Virus record (IMG/VR): IMGVR_UViG_3300008450_000092
Location: 1 to 42,847 of that record
Length of the DNA stretch: 42,847 bases
Direction: 5' to 3' (one strand)
Origin: a virus
Of this stretch, positions 1 through 42,847 are shown in pieces. The notes below the pieces were generated by a model. The model saw only the letters and a list, made by a program, of their open reading frames with translations, was not told the origin of the DNA and did not search any database. Position 1 is the first letter of the stretch, and the number at the start of each line of letters is the position of its first letter. Made by a program: the position numbers and the translations under genes.

Positions 1-708
1 TCTGGTACAACTGGAACTTCCGGATCATCTGGTTCATCAGGAACTTCTGGTTCATCAGGAACAACCGGATCATCTGGTTCAACCGGATCTTCAGGATCCT
101 CTGGCACATCCGGAAGCACGGGATCAAGCGGATCATCTGGTAGTAGCGGAAGCTCAGGATCTTCTGGTTCAACAGGAACTTCCGGAACTTCCGGAACCTC
201 AGCATCATCCGGTTCATCCGGCTCATCTGGATCTTCAGGAACGTCCGGGGCAACTGGAACTTCTGGATCGTCCGGAACTTCTGGATCGTCCGGATCTTCA
301 GGTCAATCTGGAACTTCTGGTTCGGCAGGTTCAACCGGATCCTCAGGATCTTCAGGTTCAACTGGAACGTCCGGTTCATCTGGAACCGGCGGATCTTCTG
401 GAACTTCTGGCTCATCTGGCTCATCTGGCTCATCTGGATCAACAGGTAGTTCCGGTTCTACTGGAACATCTGGATCATCTGGAACAACTGGTTCTTCTGG
501 TTCTTCTGGTTCATCCGGGAGAGATGGCTCTTCTGGAACATCAGGAGTTTCCGGAACATCAGGAGTTTCCGGAACATCAGGCTCATCAGGCTCATCAGGC
601 TCAACCGGAACATCCGGCTCATCAGGATCTACCGGGACCTCTGGTTCATCGGGATCTACAGGGACCTCTGGTTCATCGGGTACATCAGGTTCTGCTGGAT
701 CATCTGGT
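1..708 (+). repeat. Gly-X-Y (Ser/Thr) repeat block 1
   Basis: Nine-base period with Gly at every third codon. X and Y are Ser or Thr, with scattered Ala, Gln, Val and a GRDG unit near 520. Ser is spelled with all six codons, so the DNA is less repetitive than the protein. The block is cut by the window start. Confidence 0.95.
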
Positions 709-3700
709 TTGAATGGTGACAGATACTCAACTACAACAACCGATTCAATTACTATACCAACCTCTCATCCAACCACCATCACATTCACGGTTGGGACTGG
801 ATTGGCTTACACAACTGGACAAACAGTAATTGTCGCGAATCCTTCTTCTGGAAATAAATTCGAAGCAACCGTTTCGTCATATAATCCCGGAACTGGTTCT
901 ATGACGGTGAATTCTAGTTCTAATACAGGGACCGGAACTTATTCCTCGTGGGAAGTGAACTTGGCTGGAGCACCAGGTCCTGCCGGTTCATCTGGTACTT
1001 CAGGTTCAACCGGAAGCTCTGGGTCTAGTGGATCCAGTGGAAGAGATGGTTCCTCTGGCTCATCTGGAACGACCGGATCCTCAGGATCTTCAGGCTCAAC
1101 CGGAACTTCCGGATCCTCAGGTTCTTCTGGAACAACTGGAACCTCTGGATCTTCTGGATCATCCGGATCATCTGGCTCATCAGGTTCTTCCGGAACTTCC
1201 GGAACATCTGGAACTTCAGGTAGGGATGGATCCTCTGGCTCGTCCGGAACATCCGGAACATCCGGAACATCTGGTTCAGCAGGCACTGCTGGTTCTTCTG
1301 GAACCTCTGGTTCTTCCGGAACATCGGGCACCTCCGGCACCTCTGGTAGCACCGGAACTTCCGGAACATCAGGCTCGTCGGGATCATCCGGTTCAAGTGG
1401 AAGTAGCGGCAGCTCGGGAAGTTCAGGAACTGCTGGATCATCTGGAACCACAGGAACTTCTGGAAGTTCAGGAACTGGAGGATCATCCGGTTCAACTGGA
1501 ACCTCTGGGACTTCCGGTTCTGGCGGCTCTTCGGGAAGTTCTGGATCCTCCGGATCTTCTGGTACTTCGGGATCTTCTGGCACATCAGGAACGGGTGGTT
1601 CATCAGGCTCAACCGGATCATCGGGATCATCAGGCTCAACCGGCACTTCAGGTTCATCAGGTTCATCAGGTTCATCAGGTTCATCAGGAAGCTCTGGAAC
1701 GTCAGGAACATCAGGAAGTACGGGAACGTCAGGCACATCCGGATCCTCAGGGTCTTCTGGATCAAGTGGATCTAGTGGATCTTCAGGAAGCTCAGGGTCA
1801 TCAGGTACAGCTGGATCGTCAGGAACTACTGGAACATCAGGGAGTTCAGGGACCGGTGGATCTTCTGGTTCAACTGGCACATCTGGAACATCTGGTTCTG
1901 CTGGAACTACAGGTTCTTCTGGTTCTTCTGGATCAACTGGAACATCGGGAACATCTGGATCAGCTGGTTCATCTGGATCTACAGGAACTTCTGGAACTTC
2001 TGGAACTTCAGGCTCATCTGGTTCTTCCGGATCAACCGGCTCTTCTGGATCATCGGGTACTTCTGGCTCTGCTGGGTCTACCGGTACATCAGGATCATCT
2101 GGTTCTTCCGGTACCTCTGGATCATCCGGATCATCAGGTACTTCAGGTACTTCCGGATCTTCGGGAACAACCGGAACTTCAGGATCATCTGGATCAACCG
2201 GATCGTCTGGTTCTTCGGGTTCAACAGGAACATCCGGATCTGCAGGAACTTCTGGCTCTTCTGGCTCCTCTGGTTCTACTGGTTCTACTGGAACTTCTGG
2301 TTCTAGCGGATCGACTGGAACTTCTGGAACATCAGGATCAAGCGGTTCGAGCGGTACTACTGGTTCCTCTGGATCAGCGGGCTCCTCTGGATCAAGCGGA
2401 TCAAGCGGAACATCAGGAACCTCTGGAACTGCTGGAACCTCTGGAACTGCTGGTTCGACCGGTACTTCTGGATCCTCGGGAAGTACTGGATCTTCTGGAT
2501 CTTCTGGATCATCTGGATCTACAGGATCATCTGGATCAACAGGTACATCCGGATCGAGCGGTTCGACTGGTACCTCTGGATCTTCAGGATCAACTGGCAC
2601 CTCAGGAACATCAGGATCTTCTGGATCTGCAGGTTCTTCTGGAACATCCGGCTCTTCTGGGTCAACCGGTACTTCAGGTTCTTCTGGATCAACCGGTACA
2701 TCTGGCTCTGCGGGTTCTGCGGGATCCTCTGGCTCTGCAGGTTCTTCAGGATCAGCAGGATCTTCCGGAACATCTGGAACCTCTGGCACATCTGGAACCT
2801 CTGGCTCGTCAGGATCAACTGGATCATCAGGAACATCTGGCTCATCCGGATCATCTGGATCTGCTGGATCTGCTGGATCTGCTGGATCTTCTGGAACATC
2901 TGGATCTTCTGGATCATCAGGAACAGCGGGTCTTAGTGGTGACAGATATGCTACTACTTCATCTACCTCAATTGCTATACCAACCAGTCACCCAACGACG
3001 ATCAATTTAACTGTTGGAACCGGTTTAGCGTATACTATTGGTCAAAGTATAATCATAGTTTCAACCAGCGGCGGTAATATCATTTACGCCACTGTTACAT
3101 CCTATAACGCATCAAATGGTGCAATGGTCGTTAGCTCGACCTCAAATTCCGGAACCGGTACATTTAACTCCTGGCAGGTCAATCTAGCAGGAGCAACCGG
3201 TCAATCTGGAACATCAGGTTCTTCAGGTTCTACTGGAACATCAGGAAGCTCTGGATCAAGCGGATCTAGTGGAACATCTGGAACATCTGGAACATCCGGA
3301 TCTTCAGGTTCTACCGGAACATCTGGTACATCAGGATCATCAGGATCTTCTGGAACTTCTGGCACTTCAGCAAGCTCAGGATCTTCAGGATCTTCAGGAT
3401 CTTCTGGATCATCAGGTACTTCAGGTACTTCAGGATCATCAGGCTCAACCGGATCATCAGGCTCAACCGGATCATCAGGCACGAGCGGAAGCTCTGGTAC
3501 TTCAGGTTCATCCGGAACCTCTGGATCATCAGGTACATCTGGTACATCAGGCTCTTCTGGCTCTTCTGGAACGGCCGGTACTTCTGGTACAGCTGGCACT
3601 TCTGGTACAGCGGGTACATCAGGATCTAGCGGTTCTTCAGGTAGCACTGGCTCATCTGGCTCATCTGGTTCTTCAGGCTCTTCGGGAACAGCCGGTACTT

Positions 3701-6700
3701 CAGGAACAGCAGGAACCTCCGGATCTTCTGGGTCTTCAGGTTCTTCTGGATCTTCGGGTTCATCAGGATCCTCTGGAACTACAGGTTCATCGGGCTCTTC
3801 GGGCACATCTGGATCAACAGGCTCTTCTGGAACTTCTGGGTCATCTGGTTCAACAGGTACTTCGGGATCATCTGGTTCAACCGGGACTTCTGGGACTTCT
3901 GGATCCTCTGGTACATCGGGTTCAAGTGGATCATCAGGATCATCTGGTTCAACTGGTTCTTCCGGCTCATCAGGTACATCTGGAACTGCAGGAACCGCAG
4001 GCACTGCAGGCACTGCAGGTTCTTCTGGAACAACTGGATCGTCGGGTACATCAGGATCGTCGGGTTCGAGTGGTTCAAGCGGATCAGGAGGATCATCTGG
4101 ATCATCAGGCTCAACAGGATCTTCCGGCTCAGCTGGAACATCTGGATCATCTGGGAGCACTGGCTCTTCCGGATCTTCAGGCTCGACTGGAACATCTGGA
4201 TCCTCAGGGTCAACAGGTACTTCCGGTTCATCAGGTACAACCGGATCCTCAGGAACGAGCGGTAGTACGGGATCTTCTGGATCTTCTGGATCTACCGGAA
4301 CGTCCGGATCCTCTGGTTCAAGCGGAACTTCGGGCTCTTCTGGATCTACAGGTTCTTCCGGATCAACAGGATCATCGGGTTCTACCGGTTCTTCCGGCTC
4401 ATCTGGTTCAACAGGAACTTCTGGCTCATCAGGTTCTACCGGAACTTCTGGTTCTAGCGGATCGACTGGTACTTCTGGCTCATCGGGATCAACTGGTACT
4501 TCTGGTTCATCTGGTTCTTCCGGCTCATCCGGTTCAACCGGCTCATCTGGTTCAACAGGATCCTCTGGCTCTTCAGGTTCTACAGGAACCTCTGGCTCTA
4601 GTGGTTCAACAGGATCCTCTGGCTCTTCAGGTTCTACAGGAACCTCTGGTTCTAGCGGATCAACAGGAACCTCTGGTTCATCAGGTTCTACCGGAACCTC
4701 TGGTTCTTCTGGATCAACCGGCTCATCAGGGTCTACTGGATCTTCTGGATCTACTGGAACATCTGGATCAACCGGCTCTTCAGGGACCTCTGGATCTTCT
4801 GGATCTACCGGAACATCTGGTTCTTCTGGCTCAACTGGCTCTTCCGGTTCTACTGGATCTTCGGGATCAACTGGAACATCTGGATCAACAGGTACCTCTG
4901 GATCAACCGGCTCATCTGGCTCATCTGGCTCATCCGGAACAACAGGATCTTCCGGCTCAGCAGGATCTTCGGGCTCAACTGGTTCTTCTGGCTCAACTGG
5001 TTCATCTGGAACTTCTGGATCTTCAGGATCTACTGGTACCTCAGGATCTTCTGGCTCAACAGGAACTTCCGGCTCTTCCGGCTCTTCAGGAACGTCTGGA
5101 TTGAGTGGAGACAGATATTTAACATCCTCAGTAACAAACCTAACTATAAGTTTAGGAACAAAAACATTGACCGTAGGGACCGGATTGGCTTATTCTGTAA
5201 ATCAGAGTGTAGACATTTCTTACGACACCAATAACTGGATGCATGGTGAAGTTTCTTCTTACAATTCGGGAACAGGTGTTCTTGTTGTTGTTATCACCAG
5301 CATTACAGGATCCGGTACCTATTCTTCTTGGATAGTTAATTTAGCCGGTGCAGTTGGACAAGCCGGTACCTCTGGTTCTTCCGGATCAACCGGAACTTCG
5401 GGATCTAGCGGTACCACCGGAAGCAGTGGTTCTACTGGCACTTCGGGTTCTTCTGGCTCAACCGGATCTACAGGTTCATCTGGTAGTTCTGGAACAAGCG
5501 GTTCTTCAGGAACTACCGGATCATCCGGTTCAACTGGATCATCCGGTTCAACTGGATCTTCTGGATCTACTGGTACATCAGGATCAACCGGATCATCTGG
5601 CACATCGGGATCTTCTGGGTCTACTGGCACATCAGGATCATCGGGATCTACTGGATCTTCCGGATCTACTGGTTCTTCTGGCTCAACTGGTACATCAGGA
5701 TCAACCGGATCATCTGGCACATCAGGATCTTCTGGGTCTACTGGTACATCAGGATCATCCGGTTCAACTGGATCATCTGGTTCAACTGGTTCTTCAGGAA
5801 CATCAGGAACATCAGGATCATCTGGTTCAACCGGTTCTTCGGGATCCTCTGGAACCACCGGATCTTCCGGATCGACGGGTTCTTCTGGTTCTTCTGGATC
5901 TTCAGGTACCTCCGGCTCTACCGGTACATCTGGATCAACAGGATCTTCCGGATCGACAGGTTCTTCTGGTTCTTCTGGATCTTCAGGTACCTCCGGTTCA
6001 ACAGGCACATCAGGAACTTCAGGTTCTACGGGTTCTACTGGATCATCTGGAAGCTCAGGATCAAGTGGATCATCCGGTTCAACAGGCACATCTGGTTCCT
6101 CTGGATCAACAGGTTCTACCGGATCATCTGGAAGCTCAGGATCAACCGGATCAACCGGATCTTCTGGATCAGCTGGTTCTTCTGGCTCAACAGGTACTTC
6201 TGGATCATCTGGATCCTCCGGTTCAACAGGAACTTCGGGTTCTTCAGGATCAACTGGTTCTTCAGGATCAACTGGTTCTTCAGGTTCTTCAGGCTCTTCT
6301 GGATCAACCGGATCTTCTGGCTCTTCTGGATCAACCGGAACATCAGGAACTTCCGGTATCGAAGGAAACGTCGCTATTTACAAATATAGTACAAACACAG
6401 GAAGCGGTGATCCAGGAAGCGGATATTTCAGATTTGTTGGACAGAATTGGACTTACGCAAATTCTTTTGTCATCAATATTGATGACGTATCATTTTCCCC
6501 AGGGGCTAATATTGGCACTCTATGGGATCTTTTGACAACCGGCAGTGGTAGTGGTCCTTTGCTAAACACAATCATCAAACTAGTCAAGAAGACCGATACC
6601 TCAATTTACAAGTATCTCAAGATTATCGATGCTAGCTCTGTTTCTGGATACGGAAGTTTCACTGTAGATGTTATATCTGTTAGTTCTTCATCAGCCAGCA

Positions 6701-8718
6701 ACGATGATGAAATCATGTTGGAATTGGCGATCTCCGGTCAAGCGGGAGCAGCTGGTTCGGCAGGAACATCCGGAGTATCAGGATCTTCTGGAACTTCAGG
6801 CTCTTCAGGTTCTTCTGGGTCGAGCGGACAATCAGGAAGTTCAGGAAGCTCTGGAAGCTCTGGAAGTACGGGAAGCTCAGGATCTTCTGGAATTAGCGGA
6901 AGTTCTGGAACATCAGGATCTTCCGGCTCAACTGGAACATCAGGTTCATCTGGTTCAGCAGGGTCTACCGGAACATCCGGATCGTCAGGATCTGCAGGTA
7001 CAAGCGGTACAAGTGGTACAAGTGGTACAGCGGGAAGCTCGGGTGTTAACGGTGCTTCAACAGGTGCTTGCGGTCTGTGGAACCTCTCATCAAACCAGCC
7101 TCCACTCACAGGTGAGGTAAACACTGTCGTAGGTGGTACAACCACGAATGTTATGTCTACCTCTGTAACTTCTATGAGGGTTTATGAGGTGGATGCTTCA
7201 ACAACTAACTGGGCAACATTCTTTGGTAATCTGACCATTAATTCAACGGTTACCGCAGCAACAGCCAATAATCCGGGTCAAACCTGGACGTTTAGAATTA
7301 CATCGATCGTCGATAGTGGTAACTATTACACATTCGGTGTAACAAATATCAATTCAACTGGTGGGGTATCTCAGATAGGTGGATCAGTTAACCTCTGTTT
7401 CAGTATAGCGGGAAGCTCAGGAACAAGCGGGACATCTGGCTCAAGCGGAACATCTGGCTCAAGCGGAAGTAGCGGAAGTAGCGGAAGCCGTGGTTCTTCA
7501 GGATCATCTGGATCTACCGGTTCTTCCGGATCGACAGGATCATCTGGATCTACCGGTTCAACCGGAACTTCTGGTTCTTCTGGATCAACAGGTTCAACCG
7601 GATCTTCTGGTTCATCAGGATCAAGCGGTATCAGTGGAAGTTCTGGATCATCAGGATCTACCGGTTCAACTGGTTCTTCTGGCTCAAGCGGATCCTCAGG
7701 TAGCAGTGGATTAGAAGGTAATATTGGTATATTCAAATATAGCACCAACACAACAATAGCTGATCCTGGAACAGGTTATTTCAGGCTTGCGAATGCCTGG
7801 TCTAATACGTCTAACCAGAACATGGCTATTGACGATGTTACTTTTGCCCCAGGAGCAAATATCGGGTCCCTTTGGAATTTGATTGCTAGCCAAACCTTAA
7901 TTAATACGGTTCTCAAATTTGTTAAGGTAGGGGATTCAACGATATACAAGTACCTGAGAATTTATGACTTTAACTCCCAGACTGGCTGGGAAGGATTCAC
8001 TGTCGAGGTTATCGCAGTTGGAGGTAGCGCAAGCAATGATGATCAGTTTATGCTCGAAATTGCACTCGCTGGATCTGGCGCAAGCGGAACAGCTGGTTCG
8101 GCTGGATCCTCTGGATCATCCGGATCATCTGGCGTAAGTGGTGCAGCAGGATCTTCTGGATCTTCTGGATCTTCTGGAATCAGCGGATCATCAGGATCAT
8201 CAGGATCATCAGGAAGCTCGGTTTCAGTTTCAGGTACTAACAATAGAGTAGTCAAATTCACCTCTGCAACTACTGTCGGAAATTCTAACGCTTCTGACGA
8301 TGGATCAACATTCCAGATCGATACTTCAAAAATGAAGGTAACAACTTCGATCGCCGTAGGAAACATAACACCTTCAGCAACTGTAGGCCGATTGGATGCT
8401 GCTAATGATGTGGTAGCATTTTCGACTTCTGACATGAGATTGAAAACAAACTTAACTGTTATCGACGATGCATTGGATAAAGTTAATTCCCTAACCGGCT
8501 ATGAATTTGATTGGATTGAAGAATTCAAGGATCACCACGGTTTCGAAGGACACGACGTTGGAATTATTGCTCAAGACGTTGAAGCGGTTTTACCCGAGGT
8601 TGTAACCACCAAATTCAATGGATTCAAGGGCGTGAAATACGACAAGATGGTTCCTCTGCTTATTGAAGCTATTAAGGAATTATCTAGACAGGTTGATGAG
8701 CTAAAAAACCAAAAGTAA
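1..8718 (+). CDS. Giant collagen-like Ser/Thr-rich tail fibre with C-terminal S74 chaperone (5' end outside window)
   Basis: The frame is open from the first base to the TAA at 8716-8718, so the protein starts upstream; at least 2905 residues are visible. The TTG at 709 is internal, because the repeat pattern continues unbroken through it. Most of the chain is Gly-X-Y triplets (GSS, GTS, GST, GSA, GTA) with almost no proline. Folded islands interrupt them: three related domains opening GDRY (709, 2932, 5101), two opening EGN (6358, 7711) and one unique domain (7045-7413). The C-terminus matches the peptidase S74 intramolecular chaperone of phage fibres: SDMRLK, GIIAQDVEAVLPEV and a long terminal helix. 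The Ser-Lys pair five residues apart (window codons 2810 and 2815) is the expected autocleavage dyad. In this family the chaperone drives trimerisation and is then released. It probably forms a long trimeric receptor-binding fibre. Glycosyltransferase genes follow at once. Confidence 0.9.
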   Translation, partial: SGTTGTSGSSGSSGTSGSSGTTGSSGSTGSSGSSGTSGSTGSSGSSGSSGSSGSSGSTGTSGTSGTSASSGSSGSSGSSGTSGATGTSGSSGTSGSSGSSGQSGTSGSAGSTGSSGSSGSTGTSGSSGTGGSSGTSGSSGSSGSSGSTGSSGSTGTSGSSGTTGSSGSSGSSGRDGSSGTSGVSGTSGVSGTSGSSGSSGSTGTSGSSGSTGTSGSSGSTGTSGSSGTSGSAGSSGLNGDRYSTTTTDSITIPTSHPTTITFTVGTGLAYTTGQTVIVANPSSGNKFEATVSSYNPGTGSMTVNSSSNTGTGTYSSWEVNLAGAPGPAGSSGTSGSTGSSGSSGSSGRDGSSGSSGTTGSSGSSGSTGTSGSSGSSGTTGTSGSSGSSGSSGSSGSSGTSGTSGTSGRDGSSGSSGTSGTSGTSGSAGTAGSSGTSGSSGTSGTSGTSGSTGTSGTSGSSGSSGSSGSSGSSGSSGTAGSSGTTGTSGSSGTGGSSGSTGTSGTSGSGGSSGSSGSSGSSGTSGSSGTSGTGGSSGSTGSSGSSGSTGTSGSSGSSGSSGSSGSSGTSGTSGSTGTSGTSGSSGSSGSSGSSGSSGSSGSSGTAGSSGTTGTSGSSGTGGSSGSTGTSGTSGSAGTTGSSGSSGSTGTSGTSGSAGSSGSTGTSGTSGTSGSSGSSGSTGSSGSSGTSGSAGSTGTSGSSGSSGTSGSSGSSGTSGTSGSSGTTGTSGSSGSTGSSGSSGSTGTSGSAGTSGSSGSSGSTGSTGTSGSSGSTGTSGTSGSSGSSGTTGSSGSAGSSGSSGSSGTSGTSGTAGTSGTAGSTGTSGSSGSTGSSGSSGSSGSTGSSGSTGTSGSSGSTGTSGSSGSTGTSGTSGSSGSAGSSGTSGSSGSTGTSGSSGSTGTSGSAGSAGSSGSAGSSGSAGSSGTSGTSGTSGTSGSSGSTGSSGTSGSSGSSGSAGSAGSAGSSGTSGSSGSSGTAGLSGDRYATTSSTSIAIPTSHPTTINLTVGTGLAYTIGQSIIIVSTSGGNIIYATVTSYNASNGAMVVSSTSNSGTGTFNSWQVNLAGATGQSGTSGSSGSTGTSGSSGSSGSSGTSGTSGTSGSSGSTGTSGTSGSSGSSGTSGTSASSGSSGSSGSSGSSGTSGTSGSSGSTGSSGSTGSSGTSGSSGTSGSSGTSGSSGTSGTSGSSGSSGTAGTSGTAGTSGTAGTSGSSGSSGSTGSSGSSGSSGSSGTAGTSGTAGTSGSSGSSGSSGSSGSSGSSGTTGSSGSSGTSGSTGSSGTSGSSGSTGTSGSSGSTGTSGTSGSSGTSGSSGSSGSSGSTGSSGSSGTSGTAGTAGTAGTAGSSGTTGSSGTSGSSGSSGSSGSGGSSGSSGSTGSSGSAGTSGSSGSTGSSGSSGSTGTSGSSGSTGTSGSSGTTGSSGTSGSTGSSGSSGSTGTSGSSGSSGTSGSSGSTGSSGSTGSSGSTGSSGSSGSTGTSGSSGSTGTSGSSGSTGTSGSSGSTGTSGSSGSSGSSGSTGSSGSTGSSGSSGSTGTSGSSGSTGSSGSSGSTGTSGSSGSTGTSGSSGSTGTSGSSGSTGSSGSTGSSGSTGTSGSTGSSGTSGSSGSTGTSGSSGSTGSSGSTGSSGSTGTSGSTGTSGSTGSSGSSGSSGTTGSSGSAGSSGSTGSSGSTGSSGTSGSSGSTGTSGSSGSTGTSGSSGSSGTSGLSGDRYLTSSVTNLTISLGTKTLTVGTGLAYSVNQSVDISYDTNNWMHGEVSSYNSGTGVLVVVITSITGSGTYSSWIVNLAGAVGQAGTSGSSGSTGTSGSSGTTGSSGSTGTSGSSGSTGSTGSSGSSGTSGSSGTTGSSGSTGSSGSTGSSGSTGTSGSTGSSGTSGSSGSTGTSGSSGSTGSSGSTGSSGSTGTSGSTGSSGTSGSSGSTGTSGSSGSTGSSGSTGSSGTSGTSGSSGSTGSSGSSGTTGSSGSTGSSGSSGSSGTSGSTGTSGSTGSSGSTGSSGSSGSSGTSGSTGTSGTSGSTGSTGSSGSSGSSGSSGSTGTSGSSGSTGSTGSSGSSGSTGSTGSSGSAGSSGSTGTSGSSGSSGSTGTSGSSGSTGSSGSTGSSGSSGSSGSTGSSGSSGSTGTSGTSGIEGNVAIYKYSTNTGSGDPGSGYFRFVGQNWTYANSFVINIDDVSFSPGANIGTLWDLLTTGSGSGPLLNTIIKLVKKTDTSIYKYLKIIDASSVSGYGSFTVDVISVSSSSASNDDEIMLELAISGQAGAAGSAGTSGVSGSSGTSGSSGSSGSSGQSGSSGSSGSSGSTGSSGSSGISGSSGTSGSSGSTGTSGSSGSAGSTGTSGSSGSAGTSGTSGTSGTAGSSGVNGASTGACGLWNLSSNQPPLTGEVNTVVGGTTTNVMSTSVTSMRVYEVDASTTNWATFFGNLTINSTVTAATANNPGQTWTFRITSIVDSGNYYTFGVTNINSTGGVSQIGGSVNLCFSIAGSSGTSGTSGSSGTSGSSGSSGSSGSRGSSGSSGSTGSSGSTGSSGSTGSTGTSGSSGSTGSTGSSGSSGSSGISGSSGSSGSTGSTGSSGSSGSSGSSGLEGNIGIFKYSTNTTIADPGTGYFRLANAWSNTSNQNMAIDDVTFAPGANIGSLWNLIASQTLINTVLKFVKVGDSTIYKYLRIYDFNSQTGWEGFTVEVIAVGGSASNDDQFMLEIALAGSGASGTAGSAGSSGSSGSSGVSGAAGSSGSSGSSGISGSSGSSGSSGSSVSVSGTNNRVVKFTSATTVGNSNASDDGSTFQIDTSKMKVTTSIAVGNITPSATVGRLDAANDVVAFSTSDMRLKTNLTVIDDALDKVNSLTGYEFDWIEEFKDHHGFEGHDVGIIAQDVEAVLPEVVTTKFNGFKGVKYDKMVPLLIEAIKELSRQVDELKNQK
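709..978 (+). other. Fibre domain A, copy 1
   Basis: Non-collagenous island of about 90 residues. It starts LNGDRY, has a central VGTGLAY and ends SSWEVNLAGAPG. The beta-rich composition (alternating Thr/Val/Ile) suggests a small beta domain. Copies 2 and 3 lie at 2932 and 5101. I do not recognise a named family. Confidence 0.8.
979..2931 (+). repeat. Gly-X-Y (Ser/Thr) repeat block 2
   Basis: About 650 residues of uninterrupted Gly-X-Y. Two GRDG units occur near 1040 and 1220; the rest is Ser/Thr/Ala/Gly in X and Y. It is open in other frames too, which creates long false ORFs on both strands. Confidence 0.95.
2932..3201 (+). other. Fibre domain A, copy 2
   Basis: Starts LSGDRYATT, keeps IPTSHPTT and VGTGLAY of copy 1, and ends SWQVNLAGATG. 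It is the closest relative of copy 1, so this pair looks like the more recent duplication. Confidence 0.8.
3202..5100 (+). repeat. Gly-X-Y (Ser/Thr) repeat block 3
   Basis: About 630 residues of Gly-X-Y. It contains a near-exact 54-bp tandem duplication (units starting at 4558 and 4612, beginning ggatcctctggctcttcagg), a sign of recent slippage or unequal recombination. Confidence 0.95.
5101..5358 (+). other. Fibre domain A, copy 3
   Basis: Starts LSGDRYLTS, keeps VGTGLAY, and ends SSWIVNLAGAVG. It is shorter and more divergent than copies 1 and 2: the IPTSHPTT segment is missing. Confidence 0.75.
5359..6357 (+). repeat. Gly-X-Y (Ser/Thr) repeat block 4 with nested DNA duplications
   Basis: About 330 residues of Gly-X-Y. 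Two longer DNA duplications are visible: units about 117 bp apart starting at 5581 and 5698, and units 81 bp apart starting at 5860 and 5941. Both preserve the triplet frame. Confidence 0.9.
6358..6738 (+). other. Fibre domain B, copy 1
   Basis: Island of about 127 residues starting IEGNVAIYKYSTNT. It contains PGANIGTLWDLL and ends with NDDEIMLELAISG. It is paired with the copy at 7711. The fold is not recognised; it looks mixed alpha/beta. Confidence 0.8.
6739..7044 (+). repeat. Gly-X-Y repeat block 5
   Basis: About 100 residues of Gly-X-Y between domain B copy 1 and domain C, with a few Val, Ile and Gln substitutions. Confidence 0.9.
7045..7413 (+). other. Fibre domain C (unique)
   Basis: Single-copy island of about 123 residues starting VNGASTGACGLW and ending NLCFSIAG. 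Its two cysteines, near the two ends, are rare in this protein and could bond to each other or bind metal. No family recognised. Confidence 0.7.
7414..7710 (+). repeat. Gly-X-Y repeat block 6
   Basis: About 99 residues of Gly-X-Y between domain C and domain B copy 2, with one GSRG unit near 7490. Confidence 0.9.
7711..8073 (+). other. Fibre domain B, copy 2
   Basis: Starts LEGNIGIFKYSTNT, keeps PGANIGSLWNLI and ends NDDQFMLEIALAG. It aligns along its full length with the copy at 6358. Confidence 0.8.
8220..8718 (+). other. Fibre tip and peptidase S74 chaperone domain
   Basis: A short beta-rich tip segment (VSGTNNRVVKFTS) is followed by the S74 chaperone. The Ser of TSDMRLK (codon at 8428) and the Lys five residues later (codon at 8443) correspond to the known Ser-Lys autocleavage pair. 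The last 25 or so residues form a predicted coiled-coil helix, as in other members. Confidence 0.88.
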
Positions 8719-8733
8719 AGGAACTTCCCCCGT

Positions 8734-8760
8734 GATAGATCCTATAATTTGGGATCTATC
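8734..8760 (+). promoter_or_regulatory. Perfect 9-bp hairpin abutting the start codon of the next gene
   Basis: GATAGATCC (8734-8742) pairs with GGATCTATC (8752-8760) around a 9-nt loop, and the ATG begins at 8761. There is no downstream T-run, so it is not a standard intrinsic terminator. It may control translation of the glycosylation gene or protect the fibre mRNA 3' end. Confidence 0.5.
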
Positions 8761-11700
8761 ATGGAAAAAATCCTTTATATAGCACCTCACTTATCTACTG
8801 GTGGGTTACCCCAATTTCTATTAAAAAAGATAGAGCTTCTGCAGCTCGATTACGAAATTTCCCTCGTTGAATACTCAAATATTACCGGTGGAAAATTCAT
8901 AGTGCAGAGACGCCAACTGGAAGATCTTCTCGGTGAGAATTTCCATTCTCTGGGGGATGATAAAAACCAGATAATAGATCTAATTGAAAGGATTGGACCG
9001 GATATCATCCATTTAGAAGAAATCCCCGAATTTTTTATTCCCGATGAAATAGCGGATAAAATTTACACCAGCGATAGGAAATACAAGATATTCGAAACAT
9101 CGCACGATTCTTCGTACGATACTAGGCTGAAAAGATTTATGCCGGACAAATTTTTGTTTGTGTCGGATTTTCAGAAAAAACAGTATCAGAACCTGAATAT
9201 TCCCTCAGAAGTTGTTGAATACCCGATTGATTACCCTCTCAGGAATCTCAGCAAAGAAAAAGCATGCGTTCATCTAGGACTGGACCCGGATAAAAAGCAC
9301 ATATTGCACGTTGGTTTATTTACGCCCAGAAAGAATCAGAAGGAGTTTTTTGAATATGCAAAAAACCTACCGGAATTCGAGTTTCATTGCGTGGGCAACC
9401 AGGCAGAAAACTTCCAGTATTACTGGGAACCTTTAATGAATGATAGACCTCATAATCTGACCGTTTGGGGAGAAAGATCGGATGTTGATCTTTTTTATCA
9501 GTTTGCCGATTTAATTTTGTTTACATCCAAGGGGAACAGTACAGACAAAGAAACCATGCCTTTGGTTATAAGAGAAGCAATATCTTGGAAAATACCGACT
9601 TTGATCTACGATCTTCCTGTTTACGAGTCTTACTTTGATAACTATCCCAACATCGATTATCTCGAAAATGATTTTGAAATGAATATCAAACGAATTAAAG
9701 AAAAATTCATGGGAACATCCAAGCCGACAAAAGAAGTCAAAAAATGTATCATAGTCGATACTTTTATTACCAGTCCAGATAAGGAAGACCTCCTGATCGA
9801 AAATCTTAAAACTATAAAGCAATTTGGACATGACATTTTTCTAGTTTCACACTCAAAGCTTTCCGCTAAGGTTCTTGATGAAGTTGAATATTTTCTTTTC
9901 GATAAAGACAACACTTTTAACAGTAACCACGTTTACAGCTGGAGAAAAGATGGTGATTTAGAAATTAGAATCAATATCAGAAAAAGCCACGAATGGCCAA
10001 TAATCAGATCCATGAGACTCGCATTCAACACTGCAAAGTCACTTGGATACGAGTACTTTATTTTTACTGAATTTGACCATCACTACTCTGCTTCAGACGT
10101 AGAAAGGGTTCAAAGAATAATTGAAAACAGCATTGAAAATGACAAGGAATTCGTTTTCTGGGCTCCTCAAGAGAAAGTTGATTATGGTGGGTATGGGAAC
10201 GAGACAGGCATATTCTACGAGACTTGTTTCTTTTCTGGCTACCTCGATTCATTCCTGGACGTTTTCGAGTCAAGTTTCCCGAAGACAATAGATGAATATA
10301 ACCAAAATTTTGCTTCCGCCTTCCCAAATTCTTTAGAATTCTGGTTTTGGAAGTATTTTTCCCCTCTAGCAGACAATTCAACGGTTATTCCAAACTACGT
10401 AAAGCTTGATCTTAAAGATTCTGAAATTAACGTGTCTTCCTACCAGAATTTCAAATCGATAATACTGCCTAGCGAAAAATCACATTTCCTATACATAACT
10501 AATGACAATTTCATCGATTATGACTTTGCCGTTTACATCGACGACGAGAAAAAGCATGAGTTCAGTCTAAATAGATTTTATAAACTTATTAAACTTGATA
10601 AGGATTGTAAAATAAGAATAGATTCATTTTCCTCCGGCAAGATGTTTAAATCCGAAACAATAGAGTACAAGAAATCAGAGGCTGAAGAATATAGCAAAAA
10701 CGGTACCATCATATTTAATCAAGGCGAGCACGACATGTTTAATATCTCATTCGAGTCCACAGACAATAAAGTTTATATCGACTATAACGAAGATATAAGA
10801 AGGGAAGTATTAGTCAGTATTAAAGATATTGATTCAAAGGCAACTATTTGGAGCTTTAAAAATGTGGCTGAAAACAAATCTAGATGGTGGTGTGTACCAA
10901 CGCCCAAACATGTTTTGGACTACCAAAATCAGATAAACTTCGGTGGTTTTATAGTTGATATTTTCGAGGACGGGGAAAAAATATATTCTGATTCGATTAG
11001 GATAAAAAAATCTCTTGTATTCAAACCTGAGATGGATGTAACTATCACCGAGCCTATATTTTCAAATTATAACGAATTCTTTGTAGATAAAATATATTCT
11101 CATCTGGATGTTCAATCGTTGGATGTTGTGTTCGACATCGGAGCGAATGTTGGCTTATGGACAGAGTGGATCTTAAGACAGAATGCATCCAAAGTATACT
11201 GCTTTGAGCCCAATAAGGTTGCCTTAGAGGTTCTCAGAAGATTACATGGCGGAAAAGATAACGTTGAGATTATAGATAAAGCTGTGGATTCCGAGGTAAG
11301 AACGATCGAATTCTTCTATTCCGATTCCAATTCATTAATCTCAGCTACTGAGCAGCACGGTGAATTGAATAAAAGTTATGAGGTTACAACAATCACCATT
11401 TCCGACGCGATAGAGAAGTTTGGTGTGGATCATATCGACCTGATTAAAATGGATATCGAGGGAGCTGAATTCAAAATATTCGAAAGCTTAGACGACTCTA
11501 TCTATGAAATCACAGATTCCTTTTTGATAGAATTCCATGCATTCTATTATTCCGATGGAAAGGAGAGGGAAGAAAGAATCATCGAGAAGATGAAGGAGAA
11601 AGGATACTTCGTGGAAAATCATCCCGGTGGGATTTTTGCAACCAAACACAAAAAATGCTTTTATGTAAACAATTCAGCTTTTGCACTCGACGTTCCCGGT

Positions 11701-12405
11701 AAAGGTTCTTTGGAAAAGGTAAACCTATATAATGGTGCGGTTGATTTCAGCTGGGAAAAGCTTGCTCAGAAAAGCTTGATAGGTTATCATCATGCCTATC
11801 ACGAAATGTTCTTCTGTGACGGTCATCCTACCGGATGTGTATACGAGATTGCAGAATGCAAGATTGAACCGGGAGATGTTGTTTTGGACGCTGGAGCTAA
11901 CATTGGTATCTTTACCAATTATGCTTATAGAAGAGGTGCTAAAAAAATATACTCCTTCGAGCCTTGCAGCGAAGCTTTCCAAGCATTGATCATGAATTCC
12001 GGAGAAATAGCAGAAACCTACAAATTAGGCTTATCTTTCGAGCCTGGATCTGAAAAGCTATATTACGAGCAAGGCAATACAATGTCTTCTTCAGTTAAGT
12101 CTGGTGAGGGTGAATTTGAACACATTCTGGTAGAATCAATTGATTCACTGCACAGAAAAAATCTTTTCGACCACCTGGATTTTTTGAAAATTGATGCAGA
12201 GGGATCGGAGATTGATATCATGAATGGTGCGAGAGAAATGCTGGCTGAGCAAAAGATCAAAAAAATCAGCTTTGAATATCACTCCTCACTATTCGACCCC
12301 GAATACATTAATAGGCTCTGCGAAGATATGATATCGTATGGATATCTTTACCGCTGCGAGTGGATTGATGATAACATATCTTTCTATTATTTCTGGTTAG
12401 AATGA
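8761..12405 (+). CDS. Four-domain glycan enzyme: GT4-like, second GT-like, two FkbM methyltransferases
   Basis: I chose the ATG at 8761 rather than the in-frame TTG at 8749, because the TTG lies inside the hairpin and the protein begins well with MEKILYIAPHLSTGG. Residues 1-315 or so resemble a GT4 glycosyltransferase (HVGLFTPRKNQKEF; ETMPLVIREAISWKIP). Residues about 325-540 resemble a GT-A-type domain (CIIVDTFITSP; FIFTEFDHHYS). Two FkbM-type SAM-dependent methyltransferase domains follow: FDIGANVGLWTEW near 790 with KMDIEGAEFKIFE, and LDAGANIGIFTNY near 1040 with KIDAEGSEIDIM. Such fusions build and O-methylate surface or protein-linked glycans. It lies directly downstream of the Ser/Thr-rich fibre and overlaps the next gene by ATGA, so it is probably part of a fibre-modification operon. 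The acceptor is inferred. The linker at about 540-780 is unassigned. Confidence 0.8.
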   Translation: MEKILYIAPHLSTGGLPQFLLKKIELLQLDYEISLVEYSNITGGKFIVQRRQLEDLLGENFHSLGDDKNQIIDLIERIGPDIIHLEEIPEFFIPDEIADKIYTSDRKYKIFETSHDSSYDTRLKRFMPDKFLFVSDFQKKQYQNLNIPSEVVEYPIDYPLRNLSKEKACVHLGLDPDKKHILHVGLFTPRKNQKEFFEYAKNLPEFEFHCVGNQAENFQYYWEPLMNDRPHNLTVWGERSDVDLFYQFADLILFTSKGNSTDKETMPLVIREAISWKIPTLIYDLPVYESYFDNYPNIDYLENDFEMNIKRIKEKFMGTSKPTKEVKKCIIVDTFITSPDKEDLLIENLKTIKQFGHDIFLVSHSKLSAKVLDEVEYFLFDKDNTFNSNHVYSWRKDGDLEIRINIRKSHEWPIIRSMRLAFNTAKSLGYEYFIFTEFDHHYSASDVERVQRIIENSIENDKEFVFWAPQEKVDYGGYGNETGIFYETCFFSGYLDSFLDVFESSFPKTIDEYNQNFASAFPNSLEFWFWKYFSPLADNSTVIPNYVKLDLKDSEINVSSYQNFKSIILPSEKSHFLYITNDNFIDYDFAVYIDDEKKHEFSLNRFYKLIKLDKDCKIRIDSFSSGKMFKSETIEYKKSEAEEYSKNGTIIFNQGEHDMFNISFESTDNKVYIDYNEDIRREVLVSIKDIDSKATIWSFKNVAENKSRWWCVPTPKHVLDYQNQINFGGFIVDIFEDGEKIYSDSIRIKKSLVFKPEMDVTITEPIFSNYNEFFVDKIYSHLDVQSLDVVFDIGANVGLWTEWILRQNASKVYCFEPNKVALEVLRRLHGGKDNVEIIDKAVDSEVRTIEFFYSDSNSLISATEQHGELNKSYEVTTITISDAIEKFGVDHIDLIKMDIEGAEFKIFESLDDSIYEITDSFLIEFHAFYYSDGKEREERIIEKMKEKGYFVENHPGGIFATKHKKCFYVNNSAFALDVPGKGSLEKVNLYNGAVDFSWEKLAQKSLIGYHHAYHEMFFCDGHPTGCVYEIAECKIEPGDVVLDAGANIGIFTNYAYRRGAKKIYSFEPCSEAFQALIMNSGEIAETYKLGLSFEPGSEKLYYEQGNTMSSSVKSGEGEFEHILVESIDSLHRKNLFDHLDFLKIDAEGSEIDIMNGAREMLAEQKIKKISFEYHSSLFDPEYINRLCEDMISYGYLYRCEWIDDNISFYYFWLE

Positions 12406-13259
12406 GATTGATCGCATTTTCCGACGAAAATTTTATTCCGGTTGTTCAGAATCTAGTTTCCTCTCTGGACAAGATCTATCCCCATGCACCCTTAACTTAT
12501 TATATGGTCGGGTTCCATAGAAAGAATTGTTTAAAAAGCGAAAACCTTAAGATCTCTTACAAAACATTCTTCCCCAAATCGGGACTACCAAATTTGAATT
12601 TTCTGAAGCCTAGTATACTCCTGCAATCCCTGACCGATCACGAAGATGATGTTTTCATTTTTCTCGACAGTGACATAACGATAGGAAAAAGATTCAACCC
12701 AGAAAGTATACTTCAGAAAAACCTAGAGTTACCCCTAGCATCATTTGGTCCATATGAACTTCCATATACATTCAGAACATTTGAAGGCGGAAGAACAGAA
12801 ACATACACACCGGATTTATTAATGGATTATTTCGGGATCAGATACAAATCGATGCGATATGTACAGAATTGTCTAATTGCTTATCACAGAAAACATCAAA
12901 ATTTTTTATTGGAATGGGAATCGATTTGCTTAAACAAATATTTGCTTAAAGAGCATTGGAGGTACTTTTCATTTCAGGACGAAACAGCTTTCAATGTGCT
13001 CCTCTGGAAATATTCAGCAACAGAGAATCTTGAACATATATTTGTTAATACACACAAATTTACCACATTTCAATTAATAGAGGAGAGTGAAAATATAGTC
13101 AATGCCAACATCGATGAAAATCCTTATGAATTCTGCGGGGAATCATCTAAAATCATGTTTTATCACGGGACTAAGGATACGAACCAAAATTTAAAAATAC
13201 AGAAATACATTTATGAAAATTATACAGGTAACCCCAGGACTTCTCCCTATACCTCCTAA
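12402..13259 (+). CDS. GT-A-fold glycosyltransferase-like protein
   Basis: 285 residues. The ATG overlaps the previous stop (ATGA), which suggests translational coupling. VFIFLDSDITIG carries a DSD motif at residues 89-91, the usual metal/nucleotide-sugar binding signature of GT-A enzymes. The layout (start RLIAFSDENF, then PLTYYMVGFH, then the DSD near residue 90, then FQDETAFNVLLW) resembles nucleotide-sugar-dependent transferases acting on surface glycans. There is no signal peptide or membrane segment. Its last 47 bases overlap the next gene. Donor and acceptor cannot be read from sequence. Middle member of the putative fibre-glycosylation operon. Confidence 0.7.
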   Translation: MRLIAFSDENFIPVVQNLVSSLDKIYPHAPLTYYMVGFHRKNCLKSENLKISYKTFFPKSGLPNLNFLKPSILLQSLTDHEDDVFIFLDSDITIGKRFNPESILQKNLELPLASFGPYELPYTFRTFEGGRTETYTPDLLMDYFGIRYKSMRYVQNCLIAYHRKHQNFLLEWESICLNKYLLKEHWRYFSFQDETAFNVLLWKYSATENLEHIFVNTHKFTTFQLIEESENIVNANIDENPYEFCGESSKIMFYHGTKDTNQNLKIQKYIYENYTGNPRTSPYTS

Positions 13260-15351
13260 TGGATGGGGAGCGGTTGAAAAAATTATTTGGGAATATCACA
13301 ATCAATCGATCAAGCTTGGCCATGGGTCAGTTATAAAGTATCTAGATGAAGTTAAACCAGGTGAACAAACCATAGTTCATGTGCACGTAGCCAATCTTGC
13401 AATCCTCTGCCACGAAAGAGGCATACCCTATATTTTCACGATGCATGATCACCATGCTCATCTTTATGGGAAGGACTCCCCGGTATACAAAGAGAATAAG
13501 AAAGCACTTAGAAATGCTTTAATTGGATTTGTACCAGCAAAATACCTAGTGAAATATTTTGGATACCCAAACATTGAGTATATGAGCCACGGGGTTAATA
13601 CAAGCTTCTTTTCATGCGAAAGGGATTACACAAACACCCAGCACAGTTTGTTATGCGTAGCAAACAATGGGTACATCCACGATCAGAGCTTTGACAGGAA
13701 GGGATTTTCCTTTGCACTCCAAGCCGCAGAAAAAATGAACCTCCCGATTACAATCTGCGGTCCTAGTAACAATAGATCGTTCTTTGAAAAATATCAGTGC
13801 TCGTACGATAAATTAACCATCAAATATGATCTAACTGAGGATCAGCTGGCGAATGAATATAAAAATCATACCATTTTTATCCACGCGTCAGAATTAGAAG
13901 CTGGCCATCCTAATTTAACTGTTCTCGAAGCAATGTCCTCAGGCTTGGTTGTCTTATCTACTTTAGAAGACGGACAGGATACACCTGGGTTAATTCGAAT
14001 AACTAGAGAATTGGAAGATATTGAGGACAAGATAAAAAATTCAATCAGTGATTTCGAAAACCTTTCTAAGAGATCAAGGGAGTGTGCAACGGAGCTAGAC
14101 TGGTCAAATGTTACCCAAAAATTGATTTCTAGGTACGAATCAATTTCATCGGAAACGATGAAAAAGTCTTTGGTTTATAATTACTCGATGACTCCGATCT
14201 CTTTCCGTGAAAAGAAAGAGCCTCAAAATACTTTCCACTATTCTTTCATAGAAAGCCCAAAATGTGAAATTTTAGGTCCGGTTTCAAAAGAATATCTGGT
14301 TAAATTCGTAGACCACGATACAAACGAGGTTGTCTACGTAAGCTCAATTAAAAACAACTGCTGGGCGGCGGCTTCCAAAAAATACTTTATTAACTGGAGG
14401 ATTGAGGTTTATGACGGGGAGGAAATAGTGGATCAACATGTTTTTGATGCAACGGATAAGAGGGTGTATATCCACATCGATTCTAAAGCTCTCGGAGACA
14501 CGATAGCATGGTTCCCATACGTTGAAGAATTCAGAAAGAAGCACAATTGCAAAATAGTATGTTCAACCTTCTGGAATGATCTTTTCAAAAATTCATATTC
14601 TCACTTCGAATTCACACCTCCCGGATCAACAGCCCATGGATTGTATGCGATGTATTCTGTTGGCTGGTATTATTTTGAAAATGGATCACTAGATTACGAT
14701 AAGAATAAGAGAGACATTAAGAAAATACCGCTGCAGCAAACAGCTACGGATTTTCTTGGATTAGACTTCACAGAAGTCCGACCGATGATAGATCTACCTA
14801 TAGAGAGAAGACATGTTGCTGGTGATTATGCATGTATCGCTCCACACGCTTCGTCCCATGCAAAATATTGGAACAGAAAGGGGGGATGGCAAAAATTGGT
14901 TAATTGGTTCAATGATCAAAAAATACTTCCGGCTATGATCACACACGAGCCTTTGGGTGATGACTGGCATGATTCTAAGCTAGGTGGCAAACTTAAAAAT
15001 GTAGTGGATAGGACTGGGAATTTCCCGATAGAAAACAGGATCAACGAGATCATTCACTCAAAAATTTATGTTGGGCTAAGTTCCGGTCTCAGCTGGTTAG
15101 CTTGGGCTTTAAATAAACCTACTGTTGTCATTTCAGGATTCACTGAAGAATTCCTTGAACCTTCTTCTGTTATCAGAATCATTAATAAAGAGGTCTGTCA
15201 CGGATGTCAAACCGAATTCAAATTAGATGCTGGCGATTGGGAATGGTGCCCTAGAAATAAGGGGACGGAGGATCAATTTATCTGTACTAAGGAAATAAGC
15301 TCCGAATCTGTTATAGATGCTATTGTTAAAAGCGGAGTCCTAGATATATAG
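13213..15351 (+). CDS. GT4 fused to GT9/BAHT-type protein O-heptosyltransferase
   Basis: The ATG at 13213 overlaps the previous gene by 47 bases. It gives a typical GT4 start, MKIIQVTPGLLPIPPNGWG. Residues 1-310 or so are GT4, with the E-x7-E stretch ELEAGHPNLTVLEAMSSG. Residues about 417-712 match the GT9-like O-heptosyltransferases of bacterial autotransporters (Aah/TibC, BAHT family): RVYIHIDSKALGDTIAWFPY, IAPHASSHAKYWNRKGGW, GLSSGLSWLAWAL. Four cysteines (662, 665, 679, 691; C-x2-C then C and C) sit where family members have an iron-binding cysteine motif. Those enzymes transfer heptose to serines of repetitive adhesins, so this is the strongest sign that the cassette modifies a protein rather than lipid. 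The GT4 half may extend the glycan. Ends in LDI-TAG, which also forms a GATATATAG box. Confidence 0.8.
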   Translation: MKIIQVTPGLLPIPPNGWGAVEKIIWEYHNQSIKLGHGSVIKYLDEVKPGEQTIVHVHVANLAILCHERGIPYIFTMHDHHAHLYGKDSPVYKENKKALRNALIGFVPAKYLVKYFGYPNIEYMSHGVNTSFFSCERDYTNTQHSLLCVANNGYIHDQSFDRKGFSFALQAAEKMNLPITICGPSNNRSFFEKYQCSYDKLTIKYDLTEDQLANEYKNHTIFIHASELEAGHPNLTVLEAMSSGLVVLSTLEDGQDTPGLIRITRELEDIEDKIKNSISDFENLSKRSRECATELDWSNVTQKLISRYESISSETMKKSLVYNYSMTPISFREKKEPQNTFHYSFIESPKCEILGPVSKEYLVKFVDHDTNEVVYVSSIKNNCWAAASKKYFINWRIEVYDGEEIVDQHVFDATDKRVYIHIDSKALGDTIAWFPYVEEFRKKHNCKIVCSTFWNDLFKNSYSHFEFTPPGSTAHGLYAMYSVGWYYFENGSLDYDKNKRDIKKIPLQQTATDFLGLDFTEVRPMIDLPIERRHVAGDYACIAPHASSHAKYWNRKGGWQKLVNWFNDQKILPAMITHEPLGDDWHDSKLGGKLKNVVDRTGNFPIENRINEIIHSKIYVGLSSGLSWLAWALNKPTVVISGFTEEFLEPSSVIRIINKEVCHGCQTEFKLDAGDWEWCPRNKGTEDQFICTKEISSESVIDAIVKSGVLDI
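15343..15351 (+). promoter_or_regulatory. GATATATAG box (possible late promoter)
   Basis: The box overlaps the last codons of the glycosyltransferase. Its TATATA starts 17 nt before the ATG at 15362. Chance from coding (Asp-Ile-stop) is possible, so confidence is lower than for the intergenic copies. Confidence 0.35.
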
Positions 15352-15361
15352 GTAAAAAGAG

Positions 15362-15670
15362 ATGGCAAACGGAAGCATTCTTCAGCCCATAATTTATCCC
15401 TCATTGGGTGTTAGAATCATCGATGGATCTAACTCTCAAACGCTGGATCAATTATATTTCATAGGAACTGCCAATAACTACATTAAAAAGGATGGTAATA
15501 CTTCTTTAAATAATGTGTCTAGCATGGGTAATTTTAGACCCAATGGTAACTCGGTAGCTAACAGTTTCAGAGATATCCTGGATGGAGGAACCTCATCAGC
15601 TGGTTCATTCCAATTTCAGGGTCCAATTATCGGCGGAGAATTTTCTATTATAGCAGGATCTCAAGAATAA
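15362..15670 (+). CDS. Small structural-like protein, unknown function
   Basis: 102 residues, ATG start 10 bases after the glycosyltransferase stop. Rich in Gly, Ser, Asn and Ile, with no Cys, no signal peptide and no membrane segment. It contains SLGVRIIDGSNSQTLDQLYF and ends GGEFSIIAGSQE. The beta-rich composition and position between fibre-modification genes and another fibre-type protein suggest a small virion or fibre accessory protein. No family recognised. The next gene starts 4 bases later, so the two are probably co-translated. Confidence 0.6.
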   Translation: MANGSILQPIIYPSLGVRIIDGSNSQTLDQLYFIGTANNYIKKDGNTSLNNVSSMGNFRPNGNSVANSFRDILDGGTSSAGSFQFQGPIIGGEFSIIAGSQE

Positions 15671-15674
15671 TACT

Positions 15675-16274
15675 ATGGCATTCAGAATTCAACTTCGAAA
15701 CGACACCTATGCAAACTGGACGGAAGTAAATCCAATTCTTCTACAAGGAGAACCAGCTTACGAAAATAATACCAACCGATTGAAAATCGGAAACGGCGCG
15801 TCTGGCTATGCCCAGTTGCCGTATTTCTATGGTAATATCGAGTATGTAAATGGATTGACCGGATCGATAGGCATTACCGGCGGAACCGGTATAAATGTAA
15901 CCACAGGTGCTTCTGGAGCCACTATTACTATTACTTCCGACCGTCCATATAAACTTTACACTTGTAATTTGAATGCGGCAGGAACTAATGATCCGACTGA
16001 GATAGTTTTAGAAAGCGATTTCACAGCGGATCTGGTTTGGACCAGAGGAACTACCGGAGTATATGTTGCAGGATTCACTGGAGCAACCGGAGTAGTTGGT
16101 GACTTTGGACACAATGCTTCTAAGGTTATGATTACTTCTGTAAGCTCTACCGTCAATAGCCACATTTATCCTCTTTATATTGATGCGGATAGCATTCAGA
16201 TTACCCAAACTGGAGTTACCGGAGCATATCTTGATGGACTCAGTAACTGTTTCGTAGAAATCAAGGTTTACTAA
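15675..16274 (+). CDS. Tail-fibre-type protein with phage fibre N-terminal motif
   Basis: 199 residues. The N-terminus has the pattern common at the base of phage tail fibres and hyaluronidase-like proteins: IQLRNDTYANW, then NPILLQGEPAYENNT and RLKIGNG, followed by PYFYG. The rest is beta-rich with short Gly/Thr repeats (GLTGSIGITGGTGIN; FTGATGVVG). That suggests a small trimeric attachment or fibre-connector protein. Chaperone and receptor-binding tip are absent, so it may be a short fibre or a linker for the giant fibre upstream. Confidence 0.65.
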   Translation: MAFRIQLRNDTYANWTEVNPILLQGEPAYENNTNRLKIGNGASGYAQLPYFYGNIEYVNGLTGSIGITGGTGINVTTGASGATITITSDRPYKLYTCNLNAAGTNDPTEIVLESDFTADLVWTRGTTGVYVAGFTGATGVVGDFGHNASKVMITSVSSTVNSHIYPLYIDADSIQITQTGVTGAYLDGLSNCFVEIKVY

Positions 16275-16322
16275 GAAACTTTTCTATCTTTCCCCAGTAT
16301 TATTAAGAAAACTACTCTGGCT

Positions 16323-16583
16323 GTGGGTATTTTCAGAATAAAGGAGGAAACCGTTAAAAATCAAGGATTGGACACAACTAAATGGCGTGTTTTTCTTTGT
16401 GATAGTAAAGGCGAGCCGATGGATGGATATTACACTTCATTCTTAGCGGACAAGATAATCCCTGGTATCAATGACACCCACACCCAACAATCAATCGAAG
16501 ATGTACAGATGTCCACTAGATATTATGATTGCGAATCGATTAGATTGGAGGAGAGTAGCGAAGGCACAACTGTAATATTTTAA
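16323..16583 (+). CDS. Hypothetical protein (GTG start)
   Basis: 86 residues starting at GTG 16323 (MGIFRIKEETVKNQG); no ATG gives a better start in frame. It is charged, probably soluble, and ends two bases before the ATG of the kinase gene. Composition and spacing fit a real gene, but I recognise no family. Confidence 0.55.
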   Translation: MGIFRIKEETVKNQGLDTTKWRVFLCDSKGEPMDGYYTSFLADKIIPGINDTHTQQSIEDVQMSTRYYDCESIRLEESSEGTTVIF

Positions 16584-16585
16584 AT

Positions 16586-17068
16586 ATGATAATCGTTATA
16601 TACGGTCAACCCTGCTCAGGCAAAACAACCCTCTCTAAAAAATTGAATGGCTGGCTTAAGTCACAGTCGAGAAGAATCAACTTACACTTTATGGATGGCG
16701 ATTCATTTCGCAAAATCTTTGCCAATAAAGACTATTCAAGGGAAGGTAGGAATAGAAATCTCCAACTTGCTTCTGTTGTTGCACATTATGAGCATAGCTT
16801 GAATGAAGTTGTTCTAATGTCATTCGTTTACCCATACAAGGAAGCGAGAGAATATCTTAACGAACTAACCGGACATGATGTTATGTGGGTATACACCTAC
16901 TATGACACGATGCTATATCAGCGCGGAAGAGAATCTTTCCACGTGGCAGACTTTGAGCATCCAGAAGAAAATGAAGCTGATCTGATCTTAAACACCGGAT
17001 CTATGTCTGAGCAGGAATGCTTAGAAGAGATAGTTAAAACCTTCCAGAAGAAATATCCTAATTTTTAA
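16586..17068 (+). CDS. APS-kinase-like P-loop kinase
   Basis: 160 residues with a Walker A motif at the very start (IYGQPCSGKTTLSKKL, residues about 5-20). FMDGDSFRKIF follows, as in adenylylsulfate kinases where DGD..R binds substrate, then SFVYPYKEAREY. This is the CysC-type arrangement, but with Pro-Cys in the P-loop instead of the usual Ser-Gly, so the true substrate may be another small nucleotide. It is followed by a nucleotidyltransferase and a DUF2061 membrane protein, an association that fits nucleotide or sulfate activation. It could supply an activated donor for virion modification, but that is inference. Confidence 0.65.
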   Translation: MIIVIYGQPCSGKTTLSKKLNGWLKSQSRRINLHFMDGDSFRKIFANKDYSREGRNRNLQLASVVAHYEHSLNEVVLMSFVYPYKEAREYLNELTGHDVMWVYTYYDTMLYQRGRESFHVADFEHPEENEADLILNTGSMSEQECLEEIVKTFQKKYPNF

Positions 17069-17081
17069 ACCATACACAAAT

Positions 17082-17420
17082 ATGAAATATGCAATGTTTA
17101 TTGGGCGCTATCAGCCCCTACACGACGGCCACATTTGGCTTTTTAATTCAAAAATCGAATCAGGAACACCAGTTCTGATCTGCGTAAGAGACGTTCAGCC
17201 TGATGAAAAAAACCCCTGGACTGCATCTCAGGTCGTTGAAAACATCGAATCTAGACTGCAAGACTGGGTGAGCTCGGGAATGCTGAAAGTTATCGTTATC
17301 CCTGACATCGAAGGAGTTTATTATGGAAGAGACGTTGGATACAAGGTTGAACAGATTCAAGCTCCCCAAGAAATCCAGAATATCTCTGCAACCAAGATCA
17401 GAAAAGAAATGGGGATATGA
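17082..17420 (+). CDS. Compact cytidylyltransferase/NMNAT-type nucleotidyltransferase
   Basis: 112 residues. The N-terminus MFIGRYQPLHDGH carries the HxGH nucleotide-binding motif of the cytidylyltransferase/NMNAT superfamily, and the C-terminus ISATKIRKEM is the matching ISSTxIR motif. It is shorter than usual (about 130-180 residues) but both active-site ends are present. The enzyme would join a nucleotide to a phosphorylated or sulfated small substrate. It overlaps the next gene by ATGA. The neighbouring APS-kinase-like gene suggests the two act in sequence; the substrate is unknown. Confidence 0.75.
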   Translation: MKYAMFIGRYQPLHDGHIWLFNSKIESGTPVLICVRDVQPDEKNPWTASQVVENIESRLQDWVSSGMLKVIVIPDIEGVYYGRDVGYKVEQIQAPQEIQNISATKIRKEMGI

Positions 17421-17608
17421 AAATCAAAATTGCTCTAGCAAAGACAATTTCATATCGACTCCTAGGAACAATAAGTAGTTACTTTATAGCTTATTTTATT
17501 ACCGGATCAGCAGCACTTGGATTAACCTTCGCAGCGGCTGATCTGGTTACTAAAATGCTCCTTTACTTCCTCCACGAAATACTCTGGCAATGGATCGATA
17601 AGAAATAG
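17417..17608 (+). CDS. DUF2061 small membrane protein
   Basis: 63 residues with two membrane segments (about 10-30 and 32-52). It has the DUF2061 pattern: AKTISYRLLGTISSY, then FITGSAALGLTFAAADLVTK and FLHEILWQWI. In bacteria these proteins often sit beside sulfate-activation enzymes; the role is unknown. It is translationally coupled to the nucleotidyltransferase by an ATGA overlap and closes the three-gene metabolic group. Confidence 0.75.
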   Translation: MKIKIALAKTISYRLLGTISSYFIAYFITGSAALGLTFAAADLVTKMLLYFLHEILWQWIDKK

Positions 17609-17623
17609 CCCTTTCTTTTAAGG

Positions 17624-17632
17624 GATATATAA
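17624..17632 (+). promoter_or_regulatory. GATATATAA late-promoter-like box before the neck gene
   Basis: Intergenic. The TATATA starts 23 nt before the ATG at 17649. It matches the boxes before the sheath, tube and 934-residue genes and resembles the T4 late promoter TATAAATA. Confidence 0.6.
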
Positions 17633-17648
17633 AGAAAGAGTTGTAAGC

Positions 17649-20177
17649 ATGCCATTTTATCCCGAAAATAGATTCCCGAAAGCAGGTCTCCCCGTTTATA
17701 ATGGCGAGGGCGAACAGAGAAATCTGAGTGATCCCCGATACCAATATGAGGACGGATTAGAAAATACCAAAAAATATCCGGACAGTTCTGTAGATAATTT
17801 ATACGGTACTACGGGTGCTGCTTGGGCTAGATCTCAACAGATTGGATGTGATGGATTTCATACTCACACTTTAAATAACGTTACGTACTATAGGCCATGC
17901 TTTGATGCAATTACCTACGATCTCAGATTAGAACAATTAGAGTCTGCTCTGAATTTTAGCTATATTGGCAACTACAGAATCCTTACCTGGGATTCACCCT
18001 TTAAGGATGTTCAATCATTCGAGGGCTGGATAATAGATACTGGCACCATAGCAAATAACGGTCCTATCCTTGATGCTGATGATGTATTGATCGACTTCCG
18101 TTATTCAACCGATGGAGTTAATTGGAGTTTATGGGAGAATGTAGGAAGTGCAAGGTCTGGTCCGTCTAGAGGATGGCAATCAGGTAATAAAGCTGAACTT
18201 TTCTCGATTCCTTTAAATCCCGATGAACCTTTCTACCCTGAGATCAGATTCACCTCAGTATTGATAAACGATAATGGGACGATTATTTATAACACAGATG
18301 AGGTCATAGATCCAACCGTTGTTATCGTTAACTTCGATCTGGATATCACTTATCGTACTTTCCCGGACGGCCCGGTTGGCCTTACATACAGAAGACCAGC
18401 TCCTGCTTGCTCTCAGGAAAAAAGCGATCGGCCTATTATCTTCGATTCTAAGCCTTTCACGTTCCGTCCTTACCAAGTCAACACAGCTATAAACCTTTAT
18501 AAAGATCTTTCTAAGATAGTTAATAAGGTATTTGGATTTGATGTTAACTATTATTCAGTTCAACCTCAAGCTAGAGGAAAGGATGTTATACTTAGGGAAT
18601 ACACAATTTTCGACGTAGTTGAAGAACAGTGTGTGAAAGTTATGGTTCCCAATAACCAGTTTCCTGATAACAAAATAAACTTCGATCCTTTCGGATTGCA
18701 ATTTGACGAGCCATTCGAGATCCATATCGATAGAGCGGTCTTCGAATCATATTTTGGTAAAGGATCTCAACCACGTAGAAGGGATATCATCTATTTTCCT
18801 CTCACAAACAGAATTTACGAAATAAACAGTACCTATCTTTTCAGAGACTTTATGAATCAGCCGATCTATTTTAAGATCGAACTGAAGAAGTATGAGCCAA
18901 AATCGAATACCTACTATCAAGATCCTGCTTTCAAAGAAGAGCTCGATGGCATTTCTTTGAACAGCCAGGAATTATTCGGACCAGAAACTCTTGCAGAGGA
19001 AGAAAAAGTTACCAAACCTCAACAGTACTTCATCGCAAGCACCGCATTCGATTCTGATCCAGTCCGGGCTTATCTTTACGATGAATTGCCTATTGTTGAT
19101 TATGAATTGAATAACAACTGGACGATAGTAGCAAATTCTTATTACGACCTGAATGCTGCATTTGTACCAGATTCAGAATTCATCTATGAGCCAGAAGCTT
19201 ATAGAGTTGCTGCGAGCTACAAATTCTTACCTTCACTGGGAGCAACCGGCGAGTTCTGCTATACGTCATGGATGAATATCAGAAATTATTTGGACACAGC
19301 AGCTTTCTCACCAAAAGCACCTTTGCCCCTGGTGGTAACTATCTCTTCTATCAATAGCACAGAGGTTACCTATTCAACTTATCCCAAATTTCATAAATTG
19401 AGCAAATGGGTTTCTTATGAATCAACCCCGGAAGGTTACGTTTCAATTTCAGGTGATCCCAATTTTTCTGGTGGCTTTAGAGTCTTGGATGTTGTTGACG
19501 AATACACTTTCAAGATAACCCGGCCGACTCCTCAAGCACCTGATGAATCTATTGTCTGGAGAATGCAAAAAGCTCAAGCAAGAAACCTTGTTTCTGGCTT
19601 ATACAGCGGTTTGGATGCTGATGACCAGCCATATGTTAAGGGAATGAGAATAGATCTGGTTTATTCCGGATCAGCTACACCTGCAGCAAACAATTACATA
19701 AACGCAGGTTCAATTGTAGTTAGACTGAACGAACTTGAAGTGAATTCTTGCCTTCAGTTTTCGCCAAATCAAGGAGACTGGTATGGCATAGTAGTTAACT
19801 TCTCTAATAAGTTTAAACAATTAGGAATGAACGTTTGGGCTACAAATTCCGATCCGATGTCTCCATCCGAGCAGGGGAGTCAACTAATCAAAGTTCATGA
19901 AGATATCAGAACCCTGACCACTACTTATACATTCGCAGCACCTAGCAGTATCATAACTCAAAATAATGATCCTTTCTACGGCACTCAAGAATTTGCTTAT
20001 AAAATATTTACCGGTCCAATGTACCTGACCAACATCCGGTTAATGGACAGAATGTTAGATATTGATAAGCAATCTAATTTCTTGAATCAGAATGTTGTGA
20101 GGGATTCGCAAAACGCAATCTTTATAGATAACGCAAAACCACAATTGAATTTGAGAAAATTCGCACGCAATAGATAA
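17649..20177 (+). CDS. Large neck/structural protein with a T4 gp14-like segment
   Basis: 842 residues. Around residues 356-395, GKGSQPRRRDIIYFPLTNR followed by IYEI resembles the conserved GDLIYFPMDNSLFEI stretch of T4 neck protein gp14. The position, two genes before the large terminase, also matches gene 14 in T4 (13-14-15-16-17). T4 gp14 is only about 256 residues, so extra domains surround the core: an N-terminal segment with several Cys and His (residues about 65-85), a region with DVLIDFRYSTDGVNW, and a C-terminal beta-rich part (about 480-830). The additions may anchor whiskers or decorate the neck. The neck assignment is moderate; that it is a virion protein is more certain. Confidence 0.6.
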   Translation: MPFYPENRFPKAGLPVYNGEGEQRNLSDPRYQYEDGLENTKKYPDSSVDNLYGTTGAAWARSQQIGCDGFHTHTLNNVTYYRPCFDAITYDLRLEQLESALNFSYIGNYRILTWDSPFKDVQSFEGWIIDTGTIANNGPILDADDVLIDFRYSTDGVNWSLWENVGSARSGPSRGWQSGNKAELFSIPLNPDEPFYPEIRFTSVLINDNGTIIYNTDEVIDPTVVIVNFDLDITYRTFPDGPVGLTYRRPAPACSQEKSDRPIIFDSKPFTFRPYQVNTAINLYKDLSKIVNKVFGFDVNYYSVQPQARGKDVILREYTIFDVVEEQCVKVMVPNNQFPDNKINFDPFGLQFDEPFEIHIDRAVFESYFGKGSQPRRRDIIYFPLTNRIYEINSTYLFRDFMNQPIYFKIELKKYEPKSNTYYQDPAFKEELDGISLNSQELFGPETLAEEEKVTKPQQYFIASTAFDSDPVRAYLYDELPIVDYELNNNWTIVANSYYDLNAAFVPDSEFIYEPEAYRVAASYKFLPSLGATGEFCYTSWMNIRNYLDTAAFSPKAPLPLVVTISSINSTEVTYSTYPKFHKLSKWVSYESTPEGYVSISGDPNFSGGFRVLDVVDEYTFKITRPTPQAPDESIVWRMQKAQARNLVSGLYSGLDADDQPYVKGMRIDLVYSGSATPAANNYINAGSIVVRLNELEVNSCLQFSPNQGDWYGIVVNFSNKFKQLGMNVWATNSDPMSPSEQGSQLIKVHEDIRTLTTTYTFAAPSSIITQNNDPFYGTQEFAYKIFTGPMYLTNIRLMDRMLDIDKQSNFLNQNVVRDSQNAIFIDNAKPQLNLRKFARNR

Positions 20178-20180
20178 TTT

Positions 20181-20963
20181 ATGCCAAGAAGAAAACCAAA
20201 TTTAGAAAAACAACAGCAGAAAAAAATACAGGATTCTCTAGAAAGCCTCCTAGAGGACGGTCACCATTTCGAACTGGACCGATTGACGGCCGAAGAAATG
20301 CCTGCTATGAAAACGATACCACCTTTAGATTTTACCAAAATCCAACTTTTATCAATGGCTGACGCCAAAGAATATTTGGATAGAATGGTTGATTTCTATT
20401 ATGGGGACGAGCTAAGCGAAAGCACCGATCATTTGAATAAAAAGAAAATGATCGATAACATGCATCTTTCTAATATTCTGCTTCAAATGAAAACCACACA
20501 GCATGCTATTATGAAGCTGATGGAGGAAATAGAGCTGGGTAACATGCAACCTCGTATGCTGGAAGTGCTGGGTCAGCTTCAATCCCAACTTGTTGGATAC
20601 AGTAAAGAGTATCAGGGCTTCATTAAAAATATGGAGGAGAGTTACAAGATTCTAAGAGTCGAGTCCGAACAGAAACTTGCTGCAGGTGCAGCACAGGTCA
20701 GAGAAACCGAAGGTGGAGATTTGGAGGTAGATGCATCGACACTTAAGAGAAGCGATGATGGATCTGTTAAAGTTAGAGGTACAAAACTACTGATGGAGGG
20801 ACTGCATAATGAAAATCAGGAAATTCAGGATGTGAAAGTAGAAGAGATCTCAATTACCTCTAGAGTCGACGCCCGTAAAAAAGCTCAAGAAGAGCAGGCA
20901 AGTAGGGTGGAAAGTTTAGACGTCGAAGAGAAGTATGATTTGGATGATAACTTTTTTAATTAA
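20181..20963 (+). CDS. Probable small terminase subunit (gp16 position)
   Basis: 260 residues, highly charged and helical. It lies directly before the large terminase with a five-base gap, which is the gene 16 position in T4. The centre (about 60-165, with LQMKTTQHAIMKLMEEIELG and GQLQSQLVGYSKEYQG) looks like a coiled-coil oligomerisation domain, as in small terminases. The N-terminus is Lys/Arg/Gln-rich (PRRKPNLEKQQQKKIQ) and could contact DNA. The C-terminus is acidic (KYDLDDNFFN), a common form for a motor-docking tail. It is longer than T4 gp16 (164 residues). Assignment rests mainly on synteny. Confidence 0.5.
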   Translation: MPRRKPNLEKQQQKKIQDSLESLLEDGHHFELDRLTAEEMPAMKTIPPLDFTKIQLLSMADAKEYLDRMVDFYYGDELSESTDHLNKKKMIDNMHLSNILLQMKTTQHAIMKLMEEIELGNMQPRMLEVLGQLQSQLVGYSKEYQGFIKNMEESYKILRVESEQKLAAGAAQVRETEGGDLEVDASTLKRSDDGSVKVRGTKLLMEGLHNENQEIQDVKVEEISITSRVDARKKAQEEQASRVESLDVEEKYDLDDNFFN

Positions 20964-20968
20964 CCCTT

Positions 20969-22891
20969 ATGACCAAAAGAAAAAAGAAAGATCCATTCAA
21001 ACCCCAGGTAGAATTGCCTACACCCAAGGTAACAGTTTTTGGGAAACCTGCTCCCAGCAGTACGATTTCTCCGGGACAGGCTGACGATAATGTTTGGAAT
21101 TCCGAGAAGGTTGATACAATTCTGAGAAAAGCCGATGAGGAAGGATTGGATTTTAAAAAGATCCCAAATCCATTCTTTGACGCCAATCCGGAATTTAAAG
21201 CACCTAATATAATTTGGGAGTATACCCCTGAAGAGCTGGAAGAAATTAGAAAATGTAAAAACGACGCAGTTTATTTTTCTAGATATTGCCAGGTCATGAC
21301 TGACGAAGGACTTGCATACATCAGACTCCGTGATTATCAGGAGGACATTATCAAGACATATCAGCAAAACAGATTCTCTATATTCTTAGCACCTAGACAG
21401 ATCGGTAAGTCAATCACTTCAGCTATCTTTTTGGTCTGGTACCTTCTCTTTAATTACGACAAGAACGCGATGATCTTGGCTAACGTTGGAGACACAGCGG
21501 AGGAATTAATGGATAAGGTCAAAGCCATCGTTAGAGGATTGCCTTTCTTCCTAAAACCTGGAATGATAGTGAACAACGTAATGTCGATGAAGTTTGATAA
21601 CGGGTGCAGAGCGATCGCGAAGACCACGACAAAGACTTCTGCGATTGGTTTTACTATACACTTTCTTTACATGGATGAGTTTGCACACATCCACCCGAAT
21701 TTCATAGAATCTTTTTTCAGATCAACATATCCTACGGTTTCATCGTCTAAAGTGTCAAGAATCATTATTACATCGACACCGAACGGGATGAATAAATTTT
21801 ATGATCTTTACCAGGATGCGGTAGAGGGGACAAACACCTTCTACCCATTAAGAGTTGATTGGTGGCAAATACCTGGTAGAGACGAGGAGTGGAGACAGAA
21901 AGAAATAGCTAACCTTGGTTCGGAAGAACTTTTCAACCAGGAATATGGAAATCAGTTTCTGAGTTCGTCTTCTTTATTACTTGATTCAAAAGATCTAAAG
22001 AAGGTTAAAAATTCAGGTTATGAGTATTTCTGGAGAGAGGTAGAAGCATTAAACGACCGTGAATTGAATTACGAATATCTCACGTGGCATCCTAAATTTG
22101 ATTACGACAATCCGGTTGGACCAGGTAAAAGATACGTTCTGAGCGTAGATATAGCATCGGGTAACAAGGGGGATTTTACCGTTGTGAATTTCTTCAAAGT
22201 TATTCCTTTACCGAAACACGTGATTGAAAGCATGCAAGAAAATGACTATCAGGACGAGACTGATTTTTTTGGCGTGCTGCAGATAGGGATTCTCAGGGAC
22301 AACACGATGAAACTAGACGAACTGAAGTCTTTCTTGGAAGCGATGTGTCTAGATTACTTTGGACCCGATAACGTCAAGCTTTTAGTAGAGATGAACTTCA
22401 AAGGCGAACTATTATTCGAAAAGTTAGTTTCTAATGAAGATTTTTACGAGGAAATTTTTATCTTCACAAAGCAGTCCGAGAATTCGAGACAGATGAAGCC
22501 TGGTATTAGATATACCAATGATAAGATAAAAATGAAATATTGCGAGAATTTGAGGACGTACATTAAACGGAATAGAATTTTTATCAACGATTCTAAAAAT
22601 ACAATTCCCGAATTATTATCTTTTGGAATGAATAACCGGGGATCGTATTCTGGTATGGGCTCCCATGATGACGTAGCCATGACAGTTGTAAACCTTGGGG
22701 CTTTGTTTGAATCTGATGAGTTTTCGCAGCTAGCTGGAGAGGTATATGACGAGCTAGAAAATTTATCTTACAAAGATCTTATTGAATCTAAATTAGAATC
22801 AGGCGAATCCCAATCACCCGATCCATGGGGAAGACCCACCTATAACACCAAGCAGGGTGGTGCTTTCAAAAATTTTAATGATTTGATGTAG
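20969..22891 (+). CDS. gp17: Terminase large subunit (packaging ATPase and nuclease)
   Basis: 640 residues, close to T4 gp17 (610). The ATPase domain has the adenine-binding and Walker A stretch FLAPRQIGKSITSA (about residues 137-150) and Walker B FLYMDEFAHI with Asp-Glu near 236-237, then the coupling motif IITSTPNG. The RNase H-fold nuclease has its acidic triad in VLSVDIASGNKGDFT (Asp about 394), LLVEMNFKGE (Glu about 474) and GSHDDVAM (Asp about 567-568). It powers DNA translocation into the prohead through the portal and cuts concatemers. It follows the probable small terminase, with two late-promoter-like boxes and the sheath gene next. Confidence 0.97.
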   Translation: MTKRKKKDPFKPQVELPTPKVTVFGKPAPSSTISPGQADDNVWNSEKVDTILRKADEEGLDFKKIPNPFFDANPEFKAPNIIWEYTPEELEEIRKCKNDAVYFSRYCQVMTDEGLAYIRLRDYQEDIIKTYQQNRFSIFLAPRQIGKSITSAIFLVWYLLFNYDKNAMILANVGDTAEELMDKVKAIVRGLPFFLKPGMIVNNVMSMKFDNGCRAIAKTTTKTSAIGFTIHFLYMDEFAHIHPNFIESFFRSTYPTVSSSKVSRIIITSTPNGMNKFYDLYQDAVEGTNTFYPLRVDWWQIPGRDEEWRQKEIANLGSEELFNQEYGNQFLSSSSLLLDSKDLKKVKNSGYEYFWREVEALNDRELNYEYLTWHPKFDYDNPVGPGKRYVLSVDIASGNKGDFTVVNFFKVIPLPKHVIESMQENDYQDETDFFGVLQIGILRDNTMKLDELKSFLEAMCLDYFGPDNVKLLVEMNFKGELLFEKLVSNEDFYEEIFIFTKQSENSRQMKPGIRYTNDKIKMKYCENLRTYIKRNRIFINDSKNTIPELLSFGMNNRGSYSGMGSHDDVAMTVVNLGALFESDEFSQLAGEVYDELENLSYKDLIESKLESGESQSPDPWGRPTYNTKQGGAFKNFNDLM

Positions 22892-22916
22892 GTCAAATCA
22901 ATTTGGGTATTTTAAC

Positions 22917-22925
22917 GATATATAG
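22917..22925 (+). promoter_or_regulatory. GATATATAG box, distal copy before the sheath gene
   Basis: First of two tandem boxes in the 104-bp gap between terminase and sheath. Its TATATA starts 77 nt before the sheath ATG. The same doublet arrangement occurs before the gene at 35847. Confidence 0.5.
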
Positions 22926-22965
22926 AAACAATCTGAGCTGGCCACAAAAAAGGGTCAATTCCTAA

Positions 22966-22974
22966 GATATATAA
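22966..22974 (+). promoter_or_regulatory. GATATATAA late-promoter-like box of the sheath gene
   Basis: TATATAAATG, very close to T4 late TATAAATA. The TATATA starts 28 nt before the ATG at 22996, the same spacing as at 33354 and 35817. Confidence 0.65.
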
Positions 22975-22995
22975 ATGGAAAAAAATTAGTCACGA

Positions 22996-25900
22996 ATGGC
23001 ACAAAAAGTCAAAATCGATCTTTCACAATTTAAAGCCTCTGGTGTATACACACTCGAGTTCGACGCATCAGAAAGCATTATACTCACGTCGCAAACGATC
23101 CGTCTGGTTGTAGGGTTTTCAAATATCGGTCCCTTCAATACCGCTGTGTATCTGCCGGATGTGAAAACGGCATTAGCAGTATTTGGTGATATCGATAGGA
23201 GTTTGGAAAATAAGGGTTCTTATTTCCAAAGATCAATCTACACATGTCTTCAGCAAGGACCAGTCTTTGCTTTGAACCTGTTGAGATTAAATAATGATCT
23301 TAATTCAGCTAATCCGGATATAGTACCATATCGCAGTTTCTCTGTCGATACAGAAGAAGCTAACGGAGTTTTAACTGAGAGACTTTACAGCTCTTATTAC
23401 AACAAAGAGAGATTATGGTTCGCAGATCCAGCTTATTTCTTGGCAACACGTTCTATCACCGATCAAAGTAAAATCTTGAACGTTGTAAACTTGGGTCAAA
23501 AGCCGGTGTCTATCATCATCCGCAAATCAACAGATTCTACCGCTCCTTTGCTTGGATTTAACATCTTTGCAGTTGATTGGTATGGTGCGAACAACGTACC
23601 AAGTTTCATGAACCCTTACGATTATATGGAAGATTATTTCATCGATATAATTGCAGTTAGTGGTGATTGGACAGACTATGTTGCTTTGAGTCTTGATCCT
23701 AAATGGGCAACTTACTTTACTCCGAATGGATTTATCAAGTCACGCATCGATGCTTTCTTGAATAACCCGGATGTAAATATCGTGACGAGTGTAACCGGAT
23801 GTATCATTCCTGATTTTGTAGATTTGAATGGTACAAACCAATACATTCAGACACTAGTTAATAACAACACTGCATCTACAGGTTTATTCTGTGCAATCAA
23901 TGAAGAAGCACTCGATGATATTTGTACTAACCCATCTCGCATTGATTTGGTTGGTAACCACTTGATCGACGAATTAACCTCAGATCGTGATTTATCTTCA
24001 CCGAATCTTAACTTCTTAAGCTACAATCAGCCATTGCTTGCTGACTTGCTTTATAGCCAGAACGTCTTCGGTATCACTGGTGGTGCTACCTCAGGAAACG
24101 GAATGCCATCAGGTACTCTTTTCCGCGGAAATGGCGCAACAGCAGGAAGTGCTGGTATTACAGCTTCTTACTTTAATCCATTCTCTTTCGATTTAACTGA
24201 TGGAGGCTTGCACTACGTTCAGACAAACGCCACCGGTCCTACTGGTGTCCGCGTTAATCTCCAAAGCTTCTTATCGATCACACCAGTTACTAACTCTTAC
24301 CTCGTTGGTAAGGTAACTGGAGTTTCTGGATTAACCGGACCGGTAATTAGCCAGTATAACGAGAACGATCTTGTTAAATTGAGAGTTCGCAGTGTAAATG
24401 AGGTATCTGGTCAATTGAGAATTTCTTACGACCATCCTCTGGATAATGCTTCATACTACTCACAGGGAATTAGAGTTACCCCGGTATACCAATTAACTGG
24501 ATATGCTTATGAAACTGGCGATGCTACAACATCGGTAACTCTTTTTGGTAGCGCTTACCAATTTGGATATTGGGACGTAACATATCGTGATGTAGTTGCT
24601 TCTCCAGATGGAGCTACTGGACCATCAATTCCTGGCGGTACAGCGGAAACACTTTTGGCTGGTTCTTATAGCACTCTTTACAATGACATCAATGTGAAAA
24701 ATCTCCAGGACGGAGACACATATTGGTTGAATTCAACCGGATCCAGCTTAAGATACATCTCAAATGCTTTTGATGTTGATCGTGATCAATATCCTTACAC
24801 ATTGAGCAGAGCTTATTCGAACGTTAGCTTAGATGACAGCACGCAAACAGATATTGCTGCTTTCGGAACCACTTATGCTACAACTAACGTGGGCACGGCA
24901 GTTTCTGCAGGTAAAATTGACTTCATCTCTGATGTAGGATCAATCAACTCATTCATTAACGTGATTTCAAGAGTCGATTCTGTAACATTCACTTGCTCTT
25001 CGGTTCCCGAATCGCCTGTGTCTGTAGGAGATCTTTTGGTTTCTACCGACTTAGATATTTGCGCTATCGGCAATACGAACAGACAAAATAGATTGACTAA
25101 GGTTACTAGCGTTTCTCAAACCACAACATCTGGAGTGGTTAGGGTAACAACTGCTAGACCTATCCTCTACTATTCTTACACCGACAACGGAACTACAGGT
25201 TTGAGAGTTCAGAAATTTAAATCGATCGCTCAGTTTACGAGATCTTTCGATTTCACTTTCCTTGAAGGTTTCACCATGACTGATTACAACCGTCCTAATG
25301 GAACTGATGCTCGTGTCAGTGAGATCTTGGATGTTATGTACGAAACTAATATTGCATCTGCGTTGGCTTCGCCAGACGTTATTGCTTACCGCTACATTGT
25401 TGATACTTTCAGCGGTCAGATCTTGCCAAATTCTAAATACCAATTGAGTAAATTGGCAATGAATAGAATGCAAGCTTTGGCAATCATCAACGCACCTTCA
25501 ATGGAGCAGTTTAGAGATTCTACAGATCCTAGATTCACCAACGCACCTACAGCTATCGATCCTTATCCTTCTTTAGAAACAAGGTACATCGTAGATGGCG
25601 GTAATTTAGCACTTAATCCTTCTTATACTTTCAGTTTACCTTCTGAAGCACAGGGAGCCAAATTTGCTGCATTCTATACTCCTTACATTACTGTCAGAGA
25701 GAATAACAGAAATATCAACGTTCCTCCCGCAGCTTACGTTTCAAACAATTTTGTTTTGAAATTCAGCACAGGTCAACCATATTCGATCGTAGCAGGACAA
25801 AAACGTGGTGTTATCACAGGTGGTAATATCGTAGGAGTTGAATATGATTTAACCGATGCAGATAGAGCTAATCTCGAACCATTCGGAATGAATCCTATTA

Positions 25901-26307
25901 TCAGAAGAAGAGGAATCGGAACAATTATCTTCGGTAACAACACTGCTTACCAGCAAGTTAGCTCGGCATTCGGGCTTGTTCACGTTAGAGATCTCTTGAT
26001 TTCTATTGAAACCGATACTATCGCAATCCTTTCAAACTACCTCTTCGATTTCAATGAAGATTCAGTGAGATTGGAAATCAAGACTTTGGTTGATAACTAT
26101 CTTGATGGCGTAAGAGCTGCTGGTGGTATTTACACCTACCAGACAATCATGGATGCTTCTAATAATACACCTGACGTAATCGATATGAATATGGGTATTA
26201 TCGATATCAGAATCGAGCCAGCTAGAGGTTTACAAAAGTTGATCAATAGAATCACAGTAACCAGAACAGGCGGAATCGCAGCAGGCGGATTCGTAACATT
26301 CAGCTAA
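22996..26307 (+). CDS. gp18: Contractile tail sheath protein
   Basis: 1103 residues, against about 659 for T4 gp18. The N-terminus SGVYTLEFDASESI with TIRLVVGFSNIGPFNTAVYL is the typical sheath start. The C-terminus has the conserved interlocking and beta-strand region: FGNNTAYQQVSSAF, HVRDLLISIETDTI, FNEDSVRLEIKTLVDNYLDG and PARGLQKLINRITVTRTGG. The excess length lies in the middle, about residues 350-800, which contains Gly/Thr-rich segments such as ITGGATSGNGMPSG, probably extra surface domains on the tail. It has its own late-promoter-like boxes upstream and a strong terminator downstream, fitting a very highly expressed monocistronic gene. Confidence 0.92.
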   Translation: MAQKVKIDLSQFKASGVYTLEFDASESIILTSQTIRLVVGFSNIGPFNTAVYLPDVKTALAVFGDIDRSLENKGSYFQRSIYTCLQQGPVFALNLLRLNNDLNSANPDIVPYRSFSVDTEEANGVLTERLYSSYYNKERLWFADPAYFLATRSITDQSKILNVVNLGQKPVSIIIRKSTDSTAPLLGFNIFAVDWYGANNVPSFMNPYDYMEDYFIDIIAVSGDWTDYVALSLDPKWATYFTPNGFIKSRIDAFLNNPDVNIVTSVTGCIIPDFVDLNGTNQYIQTLVNNNTASTGLFCAINEEALDDICTNPSRIDLVGNHLIDELTSDRDLSSPNLNFLSYNQPLLADLLYSQNVFGITGGATSGNGMPSGTLFRGNGATAGSAGITASYFNPFSFDLTDGGLHYVQTNATGPTGVRVNLQSFLSITPVTNSYLVGKVTGVSGLTGPVISQYNENDLVKLRVRSVNEVSGQLRISYDHPLDNASYYSQGIRVTPVYQLTGYAYETGDATTSVTLFGSAYQFGYWDVTYRDVVASPDGATGPSIPGGTAETLLAGSYSTLYNDINVKNLQDGDTYWLNSTGSSLRYISNAFDVDRDQYPYTLSRAYSNVSLDDSTQTDIAAFGTTYATTNVGTAVSAGKIDFISDVGSINSFINVISRVDSVTFTCSSVPESPVSVGDLLVSTDLDICAIGNTNRQNRLTKVTSVSQTTTSGVVRVTTARPILYYSYTDNGTTGLRVQKFKSIAQFTRSFDFTFLEGFTMTDYNRPNGTDARVSEILDVMYETNIASALASPDVIAYRYIVDTFSGQILPNSKYQLSKLAMNRMQALAIINAPSMEQFRDSTDPRFTNAPTAIDPYPSLETRYIVDGGNLALNPSYTFSLPSEAQGAKFAAFYTPYITVRENNRNINVPPAAYVSNNFVLKFSTGQPYSIVAGQKRGVITGGNIVGVEYDLTDADRANLEPFGMNPIIRRRGIGTIIFGNNTAYQQVSSAFGLVHVRDLLISIETDTIAILSNYLFDFNEDSVRLEIKTLVDNYLDGVRAAGGIYTYQTIMDASNNTPDVIDMNMGIIDIRIEPARGLQKLINRITVTRTGGIAAGGFVTFS

Positions 26308-26328
26308 CAAAAAGTAACAATAAAAATA

Positions 26329-26356
26329 GAAAGCCCGCTAGTCGGGCTTTCTTTTT
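26329..26356 (+). terminator. Intrinsic terminator after the sheath gene
   Basis: Perfect 9-bp stem GAAAGCCCG/CGGGCTTTC (26329-26337 with 26343-26351), 5-nt loop, then TTTTT. It separates sheath from tube transcripts. Confidence 0.92.
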
Positions 26357-26380
26357 GGAATTTACTTCACTTCCCTTCTG

Positions 26381-26389
26381 GATATATAG
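26381..26389 (+). promoter_or_regulatory. GATATATAG late-promoter-like box of the first tube gene
   Basis: Lies between the terminator at 26329-26356 and the ATG at 26409; its TATATA starts 26 nt before the ATG. A promoter is needed here because the terminator blocks read-through. Confidence 0.65.
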
Positions 26390-26408
26390 AAAAAATATAC
26401 TCGCATAA

Positions 26409-26966
26409 ATGGCAGGTTTACCACATTATTCAAATTCGTCTTCGGCGATAAATCTCTACGAACCAGTATATCTCAACCAGTTTGAGGTTCTGATCGTTCC
26501 ACCCGCTGCGGTTGGAGGAGGAGAATTATTGTTGCAACACGTTAAGTCGCTGAGCGGATTAACACTGGATAAAACTCCAGAGCCTATCTCACAGAAGTAT
26601 AAGTTCGCAAAAAGAAACTATGCAGGGGGCAAACCAACCAACACATACATGGATGTTCTGATGAGCTTTACAGTTAACTTGAATGAGACTAACTCAATGT
26701 ACGTGTTTAAAACCCTTCGTCAATGGAGTGATTTGATCTACAATCCATTAACAGGAGCGCAGGGTTTGAAAAGAGATTATGTTGGTTCTATGACAATCAG
26801 CATGTTCAATAAGCAAGGAGACGTTTACAGAAGAGTGAGATGTATCGATTGCTTCCCAACCAAAGCGATTTCTGCAATGAACCTTAACTATGACGAGGGT
26901 GAAGCAGTTTTCGAGATTACTCAGTTTGGATGGGCAGTAGATTATTGGGAGGATTTATTCCTATAA
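26409..26966 (+). CDS. gp19: Tail tube protein, copy 1
   Basis: 185 residues (T4 gp19 is 163). It has the T4-type tube pattern: AGLPHYSN start, NQFEVLIVPP, LRQWSDLIYNPLTGAQG, YVGSMTISMFNKQGDVYRRVR, and a terminal FGWAVDYWEDLF. Hexamers of this fold stack to form the inner tail tube through which DNA passes. It is followed 20 bases later by a close paralogue. Which copy builds the main tube is not clear from sequence. Confidence 0.88.
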   Translation: MAGLPHYSNSSSAINLYEPVYLNQFEVLIVPPAAVGGGELLLQHVKSLSGLTLDKTPEPISQKYKFAKRNYAGGKPTNTYMDVLMSFTVNLNETNSMYVFKTLRQWSDLIYNPLTGAQGLKRDYVGSMTISMFNKQGDVYRRVRCIDCFPTKAISAMNLNYDEGEAVFEITQFGWAVDYWEDLFL

Positions 26967-26986
26967 AAATTGAAATAACATAAATA

Positions 26987-27565
26987 ATGGCAGGATTACC
27001 ACATTTCACAAATTCAAAAGCCGGGCTTTTCAACTACGAACCGGTTTATTTGAATCAGTTTGAGGTTCTTATAACACCTCCCGCAGGTATTTCTGCGGCT
27101 GGAATCACCTATAAGGGTGAGTCTATTTTGACCCAGCAGATTAAAAGCGTTGAAGGACTAGCTGTTGATATAGCTCCGGCAACACCAGTTGAACAGAAGT
27201 ATAAATTTGCTTCCAGGAGATATGCTGGTGGTGAACCATCTACTTCAGATCTGAGCTTTTCCACTGCATTTGAGGTTAACTTGGATGACACAAATTCGAT
27301 GACAGTTTACAAGATATTGAGACAGTGGGCGGATTTAATCTATAATCCATTAACTGGAGCGATGGGATTAAAAACCGATTACGTTGGATCCATGCTTATC
27401 TCTGTCTTCAATAAAAGAGGTGATGTTTTTAGAAGAATAAGAATTCCATCTTGCTTTATCGCATCGAGTATAAATGAGATGCCTTTATCCTACGATCAAG
27501 GTAACGCTATCTATACTGTGACGATCGAATGGAAAGCGGATTATTGGGACGACCAGTTCTTATAA
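26987..27565 (+). CDS. gp19: Tail tube protein, copy 2
   Basis: 192 residues, clearly paralogous to the previous gene. It shares the AGLPHFTNS start, YLNQFEVLITPPAG, ILRQWADLIYNPLTGAMG, DYVGSMLISVFNKRGDVFRR and the end WKADYWDDQFL. Main differences are an insertion near residues 30-45 and a different C-terminal strand. No box of its own beyond ACATAAATAATGG at the start, so it is probably co-transcribed with copy 1. Could be a tube-terminator-like or baseplate-proximal variant. A strong terminator follows. Confidence 0.88.
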   Translation: MAGLPHFTNSKAGLFNYEPVYLNQFEVLITPPAGISAAGITYKGESILTQQIKSVEGLAVDIAPATPVEQKYKFASRRYAGGEPSTSDLSFSTAFEVNLDDTNSMTVYKILRQWADLIYNPLTGAMGLKTDYVGSMLISVFNKRGDVFRRIRIPSCFIASSINEMPLSYDQGNAIYTVTIEWKADYWDDQFL

Positions 27566-27588
27566 TCCAAAATAAGAAACTTTTACTA

Positions 27589-27622
27589 ACGGATTCCATA
27601 AAAAATTGGAATCCGTTTTTTT
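27589..27622 (+). terminator. Intrinsic terminator after the tube genes
   Basis: Perfect 10-bp stem ACGGATTCCA/TGGAATCCGT (27589-27598 with 27607-27616), 8-nt loop, then a T-run to 27622. Confidence 0.92.
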
Positions 27623-27631
27623 ATTAAGGGG

Positions 27632-27640
27632 GTTATATAA
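27632..27640 (+). promoter_or_regulatory. GTTATATAA box directly before the baseplate gene
   Basis: Variant of GATATATAA placed after the terminator. TATATAA starts only 12 nt before the ATG at 27646, which would put a T4-type transcription start at or next to the start codon (leaderless or nearly so). Confidence 0.5.
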
Positions 27641-27645
27641 ACAAC

Positions 27646-28740
27646 ATGGCATCAAGATTTGGACTTAGACCCGACGAACTTATAAAAGACGTCGACGGTG
27701 AAATGGCAGAAAAAATTCTGAGAGAAAAAGAAATAAATTCAGGCATTAAGTACGATCAGCCAAGCATTGAGCAAGAGCAAGAGCAGGATCAGAAAGTTCC
27801 CGAAATCATAGAGCCACCGGTGGTTCAGGAAGAGCAACCAATCAATGCTTTGCCTGAAAGACCTAATCTAGGAAAGGCTGTTAAAGTACCCCAGCCGCAA
27901 ACCCATGTGGGAATGGACGGTGGGTGGAAGAATCTTCCACTGCAATTATTACCAACTCAAGGCTTATTCTACCCAGAAAATACACAGATCGCAATCCGTG
28001 CCGCGGAGGTGAAAGAGATACGTCACTTTTCCACAATCGAGGAATCCGATTTAATCAGTATCGAAGAAAAATTGAATTTTGTACTAGATAAATGCACGCG
28101 TATTTATTTTGGTGATTCAGGTCTCAGCGATTACCGAGACATCAAATATGAGGATCGATTCTATATTATTCTGGCAATACGCGATCTAACCTTTCTACGG
28201 GGGGAAAATAGGATTATCCTAAAGCCTAAAATGGATTGCACTAAGAAAGACTGTCCGCTGGGTGGAGGAATAGAACTCAGAACTGGTGTGTTAAATAGAT
28301 TTGAACTCGATGAGAAAATCACTACATACTACAGTCAGGATAATAAATGCTTCCAGTTTCATATTCCTAAGATTGATCGGGATTTGAATTTCTTTATACC
28401 CTCTGTTGGTGTAATGGAAAAACTAACAACTTTTTTCAGATCAGAAAAAGCTAAGAAGTACCAAATGGACGATTCTTTTAGAAAGATCGCTCCATATATT
28501 TTTAATGATTGGCGTAATCTAGACGAGAAGCTAATCATCAATAAAATGAGGGAGATAGATTATTGGACAAAAGAAGAATTTTCTCTTGCTTTCGAAATGA
28601 GCAACAAATTGAAAGTTGGAACTAAACCAAGCGCATTTATTAAATGCAATTGCGGTGCCGAGGTCACCGCCCCCATATCCTTTCCCGGAGGGTACAGATC
28701 TCTTTTCCTTATTTCAAATATCTTTGGAGACATTCTTTGA
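27646..28740 (+). CDS. T4 gp26-type baseplate hub/assembly protein
   Basis: 364 residues. After a disordered Glu/Gln/Pro-rich N-terminus (about 1-95) comes the T4 baseplate-protein pattern: LLPTQGLFYPENT, EVKEIRHFSTIEESDLIS, NFVLDKCTRIYFG, YEDRFYIILAIRDLTF. Two Cys pairs, CTKKDC near 205 and CNC near 341, could bind zinc. This matches the gp26-like family (Pfam T4_baseplate). It sits between tube and a tape-measure-like gene, which is where many tailed phages keep tail-assembly chaperones. The last 17 bases overlap a smaller frame (28724) that may be reached by reinitiation or +1 frameshift. Confidence 0.65.
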   Translation: MASRFGLRPDELIKDVDGEMAEKILREKEINSGIKYDQPSIEQEQEQDQKVPEIIEPPVVQEEQPINALPERPNLGKAVKVPQPQTHVGMDGGWKNLPLQLLPTQGLFYPENTQIAIRAAEVKEIRHFSTIEESDLISIEEKLNFVLDKCTRIYFGDSGLSDYRDIKYEDRFYIILAIRDLTFLRGENRIILKPKMDCTKKDCPLGGGIELRTGVLNRFELDEKITTYYSQDNKCFQFHIPKIDRDLNFFIPSVGVMEKLTTFFRSEKAKKYQMDDSFRKIAPYIFNDWRNLDEKLIINKMREIDYWTKEEFSLAFEMSNKLKVGTKPSAFIKCNCGAEVTAPISFPGGYRSLFLISNIFGDIL

Positions 28741-28924
28741 TATTAAGTTCAGATTATGGAATGACTATAAGACTGACCCACAATGGTTAGAGTCACTACC
28801 TTATTGGGAATTCCAATTATGGGTTGATAAACTGAACGAACATATCGAGAAGAAGAACCAGGAGCTTACATCAGAAAATGGAAAGGTACAGGTCTTCAGC
28901 TTATCGAATCCCAGCTCAAGGTAA
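28724..28924 (+). CDS. Small overlapping helical protein, possible gp51/chaperone-like extension
   Basis: 66 residues if started at TTG 28724, in the +1 frame relative to the baseplate gene whose stop is at 28738-28740. The frame is open further upstream, but the convincing protein begins here: LWNDYKTDPQWLESLPYW, EFQLWVDKLNEHIEKKN. No ATG is available. It could be made by termination-reinitiation or by +1 frameshift to extend the gp26-like protein, as in tail-chaperone pairs; in T4 gene 51 follows gene 26. A real product is likely, given coding-like composition and the promoter box that follows only after its stop. Confidence 0.5.
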   Translation: METFFDIKFRLWNDYKTDPQWLESLPYWEFQLWVDKLNEHIEKKNQELTSENGKVQVFSLSNPSSR

Positions 28925-28929
28925 GTTCT

Positions 28930-28938
28930 GATATATAA
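28930..28938 (+). promoter_or_regulatory. GATATATAA late-promoter-like box
   Basis: In the 20-bp gap before the GTG at 28945; its TATATA starts 13 nt before the start codon. This belongs to the short-spacing class with 27632 and 39270. Confidence 0.5.
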
Positions 28939-28944
28939 TTCAAC

Positions 28945-30255
28945 GTGGCTGAAAACTTTATAAGCGAGGAATTTTTATTGGATTTTAATAAATCCTTGGA
29001 ACTGATTACATCAAATCAATCTTCAATGAATGAACGGTTGGCCAATTTGAGCAGTTCGATCGAGGATTTGTCTGCATCATCGCAGGATTTAAATTCAGCG
29101 ATTTCTGAAGGATTCAATCCGCAGGAAATTTTTTCAGGTATCCCTAATCTAATCGACGGAATAAATTCTCTCAAAAACACTGTAAAAGATCAGGGTGAGA
29201 GCGCAGATCAGTCCGCCAAGAATTTATTTTCTATACTCAATCCGGTAGGGGCTGCAAACACAAACCGTTTTTTATCGAGTATCCCGAGATTCGAGGAAGG
29301 CGGAACAATGGATAATACTGGAGCTGCAATAATTGGAGAAAGAGGTCCGGAATTGGTTTTACTTCCTGAGAATTCCCAGATCTTTCCATTAGAGACAAAT
29401 ACTTTCGATCAATTCGAAGCTTATCTGAATAATATCCAGCCAGGAAAATTAATGGGCAATGTGCTGGGTTCGGAGAATGTTATATTAGCCAGAGATGAAG
29501 CGGGTAACATTATGGTTTATCCTGATCTCAAAGCAAACCCAGCCTCTAGATTTGAACCTTACAATCTGAATGAAAAAATTCAATCCCAGATAGAGAGTGA
29601 AAATCAGATACTGAACAGCCCGACCACTACTTCAACCGAAAAAGAAGAATCGAATGATGTTCTGAGCCTATTAGAAGCTTTTACCAAGAACCTTTTACCT
29701 TCTTACCAATTCAGGGAACAAGAATCTAAAGAAGGGGAGGGTGTTTTAGTAGATGTTAAAAGTGAGATAGCAAACCAAATTGAAAAATTGAAATCGTCTG
29801 CAGTTGAAACACCAGGGGCGGAAAAAACCTCCCCGATTCTAGAGCCAATTTCTGCACTTGCTGAGAACGTTCCAAATGTATTGAATAAACCAGGAACACC
29901 TACACCGGCGGAAGCTATTGTTGAAAAAGCTGCTTCTTCAGAATTGTCAGTGATAAAAGAGAAGCTGGCTACTCTTCCCCCGCCACCTCCTGTTGTTGCA
30001 CCGCCACCTCCAGTACAGGTTCAGACGGTTCGAGAGGTAGTAACCGAGGTAGAGAGTACAGCAGGGCAAAATATAAAATTCCCTGAAACATTCGCAGTCA
30101 CGATTACTAAATATGAAGAAGGAGAAAGACAGTTTAATGAGTTGAAACAAATGCTTTCTGACATGTATTCTGTACTTTCTGAGATGAATACAAACGAGCG
30201 GGATATCAATACAATTGATTCATACCCGATCAGACCTGTTAATACGGTCTTTTAG
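28945..30255 (+). CDS. Tape-measure-like tail protein (GTG start)
   Basis: 436 residues from GTG 28945 (AENFISEEFLLDF). The N-terminal 95 residues are helical and coiled-coil-like. EGGTMDNTGAAIIGERGPEL followed by VLLPENSQIFPL (about 113-145) is the GERGPEL element commonly found in tape-measure and related tail proteins. The centre is disordered, with a Pro run near 348-360 (LPPPPPVVAPPPPVQ). A conserved-looking C-terminus (FPETFAVTITKYEEGERQFNEL) ends in a helix. T4 gp29 is about 590 residues, so this is short for a tape measure; it could be a hub or internal tail protein. Position after the baseplate gene supports a tail role. Confidence 0.5.
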   Translation: MAENFISEEFLLDFNKSLELITSNQSSMNERLANLSSSIEDLSASSQDLNSAISEGFNPQEIFSGIPNLIDGINSLKNTVKDQGESADQSAKNLFSILNPVGAANTNRFLSSIPRFEEGGTMDNTGAAIIGERGPELVLLPENSQIFPLETNTFDQFEAYLNNIQPGKLMGNVLGSENVILARDEAGNIMVYPDLKANPASRFEPYNLNEKIQSQIESENQILNSPTTTSTEKEESNDVLSLLEAFTKNLLPSYQFREQESKEGEGVLVDVKSEIANQIEKLKSSAVETPGAEKTSPILEPISALAENVPNVLNKPGTPTPAEAIVEKAASSELSVIKEKLATLPPPPPVVAPPPPVQVQTVREVVTEVESTAGQNIKFPETFAVTITKYEEGERQFNELKQMLSDMYSVLSEMNTNERDINTIDSYPIRPVNTVF

Positions 30256-30268
30256 AGTGTTTTTTTCC

Positions 30269-30299
30269 GGAGTTTATTTACCATACATTTGTAAACTCC
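30269..30299 (+). promoter_or_regulatory. Hairpin just upstream of the dCMP deaminase start
   Basis: GGAGTTTA (30269-30276) pairs with TAAACTCC (30292-30299), with a 15-nt loop; the ATG is at 30307. A T-run precedes the hairpin rather than following it, so it is not a normal terminator on this strand. Confidence 0.35.
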
Positions 30300-30306
30300 T
30301 CAGCCT

Positions 30307-30864
30307 ATGAAAGAATCAGATTTACCGTCGATAGATAATATTCTATCATTCAATTATTTTTCAGTTAAGCTTGTAGAAGGAAATATAGTTTCCTGTGTGA
30401 GCGACTCATTAGAAAGAGCTTCCGAGATAACGGATCGAGCCCAACTGAGAAAGGATGTGATCTATTTAAAGATGGCGGAGGTTTGGTCAGAAAGATCGCA
30501 CTGCCAGAGGCATAAGGTTGGATGCTTGATAGTGAAAGATAAGTCGATCATTTCTGACGGCTATAACGGATCACCCCATGGATTTCCAAACGTGTGTGAG
30601 GATGAGGAAAATAAAACGCTTCCGTATGTTCTTCATGCAGAGGCCAACGCCATTACCAAATTAGCTAAAAGCACTCTTAGTTCAGTTGATTCGACAATGT
30701 ATGTAACACTTTCACCATGCTACGAATGCTCGAAACTAATTATTCAGTCCGGCGTAAAAAGATTGGTAATCAAAGAGTTATATAGAAAACTAGATTCTCT
30801 ACCCTTCCTATTACAGGCTGGTGTAGAAATTACAAGAATAGGAATAATAGATCCCACCATTTGA
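30307..30864 (+). CDS. dCMP deaminase (ComE-type deoxycytidylate deaminase)
   Basis: 185 residues. It converts dCMP to dUMP, feeding thymidylate synthesis for phage DNA. The zinc site is complete: HAEANA with His110 and catalytic Glu112, and SPCYECSKLI with Cys138 and Cys141. The preceding VGCLIVKDKSIISDGYNGSPHGFPNVCED is the usual substrate loop. The N-terminal 55 residues are an extra segment of unknown role. A sigma-factor gene starts one base after the stop, so the two are probably coupled. It is the only clear nucleotide-metabolism gene in an otherwise structural region. Confidence 0.95.
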   Translation: MKESDLPSIDNILSFNYFSVKLVEGNIVSCVSDSLERASEITDRAQLRKDVIYLKMAEVWSERSHCQRHKVGCLIVKDKSIISDGYNGSPHGFPNVCEDEENKTLPYVLHAEANAITKLAKSTLSSVDSTMYVTLSPCYECSKLIIQSGVKRLVIKELYRKLDSLPFLLQAGVEITRIGIIDPTI

Positions 30865-30865
30865 T

Positions 30866-31474
30866 ATGACAAAAGAAATAAATATACAGAGACTTGCAGA
30901 GAATTTTATTGAAACTAGATCAGAGAGAAATTTCCAGTTATTATTTGAGCGTTTGAAACCAGGCTTGACTAACCATTGCTTCACCATTCTTAAAGATATG
31001 GAGTTAGCCCAGGATTCTTTTTTGAATACGATGTCCAAGATTTGGCAGAAAATTGAGCAGTATGATTCTGAAAGAGGTAACTTCTCTACGTGGTGCTATA
31101 ACATAGCCCGTAACGAATCATTGCTACTTTTAAAATCTAGAAAGAAATTCGTCTCCACCGACGACGAGTCTATGGAATCGTTATACAACTGCCACAATAT
31201 GGCAAATGGCGATTATTATGATGTGTTCGATGATCCTAGTTTGACCTTTATCAATGGCCAGAATAAAATTGACGAGCTCTACGAAAGTATTATCCAGGAG
31301 ATTAGGGAACTTCCTGACCTCTATAAAGATATAATGATAGATCGCGAGATTAATGGAATGAAGTATAAGGATATAGCGGAAAAGTATGACATTAAAAAAA
31401 GATCTATTGCAACACGCATAAGACGAGCTCGTAACAAGATCAAGAAAAAAATAGAAAATTTAAGATCAGAATGA
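30866..31474 (+). CDS. Phage sigma factor, ECF/sigma-70 type with regions 2 and 4
   Basis: 202 residues. Region 2 is seen at about 35-95: DMELAQDSFLNTMSKIW, then YDSERGNFSTWCYNIARNES. Region 4 is at about 140-200: IREIRELPDLYKDIMI-type helix, then the helix-turn-helix GMKYKDIAEKYDIKKRSIAT with the basic RIRRARNKIKKK. It would redirect host RNA polymerase to a phage promoter class. It is different from the gp55-like gene at 38890, which has only region 2. It overlaps the next gene by ATGA. The target sequence cannot be derived; the GATATATA boxes are one candidate. Confidence 0.85.
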   Translation: MTKEINIQRLAENFIETRSERNFQLLFERLKPGLTNHCFTILKDMELAQDSFLNTMSKIWQKIEQYDSERGNFSTWCYNIARNESLLLLKSRKKFVSTDDESMESLYNCHNMANGDYYDVFDDPSLTFINGQNKIDELYESIIQEIRELPDLYKDIMIDREINGMKYKDIAEKYDIKKRSIATRIRRARNKIKKKIENLRSE

Positions 31475-31911
31475 TGAGTATTCTATTCAAATTGAGATTC
31501 TTCAGGGTATTGAGAGAGATCTCTCTTTTCTTTGAGTATCGTTCCCAGATAAAGAACGAAAAAAAATCTTCTTCATTATTTGAAAAATTCAATCTGAGAA
31601 TCGATTGGATTGGCCGTTTATACACTGTGATAAACCTCCCTCCTGAAGTTACCGAATCACCCGACCTTCCTAAAGATTCCAGACCAGCATTTGTCATGGA
31701 AGAGATCAAACCGATTAATGACTATCTCAAACAGATTAAACTCGAGGAGCTTGTCACAGTAGGGTTTGAACCAATTAAAAACACGAATGACGATTCTTTC
31801 CTAGTTGTCTATTATTTTCTCTTCAGAGAGATTACTTGGCTTTGGATCCTAAGGACAATTGCTTTTTGGTCGATAGCTGCTTTCGCAATAAAATACTTTT
31901 TCTTCTCGTAA
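31471..31911 (+). CDS. Hypothetical protein with C-terminal membrane segment
   Basis: 146 residues starting in the ATGATG that overlaps the sigma stop. The N-terminus is basic and amphipathic (LFKLRFFRVLREISLFFEY); the middle is soluble. The last 35 residues form one or two hydrophobic helices (LVVYYFLFREITWLWIL; IAFWSIAAFAIKYFFF). Tight coupling to the sigma factor raises the possibility of a membrane anchor or anti-sigma-like regulator, but no domain supports this. Unknown function. Confidence 0.6.
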   Translation: MMSILFKLRFFRVLREISLFFEYRSQIKNEKKSSSLFEKFNLRIDWIGRLYTVINLPPEVTESPDLPKDSRPAFVMEEIKPINDYLKQIKLEELVTVGFEPIKNTNDDSFLVVYYFLFREITWLWILRTIAFWSIAAFAIKYFFFS

Positions 31912-31914
31912 CTG

Positions 31915-32718
31915 ATGCCTCAAGATATAAAGGACTTCGTAGCTGAGGTCAAAAGAAAGCTATGTGTATTCGATTCGAATAAATTTTTATTTGAGGAGGA
32001 AGACCATAGATACACGTATTCGGGAGAGAGGTTAGATTCTGTGACCACCTTCTTGAAAACTTTCAAAGAACCTTTCCTCCGGGATTATTGGGCTTCTAAG
32101 AAAGCAGCAGAGCGGGGTATTTCAAAAGATGCGATATTGAATGAGTGGAAGGAAAAAGCAGATGTCTCGACAAGACTGGGAACGGCTGTCCATAAATGGA
32201 TAGAAAATTTTTGGACAGACGAAGAACAGGAATTTCCGGAAGACCAGGAGGTTGCAAAAAGAATCCACAAGTTCATGAAAATCCATGATGAAAAGTTGAA
32301 AATTTTCCACCATGTGGCCTCAGAACGGAAAATATTTTCCACTAAGTGGGGATTAGCAGGTACAATTGACGAGATTTTTGCTTTCCATGATGAAAAATTG
32401 GACAGGAATCTTCTTGTTATTGGAGACTGGAAATCAAATGCTGAATTCAAAACTTCCAGCCACGAGAAGGGACGTTATAAGAAATTGCTAAGACCTTTCA
32501 ATGATCTTTATGAGAATCATCTGAATGAATACTCAATACAACTTTCCCTTTATAGATTGATATTAGAGCAATCTGGGGTAGAGACTCATTCGGGGTTTCT
32601 TTGCCACATAGGACCTGAAGGAGACGCTAAAATTTACAAAGCTGTAGATTTGAGAGAACGCCTTAAAATTTATCTGGACGAAAATAGAAAAAATCGAGAC
32701 ATTTTTAGTTTAGATTGA
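31915..32718 (+). CDS. PD-(D/E)XK nuclease, Cas4/RecB-like
   Basis: 267 residues. The RecB-family nuclease motifs are in order: GTAVHKWIE (about 90, the GxxxH element), GLAGTIDEIF with Asp152, and LLVIGDWKSN with Asp171 and Lys173, followed by YSIQLSLYRLILE (the QxxxY-like helix). This points to DNA end processing or degradation. No iron-sulfur Cys cluster is visible, unlike typical Cas4 or AddB. It is last in the dCMP deaminase-sigma-membrane protein run. Possible roles are recombination, host DNA breakdown or packaging-related trimming. Confidence 0.78.
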   Translation: MPQDIKDFVAEVKRKLCVFDSNKFLFEEEDHRYTYSGERLDSVTTFLKTFKEPFLRDYWASKKAAERGISKDAILNEWKEKADVSTRLGTAVHKWIENFWTDEEQEFPEDQEVAKRIHKFMKIHDEKLKIFHHVASERKIFSTKWGLAGTIDEIFAFHDEKLDRNLLVIGDWKSNAEFKTSSHEKGRYKKLLRPFNDLYENHLNEYSIQLSLYRLILEQSGVETHSGFLCHIGPEGDAKIYKAVDLRERLKIYLDENRKNRDIFSLD

Positions 32719-32763
32719 AACACTTTTTAGAATTCCCGGTATAGATCATATATTTTCAGACAA

Positions 32764-33276
32764 ATGGCATCAAAACAACCTACTAAAAAAGCTATCAAGG
32801 AAGCGATCTCTTCTATCCCAGTAGATGAAATGGACGGTATCTTAAATCAATTAGATCAAGCCAGAATCGAAGATTTGATCAGAAGAATCAACGATAAGAA
32901 GGAAGAAATCTCGAAAAAAGAGTACGCTGTATCGATTACCGCAGAGGCATTCGGAAAACTTAAAAACTTCATGGAAAATGAAGCCGAGTGGAGTCAAACT
33001 GAGTCTTTAGGCGTTATTGAGGTTGTGAAAGTTTTGGAATCAATCCAGAAAGAAGGCATTAACGGAGGAACAGTTTTTATTCAAGCACTTCCTCTTGAGG
33101 CAATGCATTACTTCCTTTCTAAATCTAGAGGTAAGGGATTACAAGCCGCTAATGATTTCCTGGCTATCTGGAAACCTTTAGACCTTGCCTTGCAACGTAC
33201 TAAGAGCGATGCTTCAGAGATTAAAGATCTCGAGAAGGAATTAGCAGCTGCACAGCAAGGAATTTCTATCGCATAA
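32764..33276 (+). CDS. Conserved-looking hypothetical helical protein
   Basis: 170 residues, ATG start 15 nt after a TATATTTT element (a weak variant of the late box). Lys/Glu-rich and mostly helical: a coiled-coil-like part at about 40-70 (IEDLIRRINDKKEEISKKE), a central domain (TAEAFGKLKNFMENEAEW; FIQALPLEAMHYFLSKSRG), and a C-terminal helix (SEIKDLEKELAAAQQG). Even codon use and its own terminator suggest strong expression. Could be a virion or scaffold component. No family recognised. Confidence 0.6.
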   Translation: MASKQPTKKAIKEAISSIPVDEMDGILNQLDQARIEDLIRRINDKKEEISKKEYAVSITAEAFGKLKNFMENEAEWSQTESLGVIEVVKVLESIQKEGINGGTVFIQALPLEAMHYFLSKSRGKGLQAANDFLAIWKPLDLALQRTKSDASEIKDLEKELAAAQQGISIA

Positions 33277-33311
33277 GAAAAACCCATCCATCAACTCCAT
33301 ATCACTAATCG

Positions 33312-33332
33312 GGCGTCGCAAGGCGCCTTTTT
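33312..33332 (+). terminator. Intrinsic terminator with GNRA tetraloop
   Basis: Stem GGCGTC/GGCGCC (33312-33317 with 33322-33327, one G-U pair), loop GCAA, then TTTTT. Outer CACTAA/TTAGTG (33303-33308, 33331-33336) can extend the stem. Confidence 0.88.
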
Positions 33333-33353
33333 AGTGCTCATCGGATTGGTGAG

Positions 33354-33362
33354 GATATATAG
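33354..33362 (+). promoter_or_regulatory. GATATATAG late-promoter-like box
   Basis: After the terminator and before the ATG at 33384; its TATATA starts 28 nt before the start codon, the same as for sheath and the 934-residue gene. Confidence 0.62.
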
Positions 33363-33383
33363 GAAGGTTAAACACTTTATAAT

Positions 33384-33665
33384 ATGATAAACAAAATTAA
33401 AGAAAACTCAACCGTGATTATGATTGTAATCATGGTTTTATTGCTGCTTAAGCAGTGCAGTGTCAGCCGTGAAATTTCGAAAACCAGTAAAGAGGTAAAA
33501 GAATTACGCGCACTAACAGATTCATTATCTCATGAAACTGCTAGTAAAGAAGAGATCAGACAAGAATTGAGAAAATCGTTATTCGATTTCTTAATTTATG
33601 AAACCGATCTAGACGATAAGAAAACTTCACTTTCAGAAATCAGACGTAAGGTCGACGAAAAATAA
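33384..33665 (+). CDS. Small membrane-anchored coiled-coil protein
   Basis: 93 residues. A single N-terminal membrane segment (STVIMIVIMVLLLLK, about 9-23) is followed by Cys25 and a charged coiled coil (about 28-90). The topology, one anchor plus a periplasmic helix, resembles inner-membrane spanins, but the same layout is common in other small phage membrane proteins. Cys25 after the hydrophobic stretch does not make a clear lipobox. The next gene is also a membrane protein, five bases away. Function uncertain. Confidence 0.55.
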   Translation: MINKIKENSTVIMIVIMVLLLLKQCSVSREISKTSKEVKELRALTDSLSHETASKEEIRQELRKSLFDFLIYETDLDDKKTSLSEIRRKVDEK

Positions 33666-33670
33666 TTAAT

Positions 33671-34558
33671 ATGGGAAAGGCTAAACTAGTTAACTGGTTC
33701 ATCATCGGTACTTTTGTATCCCTTTATTTAGCCGTATCGGTTATTTCGACCCTTCACGTAATTAAGTTTTTTGAACTCTCCAATCCATATTGGCTATCAG
33801 TTTCTCTAGCAGTTGCATTCGAATTGGGTGCAGCAGCTTCTTTAGCAAGTTTGATTGTATTGGATAAAATGAATAAAGCTCTGGTATGGGCTTTATTCAT
33901 AGTCTTAACTCTTTTTCAAAGCATGGGAAATGTATATTATTCCTATGTTAATCTCCATGATTTCTCAGGCTGGGTTGAATTATTCGATCTTGTCGACGAG
34001 GAAGTGATCTATCAGAAAAGGATGCTTTCCATGATCAGCGGAGGAATTCTCCCATTTGTCGCTCTCGGATTTATCAAATCATTAGTTGATTACATAAAGC
34101 CTACTGAGGAAAAAAAGGAAGAAGAGGAGGAGAAAGTGGAAGAAAGCAAAGAGCTTGTACTTGATGGTGGAGAGATAGTAGATAGCGACAAGGACGAGGA
34201 ATCTAAGGACGAAGATATTCAAACGGTAGATGCCGATGCAGACGAAGTTTTCTCTGCTGAAGAATCTTTGATTAGCGTTATGGAGCAGGAGGAGAAAATC
34301 GAGCCAGAAACTTTGATCGTGAATGTACCGGTTAAAGATTTTGAAACCGAAGATACTAAGACAGAAAAAAAGTCTAAGGTTGAAGAGATGAGCAAGGAAG
34401 AGGTAGCAAGCATCATAGGGATTTCCAGCGAAGAATTTATTGACGATGACGAGGAGGAATTTACCGAGATAGAAAACGCATCTCAAGAAACTGAACTTCT
34501 GGTAGATCCTAACGTTACAATCCCTATCATGAATAAAATACCAGGTCAATCATATTGA
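33671..34558 (+). CDS. Multi-pass membrane protein with long acidic tail
   Basis: 295 residues. Four likely membrane helices: about 7-28, 39-62, 68-88 and 115-135. A Glu/Asp/Lys-rich cytoplasmic tail of about 155 residues follows (it starts PTEEKKEEEEEKVEE) with short repeats of charged residues. No enzyme motif. Probably paired with the preceding membrane coiled-coil protein. The tail could bind a basic partner. Membrane remodelling, lysis control or superinfection exclusion are possible; none is shown by the sequence. Confidence 0.55.
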   Translation: MGKAKLVNWFIIGTFVSLYLAVSVISTLHVIKFFELSNPYWLSVSLAVAFELGAAASLASLIVLDKMNKALVWALFIVLTLFQSMGNVYYSYVNLHDFSGWVELFDLVDEEVIYQKRMLSMISGGILPFVALGFIKSLVDYIKPTEEKKEEEEEKVEESKELVLDGGEIVDSDKDEESKDEDIQTVDADADEVFSAEESLISVMEQEEKIEPETLIVNVPVKDFETEDTKTEKKSKVEEMSKEEVASIIGISSEEFIDDDEEEFTEIENASQETELLVDPNVTIPIMNKIPGQSY

Positions 34559-34586
34559 CAAATAAATAAAATAAGAAAATAAGTTA

Positions 34587-35279
34587 ATGTCTGCAACCGG
34601 AGCAAGTTTAGAAGATGCCCAATTTTATTGGGATGGCGGTAGTTCATCGAATGCCGTTGATCCCGGGTTTACCACTACCCTGTATGGTGGTAGTGATCAA
34701 TATGCTCTGGCGCCTGGTGCATCAGCCAGCACCGATATCCGATATCGGAACGTAGCCCTTGTTAGGGAGCAGATAAAACTTGTCGGACTTACACTTCAGG
34801 ATTATAACGATCCCAGAGAATTTAAGTTCTTCAACACTAGTTTCAATATATCTTATCAGGCTCAGACCGAAGAGAGGGTGGATGTTACCAACTTTTTCCA
34901 TCCCCTTCAGAATTTTTCATCTTGGCAAAAGCAAACCGTGGTATTATCACCTCTGAGTTCAATTAACCTTGATCCTGGTGATTTTGATAATACAAAGGGT
35001 GAAATCAGTTTTATGCTTGTTAAGCCCATCTATTCTCCCGAAGCTGCTGACGACGAGAAGATCTGCTTTTGGAACTATAAGGGAACACAAAGATTCTTGA
35101 TTGGATCCATTCTGGTACTTTCCGGAGCGATTAAAGATGGCTACAAATGGAAGGGATGGTCGGTAAGTCCATTCCCTGACGAACTTCAAGAAGGAGATCC
35201 GGATCCCACTCTAGGCGGATTTATTTTTTCTAATCCAACGAATAAATCTGTAAAATTAATAATACTAACAGCAACCTAA
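34587..35279 (+). CDS. Virion-like beta protein, paralogue 1
   Basis: 230 residues, beta-rich, no signal peptide. The C-terminal half (FWNYKGTQRFLIGSILVLSG, then GGFIFSNPTNKSVKLIILTA) matches that of the next gene, so the two are paralogues. The N-terminal part (about 1-110) is its own. The stop shares a base with the next ATG (TAATG), indicating coupled translation. A decoration or fibre-attachment protein fits the composition. No family recognised. Confidence 0.6.
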   Translation: MSATGASLEDAQFYWDGGSSSNAVDPGFTTTLYGGSDQYALAPGASASTDIRYRNVALVREQIKLVGLTLQDYNDPREFKFFNTSFNISYQAQTEERVDVTNFFHPLQNFSSWQKQTVVLSPLSSINLDPGDFDNTKGEISFMLVKPIYSPEAADDEKICFWNYKGTQRFLIGSILVLSGAIKDGYKWKGWSVSPFPDELQEGDPDPTLGGFIFSNPTNKSVKLIILTAT

Positions 35280-35767
35280 TGGCAACAAGACCACCAGTTT
35301 GTCCGCCCACCCAAGTCCCTGGGCTGGCTTTTAACAGAACAGCTTTAGTCGAGGTTTCGTCTGATGGCAACTATGATCCCAATCCTCTTGTTGAACTCAA
35401 GGATTTTGGGATGGAAGTAAAATCATTTTCGCACCTTAGAATTTCACTAGCTGAAAGTAAAAGCTATCTTCTCTCACAAACAGATATCGGAGACGATTTC
35501 GGTTACGAAAGTTTTGTGTTAATCAAGGTAACCTATCCGGAGGACGTACCACAAACCAAACGTTATTTAGAATGGGAGTACAACGGAGCAAGTTTTTATA
35601 TTGGGGAACTTATGATTCTAACCGGAAAAAGAACATCTTCAATTGATGCTAAACAGCTTGGTTGGAACATATCAGCGGATGATGTTTTCTATAAGGGGGG
35701 AGGTATCATCTTTACCAATCCACATTCCAATATCAAAGTTAAGCTAGAAATCCTAGTAGCTAGATAA
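35279..35767 (+). CDS. Virion-like beta protein, paralogue 2
   Basis: 162 residues, starting in the TAATG overlap. It aligns with the C-terminal part of the preceding protein: WEYNGASFYIGELMILTG and GGGIIFTNPHSNIKVKLEIL. Its N-terminus is Pro-rich (TRPPVCPPTQVPG). Equal production through coupling suggests the two form a hetero-oligomer. Unknown function. Confidence 0.6.
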   Translation: MATRPPVCPPTQVPGLAFNRTALVEVSSDGNYDPNPLVELKDFGMEVKSFSHLRISLAESKSYLLSQTDIGDDFGYESFVLIKVTYPEDVPQTKRYLEWEYNGASFYIGELMILTGKRTSSIDAKQLGWNISADDVFYKGGGIIFTNPHSNIKVKLEILVAR

Positions 35768-35784
35768 AATTATCACTCCGATAC

Positions 35785-35793
35785 GATATATAG
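35785..35793 (+). promoter_or_regulatory. GATATATAG box, distal copy
   Basis: First of two boxes in the 79-bp gap before the gene at 35847. Its TATATA starts 60 nt before that ATG, 32 nt upstream of the second box. The doublet parallels the one before the sheath gene. Confidence 0.5.
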
Positions 35794-35816
35794 TTTTAAA
35801 GTTCGATACGAACTAA

Positions 35817-35825
35817 GATATATAA
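35817..35825 (+). promoter_or_regulatory. GATATATAA late-promoter-like box
   Basis: Its TATATA starts 28 nt before the ATG at 35847, exactly the sheath spacing. Followed by an A-rich leader. Confidence 0.65.
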
Positions 35826-35846
35826 AAACGAAAAAAATCTTCACAA

Positions 35847-38651
35847 ATGAATCTAATCGATAAAATTAAACAACTCAGAGATGTTACTAAATCTCCAGAG
35901 GTAAAAGAAATTTGCGAAAATTTCCTTTCCGGAAATTCGATCCCGGTAAAAGACCACGATATGTTGATGGAATCTGTTAAAGAAATGGAATCACCTGCAC
36001 AGCCACAAGTTTCTTCACAACATGATCTTCTAAGTGCTTTGCGCCAAGGAGAAATCGACAAGTCTAAAGGATTTGCAAGCAAATTAATGGAAAGCTGGGG
36101 CGGTTTGGACCACTCTGGAAGAGCTTACAAACAAGCCGGTGTTTATGGTTCCTATAAGGACGGATTCGATAAGAATAAGAAAGAGGATCAAAAACCTGAA
36201 GAGGTTTTATCATTGCTCGAAAGTCACTCAGAGACTGATGCACACGTTGCTTCTTTATTGGCTTCTCAGAAAACGGAAGATCTCGGTCTTAAAAAGACCT
36301 TGAGAGTTTTCGAAGGTGCTGGTATTTCTGGTCACCCTGCGGTAAAAAGCTTGATGCATAAATATTCATCTCTTTTAGAGCAGAATAGATTGCCCGAGTA
36401 TATCGTTTTGGAATCTTTTGTGAATGAATTCGCAGGCTTTGACTGGGATTCTACAGTAAAGTCTGAATTAGGTAAAATCGCAAAAACAACTAGCTCATTG
36501 AAGAATGAGATTGAAGTTGCAAAAGCAGTATATCACATCAAAGCATCTGACCCAACTAATTTCTATGTAAAGGTAGTTGAGAGCTTGAATTCTTGGTTAA
36601 TCTCTGAAGAGAAATCAGTAGGTTTGTTAACTAAGGATCTTTCAAGATGGCAGTTCAACCCGATCGTTCAGAAGTTGGTACACACTTTGAAAATCAACGA
36701 ATCTGCTGGTGGATTACACCTCACTAAGAAGCAGGGAGAATCTGAAGTTAATAAGATTTACTCTCCTGTTTTAACTAGAGAAGGTAGATTAACTTTCCAA
36801 ATGTCTGGTTCTATCTTTGAAGCTTCTGCTGAAGGAGTTAAAAGATTGAAGAGCTCAGAGATTGAAGCACTTCCTATCGATTACAAGAATTTGTTAGAAA
36901 GCTTCAATAAGGAATTCGTTAAATTGAACGAGACTGGAGTAAATTTCTACATTTCTAAAACAGCTATCAAATTGGTAGAAGCTGAGTCAGCTCCTGCAGT
37001 TTTCATGAACGGTGTTAAACTCCGTTTCAATGACATGAACGAATTGGGCAGAATCTTACACCTTGAATTCTCTTCTATTCCTGGAGTAAATGCAGCGGCT
37101 ATCACAAAGGATGTGATCAACGTTTACGAGTCTTTTGATAAGATCGTAGAATTGGACATCGCCAAAAATATTTCTTCTAGAATTTATGAAGGTTTATCAG
37201 TAAACTTGATCAAGTGGAAGAACCAAGTTTATGTACAGAGAATCAACGAAGGAATGAAAGAAGATTCTTTCTTGAAAACTAGTGGCACACAAGCAATGAA
37301 AATTGTTAAAGATCTTTTGAGATTTGATATCTCTGAAGGTTTAAGCCAATTCTTGGAAGGCGAGAATAAATTGAGAGCAGTTATGGTTAACGACCGTAAC
37401 AAGGTAATCGAAAACATTTCAATTGTAGAAAAAGAAATGAAGAAATTGGAAGCATTAGTTGCTACCAATAAACTTTATGAGTCATCTCCACAAATCAAAG
37501 CAGCTTATGCCCAATTGACCAAAGAATTAGATTCTTTGAAAGAGAAATGGTCTGCTATCAATTCAGAAATGGAGAAATTCGATAATGGATACCAAGAGTT
37601 GGATATGCTCGAAGAAGGAAAATACTCAATCGGAGATTACGTGAGAGTAAAAGAGTCTGGAGATAATGGTAAAGTTATCTCAATTGATTCTTCTTCAGGA
37701 TCATACGTTGTCATGATGAATGACGGCAAAACTGGTGAATATCGTGTAGACGAAATCGAAGATATGGAATCAGCTATCAGCAAAGCTAAAGACGATAACG
37801 AAATTGCAGCTGATGAGGATCCTAACTACGATCCAATGCAGTTGGATGATCAGCCTGAAGAAGTTAAGGAATCTCAAGAAACCTACGCTAAAGCACCAGG
37901 CGAAGCTAAAATGGCTAAAGACGATTCAGCTACCGAAAAAAGAGCTGAAAAATTGATGTCTGATGCTCCAAAGGACGAAGAGGTACAAGATAAAACTTCA
38001 AAGAAAGATGTTGAAAATCAAAAGGTAGCTCAGTTAGCTGATGCTCCTGAAGGATCAGAAAAAGAAACTAAATACGAAGCATCTCCTGAAATTGGATACA
38101 ATTTGAGAGAGGGTGAAGATATTTCTAAAGAAGATCCAAATTTGGCTGAAGCACCTAAATCTTCTTCTCAAGAAAAATCTGGTGAAGAATTCATCGAGAA
38201 TGTTGCTGATCAGAATTTAGCTAAAGCACCTGGTAAAGAAGGTGATATCGGTTATTCAGTAGATAAAGAGAATGGATACAATTTGGATGAAAAGGCTGAA
38301 ATCGCTGGTGATCCTCACTTGGCGGTAGCACCAGACCCAAAAGCTCCTGATATCTTCGGTGTTGAAAAAATCGGCGATCAGAATTTAGCTAAAGCACCTG
38401 GTAAAGAAGGTGACATTGATTATTCAACAGATAAAGAAAGTGGATACAATTTAGATGAAAAAGCTGAGATTGCTGGTGATTCTAATATGGCGGTAGCTCC
38501 AGAAGCTAAGGCTGGAAGCGAATCTGCTCCTGAAAAAGTAGGAGATCAGAATTTGGCTGAAGCACCTGGTAAAGAAGGAGACATCGATTATTCAGTAGAT
38601 AAAGAAAACGGTTATAACCTTGACGAATCTGACGAGGTAAAAAAAAACTAA
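35847..38651 (+). CDS. 934-residue repeat-tailed protein, probably virion; ends at an A9 slippery site
   Basis: In the zero frame the protein stops right after AAAAAAC-TAA. Residues 1-590 or so are helical and charged (SLLESHSETDAHVASLLASQ; YSSLLEQNRLPEYIVLESF). A KOW/SH3-like segment follows at about 592-640 (GDYVRVKESGDNGKVIS, GKTGEYRVDEIED). The C-terminal 250 residues are acidic and repetitive: a unit of about 55 residues built on DQNLAKAPGKEGD and ENGYNLDEKAEIAG occurs three times, plus weaker xAxAP units before. Doublet late-promoter boxes suggest high late expression, so an internal head or scaffold-type protein is plausible. The repeat theme continues after the stop in the -1 frame (see 38639-38809). 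No family recognised. Confidence 0.75.
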   Translation: MNLIDKIKQLRDVTKSPEVKEICENFLSGNSIPVKDHDMLMESVKEMESPAQPQVSSQHDLLSALRQGEIDKSKGFASKLMESWGGLDHSGRAYKQAGVYGSYKDGFDKNKKEDQKPEEVLSLLESHSETDAHVASLLASQKTEDLGLKKTLRVFEGAGISGHPAVKSLMHKYSSLLEQNRLPEYIVLESFVNEFAGFDWDSTVKSELGKIAKTTSSLKNEIEVAKAVYHIKASDPTNFYVKVVESLNSWLISEEKSVGLLTKDLSRWQFNPIVQKLVHTLKINESAGGLHLTKKQGESEVNKIYSPVLTREGRLTFQMSGSIFEASAEGVKRLKSSEIEALPIDYKNLLESFNKEFVKLNETGVNFYISKTAIKLVEAESAPAVFMNGVKLRFNDMNELGRILHLEFSSIPGVNAAAITKDVINVYESFDKIVELDIAKNISSRIYEGLSVNLIKWKNQVYVQRINEGMKEDSFLKTSGTQAMKIVKDLLRFDISEGLSQFLEGENKLRAVMVNDRNKVIENISIVEKEMKKLEALVATNKLYESSPQIKAAYAQLTKELDSLKEKWSAINSEMEKFDNGYQELDMLEEGKYSIGDYVRVKESGDNGKVISIDSSSGSYVVMMNDGKTGEYRVDEIEDMESAISKAKDDNEIAADEDPNYDPMQLDDQPEEVKESQETYAKAPGEAKMAKDDSATEKRAEKLMSDAPKDEEVQDKTSKKDVENQKVAQLADAPEGSEKETKYEASPEIGYNLREGEDISKEDPNLAEAPKSSSQEKSGEEFIENVADQNLAKAPGKEGDIGYSVDKENGYNLDEKAEIAGDPHLAVAPDPKAPDIFGVEKIGDQNLAKAPGKEGDIDYSTDKESGYNLDEKAEIAGDSNMAVAPEAKAGSESAPEKVGDQNLAEAPGKEGDIDYSVDKENGYNLDESDEVKKN
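38212..38632 (+). repeat. Three tandem protein repeats of about 55 residues
   Basis: Units begin DQNLAKAPGKEGDIGYS, DQNLAKAPGKEGDIDYS and DQNLAEAPGKEGDIDYS. Each is followed by DKE-x-GYNLDE. The DNA is similar too, which suggests recent duplication. Confidence 0.88.
38639..38648 (+). promoter_or_regulatory. Candidate -1 frameshift or slippage site (A9 run with A-AAA-AAC)
   Basis: A run of nine A (38639-38647) then C. In frame it reads AAA-AAA-AAC-TAA, so the canonical heptamer A-AAA-AAC (38642-38648) sits directly before the stop at 38649. A -1 shift, or loss of one A by polymerase slippage, opens the frame to 38809. Confidence 0.6.
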
Positions 38652-38809
38652 ACCGTAACTTCGCATCTGCTCCTACAAACCCAGATCAGAATAAAAGTCC
38701 ACAGCCTGACGTAGAAGATATCACAGGAAAATTTGCCAAAGCACCAGACGGGAAACCTAGAGTTGGTGTAATAGGTCAAGATTTAGGCGTTGATAATTCT
38801 AAAGACTGA
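38648..38809 (+). CDS. -1 frame C-terminal extension of the 934-residue protein
   Basis: After a -1 shift at the A run the reading continues LNRNFASAPTNPDQN and later ITGKFAKAPDGKPRVG, ending VDNSKD at TGA 38807-38809. The FASAP and FAKAP units continue the xAxAP theme of the upstream repeats, so this is the natural C-terminus, about 53 residues more. It has no start codon of its own, and the terminator comes 28 bases after its stop. A sequencing error in the A run would give the same picture. Confidence 0.6.
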   Translation, partial: LNRNFASAPTNPDQNKSPQPDVEDITGKFAKAPDGKPRVGVIGQDLGVDNSKD

Positions 38810-38836
38810 AACTTAGAAAAATTTTAAACTATAAGG

Positions 38837-38870
38837 ATTGTCCGGTTCAAAAAAAGCCGGACAATTCTTT
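38837..38870 (+). terminator. Intrinsic terminator
   Basis: 9-bp stem ATTGTCCGG/CCGGACAAT (38837-38845 with 38857-38865), an 11-nt A-rich loop, then TCTTTT. It ends the transcript of the repeat-tailed gene. Confidence 0.85.
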
Positions 38871-38889
38871 TGCATAAAAAAACATATTA

Positions 38890-39249
38890 ATGGCCAAAAT
38901 CTACGTCAAAAATTCGGATCTTATGAGAGCAATCAAAGAATCCAAAGAAAAAGGCCATCTGACAAACGAGACAATTTCCATGTTTCTTCTTATGACGGAT
39001 GGTATATCAAAAAAGATGGCTTATAAAGACGAGGAGGACAAGCAAGACTGCATCGCTTTCGCATTGGAAGACCTTTGTAAATATTGGGACCGATTCGATC
39101 CTAATAAGTCAAACAACCCATTCGCATATTTTACCCAGATCGCCAAAAACGGTTTTGCTAAGGGCTGGAAAAAGATTCACCCACCCAATGCTCCCAAAAC
39201 CATACCATTCAGTTCTATCACTGGCGACGAAAACACCTATAATGTATAA
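38890..39249 (+). CDS. gp55: T4 gp55-like late sigma factor
   Basis: 119 residues. It follows the T4 gp55 pattern: KNSDLMRAIKESKE (gp55 NNKELLQAIIDWK), TNETISMFLLMTDGISKKMA (gp55 [20 protein letters not shown]), DCIAFALEDLCKYWDRFDP (gp55 EMIADGIEASIKGLHNFDE), NNPFAYFTQIAKNGFAKGWK (gp55 [20 protein letters not shown]). In T4, gp55 carries a region-2-like core and reads only the -10 TATAAATA, helped by the gp33 co-activator and the gp45 clamp. This copy is shorter (gp55 185 residues) and lacks most of the C-terminal tail, where the clamp-binding motif lies. It is the best candidate reader of the GATATATA boxes in this window. Confidence 0.75.
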   Translation: MAKIYVKNSDLMRAIKESKEKGHLTNETISMFLLMTDGISKKMAYKDEEDKQDCIAFALEDLCKYWDRFDPNKSNNPFAYFTQIAKNGFAKGWKKIHPPNAPKTIPFSSITGDENTYNV

Positions 39250-39269
39250 TAGGCAAATTTCTATATCGA

Positions 39270-39277
39270 GTATATAG
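39270..39277 (+). promoter_or_regulatory. GTATATAG box before the gp4 gene
   Basis: In the 34-bp gap between gp55-like and gp4 genes; TATATAG starts 13 nt before the ATG at 39284. Short-spacing class. Confidence 0.45.
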
Positions 39278-39283
39278 AATATC

Positions 39284-39769
39284 ATGTCGATTAAGAAAGT
39301 CAAGCCTAACGGATCTTTCATATCCGGTAAATTTATTCCGAAGAACCCGTCTAAGTATATCGGCGATATCAACAACATTATCTGTCGTAGCTCTTGGGAG
39401 ACACGTTTTTGCAATTTTTGCGACTCGAACGAAAAGATCCTGAAATGGAGCTCTGAGCCGATCGGTATTCAGTATTACAGCAAGCTAGACAATAAAGTTC
39501 ATACCTACTATGTAGATTTCTATATTAGAGTGGAAAGGCATGATGGGAAAGTGGACGAAATGATATTGGAGATCAAACCGCAACGGCAAACCAAAAAACC
39601 GATTCTTGAATCACAGAACCCGACAGCAAAAGCTCTTAAAGCTCATAACGAGCGATTAAAAGTTTGGATAACGAATATGTCAAAATTCGAAGCGGCAAAA
39701 GAATGGGCAGAGAAAAGAGGGTTTAGATTTGCTATTGTTGACGAAAATTTTCTATTTAAGAATAAATGA
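39284..39769 (+). CDS. gp4: Head completion protein, T4 gp4-type nuclease
   Basis: 161 residues (T4 gp4 150). It matches the gp4 family: KYIGDINNIICRSSWETRF, CNFCDSNEKILKWSSEPIGI, VHTYYVDFYIRV, MILEIKPQRQTKKP. The acidic residues Asp78 and Glu96-x-Lys98 form a PD-(D/E)XK-type site, as in TnsA-like nucleases. In T4, gp4 with gp50 finishes the filled head before tail joining. It overlaps the next gene by ATGA and lies two genes from the portal. Sure of family; the exact reaction in head completion is not settled even in T4. Confidence 0.9.
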   Translation: MSIKKVKPNGSFISGKFIPKNPSKYIGDINNIICRSSWETRFCNFCDSNEKILKWSSEPIGIQYYSKLDNKVHTYYVDFYIRVERHDGKVDEMILEIKPQRQTKKPILESQNPTAKALKAHNERLKVWITNMSKFEAAKEWAEKRGFRFAIVDENFLFKNK

Positions 39770-40347
39770 TAGATTTCGAAACTGCCATCAGGGATTTTCT
39801 TTCCCAATTCACTTCAACATCATCTGCATCACAATCTGCTAATACAGATTTTGGAGCGAGCTATTATAGTGCTTCTAAAAATATAGGGTGGACAGAGGTC
39901 AAAGCTGGCAGAATCTATACATTTGATTATCCGATTAAATCACCAGAAGAATCGACATCGTCTTTCGTAGATCGTCGGCCTATACTTATGATAATACCAA
40001 CACCAGCAAATTATCCGAAAGGTAAAATAGTTGGATTAGATCTGGTTTTGCTCAGACCTGATTTGAGAGGTAATCTTCTCAGAAATCTATCCTCTGTGGT
40101 TGGCCTGATGTTTAAAGACGGAACCGTTGCTAACGAGCAGGAGGTTTTGGATAAATTGTCAAGAATAAATATAAACTTCGCTAAAACACTTCTATCTGGG
40201 TTTCCAGTTGAAAAGATAGTTAAAGGTTATGATATCCGTTATATTCCAGGCCTGATCGAGATAAAAATCGCCGACTGGGTGAAAATCCCATACCTAAGCG
40301 ATTTCAAAATTGATGGGACCACTCCCAATAGGATATATAATAGCTAA
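39766..40347 (+). CDS. Hypothetical protein coupled to gp4
   Basis: 193 residues beginning in the ATGA overlap. A Ser/Thr/Ala-rich linker (about 10-35) is followed by a compact domain: KAGRIYTFDYPIKSP, DRRPILMIIPTPA, GKIVGLDLVLLRPDLRGNLL. This pattern (short beta barrel, then the Leu-Arg helix) recurs in T4-like virion genes next to gp4 and portal, but I cannot name the family with confidence. Likely a head or baseplate component. A GATATATAA box overlaps its last codons. Confidence 0.6.
   Translation: MIDFETAIRDFLSQFTSTSSASQSANTDFGASYYSASKNIGWTEVKAGRIYTFDYPIKSPEESTSSFVDRRPILMIIPTPANYPKGKIVGLDLVLLRPDLRGNLLRNLSSVVGLMFKDGTVANEQEVLDKLSRININFAKTLLSGFPVEKIVKGYDIRYIPGLIEIKIADWVKIPYLSDFKIDGTTPNRIYNS
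40332..40340 (+). promoter_or_regulatory. GATATATAA box upstream of portal
   Basis: Within the end of the preceding gene (codons for Arg-Ile-Tyr-Asn). Its TATATA starts 61 nt before the portal ATG, longer than other boxes. It may be a promoter for portal or chance. Confidence 0.4.
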
Positions 40348-40394
40348 GAAGTTGGAATTATTTTGTTTATTGCAACTAAAATGTAACAACCCGA

Positions 40395-42029
40395 ATGGCA
40401 GGATTTGTAGATAACTCAAGACAGTCACCGATTACTCAGAGAATTCGTGATAGCGTAAAATCATTATCGAATTTCGGAATGCGGTATGAGGACCTGGTGA
40501 TTAAAAATTCACAGGCCATTGGATCGACCGAGGCGATATTTCTCAAGAAATATCCTATAGAGGATGAAGCTACTCTGTATTCACTTGCTAAACAGGATAC
40601 ACAAACAAAGCAATTCATTTCTTATTTCGATAAAGATTACAAGGGAAAAAGAGAATTTTTAAGAAAATTCGCCCTTAACTCTGAAATAGACTATGTGCTC
40701 GATCTGGTAGCAGATGAAGCAGTCACATACGATCCGCAGAATTTCTTTGCATATCCATCTTTCATCCACTTTACGGATGTATCGGATAAGCTCATGAATA
40801 GTGTGAATTCCTCCTATAAGAAATTGTACGATGTTTGGGGATTCACTGATGACATCTCAGCCTGGCAATTGTTTAGACAATTCCTCGTTGAAGGATTCCT
40901 TTCCTTTGAGATAGTCTATTCTGATAATGGAAAGGATATAATAGGATTCAAAGAGCTTGATCCTATAACTCTACAGCCCAGCGTCGAAAAACAACCTAAT
41001 GGAACTTATTTAAACATCTGGGTCCAGTATCCTGAGGACGATAAGAAAAGAAGAATACTATACGATTCCCAGATCATCTACATCTCCTATGCAAAGGGTA
41101 ATTCTGTTTCAAGAATTTCCTATGTCGAAAGATTGATCAGACCATACAACGTTCTCCGAATTATGGAGTACACCAGAATCATTTGGTCTGTGATGAATGC
41201 TTCTTTCAGACTGAAAATGACCATCCCAGTTGGAACCAAATCTCCACAGAAGGCCATGCAAACTCTTGGAGAATTAATGTCTATCTATAAAGAGGACATT
41301 AAGTTTAACGATGACACTGGAGAACTTTTGGTCGATGGAAGACCAAAGATTCAATTCTATAAGAACTATATGATGCCCTCCGGCACAAATGGGACTCCAA
41401 CGATCGAGCCTGTTAATATTGCCGGTCCGAATCTTTCCGATACCCAACCAATCCAATACTTCTGGGAAAAATTCATAGAGGAAACAAAAATTCCGATCTC
41501 ACGCTTTGCTGGTCCTGACTTTGTACCTCAAGGAGTTATTGGTACTGCTGCAGAGGGATTGGACAAGGATGAGATTAGATTTTCTAAATTCATCAACCGT
41601 TTAAGATCAGTGTTTCAGGACATTATGATCAAACCTCTTTGGCTACAACTTTGCCAAGAGCATCCAGCTCTGAAAAATGATTTCTCATTCAAATCACAGC
41701 TTGGTCTTAACTACGTAACAGAAAATCCATTCAGCTTAAATCAAGAAATCGAAGTATTAACTAAGAAAAAAGAAACGATTGTGGCAATGACTGGATTAAC
41801 TGACGATTTCGGAAATCCTTACTTCTCTGTTGACTTCTTAATCAAAAACTATTTGGGAATGTCAGAGGATGACTTAAAGGAAAATAGAGAGGTTAAGAAA
41901 AAGATCGATAAGGAGAAGAAGAAATTAGAGAAAGAAGGAGGAGGAGAAGGAGGAGAAACAACGTCAGCAGGATTTGGTGAAGCACCTGTTGAGGAACCAG
42001 AAACGCCCACCGAAACAGCACCCGAATAA
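40395..42029 (+). CDS. gp20: Portal vertex protein, copy 1
   Basis: 544 residues (T4 gp20 524). The T4-type portal pattern is clear: YFDKDYKGKREFLRKFAL, SEIDYVLDLVADEAVTYD, QLFRQFLVEGFLSFEIVY, FKELDPITLQP, QIIYISYAKGN, RPYNVLRIMEYTRIIW, NASFRLKMTIPVG. The portal dodecamer starts head assembly, docks the terminase and is the DNA channel. The C-terminus is a Lys/Glu/Gly-rich acidic tail. A second, homologous portal-like gene begins two bases after the stop. Confidence 0.95.
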   Translation: MAGFVDNSRQSPITQRIRDSVKSLSNFGMRYEDLVIKNSQAIGSTEAIFLKKYPIEDEATLYSLAKQDTQTKQFISYFDKDYKGKREFLRKFALNSEIDYVLDLVADEAVTYDPQNFFAYPSFIHFTDVSDKLMNSVNSSYKKLYDVWGFTDDISAWQLFRQFLVEGFLSFEIVYSDNGKDIIGFKELDPITLQPSVEKQPNGTYLNIWVQYPEDDKKRRILYDSQIIYISYAKGNSVSRISYVERLIRPYNVLRIMEYTRIIWSVMNASFRLKMTIPVGTKSPQKAMQTLGELMSIYKEDIKFNDDTGELLVDGRPKIQFYKNYMMPSGTNGTPTIEPVNIAGPNLSDTQPIQYFWEKFIEETKIPISRFAGPDFVPQGVIGTAAEGLDKDEIRFSKFINRLRSVFQDIMIKPLWLQLCQEHPALKNDFSFKSQLGLNYVTENPFSLNQEIEVLTKKKETIVAMTGLTDDFGNPYFSVDFLIKNYLGMSEDDLKENREVKKKIDKEKKKLEKEGGGEGGETTSAGFGEAPVEEPETPTETAPE

Positions 42030-42031
42030 CA

Positions 42032-42847
42032 ATGGCAGGATTTTTAGATCAAAATACAGATAGAAGCTCGGTCTTCAGCCGAATTTTCCAGACACTTAGC
42101 AAACTGGGAAATCTCGGTATGGAATATGATGACATGATCATACGTAACTCCCAGGCTATTGGAAGAACAGAATCTGCTTTTTTTAATCAGGAGGATTCCG
42201 GCTACACTGACAATGCCGCTTTTCGATGGACTACTAATTATCAGGACATCAAAACGCGTAAATACATCGCATACTTCGATAAAGATTACCCAAGCAAGAT
42301 AAATTTTTTAAGAAAATTTTCATTGAATGGCGAGATCGAATTTATCCTCGATACAATATGCGATGAGGCGATAGTTTACGACGACCGCAATTTCATAGCA
42401 TATCCTCAGCTTCAGAATGTGGAGATGAAGGAAAAAGTACTGGATTCGCTTAGCGATAACTTCAAACAAATATACATGCTATTGGGATTCCAAAACGGGA
42501 TAACTGCTTGGCAATATTTTAGGCAGTTTTTGGTTGAGGGATTTCTTGCTTTTGAAATAGTTTATGATGACAAGGCAAAGAATATAGTTGGATTCAAAGA
42601 ACTTGATCCAACATCATTGGAGCCAAGAACAGCAACAGATCCGGACGGAACTTTCAAGCAGATCTGGGTTCAGTATCCTAACGACAATAACATGAGACGT
42701 ACGCTCACAAACGAGCAGGTCATTTACATCTCTTATGCTAAGGGGAACACGATTTCTAGGGTTTGTTATTTGGAGAGACTGATAAGATCGTACAACATTT
42801 TAAGGATTATGGAGAACACCAGAATCATTTGGAATGTTATGAATGCT
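42032..42847 (+). CDS. gp20: Portal protein, copy 2 (3' end outside window)
   Basis: Open from ATG 42032 to the window end (272 codons), in a different frame from copy 1. It starts MAGFLDQNTDRSSVFSRI and tracks copy 1 throughout: YFDKDYPSKINFLRKFSL, AWQYFRQFLVEGFLAFEIVY, FKELDPTSLEP, IWVQYPNDNNMRR, VIYISYAKGNTISR, ENTRIIWNVMNA. An insertion after the RNSQAIGRTESAFF segment distinguishes it. The reading frame and key segments are intact, so it is not a pseudogene within view. The two copies could form a mixed ring or be stage-specific. Confidence 0.9.
   Translation, partial: MAGFLDQNTDRSSVFSRIFQTLSKLGNLGMEYDDMIIRNSQAIGRTESAFFNQEDSGYTDNAAFRWTTNYQDIKTRKYIAYFDKDYPSKINFLRKFSLNGEIEFILDTICDEAIVYDDRNFIAYPQLQNVEMKEKVLDSLSDNFKQIYMLLGFQNGITAWQYFRQFLVEGFLAFEIVYDDKAKNIVGFKELDPTSLEPRTATDPDGTFKQIWVQYPNDNNMRRTLTNEQVIYISYAKGNTISRVCYLERLIRSYNILRIMENTRIIWNVMNA

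What the first reader, a model, noticed from the sequence alone, without database searches (positions are those of the whole stretch)
1..15351. Candidate phage-encoded O-glycosylation system for a proline-free collagen-like tail fibre
Seen: a fibre of at least 2,900 residues made mostly of Gly-(Ser/Thr/Ala)-(Ser/Thr/Ala), followed at once by three overlapping genes with two GT4-type domains, two other transferase domains, two FkbM methyltransferases and a GT9/BAHT-like domain with a CxxC...C...C motif. Known: BAHT enzymes (Aah, TibC) put heptose on serines of repetitive autotransporter adhesins; serine-rich repeat adhesins have adjacent dedicated glycosyltransferases; galactosyl-threonine in the Y position stabilises proline-poor worm collagen. 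Inference: the phage glycosylates its own fibre, which would stabilise a triple helix that otherwise lacks Pro/Hyp and shield it from proteases or antibodies.
Basis: partly seen in the sequence, partly recalled or inferred. Interest (0 to 1): 0.88.

Follow-up and report, generated by a model that had tools for sequence, protein, structure and literature searches.

The report
Phage sugar-coating genes beside collagen-like fibre
A group of aquatic bacterial viruses carries, next to the gene for a giant collagen-like fibre made almost only of glycine, serine and threonine, a conserved set of enzymes including a close relative of a known protein-sugar-coating enzyme, so these viruses probably coat their own fibres with sugar; no experiment has yet shown it.

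Summary
The first 8.7 kb is one open frame (at least 2,905 aa; at least 3,883 aa in a near-identical contig) of Gly-(Ser/Thr)-(Ser/Thr) repeats with almost no proline, ending in a Peptidase_S74 chaperone. Three overlapping genes follow. The last is a true BAHT enzyme by sequence: TIGR04414 (Aah/TibC) above its equivalog cut-off, TibC at E=4e-56 and as top fold match, with catalytic Asp and all four iron-finger Cys kept.

Of BAHT loci with over 5 kb upstream of the cassette's first gene, 18/18 (10/10 dereplicated) have a Gly-X-Y fibre there, same strand. BAHT occurs in 14/54 long contigs with Ser/Thr-rich Gly-X-Y proteins and 0/36 with other Gly-X-Y proteins (p=0.0006); generic GT4 enzymes show no such bias. 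Gene order varies. A cultured phage, Microcystis phage Mel-JY01, has the same pair, its fibre mis-annotated as antisense genes.

Best reading: the phage O-glycosylates its own fibre, heptose probably first (about 74% for fibre as substrate). Triple-helix stabilisation and shielding are untested. A new variant of known protein O-heptosylation, not a new enzyme class.

The parts
1..8718 (+). Fibre gene, 5' end outside the window: Gly-(Ser/Thr)-(Ser/Thr) repeats with several short non-repeat inserts, C-terminal Peptidase_S74 intramolecular chaperone
   Evidence: C-terminal domain 41-45% identical to fibre proteins of Prochlorococcus phage P-SSM2 and Synechococcus phage S-CREM2
8242..8715 (+). C-terminal non-collagenous domain with Peptidase_S74 chaperone
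   Evidence: PF13884 5.9e-16
8730..8764 (+). Strong hairpin in the fibre-cassette gap that buries the ATG (8761) of the next gene; not conserved in other loci
   Evidence: (z = -8.3)
8761..12405 (+). Cassette gene 1: N-terminal GT4 glycosyltransferase ('GT4a', the most conserved part of the cassette), unidentified middle region, two FkbM methyltransferase domains
12402..13259 (+). Cassette gene 2: 285-aa protein of unknown fold, DSD motif, possibly a GT-A glycosyltransferase
   Evidence: sequence; no Pfam, PDB or usable model
13213..15351 (+). Cassette gene 3: N-terminal GT4 domain ('GT4b') fused to a BAHT (Aah/TibC-type) protein O-heptosyltransferase
14179..15348 (+). BAHT domain; catalytic Asp429 and iron-finger Cys662, Cys665, Cys679, Cys691 of the 712-aa protein, all invariant in the 26-sequence alignment

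Best explanation
The three genes are a dedicated protein-glycosylation cassette of a T4-like aquatic phage, and their substrate is the phage's own Ser/Thr-rich collagen-like fibre. Proposed order: the BAHT domain, working like TibC/Aah, places a heptose (from host ADP-heptose) on Ser and perhaps Thr of the repeats in the infected cell's cytoplasm before assembly; the two GT4 enzymes extend the glycan and the FkbM domains O-methylate it, giving a densely glycosylated, methyl-capped fibre. Shown here: the enzyme identity, the repeats, and the specific, order-independent genomic association. Inferred: activity, heptose as the sugar, order of steps, and purpose (solubility or protease resistance of an otherwise unstable proline-free repeat, triple-helix support, or adhesion effects).
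For: BAHT identity: TIGR04414 equivalog 1e-84, 284.7 bits against a cut-off of 200; TibC 4e-56 by phmmer over residues 323-701; profile 9e-88 for TibC against 0.0015 for LPS heptosyltransferase I; AlphaFold model pLDDT 87 with the 21 best PDB matches all TibC chains, TM 0.83; TibC's four iron-binding Cys and Asp110 (PMC4358343) invariant in the 26-row alignment. Association: 18/18 BAHT loci with more than 5 kb upstream of GT4a have a Gly-X-Y fibre there on the same strand, 10/10 after clustering at 80% identity. Contigs chosen only for Ser/Thr Gly-X-Y repeats: 13/49 carry BAHT; chosen for any Gly-X-Y: 1/41, and that one is a Ser/Thr type; pooled 14/54 against 0/36, p=0.0006. Generic GT4 (PF00534) 17/49 against 10/41, p=0.36. 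Among terminase relatives 17/19 BAHT+ contigs have Gly-X-Y against 8/17 BAHT-. Order varies: fibre downstream of the BAHT (L084, L122, L139, L148) or divergent (L322, L406). In 298-, 249-, 436- and 166-kb phages the two lie 0.05-1.8 kb apart. One 373-kb phage puts a sulfotransferase directly between fibre and cassette.
Against: No biochemistry. 40 of 54 long contigs with Ser/Thr Gly-X-Y proteins show no BAHT (some are fragments, some have only short repeats). Two contigs with both (G030, G046) have them about 38 kb apart. A 636-kb phage (L323) has a BAHT with no Gly-X-Y within 15 kb. The phages are related, so the counts are not independent. Only 5 of 31 BAHT+ records have a rfaE-II-like nucleotidyltransferase and none passes the curated cut-off, so the donor would have to come from the host, whose ability to make ADP-heptose is unknown.
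Confidence: 0.74

Rival explanations
1. The cassette modifies the host cell surface (O-antigen or lipopolysaccharide) to block superinfection, and sits by the fibre because both belong to a host-recognition island.
For: This is the published reading for the glycosyltransferases, including rfaE, of pelagimyophages, many of which lie in a host-recognition cluster before the neck gene (PMC7029224); GT9 enzymes are mostly LPS heptosyltransferases; the window's cassette lies upstream of a T4-type neck gene.
Against: The enzyme falls in the protein-modifying Aah/TibC equivalog, not with WaaC. Generic GT4 enzymes are not enriched with Ser/Thr fibres while BAHT and GT4a are. Host modification does not predict dependence on the Ser/Thr content of the fibre or preserved adjacency after reordering.
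Confidence: 0.14
2. The enzymes glycosylate another virion protein next to the fibre (for example the Ser-rich structural protein in Mel-JY01 or the Mtd_N-type tail protein at 15675-16274), with the collagen-like fibre a bystander.
For: Mel-JY01 has a Ser-rich structural protein between fibre and enzyme; in several phages the fibre is 1-6 kb away from GT4a.
Against: Only the Gly-X-Y fibre is common to the arrangements read; intervening genes differ between loci.
Confidence: 0.07
3. Linkage by descent only: one lineage of phages inherited both features and nothing connects them.
For: Many loci are related; some are near-identical contigs.
Against: Gene order and orientation changed while adjacency stayed, in records up to 735 kb; relatives by terminase differ in both features together (17/19 against 8/17).
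Confidence: 0.05

Closest known systems
BAHT protein O-heptosyltransferases (Aah/AIDA-I, TibC/TibA; TIGR04414)
   Same: Same enzyme by sequence, fold, catalytic Asp and iron finger; beside a long, Ser-rich repetitive surface protein, as in the Aah/AIDA-I and TibC/TibA pairs
   Different: Phage-encoded, fused to a GT4 domain, in a cassette with more GTs and FkbM methyltransferases; presumed substrate is a collagen-like fibre, not a beta-helical autotransporter
Mycobacteriophage virion glycosylation (Freeman et al. 2023, as cited in PMC12619734)
   Same: Glycans on the phage's own virion proteins
   Different: There capsid and tail-tube subunits carry glycans at their C-termini; no BAHT or collagen-like fibre is described in what was read here
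Glycosylated collagen-like proteins: BclA of Bacillus spores (PMC8968730) and mimivirus collagens with their glucosyltransferase R699 (PMC9546862)
   Same: A Gly-X-Y protein glycosylated by dedicated enzymes, one case in a virus
   Different: Other repeat chemistry (Pro-containing, or hydroxylysine as acceptor) and unrelated enzymes; here the repeat lacks Pro and the enzyme is a GT9-type BAHT
Host-recognition cluster of pelagimyophages and cyanomyophages (PMC7029224)
   Same: Same genomic place, mixture of fibre genes and glycosyltransferases
   Different: The authors propose host O-chain modification; no BAHT enzyme or Ser/Thr repeat link in the passages read
Serine-rich-repeat adhesins with adjacent Gtf enzymes
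   Same: Logic of a Ser-rich repeat beside its own glycosyltransferases (general knowledge, not tested)
   Different: Different enzymes; no accessory Sec genes seen among the annotated domains of the window

Membership tests
BAHT (Aah/TibC) protein O-heptosyltransferase | Passes the curated sequence model TIGR04414 | tested here: met
   284.7 bits against cut-off 200, residues 351-705
BAHT (Aah/TibC) protein O-heptosyltransferase | Iron finger of four Cys (TibC 339, 342, 358, 370) | tested here: met
   Cys662, 665, 679, 691 align and are invariant in 26 sequences
BAHT (Aah/TibC) protein O-heptosyltransferase | Catalytic Asp110 | tested here: met
   Asp429, invariant in 26 sequences
BAHT (Aah/TibC) protein O-heptosyltransferase | N-terminal beta-barrel plus GT-B catalytic fold | tested here: met
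   AlphaFold model, TibC best match, TM-score 0.83 by target length
BAHT (Aah/TibC) protein O-heptosyltransferase | Dodecamer and ADP-heptose donor | not testable with these tools
   needs biochemistry
BAHT (Aah/TibC) protein O-heptosyltransferase | Substrate is an autotransporter passenger domain | tested here: not met
   no autotransporter among the scanned genes of the window; the neighbour is a collagen-like fibre with S74 chaperone
Collagen-like (Gly-X-Y) protein | Long Gly-X-Y runs matching PF01391 | tested here: met
   3.4e-37, 5 stretches
Collagen-like (Gly-X-Y) protein | Forms a collagen triple helix | not testable with these tools
   hardly any Pro; needs circular dichroism or a solved structure
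T4-like phage tail fibre | C-terminal intramolecular chaperone and neighbourhood of T4-type virion genes | tested here: met
   PF13884; neck, terminase, sheath, tube, portal downstream
Host lipopolysaccharide heptosyltransferase I (WaaC type GT9) | Passes the curated model TIGR02193 | tested here: not met
   21.3 bits against cut-off 185.3

The most novel reading that the evidence does not exclude
A phage-made glyco-collagen: sugars placed by a BAHT on many of the Ser/Thr of a proline-free Gly-X-Y repeat take the place of hydroxyproline and let chains of 3,000-5,000 residues form stable triple-helical fibres.
Probability: 0.33. Interest if true: 0.9.

Novelty: new variant of a known kind. Interest (0 to 1): 0.74.

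Why it matters
Phage glycosyltransferases near tail fibres are usually read as tools to alter the host surface. This cassette offers a specific alternative with a known enzyme family, a clear substrate candidate and a cultured phage in which to test it. If true, virion O-glycosylation would be widespread in aquatic T4-like and huge phages, protein O-heptosylation would extend beyond bacterial adhesins, and there would be a genetic source of very long glycosylated collagen-like polymers without proline hydroxylation.

Tried and rejected
(1) Apparent counter-example L014/L016 (Gln/Pro-rich Gly-X-Y, Ser/Thr 0.15-0.2): the rest of the L014 record has a Ser/Thr-rich (0.67) Gly-X-Y frame of several thousand residues next to those, on the same strand, so it is not an exception. 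(2) Seven BAHT+ terminase relatives seemed to lack a fibre with the strict Ser/Thr DNA pattern; five of them proved to have one with S+T 0.72-0.73 whose Y position alternates S/N/D, and the other two (G095, G119) end before that region. (3) L071 without fibre: only 4.1 kb upstream of GT4a, while L012, of the same cassette type, has the fibre 6.4 kb upstream. (4) Heptose precursor genes as support: weak, no match over cut-off; the kinase and nucleotidyltransferase at 16586-17420 look like APS kinase and NMN adenylyltransferase types, not HldE. (5) Structure of the second gene without an alignment: useless. (6) The strong hairpin before gene 1 as a conserved control element: not seen in five other loci. 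(7) tblastn of 28945-30255 to place the phage: no match.

Full report
What is there. The window is a 42.8-kb IMG/VR phage contig. Its right two thirds is the virion region of a T4-like myovirus: a neck-type protein, terminase, a large tail sheath, two tail-tube paralogues, late sigma factor, head closure and two portal-type genes. Its closest named terminases are those of Sphingomonas phage PAU and Tenacibaculum phage PTm1, at about 32% identity, so the host is unknown. The left 15 kb is the fibre and the cassette.

The fibre. One frame, 1-8718, open at the left edge, 2,905 aa. 704 triplets lie in runs of at least five: X = S 67%, T 28%; Y = S 71%, T 20%, A 6%; Pro is essentially absent from the runs. 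It has several short folded inserts and ends in a Peptidase_S74 chaperone related to the C-terminal domains of fibre-type proteins of P-SSM2, HTVC008M and S-CREM2. The 99%-identical contig extends the frame to at least 3,883 aa. In a 298-kb phage the frame is at least 5,130 aa. In relatives the Y position is Ser-rich whatever X is, sometimes alternating with Asn or Asp.

The cassette. Gene 1 = GT4 + unidentified middle + two FkbM; gene 2 = unidentified 285 aa; gene 3 = GT4 + BAHT. The BAHT call rests on four tests: curated model above cut-off, TibC at 4e-56, profile 9e-88 for TibC against 0.0015 for LPS heptosyltransferase I, and predicted structure with TibC chains as all of the 21 best matches. 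The Asp and four iron-finger Cys of TibC (PMC4358343) are invariant in 26 phage sequences.

The survey. A scan of viral contigs with the BAHT domain gave 238 relatives; the best 80 were read. A GT4a relative (42-65% identical, generally more conserved than the BAHT itself) starts the cassette in most that reach that far, often followed by other enzymes, then GT4b and BAHT. Of loci with more than 5 kb before GT4a, 18/18 have a Gly-X-Y frame there, same strand; more than 3 kb, 26/27. Clustering BAHTs at 80% identity gives 10/10 and 13/14. In the opposite direction, two samples of contigs were picked by DNA pattern alone: Ser/Thr Gly-X-Y and any Gly-X-Y. BAHT: 13/49 and 1/41; the single hit in the second is a Ser/Thr fibre (S+T 0.77, no Pro). 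Splitting by composition: 14/54 with S+T of 0.6 or more, 0/36 below (p = 0.0006). GT4a: 11/49 and 0/41. The control family, generic GT4, does not differ (17/49, 10/41). A third sample, picked by terminase, gives Gly-X-Y in 17/19 BAHT+ and 8/17 BAHT- contigs (p = 0.01).

Order and distance. Besides the usual fibre-then-cassette order, the BAHT lies just upstream of the fibre in L084, L122, L139 and L148, 1.3 kb upstream in a 249-kb phage and 55 bases upstream of one in a 166-kb phage, and divergently in the 735-kb phage LR756501 and in L406. Adjacency that survives rearrangement is the best genomic sign of a functional tie. Two contigs (G030, G046) do not show adjacency, and one 636-kb phage shows no fibre near its BAHT. 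The combined chance figure is approximate: gaps were measured from the nearest edges seen, and the records are partly related.

A cultured case. Microcystis phage Mel-JY01 (PP395634.1, 190 kb) has a Gly-X-Y frame (S+T 0.79) at record positions 2-3049, continuing in frame across the record's end for a further 771 codons if the genome is circularly permuted; the record annotates antisense hypothetical proteins over much of it. It is followed by a structural protein and by one 1,226-aa protein with GT4, weak methyltransferase and BAHT-type domains. This is the natural test organism.

How it probably works, and what is inference. Shown: enzyme family, repeats, association. Inferred from TibC: transfer of heptose to a repetitive Ser-rich protein. 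Inferred from domain types: elongation by GT4 enzymes and O-methylation by FkbM domains. The benefit is open. BclA glycosylation is thought to help hydration of its triple helix (PMC8968730), which makes the stabilisation idea reasonable but it was not tested here. Shielding is reported for mycobacteriophage virions (cited in PMC12619734), in an antibody setting that may not apply to aquatic phages.

Against the published alternative. The pelagimyophage paper places fibres and glycosyltransferases in one cluster and proposes host O-chain modification (PMC7029224). The enzyme here fails the LPS heptosyltransferase I model (21 against 185 bits), and dependence on the Ser/Thr content of the fibre is not expected under that model. 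It cannot be excluded that part of the cassette acts on the host.

Limits. Literature searches covered open-access full texts only and found no description of BAHT enzymes in phages, which is not proof that none exists.

Noticed in passing
L321 2-3049 and L370 9688-12000 (PP395634.1): Microcystis phage Mel-JY01: a collagen-like fibre frame spans the record's start/end and is annotated mostly as antisense hypothetical proteins.
   Followed up: partly
L403 5587-6453: In a 373-kb phage a sulfotransferase gene lies directly after the Gly-X-Y fibre and before the glycosyltransferases, hinting at sulfated fibres or glycans.
   Followed up: no
L420 610-15999: A Gly-X-Y frame of at least 5,130 codons in a 298-kb phage.
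   Followed up: no
L049 6245-8992, L002 6316-9012: Weak GT25-type domain at the C-terminus of the first cassette protein, below Pfam's cut-off; GT25 includes animal collagen galactosyltransferases (general knowledge).
   Followed up: no
window 8730-8764: Very stable hairpin (z = -8.3) burying the start codon of cassette gene 1; absent in five other loci.
   Followed up: partly
window 8743-8752; 39-60 bases upstream of the GT4a match in L005, L009, L018, L041, L057, L060, L080: Shared ATAATTTGG motif before the cassette, possibly a promoter element.
   Followed up: partly
window 16586-17068 and 17082-17420: APS-kinase-like and nucleotidyltransferase-like proteins that together resemble one fused phage family (phrog_10255).
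   Followed up: no
window 40395-42847: Two adjacent genes that both match the T4-type portal family.
   Followed up: no
L415 8222-9346 (436-kb phage): A second BAHT gene in the same genome, about 18 kb from two smaller Ser/Thr Gly-X-Y frames (L425).
   Followed up: no
L371, L372: Fibre plus BAHT on contigs binned into Flavobacteria MAGs; probably phage contigs, a hint at Bacteroidota hosts.
   Followed up: no

Follow-up and report, generated by a model that had tools for sequence, protein, structure and literature searches.

Several phages obtain two products from one gene by a slip of the reading frame. In most known cases the shift is ribosomal and the gene encodes a tail or capsid protein. 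In gene 10A/10B of phages T7 and T3 and in head and tail genes of Lactobacillus phage A2 and Listeria phage PSA, a late shift extends the C-terminus of a share of the protein (PMC5009743). Lambda likewise makes its tail assembly chaperones gpG and gpGT by a -1 shift close to the gene's end. A second route is transcriptional slippage. In the dnaX gene of Thermus thermophilus, in transposases of insertion sequences from Deinococcus and others, and in Shigella mxiE and spa13, slippage occurs on A9 or T9 (PMC5009743, PMC1088944, PMC3711429, as far as the available excerpts go). Nine As is a length that allows efficient in vivo slippage by the RNA polymerase of bacteria (PMC5009743), and a run of nine kept among homologs is the published sign of purposeful slippage (PMC1088944). 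For a phage gene, the portion available of one report proposes slippage on poly-A in a methyltransferase of Campylobacter phage CPt10 (PMC2853527).

Here we describe nine consecutive As that stand just before the stop of a gene for a 934-residue protein, beside a late sigma factor gene. The window, that is the whole stretch of DNA analysed (42,847 bases of an IMG/VR virus record), comes from a T4-like phage. Comparison with related contigs strongly supports two C-terminal forms of this protein, produced through a programmed shift on the A-run. The features at the site are the following.

35847..38651, + strand: main ORF in its short form, 934 aa, TAA stop included (sequence reading).
38639..38647, + strand: putative slippery tract, nine As (sequence reading, relatives, tree).
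38649..38651, + strand: TAA stop of the short form, immediately 3' of AAC (TAA in 57 of 58 distinct junctions, TGA in one).
38648..38809, + strand: extension of the C-terminus, read in the -1 frame, with 53 codons and a stop (homology, third-position bias).
38833..38869, + strand: terminator-like hairpin 3' of the extension (-20.8 kcal/mol, z -6.0).
38890..39249, + strand: next gene, T4 gp55-like late sigma factor (phrog_234, E 1e-17).

The last codons of the 934-aa frame are GAG GTA AAA AAA AAC TAA, and the A-run counts exactly nine. After the run, the -1 frame reads KKK-LNRNFASAPTNPDQN...FAKAPDGK...SKD (starting LNRNFASAP) and stops at 38807-38809. The long form has 987 aa. The first-pass annotation had described a zero frame ending AAA-AAA-AAC-TAA, a -1 frame open for about 53 residues past the run and a stop shortly before an intrinsic terminator. 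All three hold on reading; the hairpin is absent from a simple terminator scan and its z value comes from a separate folding analysis. The same annotation had taken A8 to give one continuous ORF, and hence to speak against a shift. This is incorrect: A8 leads to another quick stop, and the frames are joined by A10 (one extra A) or A7 (two fewer). An A9 run is not unusual per se, because one is seen on the + strand of the window and 1.36 are expected from a first-order Markov model. The evidence lies in its position and conservation.

Relatives were gathered in two scans. The first, with the downstream sigma factor as query, supplied the best 80 of 235 relatives: 75 have the -1-frame extension at A9 or A10, three have it as a separate ORF and two end early. 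The second, with the stand-alone extension as query, supplied 29 contigs, namely the three separate-ORF cases again (L081, L084 and L085) and 26 in which A9-CTAA is accompanied by the -1 extension. Four repeats (L174, the same as L047, and L162-L164, the same as L081/L084/L085) were dropped from the contig counts, leaving 105 contigs, or 106 with the window. Among these 106 IMG/VR contigs (window and best 80 of 235 relatives included), 101 show A9 or A10 at the stop followed by a homologous -1-frame extension. The remaining five are L081, L084 and L085, which belong to one lineage, and L017 and L036, which end 5' of the site. The main proteins of the relatives are about 36-100% identical to that of the window.

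A9 or A10 is present in 41 of 41 distinct junctions and in 26 of 26 of L165-L190. A run of at least nine As stands at the site in each of 59 representatives (556 kb). Elsewhere in these 556 kb there are 13 such runs on either strand, three of them within ORFs of at least 100 aa. This distribution indicates that the association of the run with the site is not chance. L165-L171 have a further A9 in common, some 2.2-2.65 kb 5' of this site, just before an ATGG start context and outside ORFs of at least 100 aa.

Homopolymers are the usual spot for errors, and the split frame might be read as a sequencing or assembly error or as a decaying gene end. The comparison of contigs already contradicts this reading, to which we assign a negligible probability. 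Two near relatives (DNA 98.8% and 99.7% identical, with 97 and 11 differences from the window) likewise have A9, the former in an independent contig whose 97 other differences are spread over 9.3 kb, and the arrangement recurs in 101 of the 106 contigs (best 80 of 235 relatives included). In addition, the extension, about 50-60 residues long in this group, behaves as a protein. In 15 pairs, some with a common member, its differences at codon positions 1, 2 and 3 of the -1 frame amount to 84, 56 and 252, which indicates that it is under protein-level selection in that frame.

Phase variation would be another way to two forms. The length of the A-run would shift in replication, and some virions would have A10 and encode the long protein only. 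According to the available part of PMC1088944, A9 runs are prone to replication slippage, and both A9 and A10 do occur at the site, with at least two length changes between them on the tree. Nevertheless, an in-frame fusion of main ORF and extension is found in none of the 106 contigs (0 of 99 in a dedicated count, which excludes L006 and L007, the same contigs as L005/L004 and part of the 101), and in contigs with A10 the neighbouring sequence retains the same -1 relation. Phase variation is thus very unlikely. Translation of the extension as a separate small protein, by re-initiation after the stop, finds a parallel in L081/L084/L085, where the extension is an ORF with its own ATG. It is even less probable than phase variation, because the -1 frame of the window has neither ATG nor GTG nor TTG. 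The open frame lacks a start codon in 49 of the 99 contigs. In the other 50, no start precedes codon 29, counted from where the run begins, and the conserved first motif comes before all of them.

The extension resembles the region that precedes it.

37827..38648, + strand: acidic low-complexity tail, net charge -37, with nine copies of hydrophobic-[AS]-x-A-P (motif count).
38660..38674, + strand: extension motif 1, FASAP (FYFAP or WSFAP in most relatives; alignment, motif count).
38732..38746, + strand: extension motif 2, FAKAP (LSKAP or MSVAP in relatives; alignment, motif count).

Against the nine copies in the tail, 2000 shuffles average 0.08 and never exceed 3. The extension contributes two further hydrophobic-x-x-A-P motifs. 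When a profile of the extensions is used as query, it also hits the repeats in the tails of these proteins (for L088, E 3e-8). The echo between FASAP/FAKAP and the upstream repeats, noticed on first reading, is therefore borne out. The T4-type protease site is LxE/A. The tail motif was considered as such a site and rejected: the position before A-P can hold any of E, K, V, S, T and D.

The nature of the shift was addressed with a tree of 59 distinct core proteins, restricted to loci with a main frame of at least 600 residues. The codon 5' of AAA AAA underwent at least 13 changes on this tree, at least nine of them changing the amino acid (V, S, L, Q, E). Its wobble base is A throughout, with no change. 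For comparison, the third bases of the eight codons preceding it changed 8-15 times each. No base of either AAA codon changed, an invariance that could partly reflect protein constraint on the two lysines. The base 3' of the run changed at least six times and is C in 31, T in 18 and G in 9 of 58 junctions. The invariant block is thus exactly nine As, three more than the six required by the heptamer A_AAA_AAN. Because the wobble A is invariant while the base 3' of the run varies, selection acts on the nine-A tract and not on the heptamer. Directly 3' of the stop, synonymous change is unrestricted.

In -1 programmed ribosomal frameshifting, the tRNAs of the P and A sites would re-pair one base back on A_AAA_AAN and translation would enter the extension. 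This mechanism has precedents among phage structural genes (in the excerpt at hand of PMC5009743). Conservation of the heptamer, which the first-pass annotation had suggested checking, is nearly complete at the level of A_AAA_AAN: it is found at the overlap in 58 of 58 distinct junctions (L067 and L073, with A10 GCT TAA, were omitted from this profile), with a stop codon immediately 3' in all 58. The direction of the shift is identical in every contig with the site. One shared direction was taken by Antonov et al. as a sign of ribosomal frameshifting (available portion of PMC3711429); single descent would also account for it. Stable RNA is predicted 3' of the site in some subclades (z -4.4 in L022, -4.7 in L063, and -3.3 in both L071 and L055).

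Other observations speak against a ribosomal shift. In 49 of the 58 distinct junctions, the window among them, AAC or AAT occupies the A site. By a rule measured in E. coli only, an efficient A-site codon of the AA-N type would have a purine as N; in that species A_AAA_AAC is inefficient, and the ZZN triplet needs to consist of purines only or of pyrimidines only (PMC4066793). The three As outside the heptamer are invariant, including the wobble base of V, S, L, Q and E codons. Pseudoknot-free folding gave no clear sign of a conserved RNA structure downstream (z -0.2 in the window; mean z -0.98, with 9 of 41 below -2). We consider ribosomal frameshifting rather unlikely, though a more serious candidate than the readings discussed above.

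Two properties are expected of a slippage site, a run of about nine A or T conserved beyond coding need and a conserved extension in the shifted frame. Both are observed here, the former as the unchanged wobble A. Transcriptional slippage is favoured over -1 ribosomal frameshifting because the nine-A tract is selected and pseudoknot-free folding gives no clear sign of a conserved downstream structure. Overall, the locus is probably a programmed slip site by which one phage gene yields two products through transcriptional slippage, a mechanism that we rate as clearly more probable than its alternatives on comparative grounds. Apparently, the A-run has been retained over long evolutionary time for a one-base slip. 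In the first-pass annotation, a programmed -1 frameshift or slippage was proposed to yield two C-terminal forms. The two forms stand as a well-supported reading; the emphasis on the heptamer does not, given AAC or AAT in 49 of 58 junctions and three extra invariant As.

According to this slippage model, the RNA polymerase would slip on A9 during transcription, and a fraction of the mRNA would have A10. Messengers with A9 would direct synthesis of the short form, ending KKN (or KKK). Those with A10 would direct synthesis of the long form, with its two added hydrophobic-x-x-A-P motifs. The ratio of the forms would be set by the slip frequency of the polymerase.

The 934-aa gene sits between small uncharacterised ORFs and the late sigma factor gene. 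Further 3' are genes for a head closure protein and the portal (Portal_T4, E 3.6e-61). The nearest match of the portal is in LR756500, an uncultured 462-kb phage (45% identity), followed by other huge phages and the Prevotella Lak phages. The hosts are probably Bacteroidota. Adjacency to the late sigma factor gene is kept in most relatives. In one clade (L022:3094-4908, L024:3932-4905), the extension is separated from the sigma gene by two or three additional genes. Several of these begin with leaders (MRIKSYLEFINEA and MKNVRSFEDFLLEG are examples) similar to those of T4 internal proteins. In addition to the late sigma factor gene at 38890, the window contains a second sigma-factor-like gene at 30866-31474 (Sigma70_r2 and r4_2). 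At 709-8718, an ORF of 2669 aa consists mainly of SSG/TSG repeats; its C-terminal stretch presumably resembles the end of a tail-fibre chaperone. Adjoining this repeat protein, at 8749-15351, are large ORFs that resemble glycosyltransferases and methyltransferases on reading of the sequence.

Two segments of the 934-aa protein stand out in the AlphaFold model.

37332..37586, + strand: predicted long helical (coiled-coil-like) segment, residues 496-580 (AlphaFold, mean pLDDT 76).
37614..37787, + strand: predicted SH3/Tudor/KOW-like domain, residues 590-647 (AlphaFold, Pfam, structure comparison).

In the model (37-sequence alignment, pLDDT 76, pTM 0.44), the N-terminal part is helical, and a beta part, long helices and the SH3/Tudor/KOW-like domain are also predicted. 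The latter, a small common fold, superimposes on a Tudor domain with Z 8.7 and an rmsd of 2.1 for 57 aligned residues. PHROG gave no match to the protein, and Pfam one weak, sub-threshold MSSS/SH3 match. Among 50,697 phage records, tblastn picked up a single relative, LR756500; with a more distant family member as query, Tenacibaculum phages PTm1 and PTm5 were also found. Foldseek returned no match from the PDB at E <=0.001. At the same threshold, a viral structure library gave eight matches, seven of them uncharacterised phage proteins; a protein of Tenacibaculum phage PTm1 is among the matches. The VIA-align alignments fall for the most part on the coiled coil and on the SH3/Tudor/KOW-like domain. 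The DNA ligase label of the eighth match, from phage pT24, is distrusted (TM 0.17/0.13). Since the PTm1 relative adjoins DNA polymerase genes, a role in the virion should not be assumed. The abundant late protein of the first-pass annotation is a conjecture, given the lack of a PHROG match and the essentially uncharacterised fold matches. A literature search on PTm1 yielded nothing useful.

More distant homologs (L128:2526-4541 and L193-L233, hereafter group B), about 18-20% identical to the window protein, have an A9 within the coding sequence (ACA GAA AAA AAA AGT CGT AAC, the VTEKKSRN site), which falls after the long helices and before the last domain. One extra A would give EKKKS and a stop (EKKKP and a stop in one variant), hence a shorter protein without the last domain. 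The direction of the shift is one within the group of the window; at this candidate site the extra A would shorten the protein. Close relatives keep the run in all of their 15 distinct junctions, and L233 (54% identical) also has it, an extra A leading there to EKKN and a stop. This evidence is only suggestive, because EKK is also kept at the protein level and the whole region shows little synonymous change. If used, the group B run would be the same device with the opposite default, long by default and short after a slip. If group B also slips, slippage would predate the split of the two branches or have arisen twice.

In the lineage of L081 (4662-4886), L084 and L085, the main frame stops earlier and the A9 is still present. 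The freed extension is a 74-aa ORF that begins with the leader MSSNKILDFFSYINEE, the letters of which we take to resemble those of a T4 capsid targeting leader. It fits a loose leader pattern, set after such leaders had been seen, as do 21 of 579 N-termini (1, 9, 0 and 0 in internal controls). T4-type capsid targeting leaders are propeptides of 10-19 residues cleaved off by the prohead protease (PMC9026906, available sections). Because the leader is capsid-targeting-like, the extension may act in the head; these are hints, a lead rather than a finding. Tentatively, a broader scenario can be drawn, which as a whole we regard as possible but doubtful. Throughout a family of T4-like huge phages, slippage of the RNA polymerase on a locked A9, without a ribosomal signal, would govern how much is made of each C-terminal form of a conserved protein whose gene adjoins that of the late sigma factor. 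A distant branch would use the reversed arrangement, and the head-targeting-like leader of the freed extension would suggest action inside the prohead.

In the literature covered, to which most subscription papers and preprints do not belong, no published report of this site was found. The terms frameshift, slippage and recoding are absent from a 2026 review on jumbo phages (PMC13282480). Gene callers will truncate the extension in every genome of the group, and proteomics against such databases will miss it. In the phage of the window, NFASAPTNPDQNK is an example of a tryptic peptide of the extension.

The comparison with known systems can now be made. As in Thermus dnaX, the insertion sequence transposases and Shigella mxiE/spa13, a run of about nine As is kept across homologs and the shifted frame would give an alternative C-terminus (PMC5009743, PMC1088944, PMC3711429, in the parts available). 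Here, by contrast, the gene belongs to a dsDNA phage, its product is uncharacterised and slippage is the proposed mechanism. As in T7/T3, A2 and PSA, a late shift would extend the C-terminus of a share of the protein. Those phages use a ribosomal frameshift at other slip sites, and their products are proven virion parts, whereas the present protein is a candidate only; its extension consists of motif repeats and not of an Ig-like domain. In its position, close to where the gene ends, the -1 shift recalls lambda gpG/gpGT. Unlike the lambda gene, this one lies between small ORFs and a late sigma factor gene, and searches gave no link to chaperones. CPt10 concerns, in the excerpt available, a single frame-shifted gene, possibly rescued, whereas a conserved two-product site is seen here. 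With an invariant block of nine As, the conserved A9 is a clean candidate, open to direct testing, for programmed slippage during transcription in a dsDNA phage.

Follow-up and report, generated by a model that had tools for sequence, protein, structure and literature searches.

Two complete T4 gp20-type portal genes kept side by side in a clade of large T4-like phages

Two adjacent portal genes

The window considered here, that is, the whole stretch of 42,847 nucleotides from the virus record IMGVR_UViG_3300008450_000092, ends with two neighbouring genes, A and B (Table 1), which encode full T4 gp20-type portals, the ring by which viral DNA passes into and out of the capsid; their products are otherwise typical gp20-family members. 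Phage genomes usually carry a single PF07230 portal gene, although that trait is not strictly defining, and these phages depart from it; wherever related contigs can be judged, the pairing of A with B is invariable. The novelty lies in this fixed portal pairing, and in the possibility that the two proteins form a mixed ring.

Table 1. Portal genes and other features of the window discussed in the text
Feature	Coordinates	Strand	Basis or remark
Portal A, first T4 gp20-type portal, 544 aa	40395..42029	+	PF07230, phrog_213, Foldseek
Two-base spacer, A stop to B start	42030..42031	+	ORF positions
Portal B, second T4 gp20-type portal	42032..42847	+	residues 1-272 of 527; window ends inside B
gp2-like DNA end protector, adjoins portal A upstream	39766..40347	+	phrog_429 E 2e-5, weak
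gp4-like head closure protein, TnsA-like nuclease domain	39284..39769	+	phrog_218 E 1.8e-45; PF08722 E 1.9e-19
Tail tube T1, gp19-like	26409..26966	+	phrog_45 E 7.6e-10; phrog_32623 E 5e-37
Tail tube T2, gp19-like	26987..27565	+	phrog_45 E 1.7e-10
Terminase large subunit, single (control)	20969..22891	+	phrog_5989 E 2.9e-52

Both ORFs begin with ATG, and the frame of B, opening at 42032, stays open up to the end of the window, with 272 amino acids visible. As an earlier sequence-only reading had stated, B starts two bases 3' of A, which ends at 42029. Over 273 aligned columns the visible part of B is 52% identical to A (BLASTP E 1e-102), a likeness that far exceeds chance. The full-length B, of 527 amino acids, is found at 3517-5100 of contig L003, which matches window positions 38516-42847 at 99.7% identity and spans both the window end and contig L109, the start of which overlaps the window end by exactly 114 bases; B is thus whole, and the early truncation that the same reading had considered does not occur.

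Pfam, PHROGs and Foldseek agree for A and B, which upholds the earlier description of two full-type portals. Against PF07230 (Portal_T4; curated cut-off 22.9 bits) A scores 207.7 bits (E 3.6e-61) and complete B 230.4 bits (E 4.4e-68), and both match the portal family phrog_213 (A, E 3.8e-58; B, E 1.7e-64). The top Foldseek matches in the PDB are T4 gp20 chains (A, E 1.2e-19; B, E 3.5e-21), with TM-scores to the T4 chains of 0.43-0.62 for AlphaFold monomer models that were made from 39-row alignments and are of moderate quality (mean pLDDT 70.1 for A and 68.4 for B). Each protein can be aligned to T4 gp20 over residues 70-524, and clip, stem, tunnel loop, wing and crown are present in both alike, the T4 domain limits being those given in PMC4493910. 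A and B therefore share family and fold with T4 gp20 (PF07230; 3ja7, 6uzc, 9mkb), but T4 has one portal gene in the corresponding stretch where these phages have two, always adjacent where judged. An insertion near residue 50, also reported by the sequence-only reading, is real but small: in the interval bounded by a conserved GM and a conserved D, at positions 28 and 68 in A and 29 and 72 in B, B is only three residues longer.

An assembly artefact or chimera is ruled out by the same gene order in contigs with many different IMG dataset numbers, and by the near-identical repetition of the window end in L003. Nor is either copy a pseudogene, since both are full length with dN/dS of 0.014-0.043. 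An apparent open frame of about 1,119 amino acids suggested a fusion of the portal genes in genomes G020 and G024, which was rejected because the ORF lists show two portal genes in a common frame, separated by a stop and a 3-base spacer.

Conservation of the pair among relatives

For each set of relatives, the contigs examined are those that ranked nearest. Clade 1 comprises 87 distinct contigs (L003-L096 minus 7 repeats), from a search that took the best 80 of 117 relatives; other searches took the best 80 of at least 582 and, for the tail tube, the best 80 of 110. In clade 1, A is accompanied by a complete B in 78 of the 87 contigs and by a B cut by the contig end in 7, while 2 are unjudgeable, one stopping right after A and one beginning at B; none of the 87 has room for B yet lacks it. 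Near copies are common, such that the 83 loci with both genes complete (contig repeats included) hold 58 distinct A and B protein pairs, in which the spacer ranges from -1 to 23 bases. A deeper clade 2 was reached via its tail tube gene and then searched with its first portal. Here both copies occur in 30 of 32 contigs (L320-L351), the other 2 ending before B, and no contig among the 32 was judged to lack B; the spacer is 2-6 bases. One copy is cut by a contig end in 10 of the 30 paired contigs, or 11 if L351 is counted, where the first copy is only a 289-amino-acid ORF near the contig start. Both copies are thus present and adjacent in 85 of the 87 clade-1 and 30 of the 32 clade-2 contigs, and the remaining four are unjudgeable; this refutes the suggestion that the pair might not be conserved.

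Whole records give the same picture. Among 30 records searched with Pfam, each of the 16 from clade 1 (109-430 kb, with several near copies among them) has exactly two portals, against a single one in 13 of the 14 others; the fourteenth, LR756501 (735 kb), has one portal and a short C-terminal fragment. G001 (373,485 bases) has just two portals; its two ends share an exact 127-base repeat, which a complete circular assembly would show. Outside the paired clades, 96 of 113 loci (on 93 contigs) are single portals with at least 400 bases on each side, 14 lie too near an end and 3 are in two pieces (L115, L116 and L174). L103 is a single portal near the paired clades; L203 cannot be called single because its contig ends 90 bases past the portal.

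The statement in the sequence-only reading that T4-like phages normally have one gp20 agrees with a collection of annotated phages, in which portal A matched 2,327 records at 2,329 places; every record has one match save two, both 735,411 bases long, which have two. One of these two is LR756501, whose second Pfam match is the short C-terminal fragment already mentioned, a stray piece at 15166-15351 from the C-terminal part of the portal family. Among more distant phages, LR756500 (462 kb) has a single portal 45% identical to A, the Lak phages a single portal 35% identical, and Sphingomonas phage PAU and Tenacibaculum phages PTm1 and pT24 single portals 26-31% identical; all have a tail tube homologue, with one portal and one tube match per record. 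Among the listed titles and abstract openings of open-licence PubMed Central papers on portals and tail tubes, none reported paired or mixed portals. PMC7162821, on huge phage clades, mentions the portal twice, in neither place with regard to gene copies, and contains no word beginning with duplicat- or paralog-.

Some portal genes in these sets are interrupted. In L070, one of the 78 contigs with a complete pair, an in-frame TAG at 6601-6603 lies inside portal A and could be an error, a nonsense change or recoding. In L115 and L116 (Lak-A1 and Lak-B5) the single portal is fragmented under table 11, with 6 and 9 TAG codons within the match, consistent with the recoding of TAG in these phages. 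The single portal of L174 is likewise in two pieces.

Origin and selection

Phylogenetic analysis indicates that A and B arose by one tandem duplication that is older than the split between the two clades. In a rapid tree built from 98 proteins (A and B from 28 loci each, and 42 single portals), all A sequences form one group (support 100), all B sequences another (100), and A and B come together (99); excluded from it were near copies, loci where either copy is incomplete, and L001, L002, L070, L109, L115, L116 and L174. In a more careful tree of 18 A, 18 B, 9 first and 9 second copies from clade 2 and 22 single portals, the first copies of clade 2 join A (100/99) and the second copies join B (99/97). 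Approximately unbiased (AU) tests, on groups picked after the tree had been seen, reject A and B as one clade (p 0.0002) and the clade-2 copies as one clade (p 0.0001). Independent duplications in clades 1 and 2 are rejected by these tests (p about 0.0002), and, together with the trees, they point to a single event before the clades separated.

Since then neither A nor B has been lost from any judgeable contig. Their subtrees have 19 of 26 groups in common; the 7 groups seen for A only have support of at most 87, and some conflict with B groups supported at up to 98. Subtree lengths are similar, at 5.8 for A and 6.4 for B. Values of dN/dS were 0.014-0.043 in 11 of 20 comparisons, those in which they could be computed, with synonymous sites near or beyond saturation throughout; for 6 of the 10 genome pairs, including the window's own lineage, no value was computable for at least one copy. 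Where computable, these values show strong selection on both genes. The short spacer makes it very likely that A and B are read from one transcript with coupled translation.

Divergence between the copies

Identity between A and B is unevenly distributed over the portal domains. It is highest in the first stem helix (74%), in helix 8 with the second part of the wing (59%), in the clip (58%) and in the wing (56%), and lowest in the second stem helix (30%), the tunnel loop (30%) and the crown (31%). The crown is variable within each copy as well as between them. The second stem helix and tunnel loop, which we call the gate region, are conserved within each copy (means 77-88%), and the clip is well conserved in both, with 52 and 48 of its 81 columns at 90% or more.

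Measured as divergence beyond the variation within each copy, the excess between A and B in the gate region, which was picked after the data had been seen, is 1.9 times the mean and is reached by 6 of 525 circular shifts. Controls were mixed. Two single-portal clades of equal overall divergence, S1 and S2, gave 1.17 times the mean (189/524 shifts), and S1 against S3, another single-portal clade, gave 1.65 (47/545). Comparisons of B with S2 and S1 gave 1.45 (8/522) and 1.35 (26/528), those of A with S2 and S1 gave 1.32 (36/513) and 1.05 (203/522), and splits within A and within B gave 0.88 and 0.63. The gate region thus tends to diverge between subfamilies generally, and most strongly between A and B. 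When clade 2 is added, the excess is 0.134 in the gate region against a mean of 0.047 (29/522 shifts), and a clean split by copy is seen at only 8 positions, of which the gate region holds 3. Fisher tests on groups of domains give p of about 0.002 each; the groups were chosen after the domain table had been seen and the second test omits the crown, and so we give the shift tests more weight, albeit less with clade 2 included. Taken together, the comparisons are suggestive of a peak in divergence between A and B at the region that would gate the DNA.

A further difference concerns the C-terminus. The motif [VIFA][TK][LIF], a pattern defined after the data had been seen, is found at the end of one copy or both in 37 of 40 paired representatives: both copies in 14, the first only in 14 (12 of which are the clade-2 representatives), the second only in 9 and neither in 3. 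It occurs in none of 42 single-portal representatives. The window's own lineage (L003 and L083) has it on neither copy. This distribution would fit a signal that is required somewhere in the ring and not on each subunit. The likeness of the C-terminus of A to that of its own B was reached in 0 of 5000 shuffles, by a statistic that ignores relatedness.

Doubling of other genes

The tail tube is doubled as well, a feature that the sequence-only reading of the portal pair does not mention. T1 and T2 are adjacent genes with 55% identity, and, with T1 as query at E 1e-5, a search in which very diverged second copies in distant phages could escape, the tube was doubled in all 14 paired-portal records with a match (2 of the 16 had none) and single in all 12 other records with a match (2 of the 14 had none). 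In the separate tube scan, which took the best 80 of 110 relatives, the pair is seen at 75 of 79 loci, and contig ends truncate the remaining 4. In the tube tree the T2 sequences group together with modest support (79/83) whereas those of T1 do not resolve, and the timing of the tube duplication is accordingly less sure than that of the portal.

In the records tested, doubling does not extend to the large terminase or to the full-length capsid protein. The terminase was sought in 14 records in all; of 11 with paired portals, 8 have one match, 2 have none and G003 has one strong match with a weak one elsewhere. PAU has one match, and LR756500 and LR756502 have several partial ones. These pieces, at 193359-197776 of LR756500 (W01) and 202567-204543 of LR756502 (W02), suggest a gene interrupted by an intron or intein, or split. 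For the gp23-type capsid protein, each of the 16 clade-1 records has one strong full-length match. A second, shorter gp23-like match occurs in 7 of the 16, which are the 7 of at least 250 kb; in G001 this is a gene of about 300 amino acids at 242314-243219, far from the capsid gene, and it is matched also in G002, G003, G004, G006, G007 and G008.

Doubling is not special to the DNA channel, since G001 has 7 groups of tandem paralogues in all, portal and tube included. In the window, the adjacent ORFs at 34587-35279 and 35279-35767 are related to each other (30% identity, E 3e-9) and have no PHROG match; their counterparts are adjacent in G001 too, with no mutual match there at E 1e-5.

A possible mixed ring

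In the T4 portal the wing contacts the capsid, and the clip docks the terminase and the neck. We propose that, in the ancestor of a clade of large T4-like phages, the portal gene was duplicated in place, and that A and B, very likely encoded on a common transcript, have since become specialised partners that would join in one mixed ring at the sole portal vertex. The simplest form would be six A-B dimers in a 1:1 ratio, a ring that is about 12-fold overall with an exact symmetry of 6-fold, matching the six-fold parts below the portal. Two types of DNA-gate loop could then alternate from subunit to subunit, and the ring might encode in its sequence a two-state or six-fold arrangement. We favour this reading, to which we give roughly even chances, because the wing and clip have stayed more alike than average while the gate region has diverged, because A and B are probably made together and are never lost in contigs that can be judged, and because these phages also double another ring protein of the channel, that of the tail tube. 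Several points count against it: the fixed adjacency of A and B also suits two separate homomeric rings, the gate region diverges between other portal subfamilies too, the C-terminal motif is missing from both copies in the window's own lineage, G001 has tandem paralogues outside the channel, and T4 gp20 forms and works as a homododecamer (PMC4493910). PMC7136217 describes how the twelve identical portal subunits of T4 make local adjustments to a five-fold capsid, and C6 was the symmetry in which recent structures of T4 portal-neck complexes were determined (PMC12270204). An extension of the mixed ring to the whole DNA channel, in which six A-B dimers with alternating tunnel loops would stand above a tail tube of two proteins, seems to us less likely than not.

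In the nearest competitor of the mixed ring, A and B would each form their own 12-mer in different particles or at different stages, for instance in two virion classes that differ in both portal and tail tube. Both proteins are complete, with all portal domains and under similar selection, and two tube genes co-occur with two portals, all of which such phages would show; the strong full-length capsid match is nevertheless single in 16 of 16 clade-1 records, essentially one terminase is seen in each of the 9 paired-portal records with a match, and, with at most 23 bases separating A from B, a promoter would not fit in the gap. We consider separate homomeric portals unlikely, although a stage switch between A and B, raised in the sequence-only reading, may exist. 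The same reading had thought of a division into neck-side and head-side portals, and for this we found no specific support, as clip, stem, wing and crown are kept by both proteins. That retention also speaks against another proposal, that one copy forms the true portal ring and the other is an accessory, such as a stacked ring, an assembly initiator or a part of the vertex outside the channel. The C-terminal motif does sit on different copies in different subclades, and the N-terminal arms differ by the short insertion, as an accessory role might predict, but neither copy evolves much faster and the clip is conserved in both; we judge this decidedly less probable than separate portals. Least credible is a dosage effect, by which interchangeable copies would be kept simply to supply more portal. 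The above-average identity of A and B in wing and clip (56-58%) would agree with interchangeable subunits, yet A and B were already separate groups when the two clades diverged and have stayed so, no judgeable contig has lost either, and the demand for portal, at twelve subunits per virion, is small. Redundancy of this kind appears very improbable.

Two known cases are comparable in part. In T4 the capsid gene has been duplicated to give gp23 and gp24, which are specialised within one head, gp24 forming the pentamers at the other vertices; A and B are likewise duplicates of a structural gene, with the difference that the doubling affects the ring protein of the unique vertex. The rings of MCM2-7 and Rpt1-6, set against their homomeric archaeal counterparts, show paralogues retained together, the end state that we propose for A and B; those mixed rings are known, whereas that of A and B is a prediction. 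PMC7136217 describes the portal as a 12-fold ring in tailed phages and herpesviruses alike, and its fit into a five-fold capsid vertex is a long-standing question. If the mixed ring is real, these phages would have a portal with 6-fold symmetry built in, unlike the 12 identical subunits of other known portals. A clade with two distinct adjacent portals is in any event a natural experiment on which parts of the subunit are fixed and which are free to differ, and provides a genetic handle on individual positions of the ring. The accompanying doubling of the tail tube suggests that the change may concern the entire DNA channel.

Neighbouring genes

Upstream of portal A lie genes matching a DNA end protector and a head closure protein (Table 1). 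The DNA end protector assignment has a parallel in Tenacibaculum phages PTm1 and pT24, where an annotated DNA end protector also stands 5' of the single portal. The gene before it encodes a head closure protein resembling gp4. At the other end of the window, positions 1-8718 form an open frame of 2,905 amino acids, cut by the window start, with long Ser/Gly/Thr repeats at its beginning.
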